A stretch of 64,000 nucleotides of DNA from Amyelois transitella (lineage: Eukaryota; Arthropoda; Insecta; Lepidoptera; Pyralidae). Numbering within the stretch: the stretch's first letter is position 1; the number at the start of each line of letters is the position of its first letter. Shown one piece after another: positions 1 to 64,000 of this stretch. The DNA is taken from contig NC_083533.1 in the NCBI RefSeq assembly GCF_032362555.1, positions 4,283,001 through 4,347,000 on the forward strand. Direction: 5' to 3'. The position numbers and the translations under genes are program-made. Under the pieces are notes generated by a model. That model ran no database searches, was not told the DNA's origin, and saw nothing but the letters and a program-made list of their open reading frames with translations.

Positions 1-2568
1 ATGGGCCAGGTTTTGTCGAAGAGTAATCAACTGCTCCAGCTTTTTTAAGCACGATGTTTGATGTAACTATTATTTTACGGGCATCAGGCGTTTGATTTTG
101 TAAACAGGCAGGCAGATTTTGTTTCCCCGAAAATGGTTGCCTTTCAGCACTATTTTTTGATAGTTGAGTTAACAAGCACACATTGTTAGATATATGTTTT
201 TTATTCTTTTCTAATTTAATGTTTTCTTTTATTTGCTTTTCTCTTTTCAATGTTAACACATCATCGTGAGTGATAACCTCTGCACCTGTTGCAACTCTAC
301 TTCGCTTTACTTTTGTTGAGGTGTCACTACGCTTAATTTTTTCCAGTAATAACTCTTCAAATGGGATGTTTGGCTTTTTTATCGCAGCTTGTTCCTTGGT
401 ATTGGTAGTGCTTATAGAATTACATTCCTGTACAATTTCAAGCCGCCTATTAGGAGTTTGTGTAATGTTTTTGTTCATCAATGTCAATACTATTGATATT
501 AAGTTTTGTGGTTCATATTTTTTTGGTGCTAACGCAGAACTCTGTTCTTGAAATCGGGCCAATTTCATAGGATCTAACTTTGATTTATCAACTGCTGTAG
601 GATTAAAAGGGTATATCCCGGCTTTACGAAAACCATTCATAAGTATTTGTGGCTCTATGCCGGCCCATACTTCTCCAATAATACGTGAAAACTCTTTTTT
701 TGGCAATTGTACGCCTATATTTAATCTCTGCCACTTCACAAGAACTTTATCCCAACGATCTTTGAAGGACTTCATGACTGAAATGTCTAATGGTTGGAGT
801 ATATGGCTTGTATGGGGCGGAAGTTTTAAGATGGTAACATTTGCATCCCTTGCCGCTTCAATAATGTTCAAACCAACGTGGGTTGCGTGGCCATCATAAA
901 TTAACAATACGGGGCGCTCAACGCCTATACTCGGTAAAAAAGATTTTTTAAAAAAAGCTTCGAAAACGTCACTCTCCATCCATCCATTTTTGGTGGCAGC
1001 ATAAGTGGTCCTAGGATATGCATTTGGCGAAGTCCATTCGTCCCAGACATATTTGCCTTTAAAGATGATTAAGGGTGGGATTTTGTCCCCTGCAGCGCTA
1101 GCTCCTAGTAAAACTGTGGTATTGTCTTTACCTGGTGTAGATATCGTCCTTGTAGCAGCATGACCTTTGACACCAACGATTTTCGATTTAAGGGGATCCT
1201 TGGAAAAGTTGGTTTCATCCACATTCCAAATAGCTCCTGGTTTATCTTGTAAACCTAAAGTTTTAATTGTTTTATTTAACAATTCGTAATACTCGCTCAA
1301 CACGAAAGGATCAGCTGCTACTTTACGCGCGTATTCCACAGGCTGTGGTTTTTTAATTGACAGATTATTTCTTTCTCGAAAACCAGCTATCCAATCCTTT
1401 CCTGCAATGAACACAGAAACATAAATTTTTCACATTTGACATTATCATTTATTTAAATTAAATAAATATATAAGACAAAGCTTGTGTCATTATTCGCATA
1501 CAAAATCCTTACCGATATTATAAATGCGAAAGTATGTTAGTCTATGTTTTTTACTCTTTCACGCAAAACTACAGAAAGGATTTAAATGAAAGTTATGATA
1601 ATATAGCTTAAACATAAGAGTAACATATTAGCGATGGTATACTACTCAATATATATAATAAGACAGTAAAAATACCGTGTATGTACATTAAATAATTTTC
1701 CAAAAAACTGATGAAGGGTGATCAAAGAAGAGTAGCAGAGCAATAAAACAATTTTTGGAATGTTTGTATGTGTGTCTGGTAGGTCATAACTTCGAAACTA
1801 CTCAACGGACTTAAACGCGGCTTTAACAGGTGAATTTCATATAATTAGGAGTATTGTCAAAACTTTCTTTCGTCGAATTCGGGTAAGGTAAAAATAAGTT
1901 ATGCTCAATTGAAAATTAATTTCAAGCACCGTTTCAAAACTTTGAAATGGAGTGCGATGCCGTTCACATTAACGTATTTATCTTACCAATGATATAAATG
2001 CAAAACTTTGTGAATGGGTTTGTGTATATGTGTGTATACGTCTGTTCCATTGATATAGTATATCACCTCAAAACGGCTGAAGGATCGGGAATAAATTTGG
2101 AACAGATTAAATTATGGTCTGGAATAAGACAGGCTTTTTAAAGCGAAACAAATTTCGTGAGAAAAACTAGTATATAATAAAGATAAAACAAATATCTCAA
2201 AACAAAATTAAGAATAGTTTACCTGGCTTTCCATTTTTGAAACAAGTTTGTATATTGTTTTTGGTGACATATTCCGCCACCAAATCGGAAATTTCAGCCC
2301 TGGTCAGGCCAAAGCCATATTTTTCCATAATATGGAGACAACTTGCTATGTTATTCTCTATGTCCGGTGATAACGTAGGTCTTTTTCCAAGAGTATTAGA
2401 GAGCCTTTTTCTGTGGACGTGGTCCATTATTGTGGTCCTTGGAATGTTATAAATTTGAGCAGCTTTGTACCCAGTTAATGAGCCATTTCTAACAGCATGT
2501 ACTGCTGCTTGTAAGTCTTCTTTCTTGTACGATCCCCTATCTGTTTTTCTTTTATAATTTCGCACCAT
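1..2568 (-). CDS. pogo/Tigger-like (CENP-B/jerky class) DDE transposase, C-terminus off the window
   Basis: Two coding exons, 2568-2223 and 1401-1 (GT-AG, phase 1), give at least 582 residues and no stop before the window edge. Exon 1 starts at an ATG just inside a splice acceptor and encodes a pipsqueak-type helix-turn-helix (residues about 12-60, around YNIPRTTIMDHVHRKR), the DNA-binding part of pogo-family transposases. The junction reads NGKPGKDWIAGF, as usual in this family. Exon 2 holds the DDE_1 catalytic core: the first Asp in WNVDETN (codon 1217-1219), the second in IYDGHATH (893-895) and the third in ILQPLD (785-787), the last two separated by 35 residues. The reading is intact, with all three acidic residues, so it is either a recently active element or a domesticated gene. 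The family is recognised by motif order; the exact lineage (Tigger or jerky-like) is inferred. The terminal repeats lie outside or are unresolved. Confidence 0.88.
1402..2222 (-). repeat. Intron of the pogo-type gene with old repeat fragments
   Basis: This gap between the two transposase exons is noncoding. At 1515-1570 it holds a worn Helitron-B-like piece (TATAAATGCGAAAGT, then CTCTTTCACGCAAAA). At 1755-2110 it holds two diverged copies of another dispersed repeat (tttgtatgtgtgt, then actactcaacgg). Nothing else is recognisable. Confidence 0.45.
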
Positions 2569-2573
2569 ATTGA

Positions 2574-2990
2574 TCTGTAGAAAAAAACACTTGTTATGAA
2601 ATAAGAAAAAAAAAGATATGATATCTGTATACATGAATAATACCGTAATACTGAATGTCTTGAAAAAAAATAATAATAGTAGATCAAAAATATTGACGAC
2701 GTCTGATAAGGGGCAGAATCGCCATATAACGATTTTGCCCCGTTAATTTTGTACGATTTTTCCCACTATCCATTTTTTAGGTTATACATTTTTTCCTTTG
2801 AATAACTCAAAAACAAGTGAGTTTTAATTAAAAGCAACAGAGTATAACATAAGTACTTACCTTTAACAATGCGTTTTGACATCACCTAAACTCTTTAATA
2901 GTTAAATTCACTATTTAATCTAAATTTTTTCGTTACCATTTCACACTCGTGCATCGAGTTCTAGAAACGACTAAACTTTCAACAAAGATT
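2574..2990 (-). other. 5' untranslated exon and leader intron of the pogo-type gene
   Basis: On the minus strand a good acceptor (TTTTCTACAG) ends at 2575, six bases before the initiator ATG, and a strong donor (AAAG|GTAAGTACTT) lies at 2860-2859. This implies a noncoding first exon from about 2990 down to 2861 and a leader intron of about 285 bases. The transcription start is not resolvable. The leader intron is AT-rich and contains a 12-bp hairpin, listed separately. Confidence 0.5.
2709..2740. repeat. 12-bp inverted repeat (hairpin) with GGGGCA/TGCCCC arms
   Basis: GGGGCAGAATCG and CGATTTTGCCCC face each other across an 8-base loop with one mismatch. It lies in the leader intron of the pogo-type transposase gene, where a binding site for the element's own transposase is possible but unproven. 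Confidence 0.6.
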
Positions 2991-3178
2991 ACTCCAAAAG
3001 CGGACGGTATAACGCCATCTGTCGAACACAGTTCGAACAAATAAAACAGTGCTGATTTATTGACCGGGCTAGAATTAGCATAAATATGTTAGTTTGGCCG
3101 CGATCTTACTTAGCCGGTATTGACCCGCGGACGGTTTTGGCCGCACTCACCTTAAGTATGTATGTATTTTTATTATTT

Positions 3179-3474
3179 GTGGCGCAGCGTGTCTGTGATA
3201 CCGGAGGTTTGGAGTTGTATCCCGGCCAGAAGATGATTTAATATAGTATACGAGTAGTTGAGTTAGTATCTCGTTACACAGGTTTCGAGCTTACTTCGAA
3301 GACTAATTCAATGTGTGCAATTTGTCCGGTATATATTTATTTATTTATCTTACTGTCTATCTAATTATCTATCTAACTTACTAACTCTCTATCTATTTAT
3401 CTATCTGTCTATCTATCTATCTGTTAATCTATTTATCTTATTATCTGTCTGTCTATTTATCTATTTATTATCAG
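3179..3474 (+). repeat. Degenerate tRNA-SINE followed by (TATC/TCTA)n microsatellite
   Basis: A worn tRNA-derived SINE (TGTGGCGCAGCG, then ATCCCGGCCAGAA, then TTAGTATCTCGTTACACA) ends in a TATTTATTTATC tail. The tail expands into about 115 bases of TATC/TCTG repeats and finishes in TTATTATCAG. That AG is the acceptor of the first exon seen in the downstream gene. Confidence 0.7.
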
Positions 3475-6400
3475 GTGGCCGAGCGTTCTGGAGCTCCGTT
3501 GCGATGCTGCCGCAGACAGTTTGACAATGTGAGGCGTGTGTTCAAAACTGTCGAAGAGATGCCGGGGAACGTCGTCGCCAATATACGAAGCACTTTCTTG
3601 CTGTCCGAAGCGCTCGCTAAGTGAGTATATAATTACGTCACGTGCGGGGTAGACAGTAGAATAGAATAGATTTATTTTCAGAATTGGATACAAGGTATCA
3701 CTTATTGACGTCACATAAGAATAGAATAGATTTATATTCAAAATTGGATACAAGGTTTCACTTATTGACGTCACATAAGAATAGAGTAGAATAGATTTAT
3801 TTTCTAAATTGGATACAAGGTATCACTTATTGACGGCACATAACTTAAATTTAATAATAATTACTGCCGCTTCCGAAGCGCGTGTGTAGAAGAAGAGGCG
3901 GAACAAACTACACTGCAGCATATACAATAGTTTTACTTTACGGAAAAATAAAGCATTAATAATATGTCGGCCCGCTGTATATATATATATGTACACGCCT
4001 CACGCACACACTCTAACCAATGGTGTGACAGGCGGCCGCCATTACGTCTTCAATTCAAATAGTGACAGGTTGCTAATTAAATCAAATTAAAACTAAAGCT
4101 AATTTTTTATCTAGCTCTGCGCCAACGCCGATCTCCTGTTTGGTTTCCTTCCACCCAAAGGTTGACTGGAAGAGATTGCATTAGCGATAAGTCCGCCTTT
4201 GTACCATCTCTGTCTGTTTTGTGCTGTTTTGTATGTCTTACTCTTATGGTGCAATAAAGAGTTTTATCTATCCATATATCTATACAGGGTGACATTTAAA
4301 ACAACTGCATCCTTTAAAACATAGACTATACCCATGCTTCTGAGCCGTTTGAGCTTATTTTTATTTAAAATAAACGTCATCATTTCCACATTTAAAAAAC
4401 CCTCAAAAACTACGTCACACGCTTTATTGAAGACCAATACTACAAAAAGAAATAAAAAACTAAACATGTAAATAAATGTCTGAAAAATAAATTATTTTTC
4501 TAGTATCAAGATCAAGTACAGAGTTGTCGAGATCGCTCAGCTGAAATCAAATCAATTTCTTTTGCTTTTTTTTGTCTAGAAAATACGGCGCCGTTGTTTT
4601 CATCGCGTGCATGCGTTTCGAGACGGCAAAGCGTAAGCTTCAATATTTGTCCTTCAACGACTTCTATCATTGCGCTCAGGTGAGTTCACGAAGCAACACA
4701 CATACATACATATGGTCACGTCTTTAGCCCTTGCGGGGTAGACAGAGCCAACAGTCTTGAAGAGACTGAATGGCCACGTTCAGCTATTTGGCTTTATGAT
4801 AGAATTGAGATTCAAATAGTGACAGGTTGCTAGCCCATCGCCTAAAAAAGAATCCCTAGTTTGTATGCCTATCCCTTAATCGCCTTTTACGACATCCATG
4901 GGAAAGAGATGGAGTGGTCCTATTCTTTTTTGTACTGGTGCCGGGAACCACACGGCATATGTACACATAGAAAAAAAAATCAGCTGTCTGTAAAGTCGGT
5001 TCACTGACGACGATAGTTGAACGTGACAACGTCTTAAGAAAATACACATTACAGAAAATCACGCCCCTTTCCCGGAGGGGTAGGCAGAGACTACCTCTTT
5101 CCACTTGCCACGATCTCTGCACACTTTCTTCTCTTCATCCACATTCATAATCATCTTCATGCAAGCTCGCTGGTTTCGTTTAAACTTGACCTGACCCTGT
5201 CCTTAATTTGATCAAGAATGGTAGTATTTTTCAAAAGAAAATTTTTACTTCCACTCGAGTAGGAGAGAGACGGATGTCGAACGCTGCCGAACGCGAAGGC
5301 CGATTGTGCCTCTTTGTCGCTCGTTCCGCGCTCTCGCTTGCACTTCAAGCTTTACATGGAACGCCTCAGAGCGAGGTAACGCCGCATGACGTCATTTGTT
5401 ATCGTGCGTGCAGCCGGCTCAATCGTATTATAAGACGTTGTCACGTCAAAAAGAAGACGCAATGTGGCTTGTAGCATCGTCATTGTGGCATTGTGTATAG
5501 AAAATGAGATAATCTATGACGTACGATGTGCCGTGTGGTTCCCGGCACCAATAAATAAAAGGAATATTACTACTTCGTCTCGTTCTCTTGGATGTAGTAA
5601 AAATTTCATGGAATAGACTAAGGGATGGGCTTGTGAACTTGGGATTCCTCTTTAAAGCGATGGGCTAGCAACCTGTCACTATTTTAATCTCAATTAAATC
5701 TAATGATAGATCTAATATAATCCACAGAGACTGTCAAACTTATACACACTAACAATTAAGAGAAAACATTTGTATTTTTGTATGTTCGTAACGAAAAAAC
5801 TTAAAAACTACTGCAAGATTTTGGTGAAATTCGGTCCACAGATAGAATAGACCTTTAGAAATAACATAGATTTTTGAAAATTTTACACGAGTGCGAAGCC
5901 GCGAAAAGCAGCTAGTAATAACATACATACATATAATCACGTCTATATCCCTTGCGGGGTAGACAGAGCCAACAGTCTTGAAAAGACTGAATGACCACGT
6001 TCAGCTATTTGGCTTAATGATAGAATTGAGATTCAAATAGTGACAGGTTGCTAGCCTATCGCCTAAAAAAAAGAATCCCAAGTAATAACAATAATACATA
6101 TAGTCACGTCGATATCACGAAATGAGATTCAAATAGTGACAGTTTGCTAGCTAAAATATTAGTATTTATTTCATTACTAGCAGCCACGTGGTTTCCAGCA
6201 CTTTAGAATAGAACTACTAAACTACAACATATCTTTCCCATGGATGTAGTAAAAGACAACTAAGGAATAAGCTTATAATCTTGGGATTCCTCTCGTAAGC
6301 TAGGATAGGTTACCAATCTGTCACTATTTAAATCTCAACTCCATAATGAGGCCATACAGTTGAACGTAGCCATTCAGTCTTCGCTGTCGGCTCTGTCTAC

Positions 6401-9400
6401 CCCGTAAGGGATATAGACGTGACCATATCCCCATCTTCCAACTCAATAATGAGGCCATACAGCTGAACGTGGCCATTCAGTCTTCGAGACTGTCGGCTCT
6501 GTCTACCCCGTAAGGGATATAGACGTGACTATATCAACATCTTCCAACTCAATAATGAGGCCATACAGCTGAACGTGGCCATTCAGTATTTGAGACTGTC
6601 GGCTCTGTATACCCCGTAAGGGGTATAGACGTGACTATATCCTCATCTTCCAGGCGATAATGGGCAGCTGGACATACAGCTGTACTGGGCCGGAGTACTA
6701 CGACACTGAGATGGACAGGGAGTTCCTGCTGGAGCTGAGGGAACTGAGAATCTTGCTGGACAAAGAGAAGGAGCATAAACAGTAAGCGTTTGTTTGTTTG
6801 TTTACATACCTACATACATATGATCACGTCTATATCCCTAGCGGGTTAGACAGAGCCAACAGTCTTGAAAACACTGATAGGCCACGCTCAGCTGTTTGGC
6901 TTTGTGATGGTATTGAGATTCAAATAGTGACATGTTGCTAGCCCATCGCCTAAAAGAGGAATCCCAGGTTTATAAGCCTATCCCATAGTCGCCTTTTACG
7001 ACATACGTGGGAAAGAGATGGAGTGGTCCTATTCTTTTTTGTAATGGTGCCGGGAACCACACGGCACTGTAATGGCACAAATTTGTTTGTTTGTAATATC
7101 TTTATTGCATAGATCTCAATTCTATCATTAAGCCAAACAGCTGAACGTGGCCTATCAGTCTTTTCAAGACTGTTGGCTCTGTCTACCCCGTAAGGGATAA
7201 AGACGTGATCATTATGTATGTATGTATGTTATTGCATAGAAATTTTTACACAGTAACAAGAAAATAGTAAGAACATGTAGTTATAAAAGAAACAATACAC
7301 TTGCAATGGCGGACTTATATATTGCCCACTTTCGGTCACAACAACAAGCGTATTTCATGATGAAAATGCTGCAGTGTAGTTTGTTCCGCCGCTTCTTCTA
7401 CACATGCGCTTTGGAAGCGGTAGTAGTTATAATTAGATTTAAGTTATGTGACGTCAATAAGTGATGCCTTGTATCCAATTTTGAAAATAAATCTATTCTA
7501 TTCACAAATAGTATGACGGCCCATTGTATAATACACGTCTCACGCACACATTCACACCAATTGTGTGACAGTCGGCAGCCATTACGTCTCAAAGATGCGT
7601 CACAGATTAACTCACGAAATGGTAAGTTTTCTGTTTGCATAACTTTTATAACAAACTACACTGCAGCATTTTAATCGGACGTCAATTTACAAATATAGAT
7701 CTCTTAAATCTAAATCGTGGACGAATGCACATTGTTGCTTCATTTTGCCGTATTGTAAAACTCCGTCCGCCTTTTTTTCTACGTCTGTGTACGTATATTA
7801 GTCTGTAAGTATTATGTATCAACAGGTTTTGATGCGTGTGAATAATAAATAAATTAAGCCATACATGCTCAACCGTGGCTTTCAGTCTTTTCAAGACTCT
7901 GTCTAAACCGTATGGGAAAGTGACGTGATTATATGTAAAGTAAAATCTATATATTTTCCATTTGTTAACAGTTTGATATGCATGCGTCTTAAACCCAAAC
8001 TGTTGGAGAAGTCTTATCAAGAGTTGGAACTAAATTTCAGGTAAGCATACCTTATTTTTATTTTATTTGTTTGAGATATTATTGAACACAAGCTGCGCCT
8101 GCAACTTCGTCCGGGTGGAATAGTTATTAGAGCATCATTGAAGCCCTCAAGGATTAATAATTTTCCCCGATTTTTTTTCACATTCTCCATTATTTTTTCG
8201 CTCCTAATAGTTGCAGCGTGATGTTATATAGCCTAAAGCCTTCCTCGATAAATGGTCTATTCGACACAAAAAATATAATAATTTTTCAATTCGAACCATT
8301 AGTTCCTGAGATTAGCGCGTTCAAACAAACAAACTCTTCAGCTTTATAATATTAGTATAGATTTAAATGTACTTGAAAGACCGTCGCTGGTCGAATCTGT
8401 AAGGTACCCGGTCAAGGTTCGAGTCCCACTTCGGCCATTTACCAATGACTGATGATTGATGGCCTCTGGCGCAGCGGTAATACGCTTGTCTGAGACACCG
8501 GAGGTCCCGGGTTCGAATCCCGGCCAGGGCTTGATGCGAAACGAACTTTCTCTGATTGATCTGGGTATTGGATGTTTATCTATCTAAGTATTTATTATAA
8601 GATATAGTATCGTTGAGTTAGTGTCTCGTAACACAAGTCGCAAACTTACTACGAGGCTAACTCGATATGTGTAATTTGTCCCGTATATATTTATAAAAAA
8701 AAAATGACTATTTACGAAGTTATGTACATTAGTTTGATAACTAACTGATGCTTTTACGGTGAGGGAAAACATCGTGAGGGAACCTGCACATTCAGGCGAT
8801 TTTTTTATATGTTATGTAAATGATGTGTTAAATGTCCCATAATAATGAATATAATTTTTTTTTAATTTAAATTTCTACTATGAAGCGACAACATTATTAA
8901 TAATTATAATAAATAACTAGTTTTTTTTTGTTAACAGGTTATACACCAGAGCGCTGGTCGGTCTCGCTTGCAACCTACACAGAGGACGCGAATTTAGGTC
9001 CTTGTTCATAGATTTACTTGAGAGGTAACGTTTATGTTCACGTCTATATAAATATAAATAAATATATACGGGACAAATTACACACACACTTTGAAACAAA
9101 TGCCCCAAGACTTAAATTTGCTACACCTTCGCACTTTAACGTCATTTTTAAAAGGACCAAAAATGTCCAGGGGAGGAGACATAAAATACGAGGGACAAAA
9201 CTAGCGTTATTTTTAAAAATAGAAATTATGTTTATTTTTGAGTTGATTTAAGTATTCAAAACGACTGATTACGCATCTTTTTAAAATAAATAAAGCTCAG
9301 AACAGGATATATAAGAACTGTATTAAATTTCAAAAACTCTGTTACAGAATAGTAAAAGGACAGGCCAGGGTAGATACTTTTTTATCGGTTAACATGCAAT

Positions 9401-11605
9401 TATACCCAAACTAAGCCAATTTAGATATTGCAATATTGAGTTAGCCTCGAAGTAAGTTCGAAACTTGTGTTACGAGATACTAACTCAACGATACTATATT
9501 TTATAATAAATACTTATATAGATAAACATCCAAGACCCAGGCCAATCAGAAAAAGTTCTTTTCTCATCATGCCCTGACCGGGATTCGAACCCGGGACCTC
9601 CGGTGTCGCAGACAAGCGTACACCGCTGAGCCACAGAGGCCGTCAAATATATCCCTTGCGGGGTAGACAGAGCCAACAGTCTTGAAAGGACTGAATGGCC
9701 ACGTTCAGCTATTTGGCTTAATGATAGAATTGAGATTCAAATAGTGACAGGTTGCTAGCCCATCGCCTATAACAACATTTATACTATATATACTATAATA
9801 TTATAAAGCTGAAGAGTTTGTTTGTTTGTTTGTTTGAACGCGCTAATCTCAGGAACTACTGGTTTGATTTAAAAAGTTATTTTTGTGTTGAATAGACCAT
9901 TTATCGAGGAAGGTCTGAGGCTATAAAACATCACGCTGTAACTATTAGGAGCGAAGAAATAATGGAAAATGTGAAAAAAAAAAACGGGGAAAATTATGCA
10001 TCCTTGAGGGCTTCAATGATGCCCAAAATACTTATTCCACGCGGACGAAGTCGCGGGCACAGCTAGTTTAGAAATACATAGATTGGTTCCATTGTTCATA
10101 GACCAACTTGAGGGGTTACATTACAAAATACATGTGTAGATTGGTTCACGGCACAAATAGAAAAGAGAATAGGAGCGCTCCATCTCTTTTCCATGGATGT
10201 CGTGTAAGGCGACTAAGGCTATAAAACTCGGGATTCTACTTTTAGGCGATGGGCTAGCAACCTGGCACTATTTGAATCTCAATTCCATCATGAAGCCATA
10301 CATCTGAACTTTGCATTTCAGTCTTTTCAAGACTATTTGGCTCTGTCTGCCCCGCAAGGGTTAAAGACGTGATTGTATGTATATATGTTTATATCAGAAT
10401 ATTAATTTCAGATGCATTGAACCTCTACGTCTGGGCGGATGGCCAAAAACGGACTTGGCACAGTTTTTATGCGCGTACGAACAGTGCGCGTTGCAAATGG
10501 ATGTACTGAGGTAAATCTTATATCTATACTAATACTAGCTGTCCCGGCAAACGTTGTTTTGCCATATAAATCACTTTTAAGTAATTTCTAGTTAAAAAAA
10601 ATGTTAAGTGTGGACAACCCTTAACACTTAGGGGTATGAAAAATAGATGTTAGGCGATTCTCAGACCTACTGAATATGCATGCAAAATTTGGTTAAAATC
10701 GGTAAAGCCGTTTCGGAGGAGTACGGAGACAAACATTGTGACACGAGAGTTTTATATATTTGAGAGATTATAAAGCTGAAGAGTTTGTTTGTTTGTTTGA
10801 ACGCGCTAATCTCAGGAACTACTGGTTCGAATTGAAGAATTTTTTGATTGAAGAAGAATTTTTCAATTCGACTTAGTAGTTCCTGAGATTAGCGGAGTTC
10901 AAACAAACAAACAAACTCTTCAGCTTTATGATATTTGTATAGATATATAAAATTCTCGTGTCACAATGTTTGTTCTCGTACTCCTCGGAAACAGCTTGAG
11001 CGATTCTCATGAAATTTTGTTAGCATATTGAGTAGGTCTGAGAATCGGCCGACATCTATTTTTCATACCCCTCAGTGATAAGGGTTGTCCATGTCCACCC
11101 TTAAATTTTTTTTTAACTAGAAATTACTTTATAATCAATCAAATATTTATATCATTCATATAGCAAAATAACATTTCAAATACATAAATTAAAATCAATA
11201 AATAAAAATCAATTATATTAATCACTTAAGGAATAACTTTATTTCAATAACTGAAGAACGAGTGTGGTTTCCGGCACCAATAAAAAAAAGAATAGGACCA
11301 CTCCATCTCGTTCCCATGGATGTCGTTAAAGGCGACTATGGGATAGCCTTATAAACATGGGATTCTTCTTTTAGGCGATGGGCTAGCAACCTGTCACTAT
11401 TTGAATCTCAATTCTATCATAAAGCCATATAACTGAGCGAGGCCTATTAGTCTTTTCAAGATTGTTGGCTCTGTCTACCCCGCTAATAATATAGACGTTA
11501 ACATAAATTTTTGTACTTTGTTTCAGAGAAGCGGATCTTAAAAGTGTATGGGAAAGGTACATGCGTGTGATAGGTCAGTGTTTAATTACAATGTATCATT
11601 GCTAA
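3475..11605 (+). CDS. Seven 3' exons of a conserved-looking gene, product not recognised
   Basis: Exons 3475-3620, 4580-4679, 6654-6781, 7972-8040, 8938-9024, 10412-10510 and 11527-11605 join in frame without a stop through consistent phases (2,0,2,2,2,2) and canonical GT-AG sites, giving about 235 residues ending in ITMYHC and TAA. The 5' exons lie left of the window. The protein is helical-looking with many Leu, Phe and Cys, no membrane segment and no zinc-finger spacing. Sections such as [20 protein letters not shown] and WERYMRVIG look like a conserved globular helical domain rather than low-complexity sequence. I do not recognise the family. The stop codon matches an adjacent antisense SINE-A (its CGCCTAAAAG), so the C-terminus may differ from orthologues. 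An alternative is that GAAAG|GTACAT at 11556 is a donor to a further exon. Introns are packed with SINEs, Helitrons and LINE ends. Confidence 0.75.
3657..3842 (-). repeat. Three tandem 60-bp copies of a repeat end (repeat III)
   Basis: The unit AGAATAGAATAGATTTATTT...GACGTCACATA repeats at 3657, 3717 and 3777, with small differences in the last copy, which then continues into the full repeat III body (to about 3920). Read on the minus strand, each unit is the 3' end of repeat III: a TTGACGTCA core, AATAAATCTA, then a TATTC tail. It lies just inside the first intron of the flanking gene. Confidence 0.85.
3843..4284. repeat. Repeat III body, associated repeat and a LINE 3' end
   Basis: From 3843 to 3920 is the GCTTCC..GAAGCG / ACACTGCAGCAT body of repeat III. 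From 3990 to 4050 is a companion segment (CTCACGCACACA, GGTGTGACAG, GCCGCCATTACGTC) that also sits beside repeat III near 7.55 and 14.06 kb. From 4110 to 4275 is an end reading ATTAGCGATAAGTCCGCC then GTGCAATAAAGAG and a TATC tail, typical of a LINE 3' terminus; an antisense copy occurs near 56.38 kb. Confidence 0.55.
4285..4535. mobile_element. Truncated mariner-type MITE
   Basis: Starts TA|CAGGGTGACATTTAA and matches the left half of the complete element at 55212-55658 base for base over most of its length, then breaks off after GAGATCGCTCAGCTGAA. The right terminal repeat is missing. Confidence 0.75.
4701..4958 (-). mobile_element. SINE-A, near full length
   Basis: Antisense copy running from the CATACATACATA tail at the left to the CCGGGAACCACACGGCA head at the right. 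It lies about 20 bases downstream of a splice donor at 4680. It contains the usual internal blocks: GCGGGGTAGACAGAGCC, GATTCAAATAGTGACAG and the sequence before CCATGGGAAAGAGATGG. Confidence 0.9.
5047..5215 (-). mobile_element. LINE-A 3' fragment
   Basis: Antisense 5'-truncated LINE end. The minus strand encodes the C-terminal tail of a LINE polyprotein (around RDRGKWKE and SAYPSGK) and ends in GGCGTGATTTTCTGT. From 5216 to 5527 no repeat or gene is recognisable. Confidence 0.75.
5528..6155. mobile_element. Cluster of partial SINE-A copies
   Basis: A sense copy at 5528-5705 with intact head (GTGCCGTGTGGTTCCCGG) lacks its 3' third. An antisense copy at 5922-6082 lacks its head. A short, internally deleted antisense copy follows at 6092-6155. 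Confidence 0.8.
6184..6653 (+). repeat. Sense SINE-A with its 3' end in three tandem copies, abutting an exon
   Basis: A sense SINE-A starts near 6184. Its 3' third plus the following CATCTTCCA is then repeated (units near 6345, 6438 and 6548, roughly 105 bases each). The first two units end CATCTTCCAA; the third ends CATCTTCCAG, which is the functional-looking acceptor of the exon at 6654. Confidence 0.85.
6804..7231. mobile_element. SINE-A antisense (6804-7066) and sense 3' part (7109-7231)
   Basis: The first copy is nearly complete, from its CATACATATGATCACG tail to the CACACGGCAC head. The second has lost its head and ends GACGTGATCATTATGTATG. Confidence 0.88.
7340..7660 (+). repeat. Repeat III (sense) with companion segment
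   Basis: Reads ATGCTGCAGTGTAGTTTGTT, GCTTTGGAAGCGGTAGTAG, TGTGACGTCAATAAGTG and AATAAATCTATTCTATTC, followed by the CTCACGCACACA / GCCATTACGTCTC companion. A SINE-like origin is suggested by the constant pentanucleotide tail. A further worn SINE-A 3' end lies at 7854-7938. Confidence 0.7.
8090..8361 (-). mobile_element. Helitron-A, worn 3' end
   Basis: Antisense copy. Its plus-strand right end (CTCTTCAGCTTTATAATATT then AGTATAGA) is the 5' TC terminus. The left end has lost the CTAG and the terminal hairpin is damaged. Confidence 0.75.
8459..8703 (+). mobile_element. tRNA-derived SINE
   Basis: The head is tRNA-like: A-box region CTGGCGCAGCGGTAATACGC, then B box GGTTCGAATCC with the CCCGGG/CCCGG stem. 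The body carries TTAGTGTCTCGTAACACAAG and the tail is CCGTATATATTTATAAAAA. No CCA-bearing acceptor stem is formed, so this is a retroposon and not a tRNA gene. Confidence 0.9.
9430..9770 (-). mobile_element. tRNA-derived SINE fused to a SINE-A fragment
   Basis: The antisense tRNA-SINE spans 9430-9645 and ends CCACAGAGGCCGTC. It is directly followed by antisense SINE-A sequence (TATATCCCTTGCGGGG onwards) that lacks both its tail and its head, so one insertion was broken at the junction. Confidence 0.85.
9797..10066 (+). mobile_element. Helitron-A, nonautonomous
   Basis: Sense copy from ATAATATTATAAAGCTGAAG to a terminal CGCGGACGAAGTCGCGG hairpin and CTAG, followed by T. It is noncoding. The CTAG end after a short GC hairpin, with no terminal inverted repeats, is the Helitron signature. 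Confidence 0.85.
10141..10390 (+). mobile_element. SINE-A, sense
   Basis: Slightly diverged copy from GGTTCACGGCAC to GACGTGATTGTATGTATAT. Its tail ends about 20 bases before the acceptor of the exon at 10412. Confidence 0.85.
10535..11120. mobile_element. Head-to-head palindrome of Helitron-C and Helitron-A ends
   Basis: Order: Helitron-C antisense (10535-10768, beginning CTAGCTGTCCCGG); Helitron-A 5' end sense (10769-10845); Helitron-A 5' end antisense (about 10855-10935); Helitron-C sense (about 10938-11112). The two halves are inverted copies, forming an imperfect palindrome of nearly 600 bases. Confidence 0.85.
11258..11500 (+). mobile_element. SINE-A, sense
   Basis: Starts GTGTGGTTTCCGGCACC and ends after TATAGACGTTA. 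The exon at 11527 follows 26 bases later. Confidence 0.88.
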
Positions 11606-11872
11606 AAGAGGAATACCAAGTACATAAGTCGCCTTTTACGTCATGGTACAAGTGTCAACGAACGTTCATTTCATACCCCGAAAGGACTGAAAGGCCACGT
11701 TCAGCTGTATGGCTTAATGATAGAATTGAGATTCAAATAGTGACAGGTTACTAGCCCATCGCCTAAAAGAAGAATCCCAAGTTTATAAGCCCATCCCTTA
11801 GTCGCCTTTTATGTATCCATGGGAAAGAGATGTATTGGCCCCTTTTCTTAAGTGCTGGGAACCAAACTTAAT
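11601..11872 (-). mobile_element. SINE-A, antisense, beginning inside the stop codon of the preceding gene
   Basis: GCTAAAAGAGGAATACCAAG at 11601 matches the antisense SINE-A block GCCTAAAAGAAGAATCCCAAG, so the TAA stop at 11603-11605 lies in SINE-derived sequence. A second antisense segment occupies 11677-11872, so either two copies or one duplicated copy is present. Confidence 0.75.
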
Positions 11873-12052
11873 AATATATTATTTTTCATTATTTTAACGG
11901 TGGGCATTTCGGGAATTTTTTTTATCATAAATAACTAACAATTGTCTATAAGCATTAGTCAATATTTATAGTAATTCTAATTTATATGAGTATTATACTA
12001 AGATATAAGATACAATTTAGTGTACCTCTGTAATATATTTTAAATTATAGAA

Positions 12053-12080
12053 AATAAACAAATTGTTTGTATAAAATAAA
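12053..12080 (+). promoter_or_regulatory. Candidate polyadenylation signals of the seven-exon gene
   Basis: AATAAA at 12053-12058 and again at 12075-12080, about 450 bases after the stop, in a stretch (11880-12157) that is otherwise AT-rich and empty. Confidence 0.45.
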
Positions 12081-12157
12081 CGTTGTGACAATGCAGTGTT
12101 TTATTTCATTGCCAAATAAATTTTACACAAGTGTAGTTTATATATTAAAAAATATAT

Positions 12158-12424
12158 ACATACATTCATACATATGGTCACGTCTATATCCCTTGCGGGG
12201 TAGACAGAGCCAACAGTCTTGAAAAGACTGAATGGCCACGTTCAGCTATTGGGCTTAATGATAGAATTGAGATTCAAATAGTGACAGGTTGCTAGCCCAT
12301 CGCCTAAAAAAGAATCCCAAGTTTATAAGCCTATCCCTTAGTCGCCTTTTACGACATCCATGGGAAAGAGATACTCCATTTCTTTCCTATTCTTTTTTGT
12401 ATTGGTGAAGGGAACCACACGGCA
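12158..12424 (-). mobile_element. SINE-A, near full length
   Basis: Antisense copy from a CATACATTCATACATATGG tail to the CCACACGGCA head, with a short duplication in the CCATTTCTTTCC region. Confidence 0.9.
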
Positions 12425-12646
12425 TTGCCGTTTAATTTTAGTTATTACCACTTTGAATAAGTTACAACGCGCAGTCATTTTTGTTTGTATGGCGCCAAAA
12501 TATTGTTGAGCCAATCTGATTGTGGCATTTCAGCCCGCGTACTGAACAGCCCGCTATTGGCCTACCAGTTTGAACGAGATAGCAGGAGACATTTTGTTTT
12601 TGGATTTTAAATTTTAATGTCCTCACAATAAGGTCTTTATTTTATA

Positions 12647-12917
12647 CTAGCTGTACCCGCGACTACATCCGCGTGGAATAGTTATTTTGGGCATCAATGA
12701 AACCCTCAAGGATGAATAACTTTCCCCGTTTTTTTTCACATTTTCCATTATTTCTTTGCTCCTTATAGTTGCAGCGTGATGTTATATAGCCTAAAGCCTT
12801 CCTGGATAAATGGTCTATTCAACGCCTATTCAATTTTTCAATTCGAACCAGTAGTTCCTGAGATAAGCGCGTTCAAACAAACAAACAAACTCTTCAGCTT
12901 TATAATATTAGTATAGA
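12647..12917 (-). mobile_element. Helitron-A, near complete
   Basis: The plus strand begins CTAGCTGTACCCGCGACTA and ends TTAGTATAGA, that is, a minus-strand TC...CTAG element between A and T. Confidence 0.85.
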
Positions 12918-13576
12918 TTAGTTTTCATTCGGCTCGATTTGGCAGTAATCGGCCATTCCCCAGACAACTTACAAACGTGATAAGTACCAAGTTTAACTCA
13001 ATTTAAAGGTTGCAGGCTCCGTAAATAAAAAAAAGAACACAAATTGCTTATGTTTTTATTTAAAACAACTTATTATTTCTATGCTTAAGATTCGATACAA
13101 AAAATACCTTAGAATCTTATAATAAACTTACCAATAATTATTCAAGTAGGTACATATTTACAACATTACATTTTTATAACCGGGCATTTTTTTACAATAA
13201 TTGTAATACTGAAAAACAAATATGTAATATACAAATAATAACAAAACGCAGAAGAAAAGGCGGACGGAGTTTAACTAGCTGACAAAAATGAAGCACCACT
13301 AATATCCTACTGTAAATCTGTGTCACCGGAAAATAACCAGAAACGTAAGTACATAAAGTTCATAGCAAATTTATAAACATTCGCAGGATTCTAAACGTGA
13401 ATAAAAATAAATGTATAAGTCTAGTTTAAAAAAAAAATCGATACGATACGAATTACTTACTCGTACAGAATCCTACGAAAGTTTATAAACTCCCTAGAAA
13501 GTTTATAGTCGTAGTAGTAGTCCCATGAATTCCTCAATTTTAGATTAAAAAAAATAATTTATTCATAAGCGAAGGA
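12918..13576 (-). other. Unassigned AT-rich stretch with a minus-strand poly(A) signal
   Basis: No repeat family or open frame stands out. The minus strand has AATAAA at 13060-13055 and could be the 3' end of the piggyBac-derived transcript whose stop is at 14808. This would require a UTR of about 1.7 kb that includes repeats. Confidence 0.3.
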
Positions 13577-14250
13577 AATATGCAGAGATCGTGGCAAGTG
13601 GAAAGAGGTAGTATCTGCCTACCCCTCCGGGAAAGAGGCGTGATTTTATGTATGTATGTAAATATTGACAAGTACCTATGAAGTATTTTTTATTATTTAT
13701 TGTAACAAATTGACATAACATTATCATAATTTTATTAAGAATTAATTAATTTGACTTAAGTGTTTTATGTGTAATTTTATAAAAATTAGCATGCTATAAT
13801 TAATGGCTGACCGGGAGGAAATATATGTTTTTGTTTAACACCTTTTGTAAACCCGAGTCAAAAGCAAATAAATATTAGAATAGAATAGATTTATTTTCAA
13901 AATTGGATACAAGGTATCACTTATTGACGTCACATAACTTAAATCTAATTATAACTACTACCGCTTCCAAAGCGCATGTGTAGAAGAAGCGGCGGAACAA
14001 ATTCTATTCTATTCTATAACCTTGCGGTTCTTGTTATTTGCCGGTGACAAATACAAGTCTCACGCACTCTCTCTCAACAATAGTGTGACAGTCGGCCGCC
14101 ATTACATCATAGATTATCAAATTCTCTGTCACTCACGCATGCGTACAATGCCGCCATTGCGATGCCTCACTTCTTTTTCAAGCCACACTACATCCTACGC
14201 CTTTTTTTCTACGTCTTTGCATATAGTACATAAAAACTGTTGTTTAGGTT
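13577..14250 (+). repeat. LINE-A end, repeat III and companion segment
   Basis: LINE-A 3' terminus at 13577-13662 (GATCGTGGCAAGTGGAAAG to GTGATTTTATGTATGTATG). Antisense repeat III at 13872-14012. The CTCACGCACTCTCTC / GCCGCCATTACATC companion lies at 14058-14110, with trailing sequence that resembles the one after 7.68 kb. Confidence 0.7.
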
Positions 14251-14476
14251 AACGAATTTTTATCATCATCGTCGATTTATTATACAAAAATATGATGGTA
14301 TATGGAATAAAAATATTATTTAAACAGTCTTATTATTTTATCATCAGCCGTAATATAACTAAAGCGTGGAGGAAAATAAATTATAATGCATAATTAAAAA
14401 AAAAAAGTTAAGCAGTCTTATTATTAACCAACTTCAAAATGAAAGTTCTGTGACTTAGGAACGTTGACGCCTCTTT

Positions 14477-14806
14477 CTTACATACATACAGTCTTCATCC
14501 CTCGCGGGGTAGACAGTGCCAACAATCTTGAAAATACTGATAGGCCAAGTTCGGTTTGTGGTGAAATGCCCTGTGATCTCATGATGTCCACAAAATGGCG
14601 GAAAGGGCGCACCTGAGGGGTTTAAGCTGACACACTAAATGCCAGGAGTTCCACACTCTCTTGCCGTAACAAGCCCATCGACTAACGTAAAAGAAGAATC
14701 CCAAGTTTAAAAGACTATCCCCTCATTCGCCTTTTCCGCCATCCATAGGAAAGCATAGGACCGGAGTGGTCATATTTATTAATATATTTTATTTATTTAC
14801 GGCACC
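14477..14806 (-). mobile_element. Diverged SINE-A starting two bases after the transposase stop
   Basis: On the minus strand, TGGTGCCG follows the TAA stop at once, then an AT insertion, then CTATGGATGGCGG and the remaining SINE-A blocks down to ACTGTATGTATGT. The SINE is in the same orientation as the gene. Confidence 0.7.
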
Positions 14807-14807
14807 A

Positions 14808-17800
14808 TTACAAAATTTCCACTGTATGGTACTCTTTAAAGCAATTGTGTACGCAAAGAGGCACATGACAGGACTCACAACAATACGAGGTTCTTTGGTC
14901 TTTCCTGCCCGCGCGCAGGCACACAAAGCATCGTTTCCATATTTTCCTCTTGTTAGCAGCGGCACTCTCTGTCGTATCAAGTAGAGTCGGCCAATGCGCA
15001 GACGCAACGTATCTGCCGGGCGTTTCGTGCGGGGCTCTTATACTTGATGTTGTATACCGACGACTTTGTGGTCGTTTCATAAGGTGAGCCGTTAGGATCG
15101 AATCCACTAACTTCAATCGAAACGCCAAGTGATCTTTGTGCGTCTGCGTGGACAGCTGCAGCAGAATGCGGCAGTTGTGAATCGAATAATTTATGAGTAG
15201 TTGAAATATCTTCATGTACAATTTCGTACAACACTTCTTCTCTATCAGATAGGAGTCTAGTATTTGGTCCTTCAAGTCTATGCCCTCCATTGATTTATTG
15301 TAATCTAAGACCACTTGGGGTTGGAACGGTACTTGTCTTGTAGTGGGTCGAGATATAACCGTCGGTAATCCGCAGGCTGAACCGTGGCAGGTCGACATCA
15401 TGGTAACACGCTTTTCGTCACGCCACGACAGTACCGTGACATCGCCCGAGTGTCTCGCGATTAACTGTCCCTTCTTGAGCAGAGCCTTCTTTATCAGCAC
15501 TGGGATTTCTTTACTGTTCTGTCTCAAAGCACCGACGCAATCCGTGCCGTTTTGCTTCAAATATCTGGCCAATGACAGCGAATTGTGCCAACTGTCCATG
15601 AATATTCTGTAACCTTTGTTCAGTAATGGACCGATTAGCTTCTTCGCGATGGATGTGCTGTTAGCTTCGCCAGAGTCCGGCTCTGATGCGGGCTGCTTGT
15701 CCGAGTCAACGGCAAAAGACCACAAATAACCAGTGGCACTTTCGCAGACCTCGTACGTCTTCATTTCCAACTTGGAGAGTTTGCTCTCGACATGCTGTTT
15801 TGTTGTCGACCTCCCCTCGAGAACGATCGAACTTTCATCCAAGCAAATATCTTTGCTTAAAACATAATTTGTTTGGAAACTATAATTCAAATGTGCCATT
15901 ATCGGTCTCAGTCTGTATAATGGATCTGATGTATCATCAGTAGTAGTGGAAACATTAGGCTTATTCGAAGCCGTTTCGGACTCTATAAAATTCAATGCTC
16001 TGCACAACATTTCGTATCTCCTCCGCGTAAAGATACGACTGAAAATTTCCGTCTTCAGAAGGGGGTCGACAGAGAAACAGCTGGTAATAGTCGGCATTCT
16101 GACTACCCCCAGCATGATCCAGAAAGCGAAGAGACACATGATTTCGTGATCATTCGTCGGCACCCATTCGGTTTGAAAATTGGCGGACGCAATTGTCGTG
16201 GCATGTTTATTTGTCTCATTAACGATGAGACTCAAAATATCATCGTTCCAAAACGTCCGAAACGCTTCGTACGCCGACGCGAACACACTAAGCGGACCAG
16301 TACGTTCATACCTAAACTCCTCTTCACGCCCTTGAAACGAATCCATAGGACACCATTCAAAATCAGACAAAACACCGTCTGCTGCATCATTGGCATCAAC
16401 AAATTCCTCGTCATCACTCTCGCTGGCGCTTTCCCGATAATTTCTATCAGATGCTAGAGTATCGCGCAATCCTAACTTGCGTCTCTTTAAAACGTCCAAC
16501 GCCAAATTGACCAGTTCGCGTGGAACATCCTTATCGTTCGTCCATATTTCTGTCAGCGGATGTCCAACCTCCCACTGGTTTTTGCGACCCCTATTCCCAC
16601 GGCCACGAGCATTCGTACCGCGCACACCTCTAACCCTAACACCCCTTCGTCTACCCCTACCCTCACTAACTTTACTCTGACTGCCCGCATTTCTGTCATG
16701 CGTTTCGGGAGACACATATAACGCGTGGGCATCAGGTGCTATAAATGTACTATCATCGCCCTCTGAAGCGTCATTTTCGCGATCATCCCGCCCCAACGCG
16801 CCATCGGGTGCGCTGTAAGAATTACGTCGTTATTTACTTACTTACTTTCACAAGGTGAGTATTACATACATACATATAGTCACGTCTATATCCCTTGCGG
16901 GGTAGACAGAACCAACAGTCTTGAAAATACTGATAGGGCACGTTCAGCTGTTTGGCTTACTGATAGAATTGAGATTCAAATAGTGACAGGTTGCTAGCCC
17001 ATCGCCTACAAGAAGAATCCCAAGTTTATAAGCCTATCCCTTAGTCGCCTTTCACGACATCCATGGGAAAGACACGGAGTGGTCCTATTCTTTCTTTTAT
17101 CGGTGCCGTGAACCACACAGCATATTCTTATTCCCAAGAGAATCGGTCAAGCCGTTTCGGAGGACTACGGGAACGAACATTGTGACACGAGAATTTTATA
17201 TGTATATAATATATAATAGACACTTACGAATCTGAGCTGAAGTTGATTGGTGACCGAGATCTGTCGCGAGATGATGAAGACTGTGCGGTTTGTTTGTCCT
17301 GAAATAAACGATATGTATTTAATATAGGAATTAAAATACATACATACATATGGTCACGTCTATATCCCTTGCGGGTTAGACAGAGCCAACAGTCTTAAAA
17401 AGACTGAATGGCTACGTTCAGCTATTTGGCTTAATGAAAGAATTTAAATTCAAATAGTGACAGGTTGCTAGCTCATTGCCTTGAAAGAATCCAAGTTTGT
17501 AAGCCAATCCCTTAGTCGCCTTTTACGACATCCATGGGAAAGAGATGGAGTGGTCCTATTCTTTTTTGTATTGGTGCCGGGAACCACACGGCACAATTAG
17601 GAACGGCATATTGATTAGGAATTAAATATATGTAGATAATAGATACTTATATATACCTGTCACTATTTAAATATAAAATCTATCATTAAGCCAAACAGCT
17701 GAACATGGCCTTTCATTATTTTGATGACTGTTGGCTCTGTCTACCCCGCATGGGATATAGATGAGACTATATGTAACATTAAAGATAAACATCCAAGACC

Positions 17801-18002
17801 CAGGAAAAAATTGAAAAAAGTTCATTTCTCATCATACAAAAGCTTATTAATTATTTACCATAATATGCTGGAATCTCTTGCGATGCTCTGCCTCGTTAGA
17901 GACATGTTCCTGCTTTCGTTCGTTTAAATTTTCGCTTTTATACAACAACTCCAGGAAATCACCAGGGCACAGAAAATCCTCATTCTGACACCAAGTTGAC
18001 AT
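14808..18002 (-). CDS. piggyBac-derived transposase, three coding exons
   Basis: Exons 18002-17859 (48 codons from ATG), 17298-17228 (71 nt) and 16812-14808 join in frame (phases 0 and 2) into 739 residues. The long exon has no ATG at its 5' end, which is why the upstream exons matter. The N-terminal 180 residues are acidic or Arg/Gly-rich (RGRRRGVRVRGVRG; SASESDDEEF). The DDE_Tnp_1_7 core follows: catalytic Asp in CLDESS (residue about 397), FMDSW (about 478) and GIDLKDQ (584 and 587), the same spacing as in piggyBac. The C-terminus (CFVCLRAG, SYCCESCHVPLCVHNC) is the Cys-rich domain that binds element ends in piggyBac. Both introns carry SINE-A copies and no terminal repeats are visible nearby. 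Splicing, intact frame and loss of TIRs favour a domesticated gene, but an old intact element cannot be excluded. Confidence 0.88.
16864..17594 (-). mobile_element. SINE-A copies and a Helitron-C fragment inside the piggyBac-derived gene
   Basis: Antisense-to-plus SINE-A copies at 16864-17122 (in the second intron) and 17337-17594 (in the first) are both nearly full length. A Helitron-C remnant (AAGCCGTTTCGGAGGA, then GACACGAGAATTTTAT) lies at 17145-17205, just downstream of the exon 2 donor. A sense SINE-A 3' part occupies 17657-17776. Confidence 0.88.
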
Positions 18003-18022
18003 GCTGCAAAATTACATACATA

Positions 18023-18590
18023 CATACATAAAATCAGACCACTTTCACGGAGGGGTAGGCAGAGACTACCTCTTGAAATTAAATTGTCAATTTTAGAATT
18101 TTTATTCATTCATATGATTATGTCTATATCCCTTGCGGGGTAGACAGAGCCAGCGGTCTTGAAAGACTGACGTGCCATATTCAGCTTGAGTTGTTGAGTT
18201 TTTGCTTATAAACTTAGGATTCTTAAAGGGCTAGCCGGTCACAATTTGAATGTCAATTCTATCATTAAACCAAACAGGTTATTGTTGCTGTTTTAAGACT
18301 GCTTGCTTTGTCTACCCTGTTTACATGAATGAATGAGTTTTGAAATAAAAATATATTTTTTTTTATTAACCTTCTGAAATGTTTTTACTGTGTGTCCATT
18401 TCTTATTTTTTCCGTGTTTTAATTTAATGGTTTCAGTGACTACCCATGATCCAATATGTGTTGGGTTCCCCTATACTACTGCAGAGGTTAGACGGGAGTC
18501 GTTTCATGTAAAAACCTTACGTGTATAAATAAGACTTCACCAATCCAGGATCATTGTCAAAGACATACCATCCCCGAAGGAAGGAGGCAA
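18023..18590. repeat. LINE-A end, SINE-A fragments and repeat IV piece
   Basis: Antisense LINE-A terminus at 18023-18083. Antisense SINE-A fragment at 18107-18185, then a sense fragment at 18207-18320. At 18440-18590 is a diverged repeat IV segment (AGACGGGAGTCGTTTCATGT, CCAATCCAGGATC) related to those at 40.2 and 46.4 kb. Confidence 0.7.
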
Positions 18591-18649
18591 AATCAAAATA
18601 TAAAGTTTACAGGCAGAATGCTTGTAGTTAAAATAGTGTTAACACTTAC

Positions 18650-18790
18650 GTCTGATGGTAAAGAAAAAAATCGTAAATACACGATAAATTTGCAAACAAA
18701 ACAATCGATACTACCTAGAAATGCAAGCAAACAAGCAAAGCACAACCACAGATATAGTATAAAAAGGCTAATAAAATAACAGTATTGACA
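18650..18790 (-). other. Candidate noncoding first exon of the piggyBac-derived gene
   Basis: The minus strand has a strong donor, CATCAGAC|GTAAGTGTTA, at 18649-18648. The first coding exon is preceded by an acceptor (TTTTGCAG|C before ATG), so a 5' noncoding exon is required. This is the best nearby candidate; its start is not defined. Confidence 0.4.
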
Positions 18791-20541
18791 ATGACAGATG
18801 ACACAATCGACCAAACAATCAAACCTCTTTATGCTGTGTTGCCAACTTATCGCTCTCAGTGCTTTACCTATGTTTTTTTTTACCTTAGACTACAATACAG
18901 TCGTTATCCAAGATCTACCGCTTAAGGTAGTCTGTGTGGCAGTCTTATCTTTTCAAGAGCTGAAATTTAAGACGATATGCCCCATAAAGTCGCGGTATTG
19001 ATCAAAATTGAGCGGGAGATACGAATAATAATACTTATTCGTAGCCTTTGACGCTCAAAACTGGCGCTAGACTTCAAAATGAGAGTTTAAATAAGCGCTA
19101 GACTTCGAAACGAAAGTCTAGTTGGCAACAGTGATATTGCTGTCGGTCAATGTTAGATTCTGTCATCTCATTGTCAATTTAATGTCTTCGAGTCTAGTGA
19201 TGCGAAAGCGAAATAGCTAAATATCAAAATCCAGATTTATATCAAAATCAAATAGAAAATCGTAAGCAGTTTGGCAATAGACAGGTATACGGAAGTTTAA
19301 GCCACCTTAAAGACGAAATCACAACCAAAATTTCTTAATGAAAAATTAAACGAATTGGGCAAATTAGAAAGAAACAATTTTTTTCAGGAAACTGTAAAAA
19401 ATTATACAAGCTGTATGGCTTTTCGGTCACGCACATGTGTATTTTTAGGGTTCCGTACTTAAAAAATAAAAACGGGAATCTATTACTAAGCTTTTGCTGT
19501 CTGTCTGCCACCAGGCTGGGACTTATACACCATGATAGTTAGAGAGAGCTGTGGCTGTAGTACCTATCAGCACCTTTTTGACAATGGGGCTCCTATCCTG
19601 TCGGCGTTTGTACCACAAGAACACCGATGGCGTTCGATAATGGCAGCACCGAGTCTGAGTCCCACCGCAATTCCGAAACTGTCATTGTCCAAGAATGTTC
19701 CGAGATTTGCCGATAGTAGAGTGTGTAGCCATTGACCCGGCTAATGCTCTGAAACAGTAAGGAGCCTAGCGTGGTCATGATCACTTGAAGCACGTTTGAA
19801 TCAAATAGTTACCTCTATTGTCTCTGTACCGTATAATTATAACGGACCATCGCAGAGATTTTGCCTCTGCAATTATTGAATACTACCGTTCCCGCTTTAA
19901 CAACTACTAAAAATTAAAGTATTAAAGGGACGGTCTTCATATAATAAACGTGTCTTTTCATATTTTTTGTTCAAAATTAATAACGATAACAGGTAGACGC
20001 TTAAAATTTACTTAATACATAAGTAAATTTTAAGCGTCTTATAATACATATCTTTCTAAATAAATAATTTAATAAACATAAAGTAATTCTTAACGGGACT
20101 CCAAACCTATGCAACAAAATTGTACTAGTTTTTATGAATTTTTTGGTCGATTTTAATTAACAGTTAGAAACGGGAATATAAAAAAGAGCATATAATAAAC
20201 TTGACGTATCTGACTTGCATTTGGCCGTTTTTTTTTAGTATCTAATATGGAAAATAATTTTATATATATATATTTTTTTTAATTAATAGTCGATGGACTA
20301 CGACGAGACGATCAGCCGGCTATATCACTACACTAGTTGTAATAGTTGTTTCTTGTTTTGTAGATTCAAACTTTTGAAAATAAACAAATTTGGTTTTTAT
20401 TTTACCTATGTTTTATATCTGGTGATAGAACATAACTGTTTATAGATTTTGCTGCGACGAATTTAAATTAATTTATTATAGGTACTTTTACAAAAACATT
20501 TCACTAGGAGATTCAAGCCCGAATATTTTCTTGCAATCAGA
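18791..20541. promoter_or_regulatory. Divergent promoter interval between the piggyBac-derived gene and the ZAD gene
   Basis: About 1.75 kb separates two genes transcribed away from each other. It is comparatively free of SINE-A. Visible structures: a GGGTTCCGTACTTAAAAA repeat remnant at 19447-19515, two imperfect direct copies of CGCTAGACTTC at 19058-19110, and a perfect 20-bp hairpin at 19995-20039. No TATA or initiator can be assigned confidently. Confidence 0.4.
19995..20039. repeat. Perfect 20-bp inverted repeat, 5-base loop
   Basis: Arms AGACGCTTAAAATTTACTTA (19995-20014) and its exact complement (20020-20039) flank ATACA. The lack of any mismatch in noncoding DNA suggests either recent origin or a maintained structure. 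Confidence 0.9.
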
Positions 20542-23500
20542 ATGTCTGCCGGGACTTCCGCCTGTCGAGTCTGTCTGGCGGTCGACGTGCGTTTATTAAC
20601 CATCGGCGGGTCTCTGCAGTTAGTGTATGAGAAGATCACCAGTACTGCAGTGAGTACAACTATATGTGTGATCCAAGAAACTTAATATTTACGCCATAAC
20701 TTTTAGTGCCGTGTGGTTCCCGGCACCAATACAAAAAAGAATAGGACCACTTCATTTCTTTCCCATGGATGTCGTAAAAGGCGACTAAGGGATAGGCTTA
20801 CATACTTTTGATTCTTTTTTTAGGCGATAGTCTAACAACCTGTCACTATTTGGATCTCAATTCCATCATTAAGCCGAGCAGCTGCATGTGGCCATTCAGT
20901 CTTTTCGGGACTATTGGCTCTGTCTACCCGTAAGGGATATAGACGTGACTATATTTTTATGTACCTTTTATTTCAACATCCAGTATGTGGTTTAAAAAAA
21001 TGTTTCAGCTCCACACGGCTGATGGGAGACCCGTGGTGGCCTGTTACCTCTGCTTCGCTCAGCTTAACAAGTGTCGCAAGTTGATGCTCACATCAGCCCG
21101 AGCTGAGAATGTGCTCAATGAGATATTAGATAGACATTCCGAGGTAATTCATTTGTTGACTTCATAAAATGCCGTATGGTTACCGGCACCAATAAAAAAA
21201 CAAAGAATAGGATCACTCCATCTCGTTCCCATGGATGTCGTTAAGGGCGACCAAAGGATAACTTTTAGGCGATGGGCTAGCAACCTGTCACCAAACCGAT
21301 TCGACCACATACAAAAATCACGTCTATATCCCTTGCAGGGTAGACAGAGCCAACAGTCTTGAAAAGACTGATAGACCACATTCAGCTGTTTGGCTTTAAG
21401 ATAGAATTGAGATTGAAATAGTGACAGGTTGCTAGCCCATCGCCTAAAAGAAGAATCCCAAGTTTAGAAGCCTATCTCTTAGTCGCTTTTTACTACATCC
21501 ATTGGAAAGAGATGGAGTGGTCCTATTCTTTTTTTTCTATTAGTGCCGAGAACCACGCGGCATAATTATAAGTCAACCAATGTTGTTAAACCATACGTTT
21601 TGACAATTATTAAGCGATATGAAGTATCCTATAATAATGAATAAAAATTTTGAATTTTATAATATGTAGTGATAAAAAATTTGTTTTGATGCTTACAGAT
21701 TACTCAACAATCGGTGACCACGGTCGACCGCCCGGCTCATGGTCTGAGTTGTGCTCTGAGCTACTCTAGAGCTGAATGTTTGGACAACATACCTTGTGTC
21801 GCTGTGCAAATCAAAACCGAACCAGTGTCTGATGGTGACAATGACACTGGACACGAGGAATGCAATGGTAGCTATACTGTTTTTTATGTATTGTTAATTT
21901 TTCTGAATTTTTTAACTAGAATAATAAGTGTGCCGTGTCATTTCCGGCAGTTTTAAATTAGGACCATTCCATGGCGGCTCATGGATGTCGTAAAAGCCGA
22001 TTAAGGGAGAGGCAAATACCCACATATAATAATTTTCTGTGCCTTATCCTTTTCCATGGATGTCGTGAAAGGCAAGTAAGGGATAGGCTTATAAACTTGA
22101 GACTCTTAAGCAATAAGGCTAGCAACCTGTCACTATTTGAATCTCAATTCAGTCATTAAGCCAAACTGCTGAACGTGACCTTTCTTTGTCTGCCCCGCAA
22201 GTGATTTTATGTAGTACCTATGTATGTTAGTTTTCTTTGCAGTACCGATATTTTAATTTAATTCATTTTTATCAGGAGTGGCTGTCTTCGATGATGATAA
22301 ATATAACTTAATAACTCTAGCGCAGCAACTACACACAGAAGTAGACATAAAAGACGAAGATATTGGGGAAGGTATGTTATAGTTTTTATTATTTTAGAAA
22401 TATAGATATACAAGGAGAGTGTAGTGGGAAAGGTAGGAATGGGAAGACCTAGACGAACGTATCTTGATCAAATTAAGGACGTCCTGGTAAAGGGTCAGGT
22501 CGAGAGTACCCGAAACCGCCGAGCTTGCATGAAGAGAGTTATGAATGAAGGAAGGAAGTGTGCAGAGCTCGTGGCAAGTGGAAAGAGGTAGTCTCTGCCT
22601 ACCCCTCCGGGAAAGAGGCGTGATTTTATGTATGTATGTATGTATATAGAACAAAATTCAAATTTTTATTCATTATTATAGGATACTATCATATCGCTTA
22701 ATACTTAATTGTCAAATTTTTTGGTTTCACAACATTGGTTTGGTTGACGTCAAATAAATAACAATGCATCAGGATAAAAAAAAAATATTGTCTAGCGTCA
22801 CTTGTGTAGGATGTATTTTCGGTCAATATAGTTAATCGTTGGTTTCACTATATTTTTATGTCCACATACATACATACATACATATAATCACGTCTATATC
22901 CCTTGCGGGGTAGACAGAGCCAACAGTCTTGTAACGACTAATAGGCCACGTTCAGCTGTTTGGCTTTAAGATAGAATTGAGATTCAAATAGTGACAGGTT
23001 GCTAGCCCATCGCCTAAAAGAAGAATCCCAAGTTTATAAGCCTACCCCTTAGTCGCCTTTTGCGACATCCATGGGAAAGAGATGGAGTGGTCCTATTCTT
23101 TTTTCTATTCGTGCCGGGAACCACACGGCAATGTATGTATACATATGTCCACAATATTATTAAAGAGAGAAAATTGATATTTATGTATTTTCGTGACGAA
23201 TTAACTCAAAAAATCTCATCATACCGGGATTCGAAACCGGGACATACTGTTTCACAGACAAGCGAACTACCGCTGCGCCACAGAGGCCGTCAAAAGGGGA
23301 ATTATCGCGTCTCGAATCTCAAGGTTAAAAAGGTCGATATGGGTTATCACTAGAGTTAAAATTACACAATACAAGAACTCTTTATTTTACCATATTGAAT
23401 TACAGCAAATATACAAAGACTAGCTGTGCCCGCGACTTCGTCCGCGTGGAATAGTTATATATTTTGGGCCTCATTGAAATAATTTACCCCGTTTTTTATC

Positions 23501-26500
23501 ACATTTTCCATTATTTCTTCGCTCCTAATAGTTGCAGCGTGATGTTATATTGTCTAAAGCCTTCTTTGATAAATGGTCTATTCATCACAAAAATAATTTT
23601 TCAATTCCAACCAGTAGTTCCTGAGATAAGCGCGATCAAACAAACAAACTCTTCAGCTTTATAATATTAGTATAGAAGTATAGATGTTTTAAAAACAAAG
23701 CAGCAAAAGGCGACTTTATTACTAAAAGCGAGATCTTCCAGGTAACCTATAAATTGTGTATAAAACTTCACCCAGAGACAAGATGAAAAGGTGACGCTGA
23801 GTTAACTTATAGCCTATCCTATTGTCAGTATATATCTACATAAATTCCATCATATCTCCTATGTCGGGTCTGCTGAAAGCTTAAATACTTTGACATTTTT
23901 GACATGGTGTTGACATTATTTGTACAGTGTTTACATATCTTATTTTATCTTTATTTATTTGACGAAATATTCGTATTGAAATAATTAGTTTTACATTCAT
24001 TCATGTTTTTTAATGTAGACAATGTGCATTCGTATACAGATTTAAGAGATCTATATAATATTGGTGCGTCCGGTCAAAATGTTGCAGTGTATTTTGTTCC
24101 GCCGCTTCTTTTACACATGCGTTTTGGAAGCGGTAGTAGTTATAATTAGATTTAAGTGATGTGATGCCAATAAGTGATACCTTGTATACAATTTTGAAAA
24201 TAAATCTATTCTCTTTATTTACAGACTCTCCGCAGTCAGCTGAAGAGGCCGACATATGTGATGAGGAATTTGACTCTGAGTTAGATGACCCTATAAGTCT
24301 GACTCAGCAGTGTGGACATTATACAGAGAGGGGCATTAAAGAAGAAGTCAGCGAGGAAGGTATGTAATAACCGTTCGTTGACAACTGTAGTATGGAATTT
24401 TATACATACATACATACATAAAATCACGCCTCTTTCCCGGAGGGGTAGGCAGAGACTACCTATTTTTTACTTGCCACGATCTCTGCATACTTCCTTCGCT
24501 TCATCTACATTCGTAACTCTCTTTAACTGAATTTTATATATTTTATTTATTTATTTACTAATTTATGTACACAGAATATATATATATATATATATATGTA
24601 TATAATACCACATTTTCACATTTAAGTGATAAGCTCCTGTAAATTTAAATATTTTTTAGCTGTCCCGGCAATCGTTGTTTTGCCATATAAATAATTTTTC
24701 TAGTAAAAAAAAATGTTAAGGGTGGACAACCCTTATTACTAAGGGGTATGAAAAATAGATGTTGGCCGATTCTCAGACCTACTCAATATGCTCACAAAAT
24801 TTCATGAGAATCTAGGTTAAGCCGTTTCGGAGGAGTACGGGAACGAACATTGTGACACGAGAATTTTATATAAAATAAGATAAGATTACATTCATACTAG
24901 TTTTTTTTTGTTTGAACGTGCTTATCTCAGGAACTTCTGGTTCGAATTGAAAAATTCTTTTTGTGTTTAATTGACCATTTATCGAGGAAGGCTTTAGGCT
25001 TGTATAACATCACGCTGCAACTATTAGGAGCGAAGAAATAATGGAGAATGTGAAAAAAATCAGGGAAAATTTTTCATCCTTGAGGGCTTCAATGATGCCC
25101 AAGAAGCTAGTAGTGAATAAAGCTTTTATCTATCTATCTGTATGGTGCTGTTCCATTAAGGAACTATTGATAAGAATTTTTATCACTCGATTAATGAATG
25201 AAGTCTTGTATCACACGTTATTACCCGTCACAATGAGAGAATGTCCCGTAAATATTAATTACATACATACATACATATATCATGTCTACATTCCTTGCGG
25301 GGTAGACAGAGCCTACAGTCCTGTAAAGACTGATAGGCCACGTTCAGCTATTTGGCTTTAAGATAGGACTGAGATTCAAATAGTGACAGGTTGCTAGCCC
25401 ATTGCCTATAAGAAGAATCCCAGGTTTATAAGCCTACCCCTTAGTCGGCTTTTACGACATCCATGGGAAAGAAATGGAGTGGTCCTATTCATTTTTGTAT
25501 TGGTGCCGGAAATCACACGGCATATAATATATATTTATTAATTAATTTATTTAATGATAATATCATCGTCAGATGTATGAAAATAAAGTAGCTATTTCCT
25601 TGTGGTACCCGGCAACAATAGAAAAAATAATAGCAGTGATTGTAAAAGAAGATGTCGTAAAAGGTGACTAAGGGAATAGGCTAATATATTTAAAATTCTA
25701 TTTGTATTCGATGGGCTAGCAGCCTGTCACTATTTGAATCTCAATTCTATCATTAAGCCGAACAGCTGAACGTGGCCTATCAGTCTTTTGAAGACTGTCG
25801 GCTCTGTCTACCCCGCAAGGGATATATAAGGGAGTGTACGTGTGATAATTGTTTTTATTTCGGAAATATCTCAAATCGGATCACTTTCAAATTTCTCAGA
25901 TATCGCTTCAAACGATACGTCGGGCGCTGACAGACGAGAAACAGCCGACGGAAGTGCAACCAACAGGAAACGGCGCGAGTCTCGACGGGAATCGACGTCA
26001 CGGACTGCTCATAGATCACACGAGTGTGATTTGTGTCATCGACAATTCAAATGGAGTTCGAATCTGTATAGACACCGTCGAACACACACAGGCGAGAAAC
26101 CTTACGAATGCGAAGTGTGCGAGATGCGGTTCAAACGGAAAGCACATTTGACAGGTCACCTGAGCAGCCATTCAGGTGAGAAACACCACGAGTGCGACGT
26201 GTGCCAGCGCAGGTTCAATCGCAAAGATCAGTTGTCGAATCATCTCAGGGTTCACAGCGGCGAGAAACCTTACGAGTGCAACGTGTGTCATGCCCGTTTT
26301 AATCGAAAAGCTAACTTGATAAGTCATCTGAGAGTCCACGTAGGCGAGAAACGTTACGAATGCAATGTCTGCCAACGGCGGTTTTACGTCAAATCGCATT
26401 TGGTACATCACGTCAGGACCCACACGGGTGAGAAACCTTATCAGTGTGAAGTTTGCAAGCGGCGGTTCAAGAGGAAAGATCATTTGGTTAGTCATATCAG

Positions 26501-26621
26501 AGTGCACAATGATCGGGCTATGTATGAATGTAATGTGTGTCAACGTAATTTTTATAAAAAAGGTTTTTTAGTGAGACATTTTAAGGTTCACACTGGTGAG
26601 CCTTCTTTGTGTACGCCATAG
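20542..26621 (+). CDS. ZAD-C2H2 zinc-finger protein, probable transcription factor
   Basis: Six exons, 20542-20649, 21009-21143, 21699-21867, 22276-22371, 24225-24359 and 25900-26621, join in frame (phases 0,0,1,1,1) into 454 residues. Residues 8-80 form a zinc-finger-associated domain: CRVC in exon 1 and CYLC in exon 2 are its four zinc ligands; ZADs mediate dimerisation in insect factors. A 170-residue acidic linker contains two IKTEP/IKEE-type motifs (VQIKTEPVSD, GIKEEVSEE), which resemble sumoylation sites. The last exon encodes seven tandem C2H2 fingers with TGEKPY-type linkers, from HECDLC to HFKVH, indicating sequence-specific DNA binding in the nucleus. The start is the first ATG, two bases after a possible acceptor (CAATCAG), so an upstream noncoding exon is likely. 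ZAD-C2H2 genes are a large, fast-evolving insect family; the target is unknown. Confidence 0.9.
20706..20954 (+). mobile_element. SINE-A, full length
   Basis: Sense copy, GTGCCGTGTGGTTCCCGG to GACGTGACTATATTTTTAT, in intron 1 of the ZAD gene. Confidence 0.92.
21169..21563. mobile_element. Inverted pair of SINE-A copies
   Basis: A sense head-containing part (21169-21289) is followed by a nearly complete antisense copy (21306-21563), in intron 2 of the ZAD gene, 25 bases after the exon 2 donor. Confidence 0.88.
21930..22235 (+). mobile_element. SINE-A, sense, with internal duplication
   Basis: The CCATGGATGTCGTAAAAG block occurs twice (near 21980 and 22050), so the copy is rearranged or one copy was inserted in another. 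Confidence 0.75.
22408..22650 (+). mobile_element. LINE-A 3' end, sense
   Basis: Encodes the LINE C-terminal stretch GRPRRTYLDQIKDVLVKG and continues, with a small frame break near GAAGGAAGG, to CCGGGAAAGAGGCGTGA and a (TATG)n tail. 37 bases downstream of a ZAD-gene donor. Confidence 0.85.
22680..23400. mobile_element. Repeat III variant, SINE-A and tRNA-SINE fragment
   Basis: 22690-22755 resembles the TTTGGTTTCACAACATTGG variant seen near 31.25 and 58.3 kb. SINE-A antisense at 22865-23133 is nearly complete. A tRNA-SINE antisense fragment (CCGGGATTCGAAACCGGG, CTGCGCCACAGAGGCCGTC) lies at 23212-23292. Confidence 0.8.
23420..23676 (-). mobile_element. Helitron-A, near complete
   Basis: The plus strand begins CTAGCTGTGCCCGCGACTTC and ends AGTATAGA. 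A short deletion removes the TTGAGGGCTTC block. Confidence 0.87.
23677..24062. other. Intron stretch without recognised content
   Basis: Between Helitron-A and repeat III in intron 4 of the ZAD gene I see no family member and no coding frame; it contains AT-rich text with TTTGACATTTTTGACATGG-like direct repeats near 23890. Confidence 0.4.
24063..24218 (+). repeat. Repeat III, sense, feeding into a splice acceptor
   Basis: Runs from ATGTTGCAGTGTATTTTGTT to AATAAATCTATTCTC and is followed at once by TTTATTTACAG, the acceptor of ZAD-gene exon 5 at 24225. The pyrimidine tract of the splice site is the repeat's own tail. Confidence 0.8.
24400..25110. mobile_element. LINE-A end, Helitron-C and truncated Helitron-A
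   Basis: Antisense LINE-A at 24400-24528. AT repeat (TA)n near 24575-24600. Antisense Helitron-C at 24656-24887 (AGCTGTCCCGGCAATCG to GACACGAGAATTTTATAT). Sense Helitron-A at about 24905-25110, which ends CTAG but lacks the GC hairpin. Confidence 0.82.
25261..25830. mobile_element. SINE-A antisense (25261-25522) and sense (25599-25830)
   Basis: Two opposed copies lie in the last ZAD-gene intron. The sense copy's tail ends about 70 bases before the zinc-finger exon acceptor. Confidence 0.88.
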
Positions 26622-27846
26622 CAACGGTTGCCATGGATTTGTTAGTTAAGAAATAATGTCAAGAGTTTATATTTTATTGTCAAATATTTTTAATTTTATT
26701 TCCTATATACTATGTCCGCATGGAAACCCTATCAATCCCGCGGGAACTACGGGATAAAACGTAGCTTATATGTTATTCTGGGTCTTCAGCTACCTACATA
26801 CCAAATTTCATCGTAATCGGTTCAGTAGTTTTTGCGTGAAAGAGTAACAAACATCCATACTGACATACAAACTTTCGCATTTATAATATTAGTAGGATTA
26901 TAGTACCTTTTAAACTGATTATTTCTCACCTCTTTCTCACCTTCTGTAGTGAATAACGTAACGACTATACTTCGTACAGTGAGAAATGTTATCAATGTAA
27001 TAGAATAGATTTATTTTCAAAATCGGATACAAGGTATCACTTTTTGACGTCACATCGCTTAAATCTAATTATAACTACTACCGCTTCCAAAGCGCATGTG
27101 TAGAAGAAGCCGCGGAACAAACTACACTGCAGCATTTTCATCGGATGTCATACGGGTATAGTGATAAGAGGGTGTTATTGAAGCACTCAAGAGCTCATTC
27201 AGTTGTTGAGGGAACAGCGGTTTGACCATGGATTTCGTAAAAGGCGACTAATGAATTTTTTTATAAACTTGGAATTCTTATTTTAATCGATGGACTACAA
27301 ACATGTCACTATTTGAATCTCAATTCTGTCATTAAGCTAAACAGCTGAGCGTGGCCTATCAGATTTCAACGTTGGTTCTGTCTACCCCGCGAGGGATATA
27401 GACGTGATCATATGTATGACCACGTAGTACAAAAGCGAGCAACGTGATAAACTAAGGTGTTTAACTGCAATTTTTAATGACTTAAATGTGTGATCGGAAA
27501 AGGAAAAGATGAAATTTTTATTTTTATAAATTTTACATTTTTAATATTAAATTTGACTCTTTTTGTGTTATGTCTATAATTATATATACAATAAGGAATT
27601 ATTAATTTGTATCTTTATACAATTTAATGATAGTAATATTCGGGCCAAGTTAAGAATTGAGTTTCGTTTGGAACTAAGTAATTATAGGTTTTTTTATAGT
27701 TGCCACATAATAAACCCTGGGTTATCAATTCGGGTCAGAATATCAATAATCATATTTGTATTGTTATTTATCATGTTTTTATTCAATAAATATAATGTTG
27801 GTTAATAAAAAATACAAAGTTTTTTTTTACATAATTCTTTATTTAA
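26622..27846. repeat. 3' flank of the ZAD gene: Helitron-B, repeat III, SINE-A, poly(A) signal
   Basis: Antisense Helitron-B remnant at about 26712-26898 (GTCCGCATGGAAACCCTAT to TATTAGTAGGATT). Antisense repeat III at 27000-27160. Diverged sense SINE-A at 27228-27417. An AT-rich segment follows, with AATAAA at 27785-27790, a plausible transcript end if the UTR crosses these repeats. Confidence 0.65.
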
Positions 27847-28490
27847 GCAGTGTGGTTCCCGCGCACTATAAAGAACCAGTCCATGTCTTTCTCATGGATG
27901 TCGAAAAAGACGACTAAGGGAATAGGGGCATATTTATCAAGTGCAAGTTGCCATGCTGCAAAAACATAGTGCCGAAGAATAGACTCACTCCATCTCGTTC
28001 TCATGGATGTCGTAAAAGGCGACTAAGAGATATGCTTATAAACTTTGGATTCTTTTTTTAATTGATGGGCTAGTAACTATTTGAATCTCAATTATATAGT
28101 AGTTATAATTAGATTTAAGTGATGTGACGTCAATAAGTGATACCTTGTATCCAATTTTGAAAATAAATCTATTCTATTCTTACATTAAGCCAAACAGCTG
28201 AACGTGGCCTATCAGTCTTTTCAAGACTGTAAGCTCTGTCTAAATCCCCGCAAGGGATTTTCACGTGATTACATGTATGTATGCAAAAACATAGTGTGTG
28301 CCGGCTGCTTCTCTTTCCGTGCTGTTTGTGAAAGTCAATTAAGGAAAACACTAATAAACTTGGGATTATTCTTTTAGGCGATGGGCTAGCAACCTGTCAC
28401 TTTCTGAATCTCAATAGAACAGATTGTGACCTTTAGATTTTTTTCAAAACTGTTGGCTCTGTCTACCCCGTAAAGGGATATAGATGTATG
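27847..28490 (+). mobile_element. Array of SINE-A copies with a nested repeat III
   Basis: Partial sense copies start at 27847, 27966 and about 28320. In the second, repeat III (28096-28180) interrupts the block AATCTCAATT..CATTAAGCC, so repeat III inserted after SINE-A. Confidence 0.82.
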
Positions 28491-29333
28491 TGGATGATGG
28501 TTGGATAAATCGATGGAACTTAAAAAAGTTTTATGGGTGTTGTTTTTTAATTTGATATTATTTTTATTATTATACTAATTTTATAATACAATTCATGTCA
28601 CGTTTAGAATCCTACGAAAGTTTTTAGGAACATACACACACATTAACGTATGTATTTTTTTAATATGCATGTGCACTTTATCGCACCACCAACTTAAAGT
28701 TTTTTCCGTTCGGTCAGCTGGTCGACTGGTAGAGAATGACAAACGGCATTAAGTCCGCCTTTTGTAAATTTTTTATTGTGCAATAAAATTTTAAATAAAT
28801 AAATACATAAAATCACTCCTTCTTCCCCGTGGGGTAGGCAGAGACTACATCTTGCCACGATCTCTGCATACTTCCTTCGCTTCATCCACATTCATAACTC
28901 TTCAGAGGAATTTCTTATGAAGTTTATAAATGTGCGGCTATTGTTATTTTATGGTGACATGCGGGCGTATAAAATCGATTTAGCTGGGTCCCATGACTCA
29001 TGAATTTCGTTTGTCCCATACAAGATAGATAACTTTGCCGCGCGCGTTTTACTAGTAGCGCGTCCAGCGCGGTATTTCTTGTAATCGCTTTTCACGTCGG
29101 AGAACTGGGTTCGATTCTCGACAAATGACAGTCCTTTTTTGATGATTTTTGTTTTGTTTTCATTACTTTTTATGGATTTTTTTTTACGTCCACCGAGCGC
29201 CGCTCGGTCACCCAGGTACTGTTCTTTAAAAAAGCTGTCTTTTAGTTTATAAACTTTTGTGTAATACGTGCCATAATGCATACAAGAGTAAAATTCGTTT
29301 TAGAACAACATTTGATCTATAAAAAATTACAGC
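28491..29333. other. 3' flank of zinc-finger gene A
   Basis: Contains a short LINE 3' end (TTAAGTCCGCC to GTGCAATAAAATTT, 28745-28800) and an antisense LINE-A fragment at 28800-28905. Between 28949 and 29281 the minus strand is open for 110 codons, but I see no family signature, domain or splice support, so it is treated as UTR. Confidence 0.45.
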
Positions 29334-32300
29334 TCACGAGAAATCCAACGATTCCCTGCTGACCGTATTCACGAGGGCCTCGTGTTTCAAAGATTCAATT
29401 TTACTTTCGCTCACAACAACAATGTCCGTCATGAAATTACTGTGATACCTCTTCATGTGCTTGTTCAATAGGTAACTCCTAACGCCTGTGTAATCACAAA
29501 AGTTGCACTTGAAAGGTTTAGAACCGGTGTGTATAGTTTCATGGCATAACAGACTTTCCTTCCTAGTCGCTGTGTAATCGCAGAACTGACACTTCAAACC
29601 GTTCCCCATGTGCACGGTCAAATAATGTTTCTGCAACTCATATTTCCTTTTAGCGGAGTATTCACAATCTGAACATTTGTTCTCGTAATGCTCCTTCTGA
29701 TGTATAACGTATTGACATTTGTAAAATGTGTTGTACTCACACACTGGACATGCCAAATTGATGTCAGATTTGCTCCGTCTGTTGTGTAAAGAGATCTTGT
29801 CTTTGGTTTTAGTCGAGAAACCGCAGTGGATGCACTCGTACGGCCTGTTCCTTGTGCCCGTGTGGTGTCTCTGGTAGTGACGTTTGACAGCGGCCTTGTA
29901 ACGGGACGTGTACGTACACATGAGACATTGGAACGGTCTTTCCTTGTCGTCCGATTCCAATACTTTTATGTTTTTCCAGTCTATGCAATTTGGATCCGTC
30001 GTGTACTCTTTCTGGGTCTCATTCTGGTGATTAACGTAATCATCTTTATACCTCACATTCTGTTCAGCGCTGTAAAAACCCGTTGTAGCATCAATTTGAG
30101 AGTTATGTGTCTCCGTATAATCACTTTTGTTACCGTACACAACATCGTAATGCAATACCTTATGTTTCTTATGTTCGCACATGTAATAAGTTTCAAAATG
30201 GCAGTGTGGACAATGCAGAATATTGTCTTGCTTACTTCTGCCCCTGTGAATGTTCAATCTCCATTTGACTCTTGTGGAGAAATCGCACGTTTCACACTTA
30301 TAAGCTGTGTCAGTCACTTCGTTGTGAATTTTCGCCAAATGCCTAGTGATGTGACCTTCGTATTTAGTCACAAACGGACATTTATCGCACTTATAAAAAG
30401 ACATGGGTTTGTCTTTGCTCGCGTGAGTTCGGCTATGCTTCAAGAAGTTGTGGCGATACGCTGTCTCGAAATTACAATTGTCACATTTGTATTGTTTCTC
30501 TATGTTGTGTTTACGCTTGTGCGCTTTAAGATTCCACTTGAAATTGGCCGTATAATCGCATTGGTCACATTTAAACTTATTTTTTGGTTCGCTAGGCGCC
30601 TCATTGCCCGCCTGATGCTCGATTCTTATGTGCCTGGTGAGAGCGTTGCGATATTTGGACTTGTAGTTGCATTCGGAACAGCAATATTTCTTTTCAGTCG
30701 TGTGACCAATCATGTGCATGATCAGACCGGTCTTGTAAACGGTCGTGTAATCGCACACTTGACATTTCAACACTTTGGTGGGACACTTGCGTGCTTTTTT
30801 CACGTCTTTAGAATTGTTCGACATTTCTTTGCGTTTCTTTTTCATTCTTCTCGTGGATGGCGGTTCGTAGTTCCTGGAATTATAAAATTGATAAGGGATT
30901 TGAATCATACTTGTTTTTAAAGATTTGTAGTTCGATTTGAATATAAATCGAATTTGTAATGAGATATCAAATCTGTACTGTACATCTATTTATTTAAAAC
31001 TAGAGGCCGCCCGCGACTTCGTCCGCGTGGAATCAGCCTATGTGTTACTCTGGGTCTTCAGCTACCTGTTTACTCAATTTCATCGTAATCGGTTCAGTAG
31101 TTTTTGCGTGAAAGAGTAACAAACATCCATACTGACATCCTGACAAACAAACTTTCACATTTATAATATTAGTAGGATTCCCATTCCATATAATTTTCAA
31201 CATCATTTCAACACTTAATATTAACATCACTTATTAATTGTCACGTCTTTTGGTTTCACAACATTGGTTGACCTCAAATGAATTACTTAAAACTAAGTTT
31301 TCTGCCGCTTCCAAAGCGTCAGTGCAGGAGAAGCGGTAACGAACTGCACTGCAGCATTTGCTTACACATCTTTTTTGTAAACAAAAAAAGAATAGGACCA
31401 CTCCATCTTTTTCCCATGGATGTTATAAAAGGCGACTAAGGGATAGGCTTACAAACTTGGGATTCTTTTTTAGGCGCTGGGCTAGCAACCTGTCACTAGT
31501 TGAATCTCAATTCGACGGCCTCTGTGGCGCAGCGGTAATACGCTTGTCTGTGACACCGGGGGTCCCGGGTTCGAATCCCGGCCAGGGCATGATGAGAAAA
31601 GAACTTTTTCTGATTGGCCTGGGTCTTGGATGTTTATCTATATAAGTATTTATTATAAAATATAGTATCGTTGAGTTAGTATCTCGTAACACAAGTCTCG
31701 AACTACTTCGAGGCTAACTCAATCTGTGTAATTTGTCAAAAAAAAAAGAATTATATCGTTAAGCCAAATAGCTGAACGTGGCCATTCAGTCTTTTCAAGA
31801 CTGTTGGCTCTGTCTACTCCGCAAGACATATAGACGTGACCATATGTATGTATGTATGCTTACACATCTGTCATGTCCTCATCAGGCTCTTTCTCCTCCT
31901 CCTCCATCTCCACCTTGACCCAGACGCTAGCGAACATGTTATCCATACCGGTCTCATCTGCGCTTGTCTCACGTTTCACCGTACTCCTCACTTCCCTTGT
32001 AGAAGTTCCGGATTCATTCTTGGTAGATACGTTTGCGGGAATGGATTCTGAAATATAATGTTGTTGTTACATACATGTTGTGCCGTGTGGTTCCCGGCAT
32101 CAATAGAATAAATGATCACTCCATCTCTTTCCCATGGATGTCGTAAAAGACGACTAAGGGGTATGCTTATAAATTTAGGATTCTCCTTTTAGGCGATGGG
32201 CTAGCAACCTGTCACTATTTGAATCTCAATCTATCATTAAGCCAAAAAGGTGAATGTGGTCAATCAGTCTTTTTTACCCTGCAAGGGATGAAGACGTGAT

Positions 32301-32721
32301 TATATTTATGTCCCTTACAGGGTAGACAGAGCAGATAGTATTGAAAATACAAAGTAGTTGTACATAAAGTAGTGTTTGGAAGATGTAGTAAATATAATTA
32401 GATATTATTATAAATAGAATAGATTTTCAAAATTGGATACAATGTATCACTTTAAGTTATGAATATCATAGGCCTTTTTTTCTGGGAATTCCCGTGGGAG
32501 AGATGCCCCAAGCAAAAGCTAGCTTTGAAAATAAATTTATTTCTATTTTGCTAGCCTGGAAAGATGCCATGTGTACCTGATTCTCGAGGAGAATTTTCTT
32601 TCACGTTATCATCTTTATTTGAATGGTACGATTCTTTTGAACTGCCCGAATCTTCCGGAGATCTTTCAATTGCTTCTCTCGACTCCGTATCTGATAAACT
32701 TTCGCTGTCCGATTGTGCCAT
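29334..32721 (-). CDS. 13-finger C2H2 zinc-finger protein, paralogue A
   Basis: Exons 32721-32577, 32047-31864 and 30873-29334 join in frame (phases 1 and 2) into 622 residues. Residues 1-110 are acidic and Ser-rich (MAQSDSESLSDTESREA) and include the block [13 protein letters not shown], shared with paralogue B. The last exon begins NYEPPSTRRMKKK (basic, likely nuclear localisation) and encodes 13 fingers of the CxxCxY/F type in two groups (seven, an acidic linker of about 100 residues containing DPNCIDWKNIKVLESDD, then six). Fingers 6 and 9 lack the final His in both paralogues, so the degeneration is old. The C-terminus is SLDFS. The first exon is preceded by an acceptor (ATTCCAG), so a noncoding exon lies upstream. 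The probable role is DNA binding and transcription control; targets unknown. Confidence 0.9.
31000..31372 (-). mobile_element. Helitron-B and repeat III variant
   Basis: Antisense Helitron-B 31000-31178 (CTAGAGGCCGCCCGCGAC to TATTAGTAGGAT, with an internal deletion). At 31240-31360 lies the TTTTGGTTTCACAACATTGG / CTGCCGCTTCCAAAGCGTC variant of repeat III. Confidence 0.8.
31373..31858 (+). mobile_element. SINE-A interrupted by a tRNA-SINE
   Basis: SINE-A sense, 31373-31512 and about 31746-31858. The tRNA-SINE (31513-31740; head GTGGCGCAGCGGTAATACGC, B box GGTTCGAATCC) sits inside the SINE-A block AATCTCAATTC..ATTAAGCC. The SINE-A tail (TATGTATGTATG) ends six bases from the exon 2 donor of gene A. 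Confidence 0.9.
32080..32540 (+). mobile_element. SINE-A and repeat III remnants in intron 1 of gene A
   Basis: Sense SINE-A at 32080-32308. Then a worn SINE-A fragment and pieces of repeat III (AATAGATTTTCAAAATTGG near 32417; GAAAATAAATTTATTTCTA near 32527). Confidence 0.75.
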
Positions 32722-32746
32722 ATTGAAAAACCTGGAATGAAAAAAT

Positions 32747-33150
32747 ATATACATATCGTCACGTCTATATCCCTTGCGGGGTAGACAGAGCCAACAGTCT
32801 TGAAAAGATTGAATGGCCACATTCAGCTATTTAGCTTAATGATAGAATTGAGATTCAAATAGTGATGGGTTGCTGGCCCATTGCCTTAAAAAAAATCCCA
32901 AGTTTGTAAGCCTATCCCTTGGTCGCCTTTTACGACAGTCATGGGAAAGAGATGGAGTGGTCCTATTCTTTTTTGTACTGGTGCCGGGAACCACACCACC
33001 AACAGAGAACCACACAGCACAGAGGCCAACACTAATTCGGAGACATTTTAGATTTAGGGAGCGATCACGCTTCATTCCCAGAGGGGTAGGCAAATGTTTC
33101 AACTTGCCACGATAACTTCTTTCGCTTCACCCCTCATTACTGTGGGCATG
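32747..33150 (-). mobile_element. SINE-A (32747-33003) and degenerate LINE-A end
   Basis: Antisense SINE-A, full length except for changes in the head (CACACCACCAACAG). LINE-A remnants (CAGAGGGGTAGGCAAA, CTTGCCACGAT) follow at 33061-33150. Confidence 0.82.
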
Positions 33151-33195
33151 AACAGTGATGATGGTGTAGCTCTTACATAGTTGAAAATCACTTAC

Positions 33196-34138
33196 CGATA
33201 AAACTTATGTGTTCCGTGTATCAATTCGAGAATACGACAAAATCAAAGCACAGTGCTGACACAAAATAAGCAAGCAGAAAAGCGACGCTAAATGTTTTGT
33301 TTTAATTCTATTTTTAATGTTCATCCAAGTGTTTCTTCAGTGGTATTCAAGTAATGATTATTTTCAAACTATTACCACTTCACAAATGTTTGATTAGAAT
33401 TCTAAATAATATTATGACGGATGATAAACCTATGTAGTTTTTGTGAAAAAGACAGGTTAAATATTGATTGATGACAAAACGAACTTGACGAATGAAATGA
33501 CAGCAAAAAATGACGTCTTCAATATGTTGCAGCACCACTCACGTTATAAATTGTTGGATGCAACTTGAAAGTAGCTTTCGTGCCACATATATATGCGACA
33601 TGTTTCCTGTAACATTATTTGCAGATTTGCACAATGTAAAGACACAAAAACAATACCTTTTTTATCTGGTGGACTGGTGGATGACAGTGTGTCATTGTCT
33701 CGGTGTTAAACTTGGTTGATATTTCAATATATATTTGATAGTAGTGTGCTATCCTGGTGTAAATGGGGCTTTATATTTTGACAGTTGAAGAAACGTTCCG
33801 TTTTCAGGCAAAAAATGTTTTAATTTTTATTTCTTTTAATTTATTTTTTACTGCAACCAAGCAAATATAACCTCTGTTATGACCATTTTGTTGTGAAAAT
33901 ATAATTTTAACCTATCAATGATTATAATTAATAATAATGTGTTTAATTTTAAATACATAAAAGAAAAAATCACAAAAAATTTTTAGTAGGTTTGACATTT
34001 TTTTCTTTCATTGCTATCGTTCTGTCATTTAAAATTCATTGATTTTTTTACAGATTTTTTCTCATTCATGTGTTGTGGTTTATCGATTAAATACAAAAAA
34101 ATTGTTTATAATTTTAACAATATTTTGTAAATTAATGG
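33196..34138. promoter_or_regulatory. Shared divergent promoter of zinc-finger paralogues A and B
   Basis: Minus-strand donor TATCG|GTAAGTG at 33195 and plus-strand donor TTAATGG|GTGAGTTG at 34139 mark probable noncoding first exons of A and B. The roughly 0.9 kb between them is free of interspersed repeats and AT-rich, with a DRE-like TATCGATTA at 34081. The transcription starts themselves are not defined. Confidence 0.55.
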
Positions 34139-34702
34139 GTGAGTTGTCTCTTATCTATAACCTAGAACTGGACCGACAAATTTTCGTACTTTTTTCTCCA
34201 ATGTAAAAGTTGTTTATCGACAACTTTTTGGTCAGCAAAAATAGAATTTTAGGTTTACAAAATAGGTAATGGTTTTCCGTCTGTGCTTAATGCTATGTCA
34301 GTATTTTTACGTGTCAATTACGTATTACAAGTTTTTTTAAAAATCATAACACAATTTATTTTTATGTACTTAGCTCAAGAAGAAACCTTGATTTAAAAAC
34401 AAAAATTGTGTTATTGAATAAAAGGTAGACAATTGATATATTATTTAAGTGTCTTATGTAGGCGGGTAATTGCCCATTTTGAAAATTCTTTTTTTAAGTG
34501 CAAGATGGGGTGCTGCTAGGCTTTTATCACAAAGGATATGCAGTATGAAATTAAAACTTTACTCAGCCTTAAATTATGTAGTTTCTCCTCACCATAAGAG
34601 ATCAGTAAGCACTAAAACTAATATATGTATGTCAAAAAAGGTAGAATTTGAACCTGTGCCTCCATGTGCATCTTACTTATAATAAGTAAATATTCAGCAA
34701 AT

Positions 34703-34956
34703 AATACATATAATCACATCTATATCTCTTGTAGGCTAGCCAGAGCCAACAGTCTTTAAAAGACTGATATGCTACGTTCAGCTGTTTGGCTAAATGATAG
34801 AATTGAGATTCAAATAGTGACAGGTTGCCAGCCTATTGCCTAAAAGAAGAATCCCAACTTTATAAGCCTATCCCTTAGTCGCCTTTTACAACATCCACGG
34901 GGAAAGAGATGGAGTGGTCCTATTTTTTTTTCTATTGGTGCTAGGAACCACAGTGC
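34703..34956 (-). mobile_element. SINE-A, antisense
   Basis: Lies in the leader intron of gene B, with its head-side end 35 bases before the acceptor (TTATTTCAG at 34991). The head is damaged (GCTAGGAACCACAGTGC). Confidence 0.88.
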
Positions 34957-35003
34957 ACAAATAATAATAATACTCTAATAACTTATTTCAGGATTCTTTT
35001 ATA

Positions 35004-38000
35004 ATGGATCGAGGCAACATAACTGACGCTGATTCTGACAGCACTGTTGACACTATAAAGTCATCAGAATTAGATTCTGACAAGGATTTGATAGATGCCA
35101 TTAGTCCAAGACGAACATGTTACACCAAATACGGCGTTAGACCTGACAGTTCAATCCAAGGTGGCAATCAAGTAGCCAACAATGAATCCAGAAACGAAGA
35201 GTCTCACGATTTGAATCAAGAATCAGACAATACTAACGAAAGCCCAACTACAAATACGAACGAGGAATGCCACACAAAAAAGTTACGCAGTAAAATTGCA
35301 AAGATTAAATTGAAATTGAAACACGATTCTGTTGCTGGTGACAACGGCCAATCAGGGCCGAGCGTTGGTGCCGACAAATTGAAAACGGGCATTGAGAACC
35401 AATCAGAAGCTCACACGAACGATACGGATGATGTGATGAACATGTTTGCGAGCGTATGGGTCAAAGTGGAGGTTGAAGAGGACGATGACAATATAGTCCA
35501 AGACGATGTGAACGATGTGTAAGTATTTTTTTTATGATTAAATATTTTGCCAGTGACAAGGTATTTTGGTGAGAGAGAGATTCTCCAGGGTTTGTAGTTT
35601 AGAATAATACTCCGTTTCAGAAGGTGAGAATGGAAAGACGAAAGGTTGTCCTCTGAGTACTTGGTGGATGAAACGTTGGAAGGTTTGGCCTGCGTTCTTG
35701 AGACCTGGACACATTCGTGGGAATTCGAATAGTCCCATCGGTGTGATGATGGCTGTCTTCTCGATGTCTTCCTCACGAACCATCAGTTGTTGATAAGCTC
35801 GATTTAAATCCAAAACTGAGAATATGGTCTTCCCGGCAAGCTGGTATGGGTTCGTCTCTGGCGGATTGTAGAGGAGGTCGCTGATTTGCTCTATGTCTTG
35901 CTTTTCTAGACGAGCGATGACCATCTGCGCCATCTTCTGTTCACCCTTCTTTTGGTCGTGGGTGGCAGCCTCGAAACTGTAGAACCATAGACGTGGTCGG
36001 TCGCGCCAGAATGGTGGTATCCGCAGAGCGATGGACCTGCTGCGATACCCAGTTGCTGGCTTGCTGTGAGACTGCTTGCGGAGTGAGGAGTGATGATGCT
36101 GAGGATTGGAGTTGATGATGATGGAGAAGGTTGCTTCCAATCACGTCGGCAAGTAGGGCAAGCTCTTCCAGTGCGGTTTTTGAGCTAAATGATTCACTTA
36201 CGGCGAGGACAGAGCGAATATGTGCCGGTAGGTGGTTGGTCCACATGAGTCGTAGCGTGGAGTCGGGAATTCTGTCTCGAGCGAGATCGCGCATCCGTCG
36301 TAGCAGGTGGGTCGGCTTCTGGTCGCCTAGTTCCATTTCGGACAGAAGCTTTTGGAATTGCCGGCTGTCCGATTCTTCGTAGGCGGTGATGAGACGCTCT
36401 TTGATAGCCGACTCACCGAGCTTCCTGGTCCTGTCTCCACCCGCACTCACTCTCATCGACTTCGGCGACCGACGCGTCTACGCAGCCCACGCCTGGATCT
36501 CATCGGCGGCGTCTCTTCTCCAGCGTGGCAGCTCTGCACGATTTCTCCCGGCGCCAACAAGTCAACTTCGCTCTCTACTGTCTCCACTCACCGCAGACTA
36601 CGAGCAACGCAACGGCTCACTCCTGACTCACTAGGACTTCGAGCAACTTCCGACTCACTGGAAGACAACTGGCACTTGCAAGCTACAACTGAAGCACAGA
36701 TTGCACAGCAAGATCAAGACTTCAGACCTCCGGTCTTGGGGGGGAGTACTGTGGCGACATCTCTACGCCACTCGTCACAACATCAAATCACACAACAACT
36801 GTCAATCATCCCGAAGAAATCGACGCGCTCAGCCAATAGCAGCGAAGAACCCAAATCGCGATTTCAGAGATTTCACGGATTGGAGCTATATATACAACCT
36901 CCGACACAACATCGTCGGAGCCGCGGTTCCCCAGGCATAACACCTAGCCTGGCGGAAGATCTTCCCTTTGGTGGCGGTCGAGCCGAATCATCGCTCCCGC
37001 TACAGTATTAATTGTCTCTCTGAATGTTTGTGAGTAACATATAGGCAATTTTTTGTACAACAAAAGAAAGACTGATAGGCCATGTTCAGCTGATTGGCTT
37101 AATGATAGAATTGGGATTCAAATAGTGACAGGTTGCTAGCCCATCGCCTAAAATAAGAATCTCAAGTTTATAAGCCTATCCCTTAAAACATACATACTAA
37201 TATTATAAATAAGAAATACTATTGTAAAACAATAAATCTATTCTATTCTATTCTACTATGAGAAAGACATACACCTACATACATCTATCTGTAGAAATAT
37301 ATGCATTTAGTCAATATTAGGGACCTTCCCCGGCTTCGGATGGGTAGCATTGACAGATGTAAACTTTCCTCAGAAAAACCACTCTCCAACATTTCAAACG
37401 GGAGAACAAAATCCACAGTGAAACTTTAAGTTTCAACTATAAATTAAACTTTTAATTTATACATACATGTATGTATGCATGTATAAATTAAAAGTTTTTT
37501 ATACATATACATAAGTCACGCCTCTTTCCTGGAGGGGTAGGCAGGTCACATTATTATATACATACTTTTTTTTTAAATATTAATAAATTTACACCTACAC
37601 AGAAACTACGAACCGCCCGGCGCGAAACGTACGAGACAGCGCAAAAAGAGAGATGGCGAGAAGAAACAGCGCGCCCGTCCCACGAAAACGCTGAACTGCA
37701 CCGTGTGCGACTACACGACCGTCTACAAAACATGTCTGGTCATGCACATGATTGGTCACACCTCAGACAAGCCGCACAGCTGTCCAATGTGCGGATACAA
37801 ATCTAAATACCGCAATTCACTGACGCGCCACATGAAAATACAACACCAGAGTGAAGATACGCCGTTAGCGGAGTGCGCCAAAGTGTTTAGTTGTGACGAG
37901 TGTGATTACAAAACGCATTTTAAGTGGAATCTGCGTGCGCATAAGCGGAAGCATAATTTGGTTAAGCAGTTTAAGTGTCAGCATTGTGATTACGAGACTG

Positions 38001-39172
38001 CGTATAGGCACAATTATTTGAAGCACAGTCGCACGCACGAGAATAGCAATAAGGAGCCGTCGTTCTATAAATGTGATAAGTGCACGTTTGTGACTAAGTT
38101 CGAGGGCCATATAGCGAGGCATTTGGCGAAGATTCATAACGAGGTGACTGACACCGCGTATAAGTGTGATATGTGTGATTTTTCCACTAGAGTCAGGTGG
38201 AGGTTGAATATTCACAAGGCTAGGAGTCGCCAAGAGAATGTTCTGGTGTGTGCGTATTGCGATTTCCAAACTTATTTCATGTGTGAGAGTAAAAAGCATA
38301 AAGTGTTGCATTACGATGTTATGTATGGTCATAAAGGCCAACTTAGTGTGAGTACGGAATGTAAACCTACGGATATGAACGAGCATAATTCTCAAATTGA
38401 TGCGACAACTGGATTGCCCACGTATGCTAAAGAAGATATGAATGTGCATGATGATTATTTAGATTATACGCAACATCAGGACACTACGAAGTCTCAAAGG
38501 AAATACATGATTGATCCGAACTGCATAGACTGGAATAACATCCAAGTGTTGGAGTCTGACGATAAAGATAGACCGTTCCAATGTCACATGTGTTCGTACA
38601 CGTCTCGCTTCAAGGCTTCAGTGCAAAGGCATTTTCAAAGGCACCACACCGGCTCGCAAAACAGGCCATACAAGTGCATAAATTGTGATTTCTCAACAAA
38701 AACTAAAGATCAGATCGCTTTGCACAATAAGAGGAGCAAGTCTGAGGTCGGTTTGTACTGCGCTGTTTGCAAGTTTACGACCAACTTCAAATGTCAGTAT
38801 GTGATGCATCAGAAACGTCACTACGAGAACAAATGTACAGAGTGCGATTACTCGTGCAAGCACAAGTACGAGTTGCAGAAACATTACATGACTATTCACA
38901 TGGGGAACGGTCACAAATGTCAGTATTGTAATTACATCGCAGCGAGGAAGGAGAGCCTGTTGTGTCACGAGACGATTCACACGGGCATAAAGCCTTTCAA
39001 GTGTAATCATTGCGAATACATGTCTGTACGTAGATCGCTACTGAATAATCATGTGAGACGTTATCATAGTCACTTGTTGTCCGATGTAGTTGTTGTTAGT
39101 GATAGTAAAATAGAGTCTTTGAAACATGTAGGCAGTATAGATGAGGTGAATAAAGGTTTAGATTTGTCGTAG
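35004..39172 (+). CDS. 13-finger C2H2 zinc-finger protein, paralogue B
   Basis: Exons 35004-35518 and 37603-39172 join in frame (phase 2) into 694 residues. The first exon is an acidic, Ser/Asp/Asn-rich region ([16 protein letters not shown]) ending with [17 protein letters not shown], homologous to exon 2 of paralogue A. The second starts [15 protein letters not shown] and encodes the same 13-finger layout as A, with fingers 6 and 9 again missing the last His, and the linker [17 protein letters not shown]. The fingers are strongly similar between paralogues, while the N-terminal regions differ. The only intron holds a scrambled LTR retroelement and SINE pieces. The stop TAG lies inside the start of a SINE-A, and the protein ends GLDLS, close to the SLDFS of A. 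ATG 35004 follows an acceptor at 34991. Confidence 0.9.
35538..36456 (-). pseudogene. Scrambled Gypsy-type LTR retrotransposon internal fragment
   Basis: The minus strand encodes Gypsy-like gag and reverse-transcriptase pieces in the wrong order: first a gag C-terminal half (about 36440-36150, around [17 protein letters not shown]), then a gag N-terminal piece (around 36020-35870), then an RT piece (35850-35660, around [13 protein letters not shown] and [18 protein letters not shown]). Frames change between pieces, and protease, RNase H and integrase are absent. It cannot be functional. It lies in the intron of zinc-finger gene B. Confidence 0.8.
36457..37004 (+). mobile_element. 3' end of the LTR element: polypurine tract and LTR (36750-37004)
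   Basis: A purine tract (CTTGGGGGGGAG) precedes an LTR that starts TGTGGCGACATC and ends CGCTACA (255 bp), with a TATA-like GGAGCTATATATACAACC. Its plus orientation is opposite to the neighbouring gag/RT pieces, so the element is inverted or composite. The same LTR occurs alone at 51524-51777. Confidence 0.8.
37069..37560. repeat. SINE-A fragment, repeat III tail, palindrome, LINE-A end
   Basis: Antisense SINE-A part at 37069-37188. A TATTC tail of repeat III at 37225-37255. A perfect 17-bp inverted repeat (ACTTTTAATTTATACAT) at 37448-37464 and 37479-37495. A short antisense LINE-A end at 37512-37552. The acceptor of the zinc-finger exon follows at 37602. Confidence 0.8.
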
Positions 39173-39355
39173 AAGGCGATTAAGGGATTGGTTATATAAA
39201 CTTGGGATTCCTCTTTTAGGTGATGGGCTAGCAATCTGTCACTATTTGTATCTCAATTCTATCATTAAGCCAAGCAGTTAAACGTGGCCTATCAGTCTTT
39301 TCAAGACTGATGGCTCTGTCAACCCCTCAAGGCATATAGACATGATTTTATGTAT
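39163..39355 (+). mobile_element. SINE-A, sense, overlapping the stop codon of gene B
   Basis: TTGTCGTAGAAGGCGATTAA corresponds to the internal SINE-A block ATGTCGTAAAAGGCGACTAA. The copy is 5'-truncated exactly at the end of the coding sequence and continues to CATATAGACATGATTTTATG. Confidence 0.85.
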
Positions 39356-40204
39356 GTCATTTAAGATTTATCAGATAACTGTTATTTGCCTTCAAAAACT
39401 AGAAATTATGTCCTCTATGGACCGTCTCGCTTGATAAAAACCTGTTTTGTTCATTTATCTTAAAGTAGAAGGAATGGAGGGATAAGTGCAATTGACGTGG
39501 CCATAGACTAGTGTTTTTTATAAATTCAACTATAACATATAAAAAAAATTATTTATTTGCTTATAGACTGCGCGTTGGAATATGGAGCCAGGCCTAGTGT
39601 TGCCGCATTATCGATAGTTCGACTACGCGATAGTTGACCTTGAAAATTGTCCATAGTATCGATAGGCCTATCGATATTATCGATAGCTCAGTTTGGTACA
39701 AAAGTACTTATAAAAAACTACAATATTATAGTAATTTCGATGAAGCTTCAATAAAATAGAATAGTTTTTTTTTCAAAATTGGATACAAGGTATCACTTAT
39801 TGACGTCAGATCATTTAAATCCAATTATATCTACTACCGCTTCCAAAGCGCATGTGTAGGTAGAAGAAGCGGCGGAACAAACTACATTGCAGCATTTCCG
39901 GACGTCAATTTGCAAATATAGATCTCTTAAATCAATGGATGGTTTATTGATTTTTTAAAGATAGCAAAACTATCGATACCTATGTATAATATATATAGTT
40001 ATTGCAATAGCAGCAAGAGTATCGATTTAATTGTACGAGGGATTATTCATTGGATCGAGTACAACTCGCTCTAATCATTCTGAACTCTGTGTCATGTCGA
40101 GACAAGTGTATTTGAAATGTATATATATGTATAGTTGGTCTAATAAAGTGTCATATTAAATATTATATGTAGAAATGTTGTTTCTCTTGTATTCTTACCT
40201 TAGT
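39356..40204. repeat. Repeat III copy and a cluster of TATCGATA motifs
   Basis: Several TATCGAT-type octamers (near 39609, 39657, 39670, 39680, 39972 and 40020) surround an antisense repeat III (39750-39930). TATCGATA is the binding site of the insect factor DREF. No gene start is evident. Confidence 0.5.
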
Positions 40205-40465
40205 TAGAAACATCGATGCTCTTACGACGAGGGAAAAATCGTGAGGAAACCTGCACATTCAGGCAACTGGATGTGTGACCATGATCGATGCAATACGGGT
40301 TAGGTTTCGGAGGTCAGATGGGAGTTGCTTCGTGTAAAAACCTAACTCACCCAATCCAGGATCCTTAGTCAAAGGCATACCCCGGACGTCTCCAGAGTGG
40401 TGAGGATGCAACCGGGACTAAAGCCAGTCACGATGTTTCCCTCGCCGTAAGAGCAACGGTTAGCA
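40205..40465. repeat. Repeat IV copy
   Basis: Reads CGTGAGGAAACCTGCACATT, TGTGACCATGATCGATGC, TTTCGGAGGTCAGATGGG, ACCCAATCCAGGATCC and GTGGTGAGGATGCAACCGGG. An inverted copy lies at 46384-46610, and pieces at 8749 and 18440. The family type (LINE 3' end or SINE) is not established. Confidence 0.7.
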
Positions 40466-40480
40466 CTCAATCTAATGTGT

Positions 40481-41455
40481 ACATACATACATATGGTCAC
40501 GTCCATATCCCTTGCGGGGTAGACAGAGCCAACAGTCTTGAAAAGACTGAATAGCCACGTTCAGCTATTTGGCTTAATGGTAGAATTGAGATTCAAATAG
40601 TGGCAGGTTGCTGGCCCATCGCCTAAAAATAAGAATCCCAAGTTTGTAGGCCTATCCCTTAGTCGCCTTTTACGACATCCATGGGAAAGAGATGGAGTAG
40701 TCCTATTCTTTTTTGGTATTGGTGCCGGGAACCACACGGCACTACACGGCAAACTAATGTGACTAACGCCTTAAACCTTTAAATAAGGTAAATTGCGCGT
40801 TACCCATTTTCACTCTCAATAGCTAACTTGCGTAGTTTGTAAAATTCAGTCAAGGGAATGGTTAATATTGTCATACCTTTTGGCGCTGGGCTAGCAATTT
40901 TTCTCTGAATCTCAATACATACATATAGTTACGTCTATATCCCTTGCGGGGTAGACAGACCCAGCAATCTTGAAAGACTGAAAGGTAAGTTCAGCTGTTA
41001 GGCTTAATGATAGAATTGAGATTCTAATAGTGACAAGCCCTTCTAATGGTTGCTAGCCCATTTCAAGTTTATAAGCCTATCCCTTAGTTGCCTTTACGAC
41101 ATCCATGGGAACGAGATGGAGTGGTCCTATTTTTTTTTATATTGGTGCCGGGAACCACACGGCACATTCTTTTCTTGCCCTTGCTACTTACAAATCTTAC
41201 TACCAGTAATTAATACCTTTAATTTTAATTACCTACATACACTCCACATGACGGTCTCGTCTATATCCATTGTGGGAAATTCCATTCTTGAAGACTGAAA
41301 GGCCACGTTCAGCTATATGGCTCAATGTTGGAATTGAGATTCAAATAGTGAAAGAAAAATCCGAATATTATGAAAGCCTTTCCTTAGTCGCCTTTTACAC
41401 CATCCATTAGAAGATACAGTGTTGCCTTTCTAAAGAACCGGGAACCACACGGCAA
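40481..41455 (-). mobile_element. Three antisense SINE-A copies in a row
   Basis: 40481-40743 (near full length), 40916-41165 (with a small internal rearrangement) and 41240-41455 (strongly diverged), all in the same orientation. Confidence 0.88.
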
Positions 41456-41639
41456 AATTACAATTCTTACTATATTCCAGTATTAAGTTGTTTGAAGGGA
41501 AAAATTAAAAATCCCGTTTTACACGATTTTTCTACAGTATTTTCTATACCACTTTAAAATAAAGAAACAATTCTATTTGACTTGAAAATGACGAAAACAA
41601 TGTGCAGACAAACGGGTGGCACACAAAAAAATAAAACCA

Positions 41640-44600
41640 CATTTCAAGGACAAATACCTTTTATTTGAATTTCATTGTGCACATTTTTGTAGATATAAAA
41701 AAAAAAATATGGCAAATTAAAACGAAAAACAGCGTGCGCCCTCGTCTCAACCGCACGAAACAAAATTATAGTGGCTAAGTAACAACATTATATTACACAT
41801 TATTGACAAAAAATAGTCTCATTCATAACTTTAAGCGTCCGCAGAATTTGGCGCCAACAAAAATTATCTGTCATTTTGACATTTGTTATCGCGTACCGCC
41901 GTCTGACAAACGTTGACAAATGTCTATTTTCCCTCCCGCTCCATACCTTCCGTAAACCTATAAAGACAGAAAGAGATGGAACATTCATTGACGTTTGTGA
42001 ATAGACCCGAGGGTCACAGTGAGACGGCGATATCGATAGTTTGACAGATGTTTTTTATTAGCAGTTTAGGCGTACTACACACAGAGGGAAATCTTAGAGA
42101 ATTGTTGAAAAATATATTTTATCCGTCTTATTATTGGTTGTCTACGGGAACAAGTATTGCAAGATAGCAAAATAGGCTTCTGTAATTTTATTTATTAAAT
42201 ATAATAATTAATTTATGTATTATATTATTTTTTTCTTGTAACACCTTAATTTTATATACGCTATTAATGTTTAATTAATAAAGTAATTGATTAAAAGCAG
42301 ACACCCAAAAGTTGTTCTTTTGTACGTCAATCGCAAACGATTTTGTAGTTTCGAACTAACCAATTTCAAGTCTAACCTGTGCACAGTAAACGCCTAAACA
42401 TGTATAACGTCATCCATTTCACTCCTACGAAAACAGAGCGAGATAGAGGACCAACTTAAATCAAATTCTGATCCCGTACATAAGTAGCACTTTTTACATC
42501 TATCAAGACGGAAGCAATTATAGACTAGATGAGGGACTGCACCCCAAAGCTGTGGCCACAATCACAACAAAACCGGTTCAATATTTTCACTTGTCACAAA
42601 TCTCGTAAGAATAACTTTACAATTAGATTATGTTTGAAAAAAAAATATGTGTTAATTACCCACATGCATTAAGCGTCCTATAATTTTGTACAACTTTAAA
42701 TTTTTTTGTTTATTATTCAAATATTTATATTATGTCGTTCTTGTAACATGAAAATTTATCTCAAGATATAAATGTTAGTTCAAATATAGTCAATATCACG
42801 TAAATGTCAATGGGACAAGTGAAAAACATGACCAGATACAAAACCGCAAGTTTTAACGCGTTTCGGCGGGAAAGTGGCCGCGGTGAAAGCAATCATCCGA
42901 CAATCAAGATGGCCGCCGTCGACAAAATGGCGCACCTCTCTCATTATCCGCAATACTTAAAACTATATCCGTCTACTATTAGAAAAATTGAGACCTTTAG
43001 CTAGATCCAAATACCTAGTTGTCGTTATTGCCAAAATATTGATTAATTTTCAAAGTAAGTACACTTTCACCATCAATTTTCTAATAGCACACCGATTGGG
43101 CATAATATTTTTAATAATTAAACAAATTACAATTCTCTATAATCTACGTAGCGAGACTAGAATTCATGGCGTCTACGTAACGTATGTATATATTATATAT
43201 ATAATTGTTTTTTATTATACATTCTTATAGACCAATCGAAACTGTGTTACGTTGCTCCTGCGATATCAACACTTAAACACGATAAGATAACCTACATTGT
43301 TTTAACAACTATAAGGTCCACAGTACGACCATTTGGAAATCTGACTTTATTTATTTCACATTCCAAAATAATCAGGAACAACGCAACATAGCTTATTAGA
43401 AAAGATTTTTAAATTTGTAAGTGCAACATTCATATATATTACGAGAAATTTTGAAAAACTATTCGTTTCAAGATCTATCGAAAAATGCCGTCATTATGAT
43501 GTAAGATTTGTTTGTCCTTTTTTTTACATCAAAAAAGAAAAAAAATATAACGGCTTTTTTTTGACAAATCTCAAGTACAATTTTATATCAATCAAAATAC
43601 CTTTTTACATTATCATTCCAAACAGATTTTGTTACAATTTCTCAATAACTGCCCCTAGAACAATTTAATATTATTATTTTTTTCACTTCCAAAAATATTT
43701 AATTTTGTTAAGAACGTAAATACATCAAAAAAAAAAACTGGAAAAAGTTACAAATCAAATTAAAATGTATATTAACCGGTTTAGGAGCAATTTTTTTTGT
43801 CATTTTTCTTTATACAATATTTGCGCGACCTTTCCACATTCCTCCATCCGAAATTACCTTCAACACTATATACCTACTAACTCGATTCAAAATCCTCTGT
43901 ACAATATTTATATAATATTCGCGTTACTAATAACATTTTACTAATGAAATTCGTTTTTGTAACTTGATTATTTAAAGTAAACAAAAAATCACTGGAATAA
44001 ATTTTTAATTAAATTCATTGCATGTTAAAAAAAGAAATTGATTTAGCCAGGGTCGAACTTCAAATTTTATACAACATTAAATTTAAGAGTATATGAATGA
44101 CGGTTAAAAAAAACTACAATCTAATAAATAATGCTTTCAAAACGCATAAAAGTAAATAAAACTAAGCCACTTTGTGGCGTCCAAATAAACAAAATTTTAA
44201 AACAGTCATACTGTTGCAACCATTTTATTAGTAAAATGTACTAATTACCAACGCGAAAGAAAAAAAAAAATAAATAAAAACCACAACTTAGCACAAGTAA
44301 ATAACATTTGTTAAAAATAAATAAATTTGTACAATTTTGTTCAACGATTAATTTTTATTACGACATAATTTATTTTCTCGTTTTAACCCAAATAATTATA
44401 TTGTTTTAAAATCAAGATAAAAAATTTAAAAATGAAAATATCTTACTCGTTTAATATATTAGAAAATACAATAAATAAATATTGATATAAATATAACAAT
44501 TTTCAGCATAGCGCCTTTACAATACCAAAATCATTATATTAAATTACCTTTGTCAAATGCATTTTATAGTACGTATTACAAATAGTGATTGGCAATATAT

Positions 44601-45240
44601 ATATTATGTTTATTTATAATATTTATTCCCTACGCGCAAATGCTTTTTATTATAAGTAATATAAAATCACTTTTAGTGTACTAAATAAAGAAATAAAATT
44701 AAGTGAGCTATCAGATCTTCTAAATTCGTCTACTATTTATTCATTATGAAATATTTAAAATAAATAATATTACTTTTTATTTTCAATTTCTTAAAAAAAA
44801 ATTATGTAAATGAGCAACAAACGAGAGTGAATTTCAAACAATTTCAAATATATATTTTTTTAAATAATCATAATAAAATTATTAAACAATAATAATAATT
44901 AATGAGCACCATTGTCAATATAAATTATTAAAAAAAAAAAACATATTTCTCCATAGTAGACGAATAATATGTCAAATAAAATTAAAATTTATATCTTAAT
45001 CCGTCCCTGCGTCATACAGCGAACTGCGTCAAAAGTGGCCCAGCGTTCAATTATTTACAATTGATCGGCAACGCTCGATCGCCCATTTGTAAACTCCAAT
45101 TTATTTATTAAATTTATTTTTTCCTCTTCAATTTTTACCTTTCCAACTCTGATGTATAATAAAAACCATATGCACCGTAATTTTTATTTAAAAACTACAA
45201 TTCTAGGACCAGTATGTAATTGTATATTTGTGATTTTCAA
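41640..45240 (-). other. Repeat-poor AT-rich block, possible long 3' UTR
   Basis: For about 3.6 kb none of the window's interspersed families is present, in sharp contrast to both sides. The minus strand ends with CAAATAAAAGG (AATAAA near 41660), a plausible poly(A) signal. Within it, 42830-42930 is an island containing TTTCGGCGGGAAAG (E2F-like) and AAGATGGCCGCC (YY1/Pho-like). There is no convincing coding frame. It could be a 3' UTR of a minus-strand transcript or a conserved regulatory block. Confidence 0.4.
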
Positions 45241-47040
45241 AGTGATGTATCTGTTACGTCGTCAGAGTGCCCGAAACCGACGAGCTTGCACGAAGAGAGT
45301 TATGAATGCGGATGAAGCGAATTAAGTATGTAGGGAACGTGGCAATTGGAAACATTTCATCTCTGCCTACCCCTCCGAGAACGAGTCCTAATTTTGTTAA
45401 TTTATTTAGCACAATTTGGAGATCATACGATTGAGCGTCCCCATCAAAATGTACTAGAAGCTGAAAGCCCATCTACAGAGATCTAAACAATATTATGAAC
45501 CTTAACACTTCCGATTAAGGCGTATAATGATACGAGAAATGTGCTAGATATGACATATGACAAAACATCTTATGAAGAAGAGTTAAATAACCTACAACTG
45601 CCTCTCTCGCGCTCAGCCAATAACAGCGAAGGGTATGTGGCGACATCTCGGACGACACATGCCAGTGACCAATCACAGCGCGTAAAAAAACTATTCCACT
45701 GTCACTATCGACAAACTATTTGAATTAATTGTTTTTTTTTAATCGAATTGATGTCCTGTTTAAAATCACATCTGGTTCAACTGTACATTACATTTTTTTT
45801 GTCAGTCAACTCTTTGCATATAGATTCAACTGTACATTACATTTTTTTTGTCAGTCAACTCTGTGCATATATTATTATGTCAATGTCATATTCTAGTAGG
45901 TACACACATAACTCCGTCCCCTTGACAGCGCTATTAACATTCTTATTTTTATCGCAATAAGAACTAAAATAGCTTAACTAATATCCATTTTATTGTTTAT
46001 TGAGGCAAAAATATATAACATAGTTGTCGCCCGCGACTTTTTTTTTAATTATTAGAATTATAAATGCGAAAGTCTGTTTGTTACACTTTCACGTTTAAAC
46101 GGTTATACGGATCTTTTTATTTTTTTAAAGAAATACTTACAAATTTATCGGTCATATTTACGGGTAACATCTAGAATAGTATATTTTTGTCTCAAAACAA
46201 ACTTTATCTCTATATAATATATGAATTTATTAGTAAGCGTGCTTTTGGCTGTGTTTTGTTACTTATATGTCAGAATCTAAATCATACAATATGTTTATTT
46301 ATATATACATATAATATATGCTCGGTCGGTTCAAGATGGTAAATTATCTTTTCAGGGTATAATTGCATTTATATATTTCTATAGGGCTTCAGTCCCGGTT
46401 GCATCCTCACCACTCTGGAGAGGAGTCCGGGGTAAGCTCTTGACCATGGATCCTGGATTGGGTGAGTCAGGTTTTTACACCAATCAACTCCCGTCTGACC
46501 TCCGAAACCTAACCCGTATTGGATCGATCATGGTCACACATCCAGTTGCCTGAATGTGCAAGTTAATAACGATGTTTTCCCTCACCGCAAGAATACTGGT
46601 TAGTATTAAAACTAATGTAACAAACTTCGAATACAGTCATTGGTACACGGCGCGTGGTGGTATTTGAACCTGTGCCTTTCTGCGCATCACGCAATTTAAC
46701 CGGGCACATTACCGATTCGACGCTTGTATGCAGTTATACATTTATTATAATACAGCATTTACATATATATATATTATTTAATAAGACCACAAAATACCAT
46801 TTCACATGATATTTGGACAAACTAAATGACATATAAGGGGTAACAAGATATGTGTTTTCGTGTAGTAAATTCATACATTATGATAGTTAAGGCTTTAAGT
46901 GTATATGTATGTTAACTCGTCCACTTATAGACGATGTTGCATTGTCACTGGCAACCTGTGGATTAGAAGGATTCCAATTAAAAAAAATAAAATAAAAAAA
47001 AGGCGGCCACCCCAGCTACATCGCGTCATTTTCTCATTCA
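45241..47040. repeat. LINE-A end, LTR scrap, 49-bp duplication, repeat IV
   Basis: Worn sense LINE-A at 45266-45395. A scrap of the 36.75-kb LTR family at about 45605-45670 (CAGCCAATAACAGCGAAG, GTGGCGACATCTCGGACG). Two adjacent copies of a unit of about 49 bases (TTCAACTGTACATTACATTT to CAGTCAACTCTTTGC) at 45774-45870. Antisense repeat IV at 46384-46620. The rest is AT-rich without recognised content. Confidence 0.65.
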
Positions 47041-47042
47041 GA

Positions 47043-47303
47043 TACATACATACATAATGGTCACGTCTATATCTGTTGCGGGGTAGACAGAGCTAATAGT
47101 CTTGAAAAGACTAAATGGCCACGTTCAGCTATTTCGCTTAATGATATAATTGAGATTCAAATAGTGACAGGTTGTTAGCCCATCGCCTAAAAAAGAATCC
47201 CAAGTTTGTAAGCCTATCCCTTAGTCGCCTTTTGCGACATCCATAGAAAAGGTATGAAGTGGCCTTATTCTTTTTTGTATTGGTGCCGGGAACCACACGG
47301 CAC
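47043..47303 (-). mobile_element. SINE-A, near full length
   Basis: Antisense copy from the CATACATACATAATGG tail to CCACACGGCAC; a repeat III variant (CTGCCGCTTCC-type, sense) follows at 47365-47530. Confidence 0.9.
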
Positions 47304-47579
47304 ATTCAGATATATTGAATAATTAAATAAATAAACAAATTTACATTGTAAAGTTAACATTTTTTAAGAAAATGTTGCAGTGCAGTTCGTTACCGCTTCT
47401 CCTGCACTGACGCTTTGGAAGCGGCAGTAAACTTAGTTTTAAGTAATTTATTTGACGTCAAACCAATGTTGTGATAACAAAAGATTTATGACAATTATTA
47501 AGTGATGTTCAAGTGTCTAATAGTAATGAATAAAAGGTCTGAATATGAATTCAGATGGATCAGTTAGTAAGTCACTTTT

Positions 47580-47870
47580 GCTTCTAAATTTGAATTTTGT
47601 ATTTGAATTTTGAAATTTGAATTTTGAAATTTGAATTTTGAAATTACATACATACATATATAAAATCACGCCTCTTTCCCGGAGGGGTAGGCAGAGACTA
47701 CCTCTTTCCACTTGCCACGATCTCTGCATACTTTCTTCGTTTCATCCATATTCATAACTCTCTTCATGCGAGCTCGGCGGTTTCGAGTACTTTTGAAATT
47801 TGAATTTTGAACTTTGAATTTGAAATTCGAATTTAGAATTTTAAATTTTGAATTCGAATTTGGAATTTGT
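47580..47870. repeat. (TTTGAATTTTGAAA)n minisatellite split by a LINE-A end
   Basis: Tandem TTTGAATTTTGAAA units occupy 47580-47645 and 47790-47870. Between them is an antisense LINE-A fragment (47643-47795; CACGCCTCTTTCCCGG to GAGCTCGGCGGTTTC). The array lies just 3' of the stop codon of the minus-strand gene ending at 47945. Confidence 0.82.
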
Positions 47871-47944
47871 CCAGTTCCTATCCGCGACTCGAGCGTCTAA
47901 TTCGCAGTGTACACAAACAATAATCTCTCGATACGTCTACACAC

Positions 47945-50900
47945 CTAGGGCGCGATCTCGAGCGGGCGGAAGCGGCGCGCGCGCGCGGGGTTCGCCGGAG
48001 CCCGGGGCGCGGGCGGCGGCGCGGGCGGCGACGGCGAGCGCGGCGGCGACGCCAGCAGCGCGCCCGGCACGCCGCGCGACCCGCTCCTGGGGCGCGCCAA
48101 ACTCGCATACATTATACATACATACATACATACATAAACTCTTATTTTAGGCAATGGGTTAGCAACCTGTCTCTATTTGAACGTGGGCCACAGTTTTTTT
48201 GGGATATAGACGTGATTATATGTATGTATGTATATATCTATGTATGTATACATCCTACTACTATTATAAAGGCGAAAGTTTGTATGGATGTTTGTTACTC
48301 TTTCACGCAAAAACTACTGAACCGATTACCATGAAATTTGGTATGTAGGTAGCTGAAGACTCAGAATAACACATAGGCTACTTTTTATCCCAGAGTTCCC
48401 GCGGGATTGATAGGGTTTCCATGCGGACGAAGTCGCGGGCGGCCTCTAGTACATACATAAAATCACGCCTCTCTCAAGGAGGGGTAGGCAGAGACTACCT
48501 CTTTCCACTTGACACGATCTCTGCATACTTCCTTCGCTTCATCCACATTCATAATTCTCTTCATGCAAGCTCGGCGGTTTCGGGTACTTTTGACATGACC
48601 CTTTACCAGGCTTTTATATTATACAAGGCACACCGTGCATATATTATACATTTCTAATTATTTTTTTTTAAATACTATAGGAAATGTGCTGAAAATAATA
48701 AAATATTCACGCTGGCGAAGAAAAGATGATGCACGCTCAAATACATAGATACATACATACAGACGATCGCGTTTATATCCCTTACAGGCCACGTTCAACA
48801 ATTAGTATGTGGACTGCACTCAAATAGATATAAAATTTTACCACGAAAAGGTAGTTTCTATAATTAAAAATAATAAAAAACACAATATTTTCCTCAATAA
48901 ACAAGGGATTATTATTTTTATTTAATAAAATGTAATTAAATATTTCACCCTCTAGTCAGGTGACAATCAAAATGCGTGACGTCACTTGTTGCCAAACAAG
49001 AATTTTCGCTGTCAAGTACTTTGGTGTTTGTTGATATTTGCATCACATTATTACTGTGATTTTTCCGTGCAACTTCTTCGAAATTTACTCGATTATCTTT
49101 TTGAATAAATTTTTAAAGGTTTTCCCCATAATGGAAAGTGGATGTATAAAGGCAGATAGTTCAAATTTGCCAAGAACTGATTGCTTTATGGTGGCTGATT
49201 GCTTTATTTTCTTCGCAACGAATAGTAAATTTTGCTCTTCTGAATTTTGAAATGTGAAGACATCCATGTAAGTAATTATACTCAAGACACATTATAATAG
49301 TAATAGTAGGTATTTTTAAACTCGAAAAGGTACATTGTAAGGTAAAAATAATATAATATGATTTTGAGGTTATTTTTTTATCAAATTGTTTCATTCCTTT
49401 TTAGTTTCAATCAAGATAATAATACATTATTTTCTTATTCCTCGAGGCAGACATATGGAGACGATGCTGTGGGTTATGTCCAACTTCGTCGCGATACAAA
49501 ATTGTGCACAGTTAAACTTACATCAAAGTGATCCTCACAGAAATACATTTTACTTTGTGCAGATACAAGTGCCGGATCCCGACGACGGGCTAATTGAAGC
49601 CACATTTTCCGCATTGTTTTTGTTTATCAGGTGTTTTAATAGTTGTACTTTTACACTGCGGCACCGCACAACATTTATAATATGTAGAAACCATACTATT
49701 ATCACATAACTATTCATTACATACAACTTCGACAATGTTTGGCAACATGTGACGTCACAGCGGGCGTTAGACAGGTACCCGCGTTTTGGCGCGAAATTTG
49801 AAATGAAATTTTTAATTCATTTAAAGGTATTACTTGTAATAAAAAAACAATAATAAATAGTTTGGGTTAATTTGGAACTTATACATACATACATACATAT
49901 AATCACGTTTATACCCCTTGCGGGGTAGACAGAGCCAACAGTCTTTTAAAGACTGATAGGCCACGTTCAGCTATTTGGCTTTAAGATAGAATTGAGATTC
50001 AAATAGTGACAGGTTGCTAGCCCATCGCCTAAAAGAAGAATCCCAAGTTTATAAGCGTACCCCTTATTCGCCTTTTACGACATCTATGGGAGAGAGATGG
50101 AATGAAAGAAAGAATAGATTTGGAACTTTCCCAAAAATTGTCCACATCCCTATTAGGCTCAATGATAAAATTGGGATTCAATAAGTATATATGTACTAAA
50201 AAAAAATCTCAACTTTATAACCCTACACCTTTGTCACGTTTTACAACATCCATGAGTTTATATACTTTTTGTAGATGTCGTTAAAAGCTGCGAATAAAAA
50301 CTTATATGTGTGTGTGTGTATGTATGTATGTAGTCACCTGTCGCGTTGCTGCGGCGGCTGCCGGTGCCTGGGGCGCGCGAACCTCAGGTTCAGTTCCCGC
50401 GCGGGGTCCACCGCGTACTTCTCGTTGCCGTTCAGCCGGCGACGTCTCAGCGCTGGAAGATGCAAAATATATATATATATAAATAGTACCTGGTCAACCG
50501 AGCGGTGCTCGGTGAACGTTAGTGTTACTTATTGAACTAGCTGTGCCCGCGACTTCGTCCGCGTGGAATATTTATTTTGGGCATCATTGAAGCCCTCGCG
50601 GATGAATAATTTTCCCAATTTTTTCACAAATTCCATTATTTCTTTGCTCGTTATAAATGCAGCGTGATGCTATATAGCCTAAAGCCTTCCTCGATATATC
50701 CTTCCTCCTCCTTCCATCTACTGTAGGAATAACAAACTTTGTAACTTTGATTGACGGCCTCTGCGGCGCAGCGGTAGTACGCACTGTCTGTGACACCGGA
50801 AATCCCGGGTTCAAATCCCGGCCAGGGCATGAGGAGAAAAGAACTTTCTCTGATTGGCCTGGGTCTTGGACGTTTATCTATATAAGTATTTATTATAAAA

Positions 50901-53900
50901 TATAGTATCGTTGAGTTAGTATCTCGTAACACAAGTCTAACTCAATCAGTGTAATGTCCCGTATATATTTATTTATTTATTAATTTATATTTGTAACTAT
51001 ACTTCCTTCCTTCCTTCCTTATATATTATATATATATATATGTCTATGTATATATATATATGTGTCTATGTATATATATATATGTGTCTATGTATATATA
51101 TATACCTGGAGTGAGGTCAGGCGGCGACAAGGGCCCGTCGCCGCTCCAGGACAGACATTTGGCGAGCCGGCTCTCGTACACGGGAATGCGGGACGTACTG
51201 CCGGACGAACGCTGAAAATTATATATATATATAAGGTTTTTCAATAACACCGTCAATGAAACACAATTAAGTTTCTCTGAAATTAAACAAGTTGTTTCTT
51301 TTACATTGTAATGTCTAATTAATACGTATTCACATTGAATATCATATTTCAATTATTCCTTACATAACTGAAATTATAGAAACGACATTTAATGTTTATA
51401 ATACGGTGTCAGTTTCTGTTTTTTCCAAATTATTTAAGAGTGTACAATATCGAGTCGGTTATGAATGTATTTTCTTCAAATAGACAAATCAAATGACGCG
51501 GCTCCGTGACATTGACGTATGTTTGTAGCGGGAGCGATGATTCGGCTCGACCGCCACCAAAGGGAAGATCTTCCGCCAGCTGGTGTGACGCCTGGGGAAC
51601 CGCGCGACAGACGATGTTGTGTCGGAGGTTGTATATATAGCTCCAATCCGTGAAATCTTTGAAATAGCGTCTTAGATTCTTCGCTGCTATTGGTTGAGCG
51701 CGTCAATTTCTTCGCGATGATTGACAGTTGTTGTGTGATTTGATGTTTGTGACGAGTGGCGTAGAGATGTCGCCACATGTTCATTCGCGGGAGAATTTGA
51801 AATATGAAAAGTGCCTATAGGTGATTTCCTTAACACATATTATTATGTATATGTATATAAAATGTGCCGTGTGGTTCCCGGTACCAATACAAAAAAAAAT
51901 AGGACCACTCCGTCTCCTTCAAATGGATGTCGTAAAAGGCAACTGAGGGATTGGTTTACAAATTTGGGATTCTTTTCTAGGCGATAGGCTAGCAACCTGT
52001 CACTATTTGAATCTCAATTCTATCATTAAGCCAAACAGCTGAACGTGGCCATTCAGTGTTGTCAAGACTATTGGCTCTGTCTACCCCGCAAGGGATATAG
52101 ACTTGACCATATGTATTTTTATTTATATATTTATGTACAACAAGTAAAATAAGAAAAAAATCTTAAACTCAGTACAAGGGCACTACTTATTTCTAGAGAA
52201 AATGTATGTATCACTACATAGTATAAAACAAAGTCGCTATTTTAGTCTGTTTGTCTGTATGCTTAAATCTTTAAAATTACGCAACGGATTTTGATGCGGT
52301 TTTTTGTAACAGGTAGAGTGATTCAAGAGGAAGGTTTTTATGTATATTAACATTTATAATTTTGCACCCGTGCGAAGCCGGGGCGGGTCGCTAGTGTATA
52401 TATAAAATTCTCGTGTCACAATGTTCGTTCCCGTACTACTCCGAAACGGCTTGACCTTTCTCTCATGAAAGTGAGCATATTGAGTAGGTCTGAGAATCGG
52501 CCAACATCTATTTTTCATACCCCTTAGTAATAAGGGTTGTACACACTTAACATTTTTTTTTAACTAGAAATTCCTTAAAATATTTATATGGCAAAACAAC
52601 GTTTGCCGGGACAGCATATAATATAATACTTGACTTTACCACACCGCTGCGCCACAGAGGGCGTCAAACGCCCTCTGTGGCGCAGCGGTAGTACGCTTGT
52701 CTGTGACACTGGAGGTCCCGGGTTCGAATCCCGGTCAGGGCATGATGAGAAACTAACTTCCTCTGATTGACCTGGGTCTTGGATGTTTATCTATATAAGT
52801 ATTTATTATAAAATATAGTATCGTTGAGTTAGTATCTCGTAACACAAGTCTCGAACTTACTTCGAGGCTAACTCAATCTGTGTAATTTGTCCCGTATATA
52901 TTTATATATATATATATACTCACGTCTCGTAAACTTTGCGAGCCGTCGCCACCACCACTGGAAGATTCACGTTTCACGACAGGACTGAAACAAATATTAT
53001 ATATATTAGTAATTTTAATCGGTGGTAGAGTGGTTAATGTGACCGGCTTCAAGTCAGGTGTATAATGGGTTTAAAAAAAAAACATTATAGGGTATAATTT
53101 GGTGCCGTGTGCTTTCAAACACATTAGAATAGCCATTTAATGTCTTAGCAAATGTTGAAAAAGGCGACTTAGGGATAGTCTTTTAGGCGAAAAGCTAGCA
53201 ACCTGTTAATATTTGAATCACGATTCCATCATAAAGCCATACAACTGAACGCGGTCTATCTGTCTTTTCAAGCCTGTTGGGTCTGTCTACCCCGCAAGGG
53301 ATATAAACGTGATTATATGTATGTATCTATGTAATTATATGTATATATGTATGTATCTATGTGATTATATGTATGTAATCAATCAATCAATCAATCAACT
53401 GACTGTATGTATATAGCATGTGTAGAGAAATACCTGTCAGGAATAGCGTCAAGCCTCGTCTTCTCCACGGCAGGGCTTTGGCTTTTATCGCCCACGCTCC
53501 GGGTTGAGGATCTGTGGACAAACAGACATACACACATAATTATAACCATTTTTTTTATTACATATTTAAATTTCATATAAGTCAATTAATAACAGCAATG
53601 CATTCTCTCGTCCACATTTCTATTCTTACTTCGGACAGTTGTTATTGTAGATAATGCTACAAAAAAAAAAATAGGACCAATCCATCTCTTTCCCATGGAT
53701 GTCGTAAAATGCGACTAAGGGATAGGCTTATAAACTTGATTCTTCTTCTAGCGACTGGCAACCTGACCTGGCAACCATTTACTATAAGCCTATCCCTTAG
53801 TCGCCTTTAACGACACCCACGATAATGATATGAGAGTGGTCCTATTCTTTCCATCCCCATTGATGCCGGGAGCCACACGGCACGTTTCGACAACAACCGG

Positions 53901-56900
53901 GTATGATTCTCTGATGGAGGGGGATGGGGGTAGGGGGGTAGGGGGGGTAGGCAGCGACTCACCGTTTGTCCCTGTGGTGCTCCGTGGCGTCGTAATACAC
54001 GGAAGCCTCCTCGTTGGGTCTCAGCGGCTCCCCGCCGCTCACAACGGAGTGAATTTTAACTGTAACAAGTTATTTATTCAAACTTTATTGTACATACATA
54101 CATATGGTCACGTCTATATCCCTTGCGGGGTAGACAGAGTCAACAGTCTTGAAAAGACTGATAGGCCACGTTCAGCTATTTGGCTTTAAGATAGAATTGA
54201 GATTCAAATAGTGACAGGTTGCTAGCCCATCGCCTAAAAAAGAATCTCAAGTATGTAAGCTGTTGGAATAATGTAAACAACGCCCATGCCTGTACAAGAC
54301 TATTTTATCTGTGGCCCGGTTGTGGCGCCATCCGTCAACTTTTTTCTCTTACGCTGCGTACCGCCAACTGTATAGCTTGACCTTTAAATAAACTGTTTTA
54401 ATTTTCGTTAAGTCTTTAATTGTTTTATTTCTACACTAGAGGCCGCCCGCGACTTCGTCCGCATGGAAACCCTATCAATCCCGCGGGAACTCTGGGATAA
54501 AAAGTAGCCTATGTGTTATTCTGGGTCTTCAGCTACCTACATACCAAATTTCATGGTAATCGGTTCAGTAGTTTTTGCGTGAAAGAGTAACAAACATCCA
54601 TACAAACTTTCGCCTTTATAATAGTAGAAGGATAAGCCCATCCCTTAGTCGCCTTTTACGACATCCATGGGAAAGAAACGGAGTGGTCCTATTATTTTTT
54701 GTATTTGTGCCGGTAACCACACGGCACAAACACGGAACGGCACGGTTCTACGAGTATATATTTGATAATAAATATATAAAATTAATAATTTAATTTCCGT
54801 CACACTGTACGGCCACGTAATGAGAAGAGATGATGACCATATGACTAAGAAAGTTCTGAGTATGGAGGAAGGCAGAAGACCCCGCGGAAGACCTCCAATG
54901 ACCTGGATGCAGACAATAAAGAATCAACTGAAGAGTACACGCATTAACAAACAGACAACCCACGACCGTGTGGTGTGGCGCAGAAATACTAGGAGGGCTG
55001 ACCCCAAATAAATTGGGACAATAGCCAGGAGAATGAGAAAGAAGAAGAAGAAGAAGAAGCACCGACCCGAGTGTCCGGCGGAGTGGCTGTCGGGCGGGCG
55101 CACGCGGATCTCGAGGCGGCTGGAGACCGTGGCCTCGGCGCGGGGCGGCGACGCCGGCCGCGGGGGCGAAGCCCTAGACGATATGCTCTGCAATGTTATA
55201 ATAATCATATACAGGGTGATATTTAAAACAACTGTATCCTTTTAAAGGTAGACTATACCCATGCTTCTGAGCCGTTTGAGCCTATTTTTATTTAAATTAA
55301 ACGTCATCATTTTCACATTTAAAAAACGCTCAAAAACTACGTCACACGCTTTATTGAAGACCAATACTACAAATAGAAATTAAAACTAAACATGTAAATA
55401 AATGTCTGAAAAATAAATAATTTTTCTAGTATCAAGATCAAGTAAAGTACAGAGTTGTCGAGATCGCTAAGCTGAATGAATTATGTCGTTGACCTCTGAA
55501 TCTTACGCGTCGCCTTTCCGCCGACCGGGGTGGTGGAATAATTTTTTTTCGTGCTTTTCGAAATATGAACCGATATTATTCTTTTGATGTTTTTAAATAT
55601 CCTTTAGATGAGTACACTTAACAGTTGAATTTATGCAGTTGAATTAAAAGTCACCCTGTATACATATATATATGTATGTTATCACGTATAATTGCGACAC
55701 ATCACGCCGCTATACATATATATGTCTGTTATCACGTATAATTGCTATACATCGTGCCGCTGTAAGTATAAATATATATCACAGTACTGACGGGCAGGCT
55801 GCGCGCGCGCGGCGCTGCTGCGGCGAGCTGCGCACGCGCCGCCACGCCGCGCATGACGTCGAGGCGGTAGCGCAGGCTGCCGCCCGCGAACTCGAAGCTG
55901 GCCTGCTGCAGCAGCGGCGGCGACAGCTCGCGCACGTGGGAACCTGTGGACCAAAAACAATAACATAATCACGTCTATACCTATCCACTGCGGGGTAAAC
56001 AGAGCCAACGGTCGTCAAAAGACTGAAAGGCCAGGTTCAGCTGTATAAATATTAATAAATGGCATATTTAATACTCATCTTATTGGTGCCATGTGGTTCC
56101 CGGCACTAATACAAAAAACAGAATAGGACCACTCCATCTCTTTCCCTTCAACTCAATTTGAACTTAAAATTCTTTTTTAGGCGATGGGCTAGCAACCTGT
56201 CACTATTTGAATCTAAATTCTATTATTAAGCCAAATAGATGAACATGGCCATTCAGTCTTTTCAAGACTGTCGGCTCTGTCTACCCCGCAAAGGATATAG
56301 ACGTGATCATATGTATGTATGTATTAATGCCATGTGGTTCCCGGCACTAATGCCGACAGAAATTGAGATAGATAGATAAACTCTTTATTGCACCATAAGA
56401 GAAAACATACAAAACAGCACAAAGCAGATATAGATGGTACAAAGGCGGACTTATCGCTAATGCATTTCTCTTCCAGTCAACGTATTGAGTAGAAAGAGCG
56501 AAGAGACAATTGAAACAAGAGTAATTGAATATAAAATACTGTAAATTGAGAGTTAACATACCATAAAATCACGTCTATACCTATCCACTGCGGGGTAAAC
56601 AAAGCCAACAGTCATCAAAAGACTGAGAGGCTGTGCTCAGCTGTATAAATATTAATAAATGGCATATTTAATGCTCATATCATAGTTCCCGGCACCAATA
56701 GAAAAAATAATAAAGGACCACTCCATCTCTTTTCCGTGGATGTCGTAAAAGGCGACTAAGGGATAGGCTCATAAACTTGGGATTCTTGTTTTAGGCGATG
56801 GAACAGCAACCTGTCACTATTTGAATCTCAATTCTATCATTAAGCCAAATAGCTGAATGTGGCCATTCAGTCTTTTCAAGACTGTTGGCTCCGGATACCC

Positions 56901-59900
56901 CGAAAGGGATATAGACGTGACCACATGTATGTATGTTATACCTTCATAAGATAGTAGAAAGACAGTGTTAACTTTGTAAGCCTATCCCTTAGTCGCCTTT
57001 TACGACATCCATGGGAAAGAGATGGAGTGGTCCTATTCTTTTTTGTATTGATGCCGGGAACCACACGGCACACACCCCCAAGATATCTCAAAGGTGTTGA
57101 CTAGTTTTCGCTTGAAACAGCAACAAACATACACACACATCATCAATGACTAACGCATGTTATCATAGTTAGAGATCGGATATTCGGATGCATATTTACC
57201 TAAAGTTGGGGTGTTGGGTTAGTATGGAACGTACTTCTGTACCTCACAAATTCCGGGATTCGGCATTGATACACTTAATGTTCTAATTATGTATTCAATA
57301 ATATAAACTGTATTCGTACTGTCTAAAAATCACGCGGTATAATTCTGGAATCCCGGTAGGTAGGTAATTTTTTAATAAATATGATCATCCATCACTTATG
57401 TTTATAAAGGTGTTTATCATACCATAAATATACGATAAGTTTCAATTTCTTGTTTAATAAAATTTCCGGGATTCAAAATAATTCGAATCCCGAAACCAAG
57501 AAGCCGCCTCCATACTTTCTTAGCCAAAATATTAGTTTAGGTAAAATATGCATCCGATTATCCGATTTCTTATCGTAGTAGAATGATATCAATCTTACCG
57601 ATGGCAGGTGAGGTCCAGCACCTCGGCAAGGCGGGCCTCAGCTGGGGATAGGCAGCGATCCCGGGGATGTTGAGGGTGGCGGGCGCGCGCGGGGGCTCTG
57701 TGCGCGCCGCCGCGCCGGGGGACGTGGCCGGCTGGGAACGACGAGATGTTTACTTACATATATACATACATACTTATAATACATTACTTTTTTTTTTATT
57801 AGGTACCTTTTAAAATTTAATTTTTGCATATACATTTACTAACACTATCTCTAAGATTTCTGTATTACTAACAAAGTGGATCATGATATCTGAATAATAA
57901 ATAAATTAAAATAAAGTATTAAATAAAAATAATTCAACATTTTAATTAATTACAATTAATACAACTTACAATTAATTCAATTTTTTGTGCCGTGTGGTTT
58001 CCGGCACCAGTACAAAAAAGAATAGGATCACTCCATCTTTTTCCCATGGATGTCGTAAAAGGCGACTAAGGGATAGGCTTAAAAACTTGGGTTTCTTCTT
58101 TTAGGCGATGGGCTAGCAACCTGTCACTATTTGAATCTCAATTCTATCATTAAGCCGAATAGCTGAACGTGGCCTATCAATCTTTACAAGACTGTTAGCT
58201 CTGCCTACCCCGCAAGGGATATAGACGTGACCATATATATGTATGTATGTTAATTAATTACTATGGGACATTTCAACACCACTTGATAGTTGTCATATCT
58301 TTTGGTTTCACAACATCTAAGTTTACTGCCGCTTCCAAGGCGTCAGTGCAGATGAAGCGGTAAGCGGTGCACTGCAGCATTTTCTTCAACAACATCAACT
58401 TCACAATTATCAAAACTTAGAATAGTAACAAATTAAGGACGTCCTGGTAAAGGGTCAGGTCAAGAGTACCCGAAACCGCCGAGCTTGCATGAAGAGAGTT
58501 ATGAATGTGGATGAAGCGAAGAATGATATGAAATGCAGAGATCGTGGCAAGTGGAAAGAGGTAGTCTCTGCCTACCCCTCCGGGAAAGAGGCGTGATTTT
58601 ATGTATGTATGTATTCCTACCTGTTCAGGCTGTTTGTCCGTCTCCACCGTCGGTTGCGCGTGCACATTGTTGACCATCTGCGTTCTGGGCGCGTTAGCGC
58701 AGCTCGACACCGCTGAGGTACCAGTCTGAGGGTCAGATAAGATTGGATGTGGTTATTATACAATTTTGTATTTTATACATATTGTGGTCGATGGCTGACC
58801 GGAGATGAGTATCATAATAATTATATATATATATTTTAACTGTTGATGGAATTAAGTTCTTTTGTATACAGTAACTAAATGCTAACTTATATCATTATTG
58901 GAGTAGGTAAAAAGTTATTTGTTACTAACACTAAGTTTTTTGTAGTATTTACTTGGCACCGTCTTCGAAGTTATTTAATACTTAATAATTAAATTGTTTA
59001 TGTTTCTTTTAATTAAGTCGAAATTATTTGTAGAAGTTAATTTAATTTTTACTTTTTAGTTTCCGTTTTGAAGTTGGTTTTTTTCTTTATTGTATTAGTG
59101 TTTTGTATCTGTGAGGACCTGTATGATTGACCATTTGTTTTACATATGTGGCGCTATTTTTTGGAAACGGTTGTTGGTCTTCCAAATAAATACAATAACC
59201 ACATCTAATCTATTTGACGTTATTCTTTTTAAGAAATGGAAATCATATACAATACATAATTTTTTGGTCTGTCGCGTGTTTGACTAAACATTAAAGAGGA
59301 TAAAAAAAATCATCACTTTTTGCTTAAGACGTCGTCTTATTGCACTATAACGTTGACATTTTGCGCACTTAATTAGACATTTTGCGACAAATATTTTTTT
59401 TTTAAACTTGCTCACCTGCTCCGTCTGTTTGTTCGTCTGCGCCGGCGGCTGCGCCTGCGCATTGTTGACCACCTGCGTTCTGGGCGCGTTGGAACAACTG
59501 GACACGGCCGAGACGCCAGTCTGGGGGTTCCGACTGCACCGGTGTTCTGGGGACTGGAGTGGTACTTACTTAAATATGGTTGGTTTTTGAACGTTTGAAA
59601 AAAAAAAACAAACTAATTTTTATTGTCACCAACTAAAAAATAATGTTAACGAATTGTGAATAAAGAAAATTACATTACATACATACATACATACATATCA
59701 TCACGTCTATATCCCTTACGGGGTAGACAGAGCCAACAGTCTTGAAAAGACTGAAAGGCCACGTTCAGCTATTTGGCTTAATGATAGAATTGAGATTCAA
59801 ATAGTGACAGGTTGCTAGCCTGTCGCCTAAAAAAGAATCCCAAGTTTGTAAGCCTATCCCTTAGTCGCCTTTTACGACATCCATGGGAAAGAGATGGAGT

Positions 59901-61005
59901 GGTCCTATTCTTTTTTCTATTGGTGCCGGGAACCACACGGCAAATTACATTACTAATCTAAAATATATTGTTTAAAAATACAACATACATACATATATTA
60001 TTTTACAATAATAAAAAAAAAAACTATTCTAAATTACAAAGATAATTATTTAAATTTTGACGGCCAGCGCATGATGGATGGTAAACGAACAATATTTTAT
60101 TATTCTAAAATAACATTTAATTTATTATCATAATAAATTATAAAAGTGTTTATTTCATCTCCACAATTTCAAAATTTATACAATAATAAAATCTTTAAAA
60201 CTTCTTCTGATACTGAGTGACTACCCAACAAGGGATATAGACGTGATAATATGTATGTATGTATGTATGTATGTATCTTACTTGTAATTGTTCCTGTTTC
60301 CACTCATTGTCCGTGGTCTCCTCAGAGTCGTCGAATTGAGACTTCCATAGTGACACCAGCGTTAGCGCACCTCCCTTAGTCACCTGTGAGGGAAATATAT
60401 ACATTTAAACTTTTACGACACGCACGGGAACGAGACGTTCTCCTATCCTTGTTTTTTTTTCGGCATCGAAAAACACACAACGAGAAACTATCGATGATCG
60501 ATTATTGATTAATATCGAATTAAAATTCTGAAATAAGATTAAATTCAGCAAATTAATTTATTTATTTATCTTCTTAGTATTATAGTAATTATGCAGGTTG
60601 ACTAAGCAGATATAAAAGGAGAGTGTGGAGGGAAAGGTCGGAGTGGGAAGGCCTAGACGAACGTATCTTGATCAAATTAAGGACGTCCTGGTAAAGGGTC
60701 AGGTCGAGAGTACCCGAAACCGCCGAGCTTGCATGAAGAGAGTTATCAATGTGGATGAAGCGAAGGAAGTATGCAGAGATCGTGGCAAGTGGAAAGTGGT
60801 AGTCTCTGCCTACCCCTCCGGGAAACCGGGGTGATTTTATATATGTAAGTAAGTAAGTAAGTAAGTAAATGCTTTATTGTTCACTAAAGGAGTACATTAC
60901 AAATAAAAACAGTACAGTATGTATGTATGTATGTATGTATGTATGTATGTATGTATGTATATACGTATGTATGTATGTATGTATGTATGTCTGTATGTAT
61001 GTATG

Positions 61006-61039
<34 letters not shown>

Positions 61040-61293
61040 TATATGTATGTATGTATGTATGTATATACGTATGTATGTATGTCTGTATGTATGTATATAT
61101 GTATGTATGTATGTCTGTATGTATGTATGTATGTATATATGTATGTATGTATGTATATATGTATGTATGTATGTATATATGTATGTATGTATGTATGTAT
61201 ATACGTATGTATGTATGTCTGTATGTATGTATATATGTATGTATGTATGTCTGTATGTATGTATGTATGTATATATGTATGTATGTATGTATG

Positions 61294-61327
<34 letters not shown>

Positions 61328-63137
61328 TGTATTCTATTCTAATTCATTCTTACCTGTTGTAAAGCGGACACGTTCTCATCGTCCATCACGGCGAATTGCG
61401 TGTAGCTCTGGTCGGCGCGCGGGCGGCTGCGGCGCGGGCCTGGGGCGGAACGCACGAGAAACACGTTATAACACACACACATACATTAGTTTGTGTACCA
61501 ACCGACGACGCCCTAACACAAGAACCATGTTCACGACGAAATTTTACAAGTTACATACATACATTAGTTTGTATACCAACCGAAGACGCTCTAACAAATG
61601 AAACAATGTTCACGACGAAATTTTCCATGTTACATACATACATTAGTTTGTATACCAACCGACGACGCTCTAACGGCGGGGGAACGTACATTAGTTTGTA
61701 TACTAACCGACGTTAACTACTATTACTACATTATATACCTGAACGTCGCCTTTCAGTCTATTTGCGACTCTTAGCTCTGACGTAACTAAAAGTATGTATG
61801 TATGTATATATGTAATTAGGACAAGAATCGAAATATATTTTATATATATACATTTTTTATATTGGTGCCGTGTCGTTCCCGGCACCAATATAAAAAAGAA
61901 TAGGACCACTCCATCTCTTTCCCATGGATGTCGTAAAAGGCGACTAAGGGATAGGGGCTTACAACCTTGGGATTCCTGTTTCAGGCGATGGGCTAGCAAC
62001 CTGTCACTATTTGAATCTAAATTCTATCATTAAGCCGAACAGCTGAACGTAGCCCATCAGTCTTTGACTGTTGGCTCTATCTATCCCGCAAGACGTGATC
62101 ATATGTATATATGTATGTATCGAAACCTATAAATATATGTAACCCACCTCTTTTGAAATGCGTGTCTGAGTGTACACTGTCCACGTCGGCTACTATACGC
62201 GGGCTCACTGCTTCGCCTGAAAAATACATTTATACATACATACATATGAACATAATACAATAGCACGTCTCCATCATTTACGGGGTAGACAGGGTCAACG
62301 ATCACGAAGAATCTATACTAATATTATAAAGCTGAAGAGTATGTTTGTTCGTTTGTTTGAACGCGCTTATCTCAGGAAGTACTGGTGCGAATTGAAAAAT
62401 TCTTTTTACGTTGAATAGACCATTTATCGAGGAAATCTTAAGGCTAAATAACATCACGCTTCAACTATTAGAAGCGAAGAAATAATGGAAAATGTAAAAA
62501 AAAACGTGGAAAATTATTCATCCTTGAGAGCTTCAAAGATGCCAAAAATAACTATTCCACGCGGACGAATTCGCGGGCACAGCTAGTGAGTATGCAAGAG
62601 GAAGTATGAAAGTAGCGCCAATAAATGAAAATGATGAATGGTAATAAGCTGGGTTGGTACGGACACATCACGAGAAGAGAGGCAGGTCATGTTACTAAAA
62701 GGTCAGGTCATGTTACTAAAAGGTCAGGTCATGTTACTGAAAGGTCAGGTCATGTTACTAAAAGGTCAGGTCATGTTACTAAAAGGTCAGGTCATGTTAC
62801 TAAAAGGTCAGGTCATGTTACCGAAAATGAGATGAACGGACGGCGTAAAGGATGGTACGAGGAGAAAGGGAGTGACCAGTGATATGGCAATTGACAGAAG
62901 TAATTGGAAACAAACTAACATACTGTGCCGACCCCGCGTAGAAAGTGGGAAAAGGTAACGACGAAGAAGAAGAATAAATAAATAAACATATATATATATA
63001 TATATATATATATGTTTATTTATTTATTCTTTTTCTTATATATATATATATATATATATGTTTATTTATTTATTCTTTTTCTTCGTCGTTACCTTTTCCC
63101 ACTTTATAAATAATAATATAAATAATAATAATAAATA

Positions 63138-63171
<34 letters not shown>

Positions 63172-63601
63172 TATTTATTTATTTTTATTATATTATTTAT
63201 AAAATTTGTTTTATTTTCTCGACCTCTGAGTCGGTTTCTTGTCGAATTCCCGTCCTGAAGCCTTCAGGAAGAGGGAGAATATTATTTATATTATATTATA
63301 CTAGAGGCCGCCCGCGACTTCGTCCGCATGGAAACCCTATCAATCCCGCGGGAACTCTGGGATAAAAAGTAGCCTATGTGTTATTCTGGGTCTTCAGCTA
63401 CCTACATACCAAATTTCATGGTAATCGGTTCAGTAGTTTTTGCGTGAAAGAGTAACAAACATCCATACAAACTTTCGCCTTTATAATAGTAGTAGGATAT
63501 ATTATAATTACCGGGCGTTGCCGGCGATGTTGAAGCCAAATCTTGTACGCACGTTGGTGGAGCCGTGACCACCCGAAGCCGGGCTAATGTTGGACCGCCA
63601 C
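47945..63601 (-). CDS. Fifteen 3' exons of a Pro/Ser/Arg-rich protein gene, product not recognised
   Basis: Exons 5' to 3': 63601-63512, 62216-62148, 61439-61354, 60383-60282, 59520-59416, 58725-58621, 57731-57599, 55943-55783, 55187-55067, 54059-53963, 53511-53434, 52984-52924, 51211-51106, 50452-50338, 48086-47945. All junctions keep frame (phases 1,1,0,0,0,0,1,0,1,2,2,0,1,2), giving 522 residues to TAG; the N-terminus is beyond the window. It is mostly disordered: an acidic early part (GALTLVSLWKSQFDDSEETT), then Pro/Ala/Ser-rich regions, a basic RRRRLNGNEKYAV block, and a C-terminus of SPPRSPSPPAPPPAPRA type. I do not recognise a domain; a scaffold or cytoskeletal adaptor is only a guess. 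Exons 59520-59416 and 58725-58621 are tandem duplicates. The 63.5-kb exon is the least certain. The 55783 boundary uses a weak donor (ACT|GTGATA). Confidence 0.78.
48253..48449 (+). mobile_element. Helitron-B, complete 197-bp copy
   Basis: TCCTACTACTATTATAAAGG to GGCGGCCTCTAG, inserted between A and T. The lengths of the copies at 54436-54632 and 63301-63497 are identical. Confidence 0.92.
48450..48975. repeat. LINE-A end and SINE-A scraps
   Basis: Antisense LINE-A 48450-48612 directly follows the Helitron. A SINE-A scrap lies at 48744-48830 (CATACAGACGATCGCG, CAGGCCACGTTCA). The remainder to 48975 is AT-rich. A further sense SINE-A 3' part lies at 48130-48240, before the Helitron. Confidence 0.7.
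48976..49758 (+). pseudogene. TIR-bounded element carrying a broken SWIM/YqaJ-like gene fragment
   Basis: 23-bp inverted repeats (GTGACGTCAC[T/A]TGTTGCCAAACA; 48976-48998 and 49736-49758, one mismatch) enclose 783 bp. Inside, on the plus strand, a start codon at 49131 opens MESGCIKADSSNLPRTDCFM with a premature TGA 39 codons on. A donor-like CATCCAT|GTAAGT follows, then a second segment at 49447 reading TYGDDAVGYVQLRRD before another stop. The two blocks resemble the N-terminus of a widespread insect family of SWIM-zinc-finger/YqaJ-nuclease-like proteins as I remember it; this assignment is from memory. The gene is clearly dead (nonsense codons, no nuclease domain). Confidence 0.6.
49883..50250 (-). 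mobile_element. SINE-A plus a diverged second fragment
   Basis: Antisense SINE-A 49883-50115 lacks its head. A second worn antisense stretch (AGGCTCAATGATAAAATTGG to CAACATCCATGAG) follows to 50250. Confidence 0.8.
50537..50990. mobile_element. Truncated Helitron-A and a tRNA-SINE
   Basis: Antisense Helitron-A 50537-50697 starts CTAGCTGTGCCCGCGAC but lacks its 5' end. The sense tRNA-SINE 50752-50990 has CGGCGCAGCGGTAGTACGC and B box GGTTCAAATCC. A (CTTC)n and (TATG)n tract follows to 51100. Confidence 0.88.
51524..51777 (-). mobile_element. Solo LTR with 4-bp target duplication
   Basis: The minus strand reads TGTGGCGACATCTC...GCTACA (254 bp) and is flanked by direct TGTT repeats (51520-51523 and 51778-51781, plus strand). 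It matches the LTR at 36750-37004. No internal domain is present, so it arose by LTR-LTR recombination. Confidence 0.85.
51864..52116 (+). mobile_element. SINE-A, full length
   Basis: GTGCCGTGTGGTTCCCGG to GACTTGACCATATGTA, with few changes. Confidence 0.92.
52400..52918. mobile_element. Helitron-C and tRNA-SINE with inverted head fragment
   Basis: Sense Helitron-C 52400-52616 (AATTCTCGTGTCACAATG to GCCGGGACAGC, CTAG lost). The tRNA-SINE sense copy spans about 52668-52918. Its first 22 bases are mirrored at 52643-52664, forming a perfect hairpin. The SINE tail (TATATA) runs into the donor at 52923. Confidence 0.88.
53101..53885. mobile_element. SINE-A copies around exon 53511-53434
   Basis: Sense diverged copy 53101-53325 with an expanded (TATG)n tail. 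A sense part at 53655-53765 is followed by an antisense head part at 53780-53885, joined at the CAACC boundary. Confidence 0.78.
54092..54727 (-). mobile_element. SINE-A interrupted by a solo LTR and a Helitron-B
   Basis: The antisense SINE-A (54092-54260 and 54633-54727) is split by a 175-bp solo LTR (54261-54435, TGTTGGAATAATG to TTTCTACA) plus a 197-bp antisense Helitron-B (54436-54632). TAAGC flanks the pair (54256-54260 and 54633-54637), the target duplication of the LTR insertion. The Helitron lies at the A|T between the LTR end and the second TAAGC. Confidence 0.88.
54800..55060 (+). mobile_element. LINE 3' end, second family, with (GAA)n tail
   Basis: The plus strand encodes GHVMRRDDDHMTKKVL, RPRGRPPMTWMQ, then RVVWRRNTRRADPK and stop, the classic C-terminus of a non-LTR polyprotein, followed by GAATGAGAAAGAAGAAGAAG. 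The tail stops six bases from the donor of the minus-strand exon 55187-55067. Confidence 0.85.
55212..55658. mobile_element. Complete mariner-type MITE
   Basis: Terminal repeats CAGGGTGATATTTAA and its near complement (TTAAAAGTCACCCTG) are bounded by TA on both sides. It is noncoding, 447 bp. A truncated sister lies at 4285-4535. Confidence 0.85.
55962..56937. repeat. Tandemly duplicated SINE composite
   Basis: Each unit has an antisense SINE-A fragment (CACGTCTATACCTATCCACT), then TATAAATATTAATAAATGG, then a sense SINE-A. Units: 55962-56330 and 56566-56937. Between them lies an antisense LINE end (56372-56485, matching that at 4.1-4.27 kb). Confidence 0.85.
56970..57071 (-). mobile_element. 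SINE-A head fragment
   Basis: Antisense, TAAGCCTATCCCTTAGTCGC to CACACGGCAC only. Confidence 0.88.
57171..57570. mobile_element. 400-bp MITE with about 35-bp imperfect terminal repeats
   Basis: The left end AGAGATCGGATATTCGGATG..ATATTTACCTAAA is mirrored at the right (TTTAGGTAAAATATGCATCC..CCGATTTCT). It is noncoding. The right end is 27 bases from the donor of the minus-strand exon 57731-57599. The superfamily is undetermined. Confidence 0.75.
57987..58613 (+). mobile_element. SINE-A, repeat III variant and LINE-A end
   Basis: Sense SINE-A 57987-58250, full length. Sense-like repeat III variant 58262-58385. LINE-A sense 58433-58613 (AAATTAAGGACGTCCTGG to GTGATTTTATGTATGTATG), whose tail reaches position +7 of the donor of exon 58725-58621. 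Confidence 0.88.
58736..59415. other. Intron between the duplicated exons
   Basis: AT-rich and free of the window's repeat families. It contains (TA)n near 58822 and no recognisable gene. It separates the two copies of the duplicated exon. Confidence 0.5.
59672..59942 (-). mobile_element. SINE-A, full length
   Basis: Antisense copy with a long CATACATACATACATACATA tail and a near-consensus body, hence probably young. The interval 59943-60281 holds only AT-rich DNA, a tRNA-SINE scrap (GACGGCCAGCGCATGATGG) and a SINE-A 3' scrap (60222-60276). Confidence 0.92.
60605..60852 (+). mobile_element. LINE-A 3' end, longest copy
   Basis: An open frame of 69 codons ending [11 protein letters not shown] and TGA encodes the LINE C-terminus (VGVGRPRRTYLDQIKD). 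The tail has become (GTAA)n, and a further LINE-like end (GCTTTATTGTTCACTAAAGG) follows to 60915. Confidence 0.85.
60918..61332. repeat. (GTAT)n microsatellite array with higher-order pattern
   Basis: About 415 bases of GTAT with regularly placed variants (ATATACGT, GTCTGTATG, GTATATATG). The variant cassette recurs with ATATACGT at 60959, 61063 and 61199. The apparent long Tyr/Met/Cys/Val reading frames here are artefacts. Confidence 0.95.
61484..61716 (+). repeat. Tandem repeat of about 74 bp
   Basis: Units starting ACATTAGTTTGTRTACCAAC recur near 61484, 61560 and 61640, with a partial unit at 61690. The first two include ATGTTCACGACGAAATTTT. Confidence 0.82.
61851..62110 (+). mobile_element. 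SINE-A with mirrored 5' flank
   Basis: The sense copy starts at 61864. Its first 18 internal bases after the head (CGGCACCAATATAAAAAA) are exactly mirrored upstream (61851-61868), producing an 18-bp perfect hairpin. Confidence 0.88.
62312..62586 (+). mobile_element. Helitron-A, complete
   Basis: TCTATACTAATATTATAAAG to GCGGGCACAGCTAG, between A (62311) and T (62587), 275 bp, with the GC hairpin before CTAG. Confidence 0.92.
62590..62970 (+). mobile_element. LINE 3' end containing a 21-bp minisatellite
   Basis: The frame reads NKLGWYGHITRREAGHVTKR, then the 21-bp unit AGGTCATGTTACTAAAAGGTC repeated about seven times (62685-62825), then a degenerate tail with CCGACCCCGCGTAGAAAG and GAAGAAGAAG. 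This is a second-family LINE C-terminus, as at 54.8 kb. Confidence 0.85.
62943..63190. repeat. Two nested palindromes with (TA)n centres
   Basis: GTGGGAAAAGGTAACGACGA..AATAAATAAATAAACATATA is mirrored by TATGTTTATTTATTTATT..TCGTCGTTACCTTTTCCCAC (62943-63107). A second, shorter inverted pair AATAAATAAACATATA/TATATGTTTATTTATT lies at 63128-63182. Confidence 0.9.
63301..63497 (-). mobile_element. Helitron-B, complete 197-bp copy
   Basis: The plus strand starts CTAGAGGCCGCCCGCGACTT and ends AGTAGTAGGA, between A and T. It is almost identical to the copy at 54436-54632. Confidence 0.92.
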
Positions 63602-63629
63602 CTGATACATATATAAATATATATACCTA

Positions 63630-63889
63630 CATACATACATATGGTCACGTCTATATCCCTTGCGGGGTAGACAGAGCCAACAGTCTTGAAAAGACTGAAT
63701 AGCCACGTTCAGCTATTGGGGTTAATGATAGAATTTAGGTTCAAATAGTGACAGGTTGCCAGCCCATCGCCTAAAAGAAGAATCACAAGTTTGTAAGCCT
63801 ATCCCTTAGTCGCCTTTTACGACATCCATGGGAGAGAGATGGAGTGGTCCTATTCTTTTTTTCATTGGTGCCGGGAACCACACGGCACC
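63630..63889 (-). mobile_element. SINE-A, antisense, with mirrored 5' flank
   Basis: Full-length copy from CATACATACATATGGTCACG to CACACGGCAC. Beyond the head, 63883-63900 mirrors 63856-63873 exactly, a second case of the fold-back seen at 61.85 kb. Confidence 0.9.
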
Positions 63890-63906
63890 AATGAAAAAAA
63901 TAAATA

Positions 63907-64000
63907 AAAAGTAAATATATACGGGACAAATTACACAGATTGAGTCAGCCTCGGAGTAAGTTCGAGACTTGTGTTACGAGATACTAACTCAACGATACTA
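63907..64000 (-). mobile_element. tRNA-SINE, cut by the window edge
   Basis: The tail (AAATATATACGGGACAAATT) and body (GTTACGAGATACTAACTCAA) are visible in antisense; the tRNA head lies beyond 64000. Confidence 0.88.

What the first reader, a model, noticed from the sequence alone, without database searches (positions are those of the whole stretch)
47945..63601. Retroelement tails and simple repeats sit on splice donors of one gene
In the 15-exon minus-strand gene, an unusual share of donors run into a retroelement 3' tail or its microsatellite within about 8 bases: GTAAGATACATACATAC (60282), GTAGGAATACATACATAC (58621), GTCGGTGCTTCTTC (55067), GTGAGTATATATATA (52924), GTATATATATATACATAG (51106), GTGACTACATACATAC (50338). 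The elements are antisense to the gene, so their primed 3' ends face the exon. Possible causes are endonuclease preference for donor-like sites, purifying selection that leaves exons as islands, or tails being recruited as donors. It matters for gene prediction and for how the host tolerates insertions.
Basis: partly seen in the sequence, partly recalled or inferred. Interest (0 to 1): 0.7.

Follow-up and report, generated by a model that had tools for sequence, protein, structure and literature searches.

The report
Retroelements insert beside splice donors
In this moth-like genome, several kinds of small retroelements sit, tail first, just past predicted splice donor sites far more often than past look-alike sites, and two copies carry duplications showing that they inserted across the edge of a donor sequence that was already there.

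Summary
All six strings exist, one base below the stated coordinates. The gene is real: 12 exons in the window form one open 441-residue frame, and the same strand just outside the window encodes a tau-tubulin kinase. SSRs within 8 bp of the donor: 6 of 12, expected 0.23 (post hoc).

It is not confined to one gene. An antisense element with its 3' tail starting at most 25 bp past the donor occurs at 13 of 35 donors of three neighbouring genes. Among donors not chosen for the pattern it is 8 of 63, against 8 of 574 unused donor-like sites (P 4e-5) and 16 of 2453 GC-rich positions. In two cases 12-14 bp target-site duplications contain the exon end plus the donor, with a second copy beyond the element, so the donor sequence came first.

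Best reading: target-primed insertion biased to functional donors, primed from the coding strand. The cause, perhaps transcription- or splicing-coupled, is inferred. Donor-motif preference, tail recruitment and intron gain are disfavoured. No RNA data or second species were available.

The parts
63512..63601 (-). Exon E0 of the tau-tubulin kinase-type gene; donor G at 63511, GTAATTATAATATATCC
   Evidence: Phase chain K11(1)-E0(1)-E1(1) read by eye; weaker than E1-E12
63378..63511 (+). RTE-like 3' end, antisense to the gene, tail start +6 of the E0 donor
   Evidence: (seed taken from this copy)
61354..61439 (-). Exon E1; donor G 61353; SSR (GTAT)n begins 21 bp into the intron
60702..61332 (+). 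F2 element 3' end plus its very long (GTAT)n tail facing the E1 donor
60282..60383 (-). Exon E2; donor G 60281 (GTAAG then ATACATAC)
60218..60276 (+). 5'-truncated F1 3' end and tail, antisense, at +6 of the E2 donor
59416..59520 (-). Exon E3 (105 bp, 35 codons); donor without an element
   Evidence: no repeat masked in its intron
58621..58725 (-). Exon E4, a divergent 105-bp duplicate of E3; donor G 58620 (GTAGGA then ATACATAC)
58429..58614 (+). F2 element with tail, antisense, at +7 to +10 of the E4 donor (5' limit set by the repeat mask)
   Evidence: the F2 library entry is this copy, the family is multi-copy (51 seed hits)
57599..57731 (-). Exon E5; donor without an element
55792..55943 (-). 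Exon E6; an F1 3' end lies 23 bp upstream of its acceptor
55067..55187 (-). Exon E7; donor G 55066 (GTCGGTG then CTTCTTC)
54947..55059 (+). (GAA)n-tailed 3' end, antisense, at +8 of the E7 donor; 5' extent unknown
   Evidence: library entry taken from this copy; RTE-like reading frame by recall
53963..54059 (-). Exon E8; donor without a close 3' end (sense F1 at +80); F1 3' end 34 bp upstream of its acceptor
52924..52984 (-). Exon E9; donor G 52923 (GTGAGT then ATATAT)
52670..52918 (+). tRNA-like SINE F3 with (TA)n tail, antisense, at +9 of the E9 donor
   Evidence: library entry is this copy, the family is multi-copy (32 seed hits)
51106..51211 (-). Exon E10; donor G 51105 (GTATATATATA)
50758..51104 (+). 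F3 3' end followed by a 128-bp SSR array that runs up to the E10 donor
50338..50452 (-). Exon E11; donor G 50337 (GTGACT then ACATACATAC); SSR only, element not identified
47945..48086 (-). Terminal exon E12 with stop
3475..3620 (+). FIBP-like exon; donor G 3621 GTGAGTATATAATTACGTC, an F1 remnant read by eye
   Evidence: (PF05427)
4580..4679 (+). FIBP-like exon; donor G 4680; nearly full-length antisense F1, tail at +23
6654..6781 (+). FIBP-like exon; donor G 6782; antisense F1, tail at +21, (GTTT)n target-site duplication; F1 3' end 13 bp upstream of its acceptor

Best explanation
Several unrelated tailed retroelements (F1 and F2 SINE-like elements, tRNA-like SINE F3, at least two RTE-like 3' ends) insert by target-primed reverse transcription preferentially into DNA just downstream of functional 5' splice sites. 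The coding strand is nicked about 5-25 bases into the intron. The exon-donor strand then serves as primer, so the element ends up antisense with its 3' tail against the donor. The second cut can fall inside the exon, so the target-site duplication can copy exon end plus donor: one copy stays on the exon, a second lies beyond the element. Insertions in the exon or in donor positions +1 to +5 are removed by selection, which sets the sharp inner edge. SHOWN: enrichment at real donors; little or none at unused donor-like sites and none at GC-rich edges; antisense excess at the three-gene donors; duplications at some sites. INFERRED: that the bias arises at insertion, and its cause. My best guess is exposure of the non-template strand at transcribed 5' splice sites (paused polymerase, R-loop, or U1-bound nascent RNA).
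For: 13 of 35 donors in three genes have an antisense 3' tail at 25 bp or less (12 without the self-derived GAA entry); none has a sense element that close, the nearest being at 26. Donors not chosen for the pattern: 8 of 63 (myosins 5 of 53, choline kinase 2 of 6, a C13 protease 1 of 4) against 8 of 574 unused donor-like GTs, odds ratio 10, P 4e-5. GC-rich edges: 16 of 2453. TSDs: K0 TTGAGGTGAGTACT and FIBP F1x CAGGTACGTCTA span exon end plus donor; F5x 13 bp within an SSR. In two myosin introns, copies of intron positions +12 to +23 and +9 to +18 lie at or near the element's far end. More than 60 bp from splice sites, orientation is nearly even in two of three genes (24 anti to 17 sense, 7 to 8). 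Donor strength is similar with and without a tail (P 0.72).
Against: TSDs that span the donor were found at 2 of 14 near-donor elements tested on C29 and at 0 of 5 myosin ones; one of the two, K0, is a predicted exon without homology support. Of the seven homology-backed kinase exons K1-K7 only K4 shows the pattern. Myosin donors show a weaker effect, 5 antisense tails against 4 sense ends within 27 bp; 10 of 13 myosin gene groups have no antisense case and 3 of the 5 come from one gene. In choline kinase antisense prevails everywhere (10 to 1). The three genes share about 111 kb of one contig, and two were found through the pattern. Acceptors also show close element ends (7 of 34 within 13-40 bp). 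No RNA, expression or population data and no second species, so insertion bias is not separated from unusual survival.
Confidence: 0.5

Rival explanations
1. Selection only: insertions are random, exons and acceptor tracts are cleared, and the short donor motif lets elements survive closest to donors (the mammalian 'hazardous zone' account).
For: Mammalian elements under 20 bp from exons are mostly at donors, and antisense prevails outside human SINEs (PMC3088655). The inner edge at +6 fits selection on the donor core.
Against: Selection can only lower density, yet density at +5 to +25 exceeds that of other positions: 13 of 35 donors against 818 of 90957 non-TE positions, 0.9%.
Confidence: 0.17
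2. Protected survival: elements beside exons last longer because deletions reaching into exons are purged, so donor-side copies accumulate.
For: Element density in these genes is high (1.65-2.09 per kb). The 4 close sense ends in the myosin set are 5'-truncated.
Against: It should act at acceptors and on both orientations too (inference), and near-donor F1 copies are not older (88% identity, n=6, against 85.5%, n=110).
Confidence: 0.12
3. Endonuclease preference for the donor sequence itself (GTRAG).
For: Tails start right after GTRAG(T) in several cases. Unused donor-like sites are slightly above the downstream rate (1.4% against 0.9% per 20 bp).
Against: That excess is far below the 37% and 13% at real donors; no motif in 208 F1/F2 flanks apart from a C at -1 that probably belongs to the tail; several element families; variable offsets.
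Confidence: 0.06
4. Tails recruited as donors, or introns created by the insertions (introner-like).
For: At 51105 and 50337 the SSR lies inside or just after the donor core.
Against: TSD copies show the donor sequence pre-dating two insertions; no exon-end copy beyond chance follows in the introns of E0-E11; several such donors lie in conserved kinase, FIBP and myosin frames.
Confidence: 0.05
5. Regional peculiarity or sampling effect: a repeat-rich stretch of C29, read because it looked striking.
For: The three-gene rate (37%) is well above the unchosen rate (13%); 10 of 13 myosin gene groups show no antisense case.
Against: The unchosen set, 57 of 63 donors on other contigs, is still about nine times the pseudo-donor rate, P 4e-5.
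Confidence: 0.1

Closest known systems
Donor-side, antisense bias of intronic TEs in human and mouse (Zhang, Romanish and Mager 2011, PMC3088655; abstract, section 8 and passages read)
   Same: Among elements under 20 bp from exons most lie at donors, and antisense prevails outside human SINEs.
   Different: [quoted passage not shown] Here donor-proximal density is above background, with 3' tails against donors and some TSDs that copy donors.
RTE-type 3' ends that seed microsatellites in Lepidoptera (Tay et al. 2010, PMC2887409; abstract, discussion and passages read)
   Same: Short 3' UTR/SSR tails, abundant 3'-end copies, TSDs of 6-12 bp.
   Different: They state that insertion sites do not appear sequence-specific; a word search of that paper found no 'splice'.
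Lepidopteran SINEs: Plutella PxSE (PMC8010984, passages read) and Helicoverpa HaSE (PMC3272025, abstract, outline and section 14 read)
   Same: tRNA- or 5S-derived SINEs, 44-51% of Plutella copies in introns.
   Different: Distance to donors is not reported in what I read; I did not assign F1-F3 to these families.
Introners (PMC9860276, search listing only)
   Same: Mobile elements tied to introns and splice sites.
   Different: Here the donor pre-exists where testable and the element is only part of a larger intron.

Membership tests
TPRT-inserted non-LTR elements / SINEs | Intact 3' end with SSR tail at the junction | tested here: met
   13 of 35 donors
TPRT-inserted non-LTR elements / SINEs | Target-site duplication flanking copies | tested here: met
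   K0, F1x, F5x among 14 near-donor elements (null P 0.005 or less each, 200 random pairs); 17 of 55 full-length F1 copies, these included, score 9 or more; likely copies at 2 of 5 myosin elements (no null printed)
TPRT-inserted non-LTR elements / SINEs | Partner LINE sharing the 3' end; Pol III promoter | not tested
   F3 looks tRNA-like by eye only
Site-specific non-LTR elements | Fixed target motif at fixed offset | tested here: not met
   No donor motif in 208 F1/F2 flanks; unused donor-like sites near background
Mammalian-type survivorship (underrepresentation zone) | TE density near exons below random | tested here: not met
   Donor side far above background
Mammalian-type survivorship (underrepresentation zone) | Closest elements biased to donors and antisense | tested here: met
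   13 antisense to 0 sense within 25 bp in three genes; myosins only 5 to 4 within 27 bp
Introners | Element supplies splice sites and makes up the intron | tested here: not met
   Donor copies pre-date the element at two sites; window introns E0-E12 mostly hold several repeats
Tau-tubulin kinase gene | TTBK kinase domain on the same strand and phase chain | tested here: met
   phmmer TTBK1 E 1.6e-23 for the first two kinase exons; further kinase motifs exon by exon; link to E1-E12 by strand, order and phase only

The most novel reading that the evidence does not exclude
Retrotransposition in this lineage is guided to 5' splice sites of transcribed genes, for example by RNPs tethered to U1-bound nascent RNA or by non-template-strand exposure at donor-paused polymerase. 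Unrelated elements share a co-transcriptional target that spares the host because the target-site duplication regenerates the donor.
Probability: 0.27. Interest if true: 0.88.

Novelty: new variant of a known kind. Interest (0 to 1): 0.68.

Why it matters
If the bias arises at insertion, it is a targeting mode for non-LTR elements that lets a genome carry a heavy SINE load inside genes, and it leaves a second donor copy beyond elements whose duplication spans the donor. That would affect intron size, alternative donor use and gene prediction in Lepidoptera-like genomes. It also makes a concrete test possible: where new insertions land relative to nascent-transcript splice sites.

Tried and rejected
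Exon-end copies downstream of E0-E11: none beyond chance. '3' ends face exons on both sides': dropped, because acceptors are balanced within 150 bp. GC-step targeting: rejected. Weak donors need a tail: no difference. Donor-spanning tandem duplications as a second donor-specific event: 6 of 35 donors against 8-10% of positions in the same introns, so not shown to be donor-specific. Pfam and PDB searches with the 442-residue C-terminal part gave no significant hit. Genome-wide counts of a donor-plus-tail pattern were never obtained.

Sampling and dropped rows: 60 of the 79 myosin matches were sliced (domain ends, single long frames and some weaker matches left out). 7 of 60 slices were dropped after viewing because the match end was not a convincing exon end (L042, L070, L071, L074, L076, L091, L094); three of them (L070, L071, L074) hold an element. 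One search used 52 valid slices; the tally is 53. L081 (SSR only) is not counted. Six further C29 donors with an SSR or remnant seen by eye (K11, E1, E10, E11, F3x, C3) are not in the 13. The acceptor count of 7 leaves out one internal GAA-library match at K0. Myosin and protease offsets were first read by eye and then confirmed with the routine. The F2, F3, GAA and RTEb library entries come from near-donor copies; without GAA and RTEb the three-gene count is 12. The donor weight matrix is recalled, not fitted, and some 'unused' donor-like sites may be real donors.

Full report
WHAT WAS CHECKED. The window lies in a 327-Mb, 33-contig genome (contig C29, 4283001-4347000). All six donor strings are present exactly, one base below the given coordinates, on the minus strand.

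THE GENE. Reading exon by exon gave E1-E12 (61439 to 47945) with AG/GT borders and fitting phases. Joined, they give one open frame of 441 codons ending in a stop. E0 (63601-63512) fits by phase. Upstream of the window on the same strand lie tau-tubulin kinase exons: the start with the glycine-rich loop (PDB TTBK1, E 1.6e-23), HRDIKP, RYASINAH and the kinase C-lobe. The window gene is therefore most likely the C-terminal half of an insect TTBK gene (Asator, recalled). The C-terminal part has no Pfam or significant PDB match. K0, the first exon I use, and K8-K11 are predictions from coding score and splice borders, without homology support.

THE ELEMENTS. Repeats were masked by self-comparison and then with a library of genomic copies: F1, F2, F3, two RTE-like 3' ends, and a (GAA)n-tailed end. 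In the window gene a repeat edge lies within 12 bp of four of 12 donors by the blind mask (E0 11, E2 2, E4 0, E9 5 bp). E7 joins them with the library, but its library entry is that very copy; the element's RTE-like nature is recalled. SSRs within 8 bp: 6 of 12 donors, expected 0.23 from the same introns, P 2e-8. That P is post hoc.

NOT ONE GENE. Two conserved genes nearby show the same. Choline kinase: PDB E 1.8e-30. FIBP: PF05427, E 6.8e-55. Over 35 donors in the three genes, 13 have an antisense element whose 3' tail starts at 25 bp or less (offsets 6-23): TTBK 8 of 24, choline kinase 2 of 6, FIBP 3 of 5. None has a sense element that close; the nearest sense end is at 26. Without the GAA entry the count is 12. 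Among the seven kinase exons backed by homology (K1-K7) only K4, at HRDIKP, has it.

CHOICE OF SAMPLE. Choline kinase was found by coding score in loci fetched to follow FIBP, a protease gene on C13 by coding score in a locus fetched by place, and myosin exons were chosen by family before their sequence was seen (60 of 79 matches sliced). Myosins give 5 of 53 valid slices with close antisense tails (L064, L078, L079, L082, L096) and 4 with close sense, 5'-truncated ends at 13-26 bp. The protease gives 1 of 4 (tail at 16). The unchosen total is 8 of 63.

CONTROLS. Unused donor-like GT sites (score 3 or more) have an antisense 3' end at 5-25 bp in 8 of 574 cases (1.4%), close to the rate further downstream (0.9% per 20 bp). 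All non-TE positions: 818 of 90957, 0.9%. Positions with a GC-rich upstream 60 bp: 16 of 2453. Fisher P is 1e-12 for the three genes against unused sites (2e-11 without GAA) and 4e-5 for the unchosen set. The 250 other 3' junctions show at most a slight excess of donor-like sequence near the tail (7, then 6, 5, 5, 5, 4 per 20-bp bin), and 208 F1/F2 flanks show no donor motif, only AT-richness and a C at -1 that probably belongs to the tail. Donors with and without a tail score alike.

DUPLICATIONS. At K0 of TTBK (C29:4364609) a full-length antisense F1 is flanked by TTGAGGTGAGTACT: the last five bases of the predicted exon plus donor. The second copy runs on into GTACG, the old intron. At FIBP (C29:4278995), in an exon with Pfam support, CAGGTACGTCTA flanks a full-length F1 in the same way. 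At FIBP 6782 a 13-bp copy lies within (GTTT)n. In two of five myosin introns tested, a 12-bp copy of positions +12 to +23 (L079) sits at the element's far end and a 10-bp copy of +9 to +18 (L064) near it (no null printed). In the first two cases the donor sequence therefore existed before the insertion, and the staggered cut straddled the exon edge. The other 11 of 14 near-donor C29 elements gave no clear TSD, which in old or truncated copies is uninformative; 17 of 55 full-length F1 copies anywhere score 9 or more.

WHAT SPEAKS AGAINST. Away from splice sites orientation is 24 anti to 17 sense (TTBK), 7 to 8 (FIBP) and 10 to 1 (choline kinase), so antisense excess is not donor-specific in choline kinase. 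10 of 13 myosin gene groups have no antisense case, and 3 of the 5 come from one gene. Acceptors have 7 of 34 element ends within 13-40 bp, 4 sense-3' and 3 antisense-5', so exon edges in general are not empty. Intron element density is 1.65-2.09 per kb in these genes, above the 0.59 3' ends per kb of random loci, though the two figures count different things.

MECHANISM. Target-primed insertion with the coding strand as primer yields exactly this anatomy; that step follows from established TPRT biology and the TSDs. That the peak reflects insertion rather than survival is inferred from density above background at real donors. Why real donors: the effect is shared by several element families, far weaker or absent at donor-like DNA, absent at GC-rich edges, and mostly antisense. 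This fits exposure of the non-template strand at transcribed 5' splice sites, but no expression, R-loop or nick data were available. Mammalian introns show donor-side and antisense bias among the few surviving close elements within a zone of depletion (PMC3088655; abstract, section 8 and passages read). Here the zone is enriched. Searches for prior reports of donor-targeted insertion showed none that I recognised, but most listed only part of the matching papers (for example 12 of 160) and cover only the held open-access library.

VERDICT. It is a multi-gene effect rather than a quirk of one gene. Interest 0.68.

Noticed in passing
L010 (C29:4356001-4366000), TTBK exons K3, K5, K6, K7; choline kinase exon C2 in L030: Exon 3' ends with their donors are tandemly repeated into the intron (129-bp unit six times, 264 bp x3, about 311 bp x3, about 400 bp x3), leaving decoy donors. 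Frequency is not clearly above other positions of the same introns, but random loci have far fewer local copies (23 of 5040).
   Followed up: partly
window 59416-59520 and 58621-58725: E3 and E4 are a duplicated 105-bp exon (35 codons, both phase 0), diverged; they could be alternative exons.
   Followed up: no
window 60917-61332: A (GTAT)104 array of 416 bp between an F2 3' end and the E1 donor, an extreme tail expansion.
   Followed up: no
window 6336-6652: A 106-bp unit of F1 3' end plus a sequence like the next FIBP acceptor, three times, just before that exon.
   Followed up: partly
window 14808-16829 (-): 673-codon open frame that reads like a piggyBac-type transposase (recalled), with a donor-like GTGAGT next to an F1 tail near 16862.
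   Followed up: no
window 25830-26621 (+), 29334-30989 (-), 37577-39172 (+); also L029 and L013: Several zinc-finger open frames (by eye), two of them (29334 and 37577) evidently paralogous.
   Followed up: no
window 52600-52700: Two F3 5' ends head to head, giving an inverted repeat (read by eye).
   Followed up: no
C8:2175-2190k (slices L045, L064, L079, L080, L082, L092, L098): One myosin gene has antisense 3' ends at 3 of 7 donors, like C29, while the muscle-type gene on C12 has 0 of 9; post hoc.
   Followed up: partly
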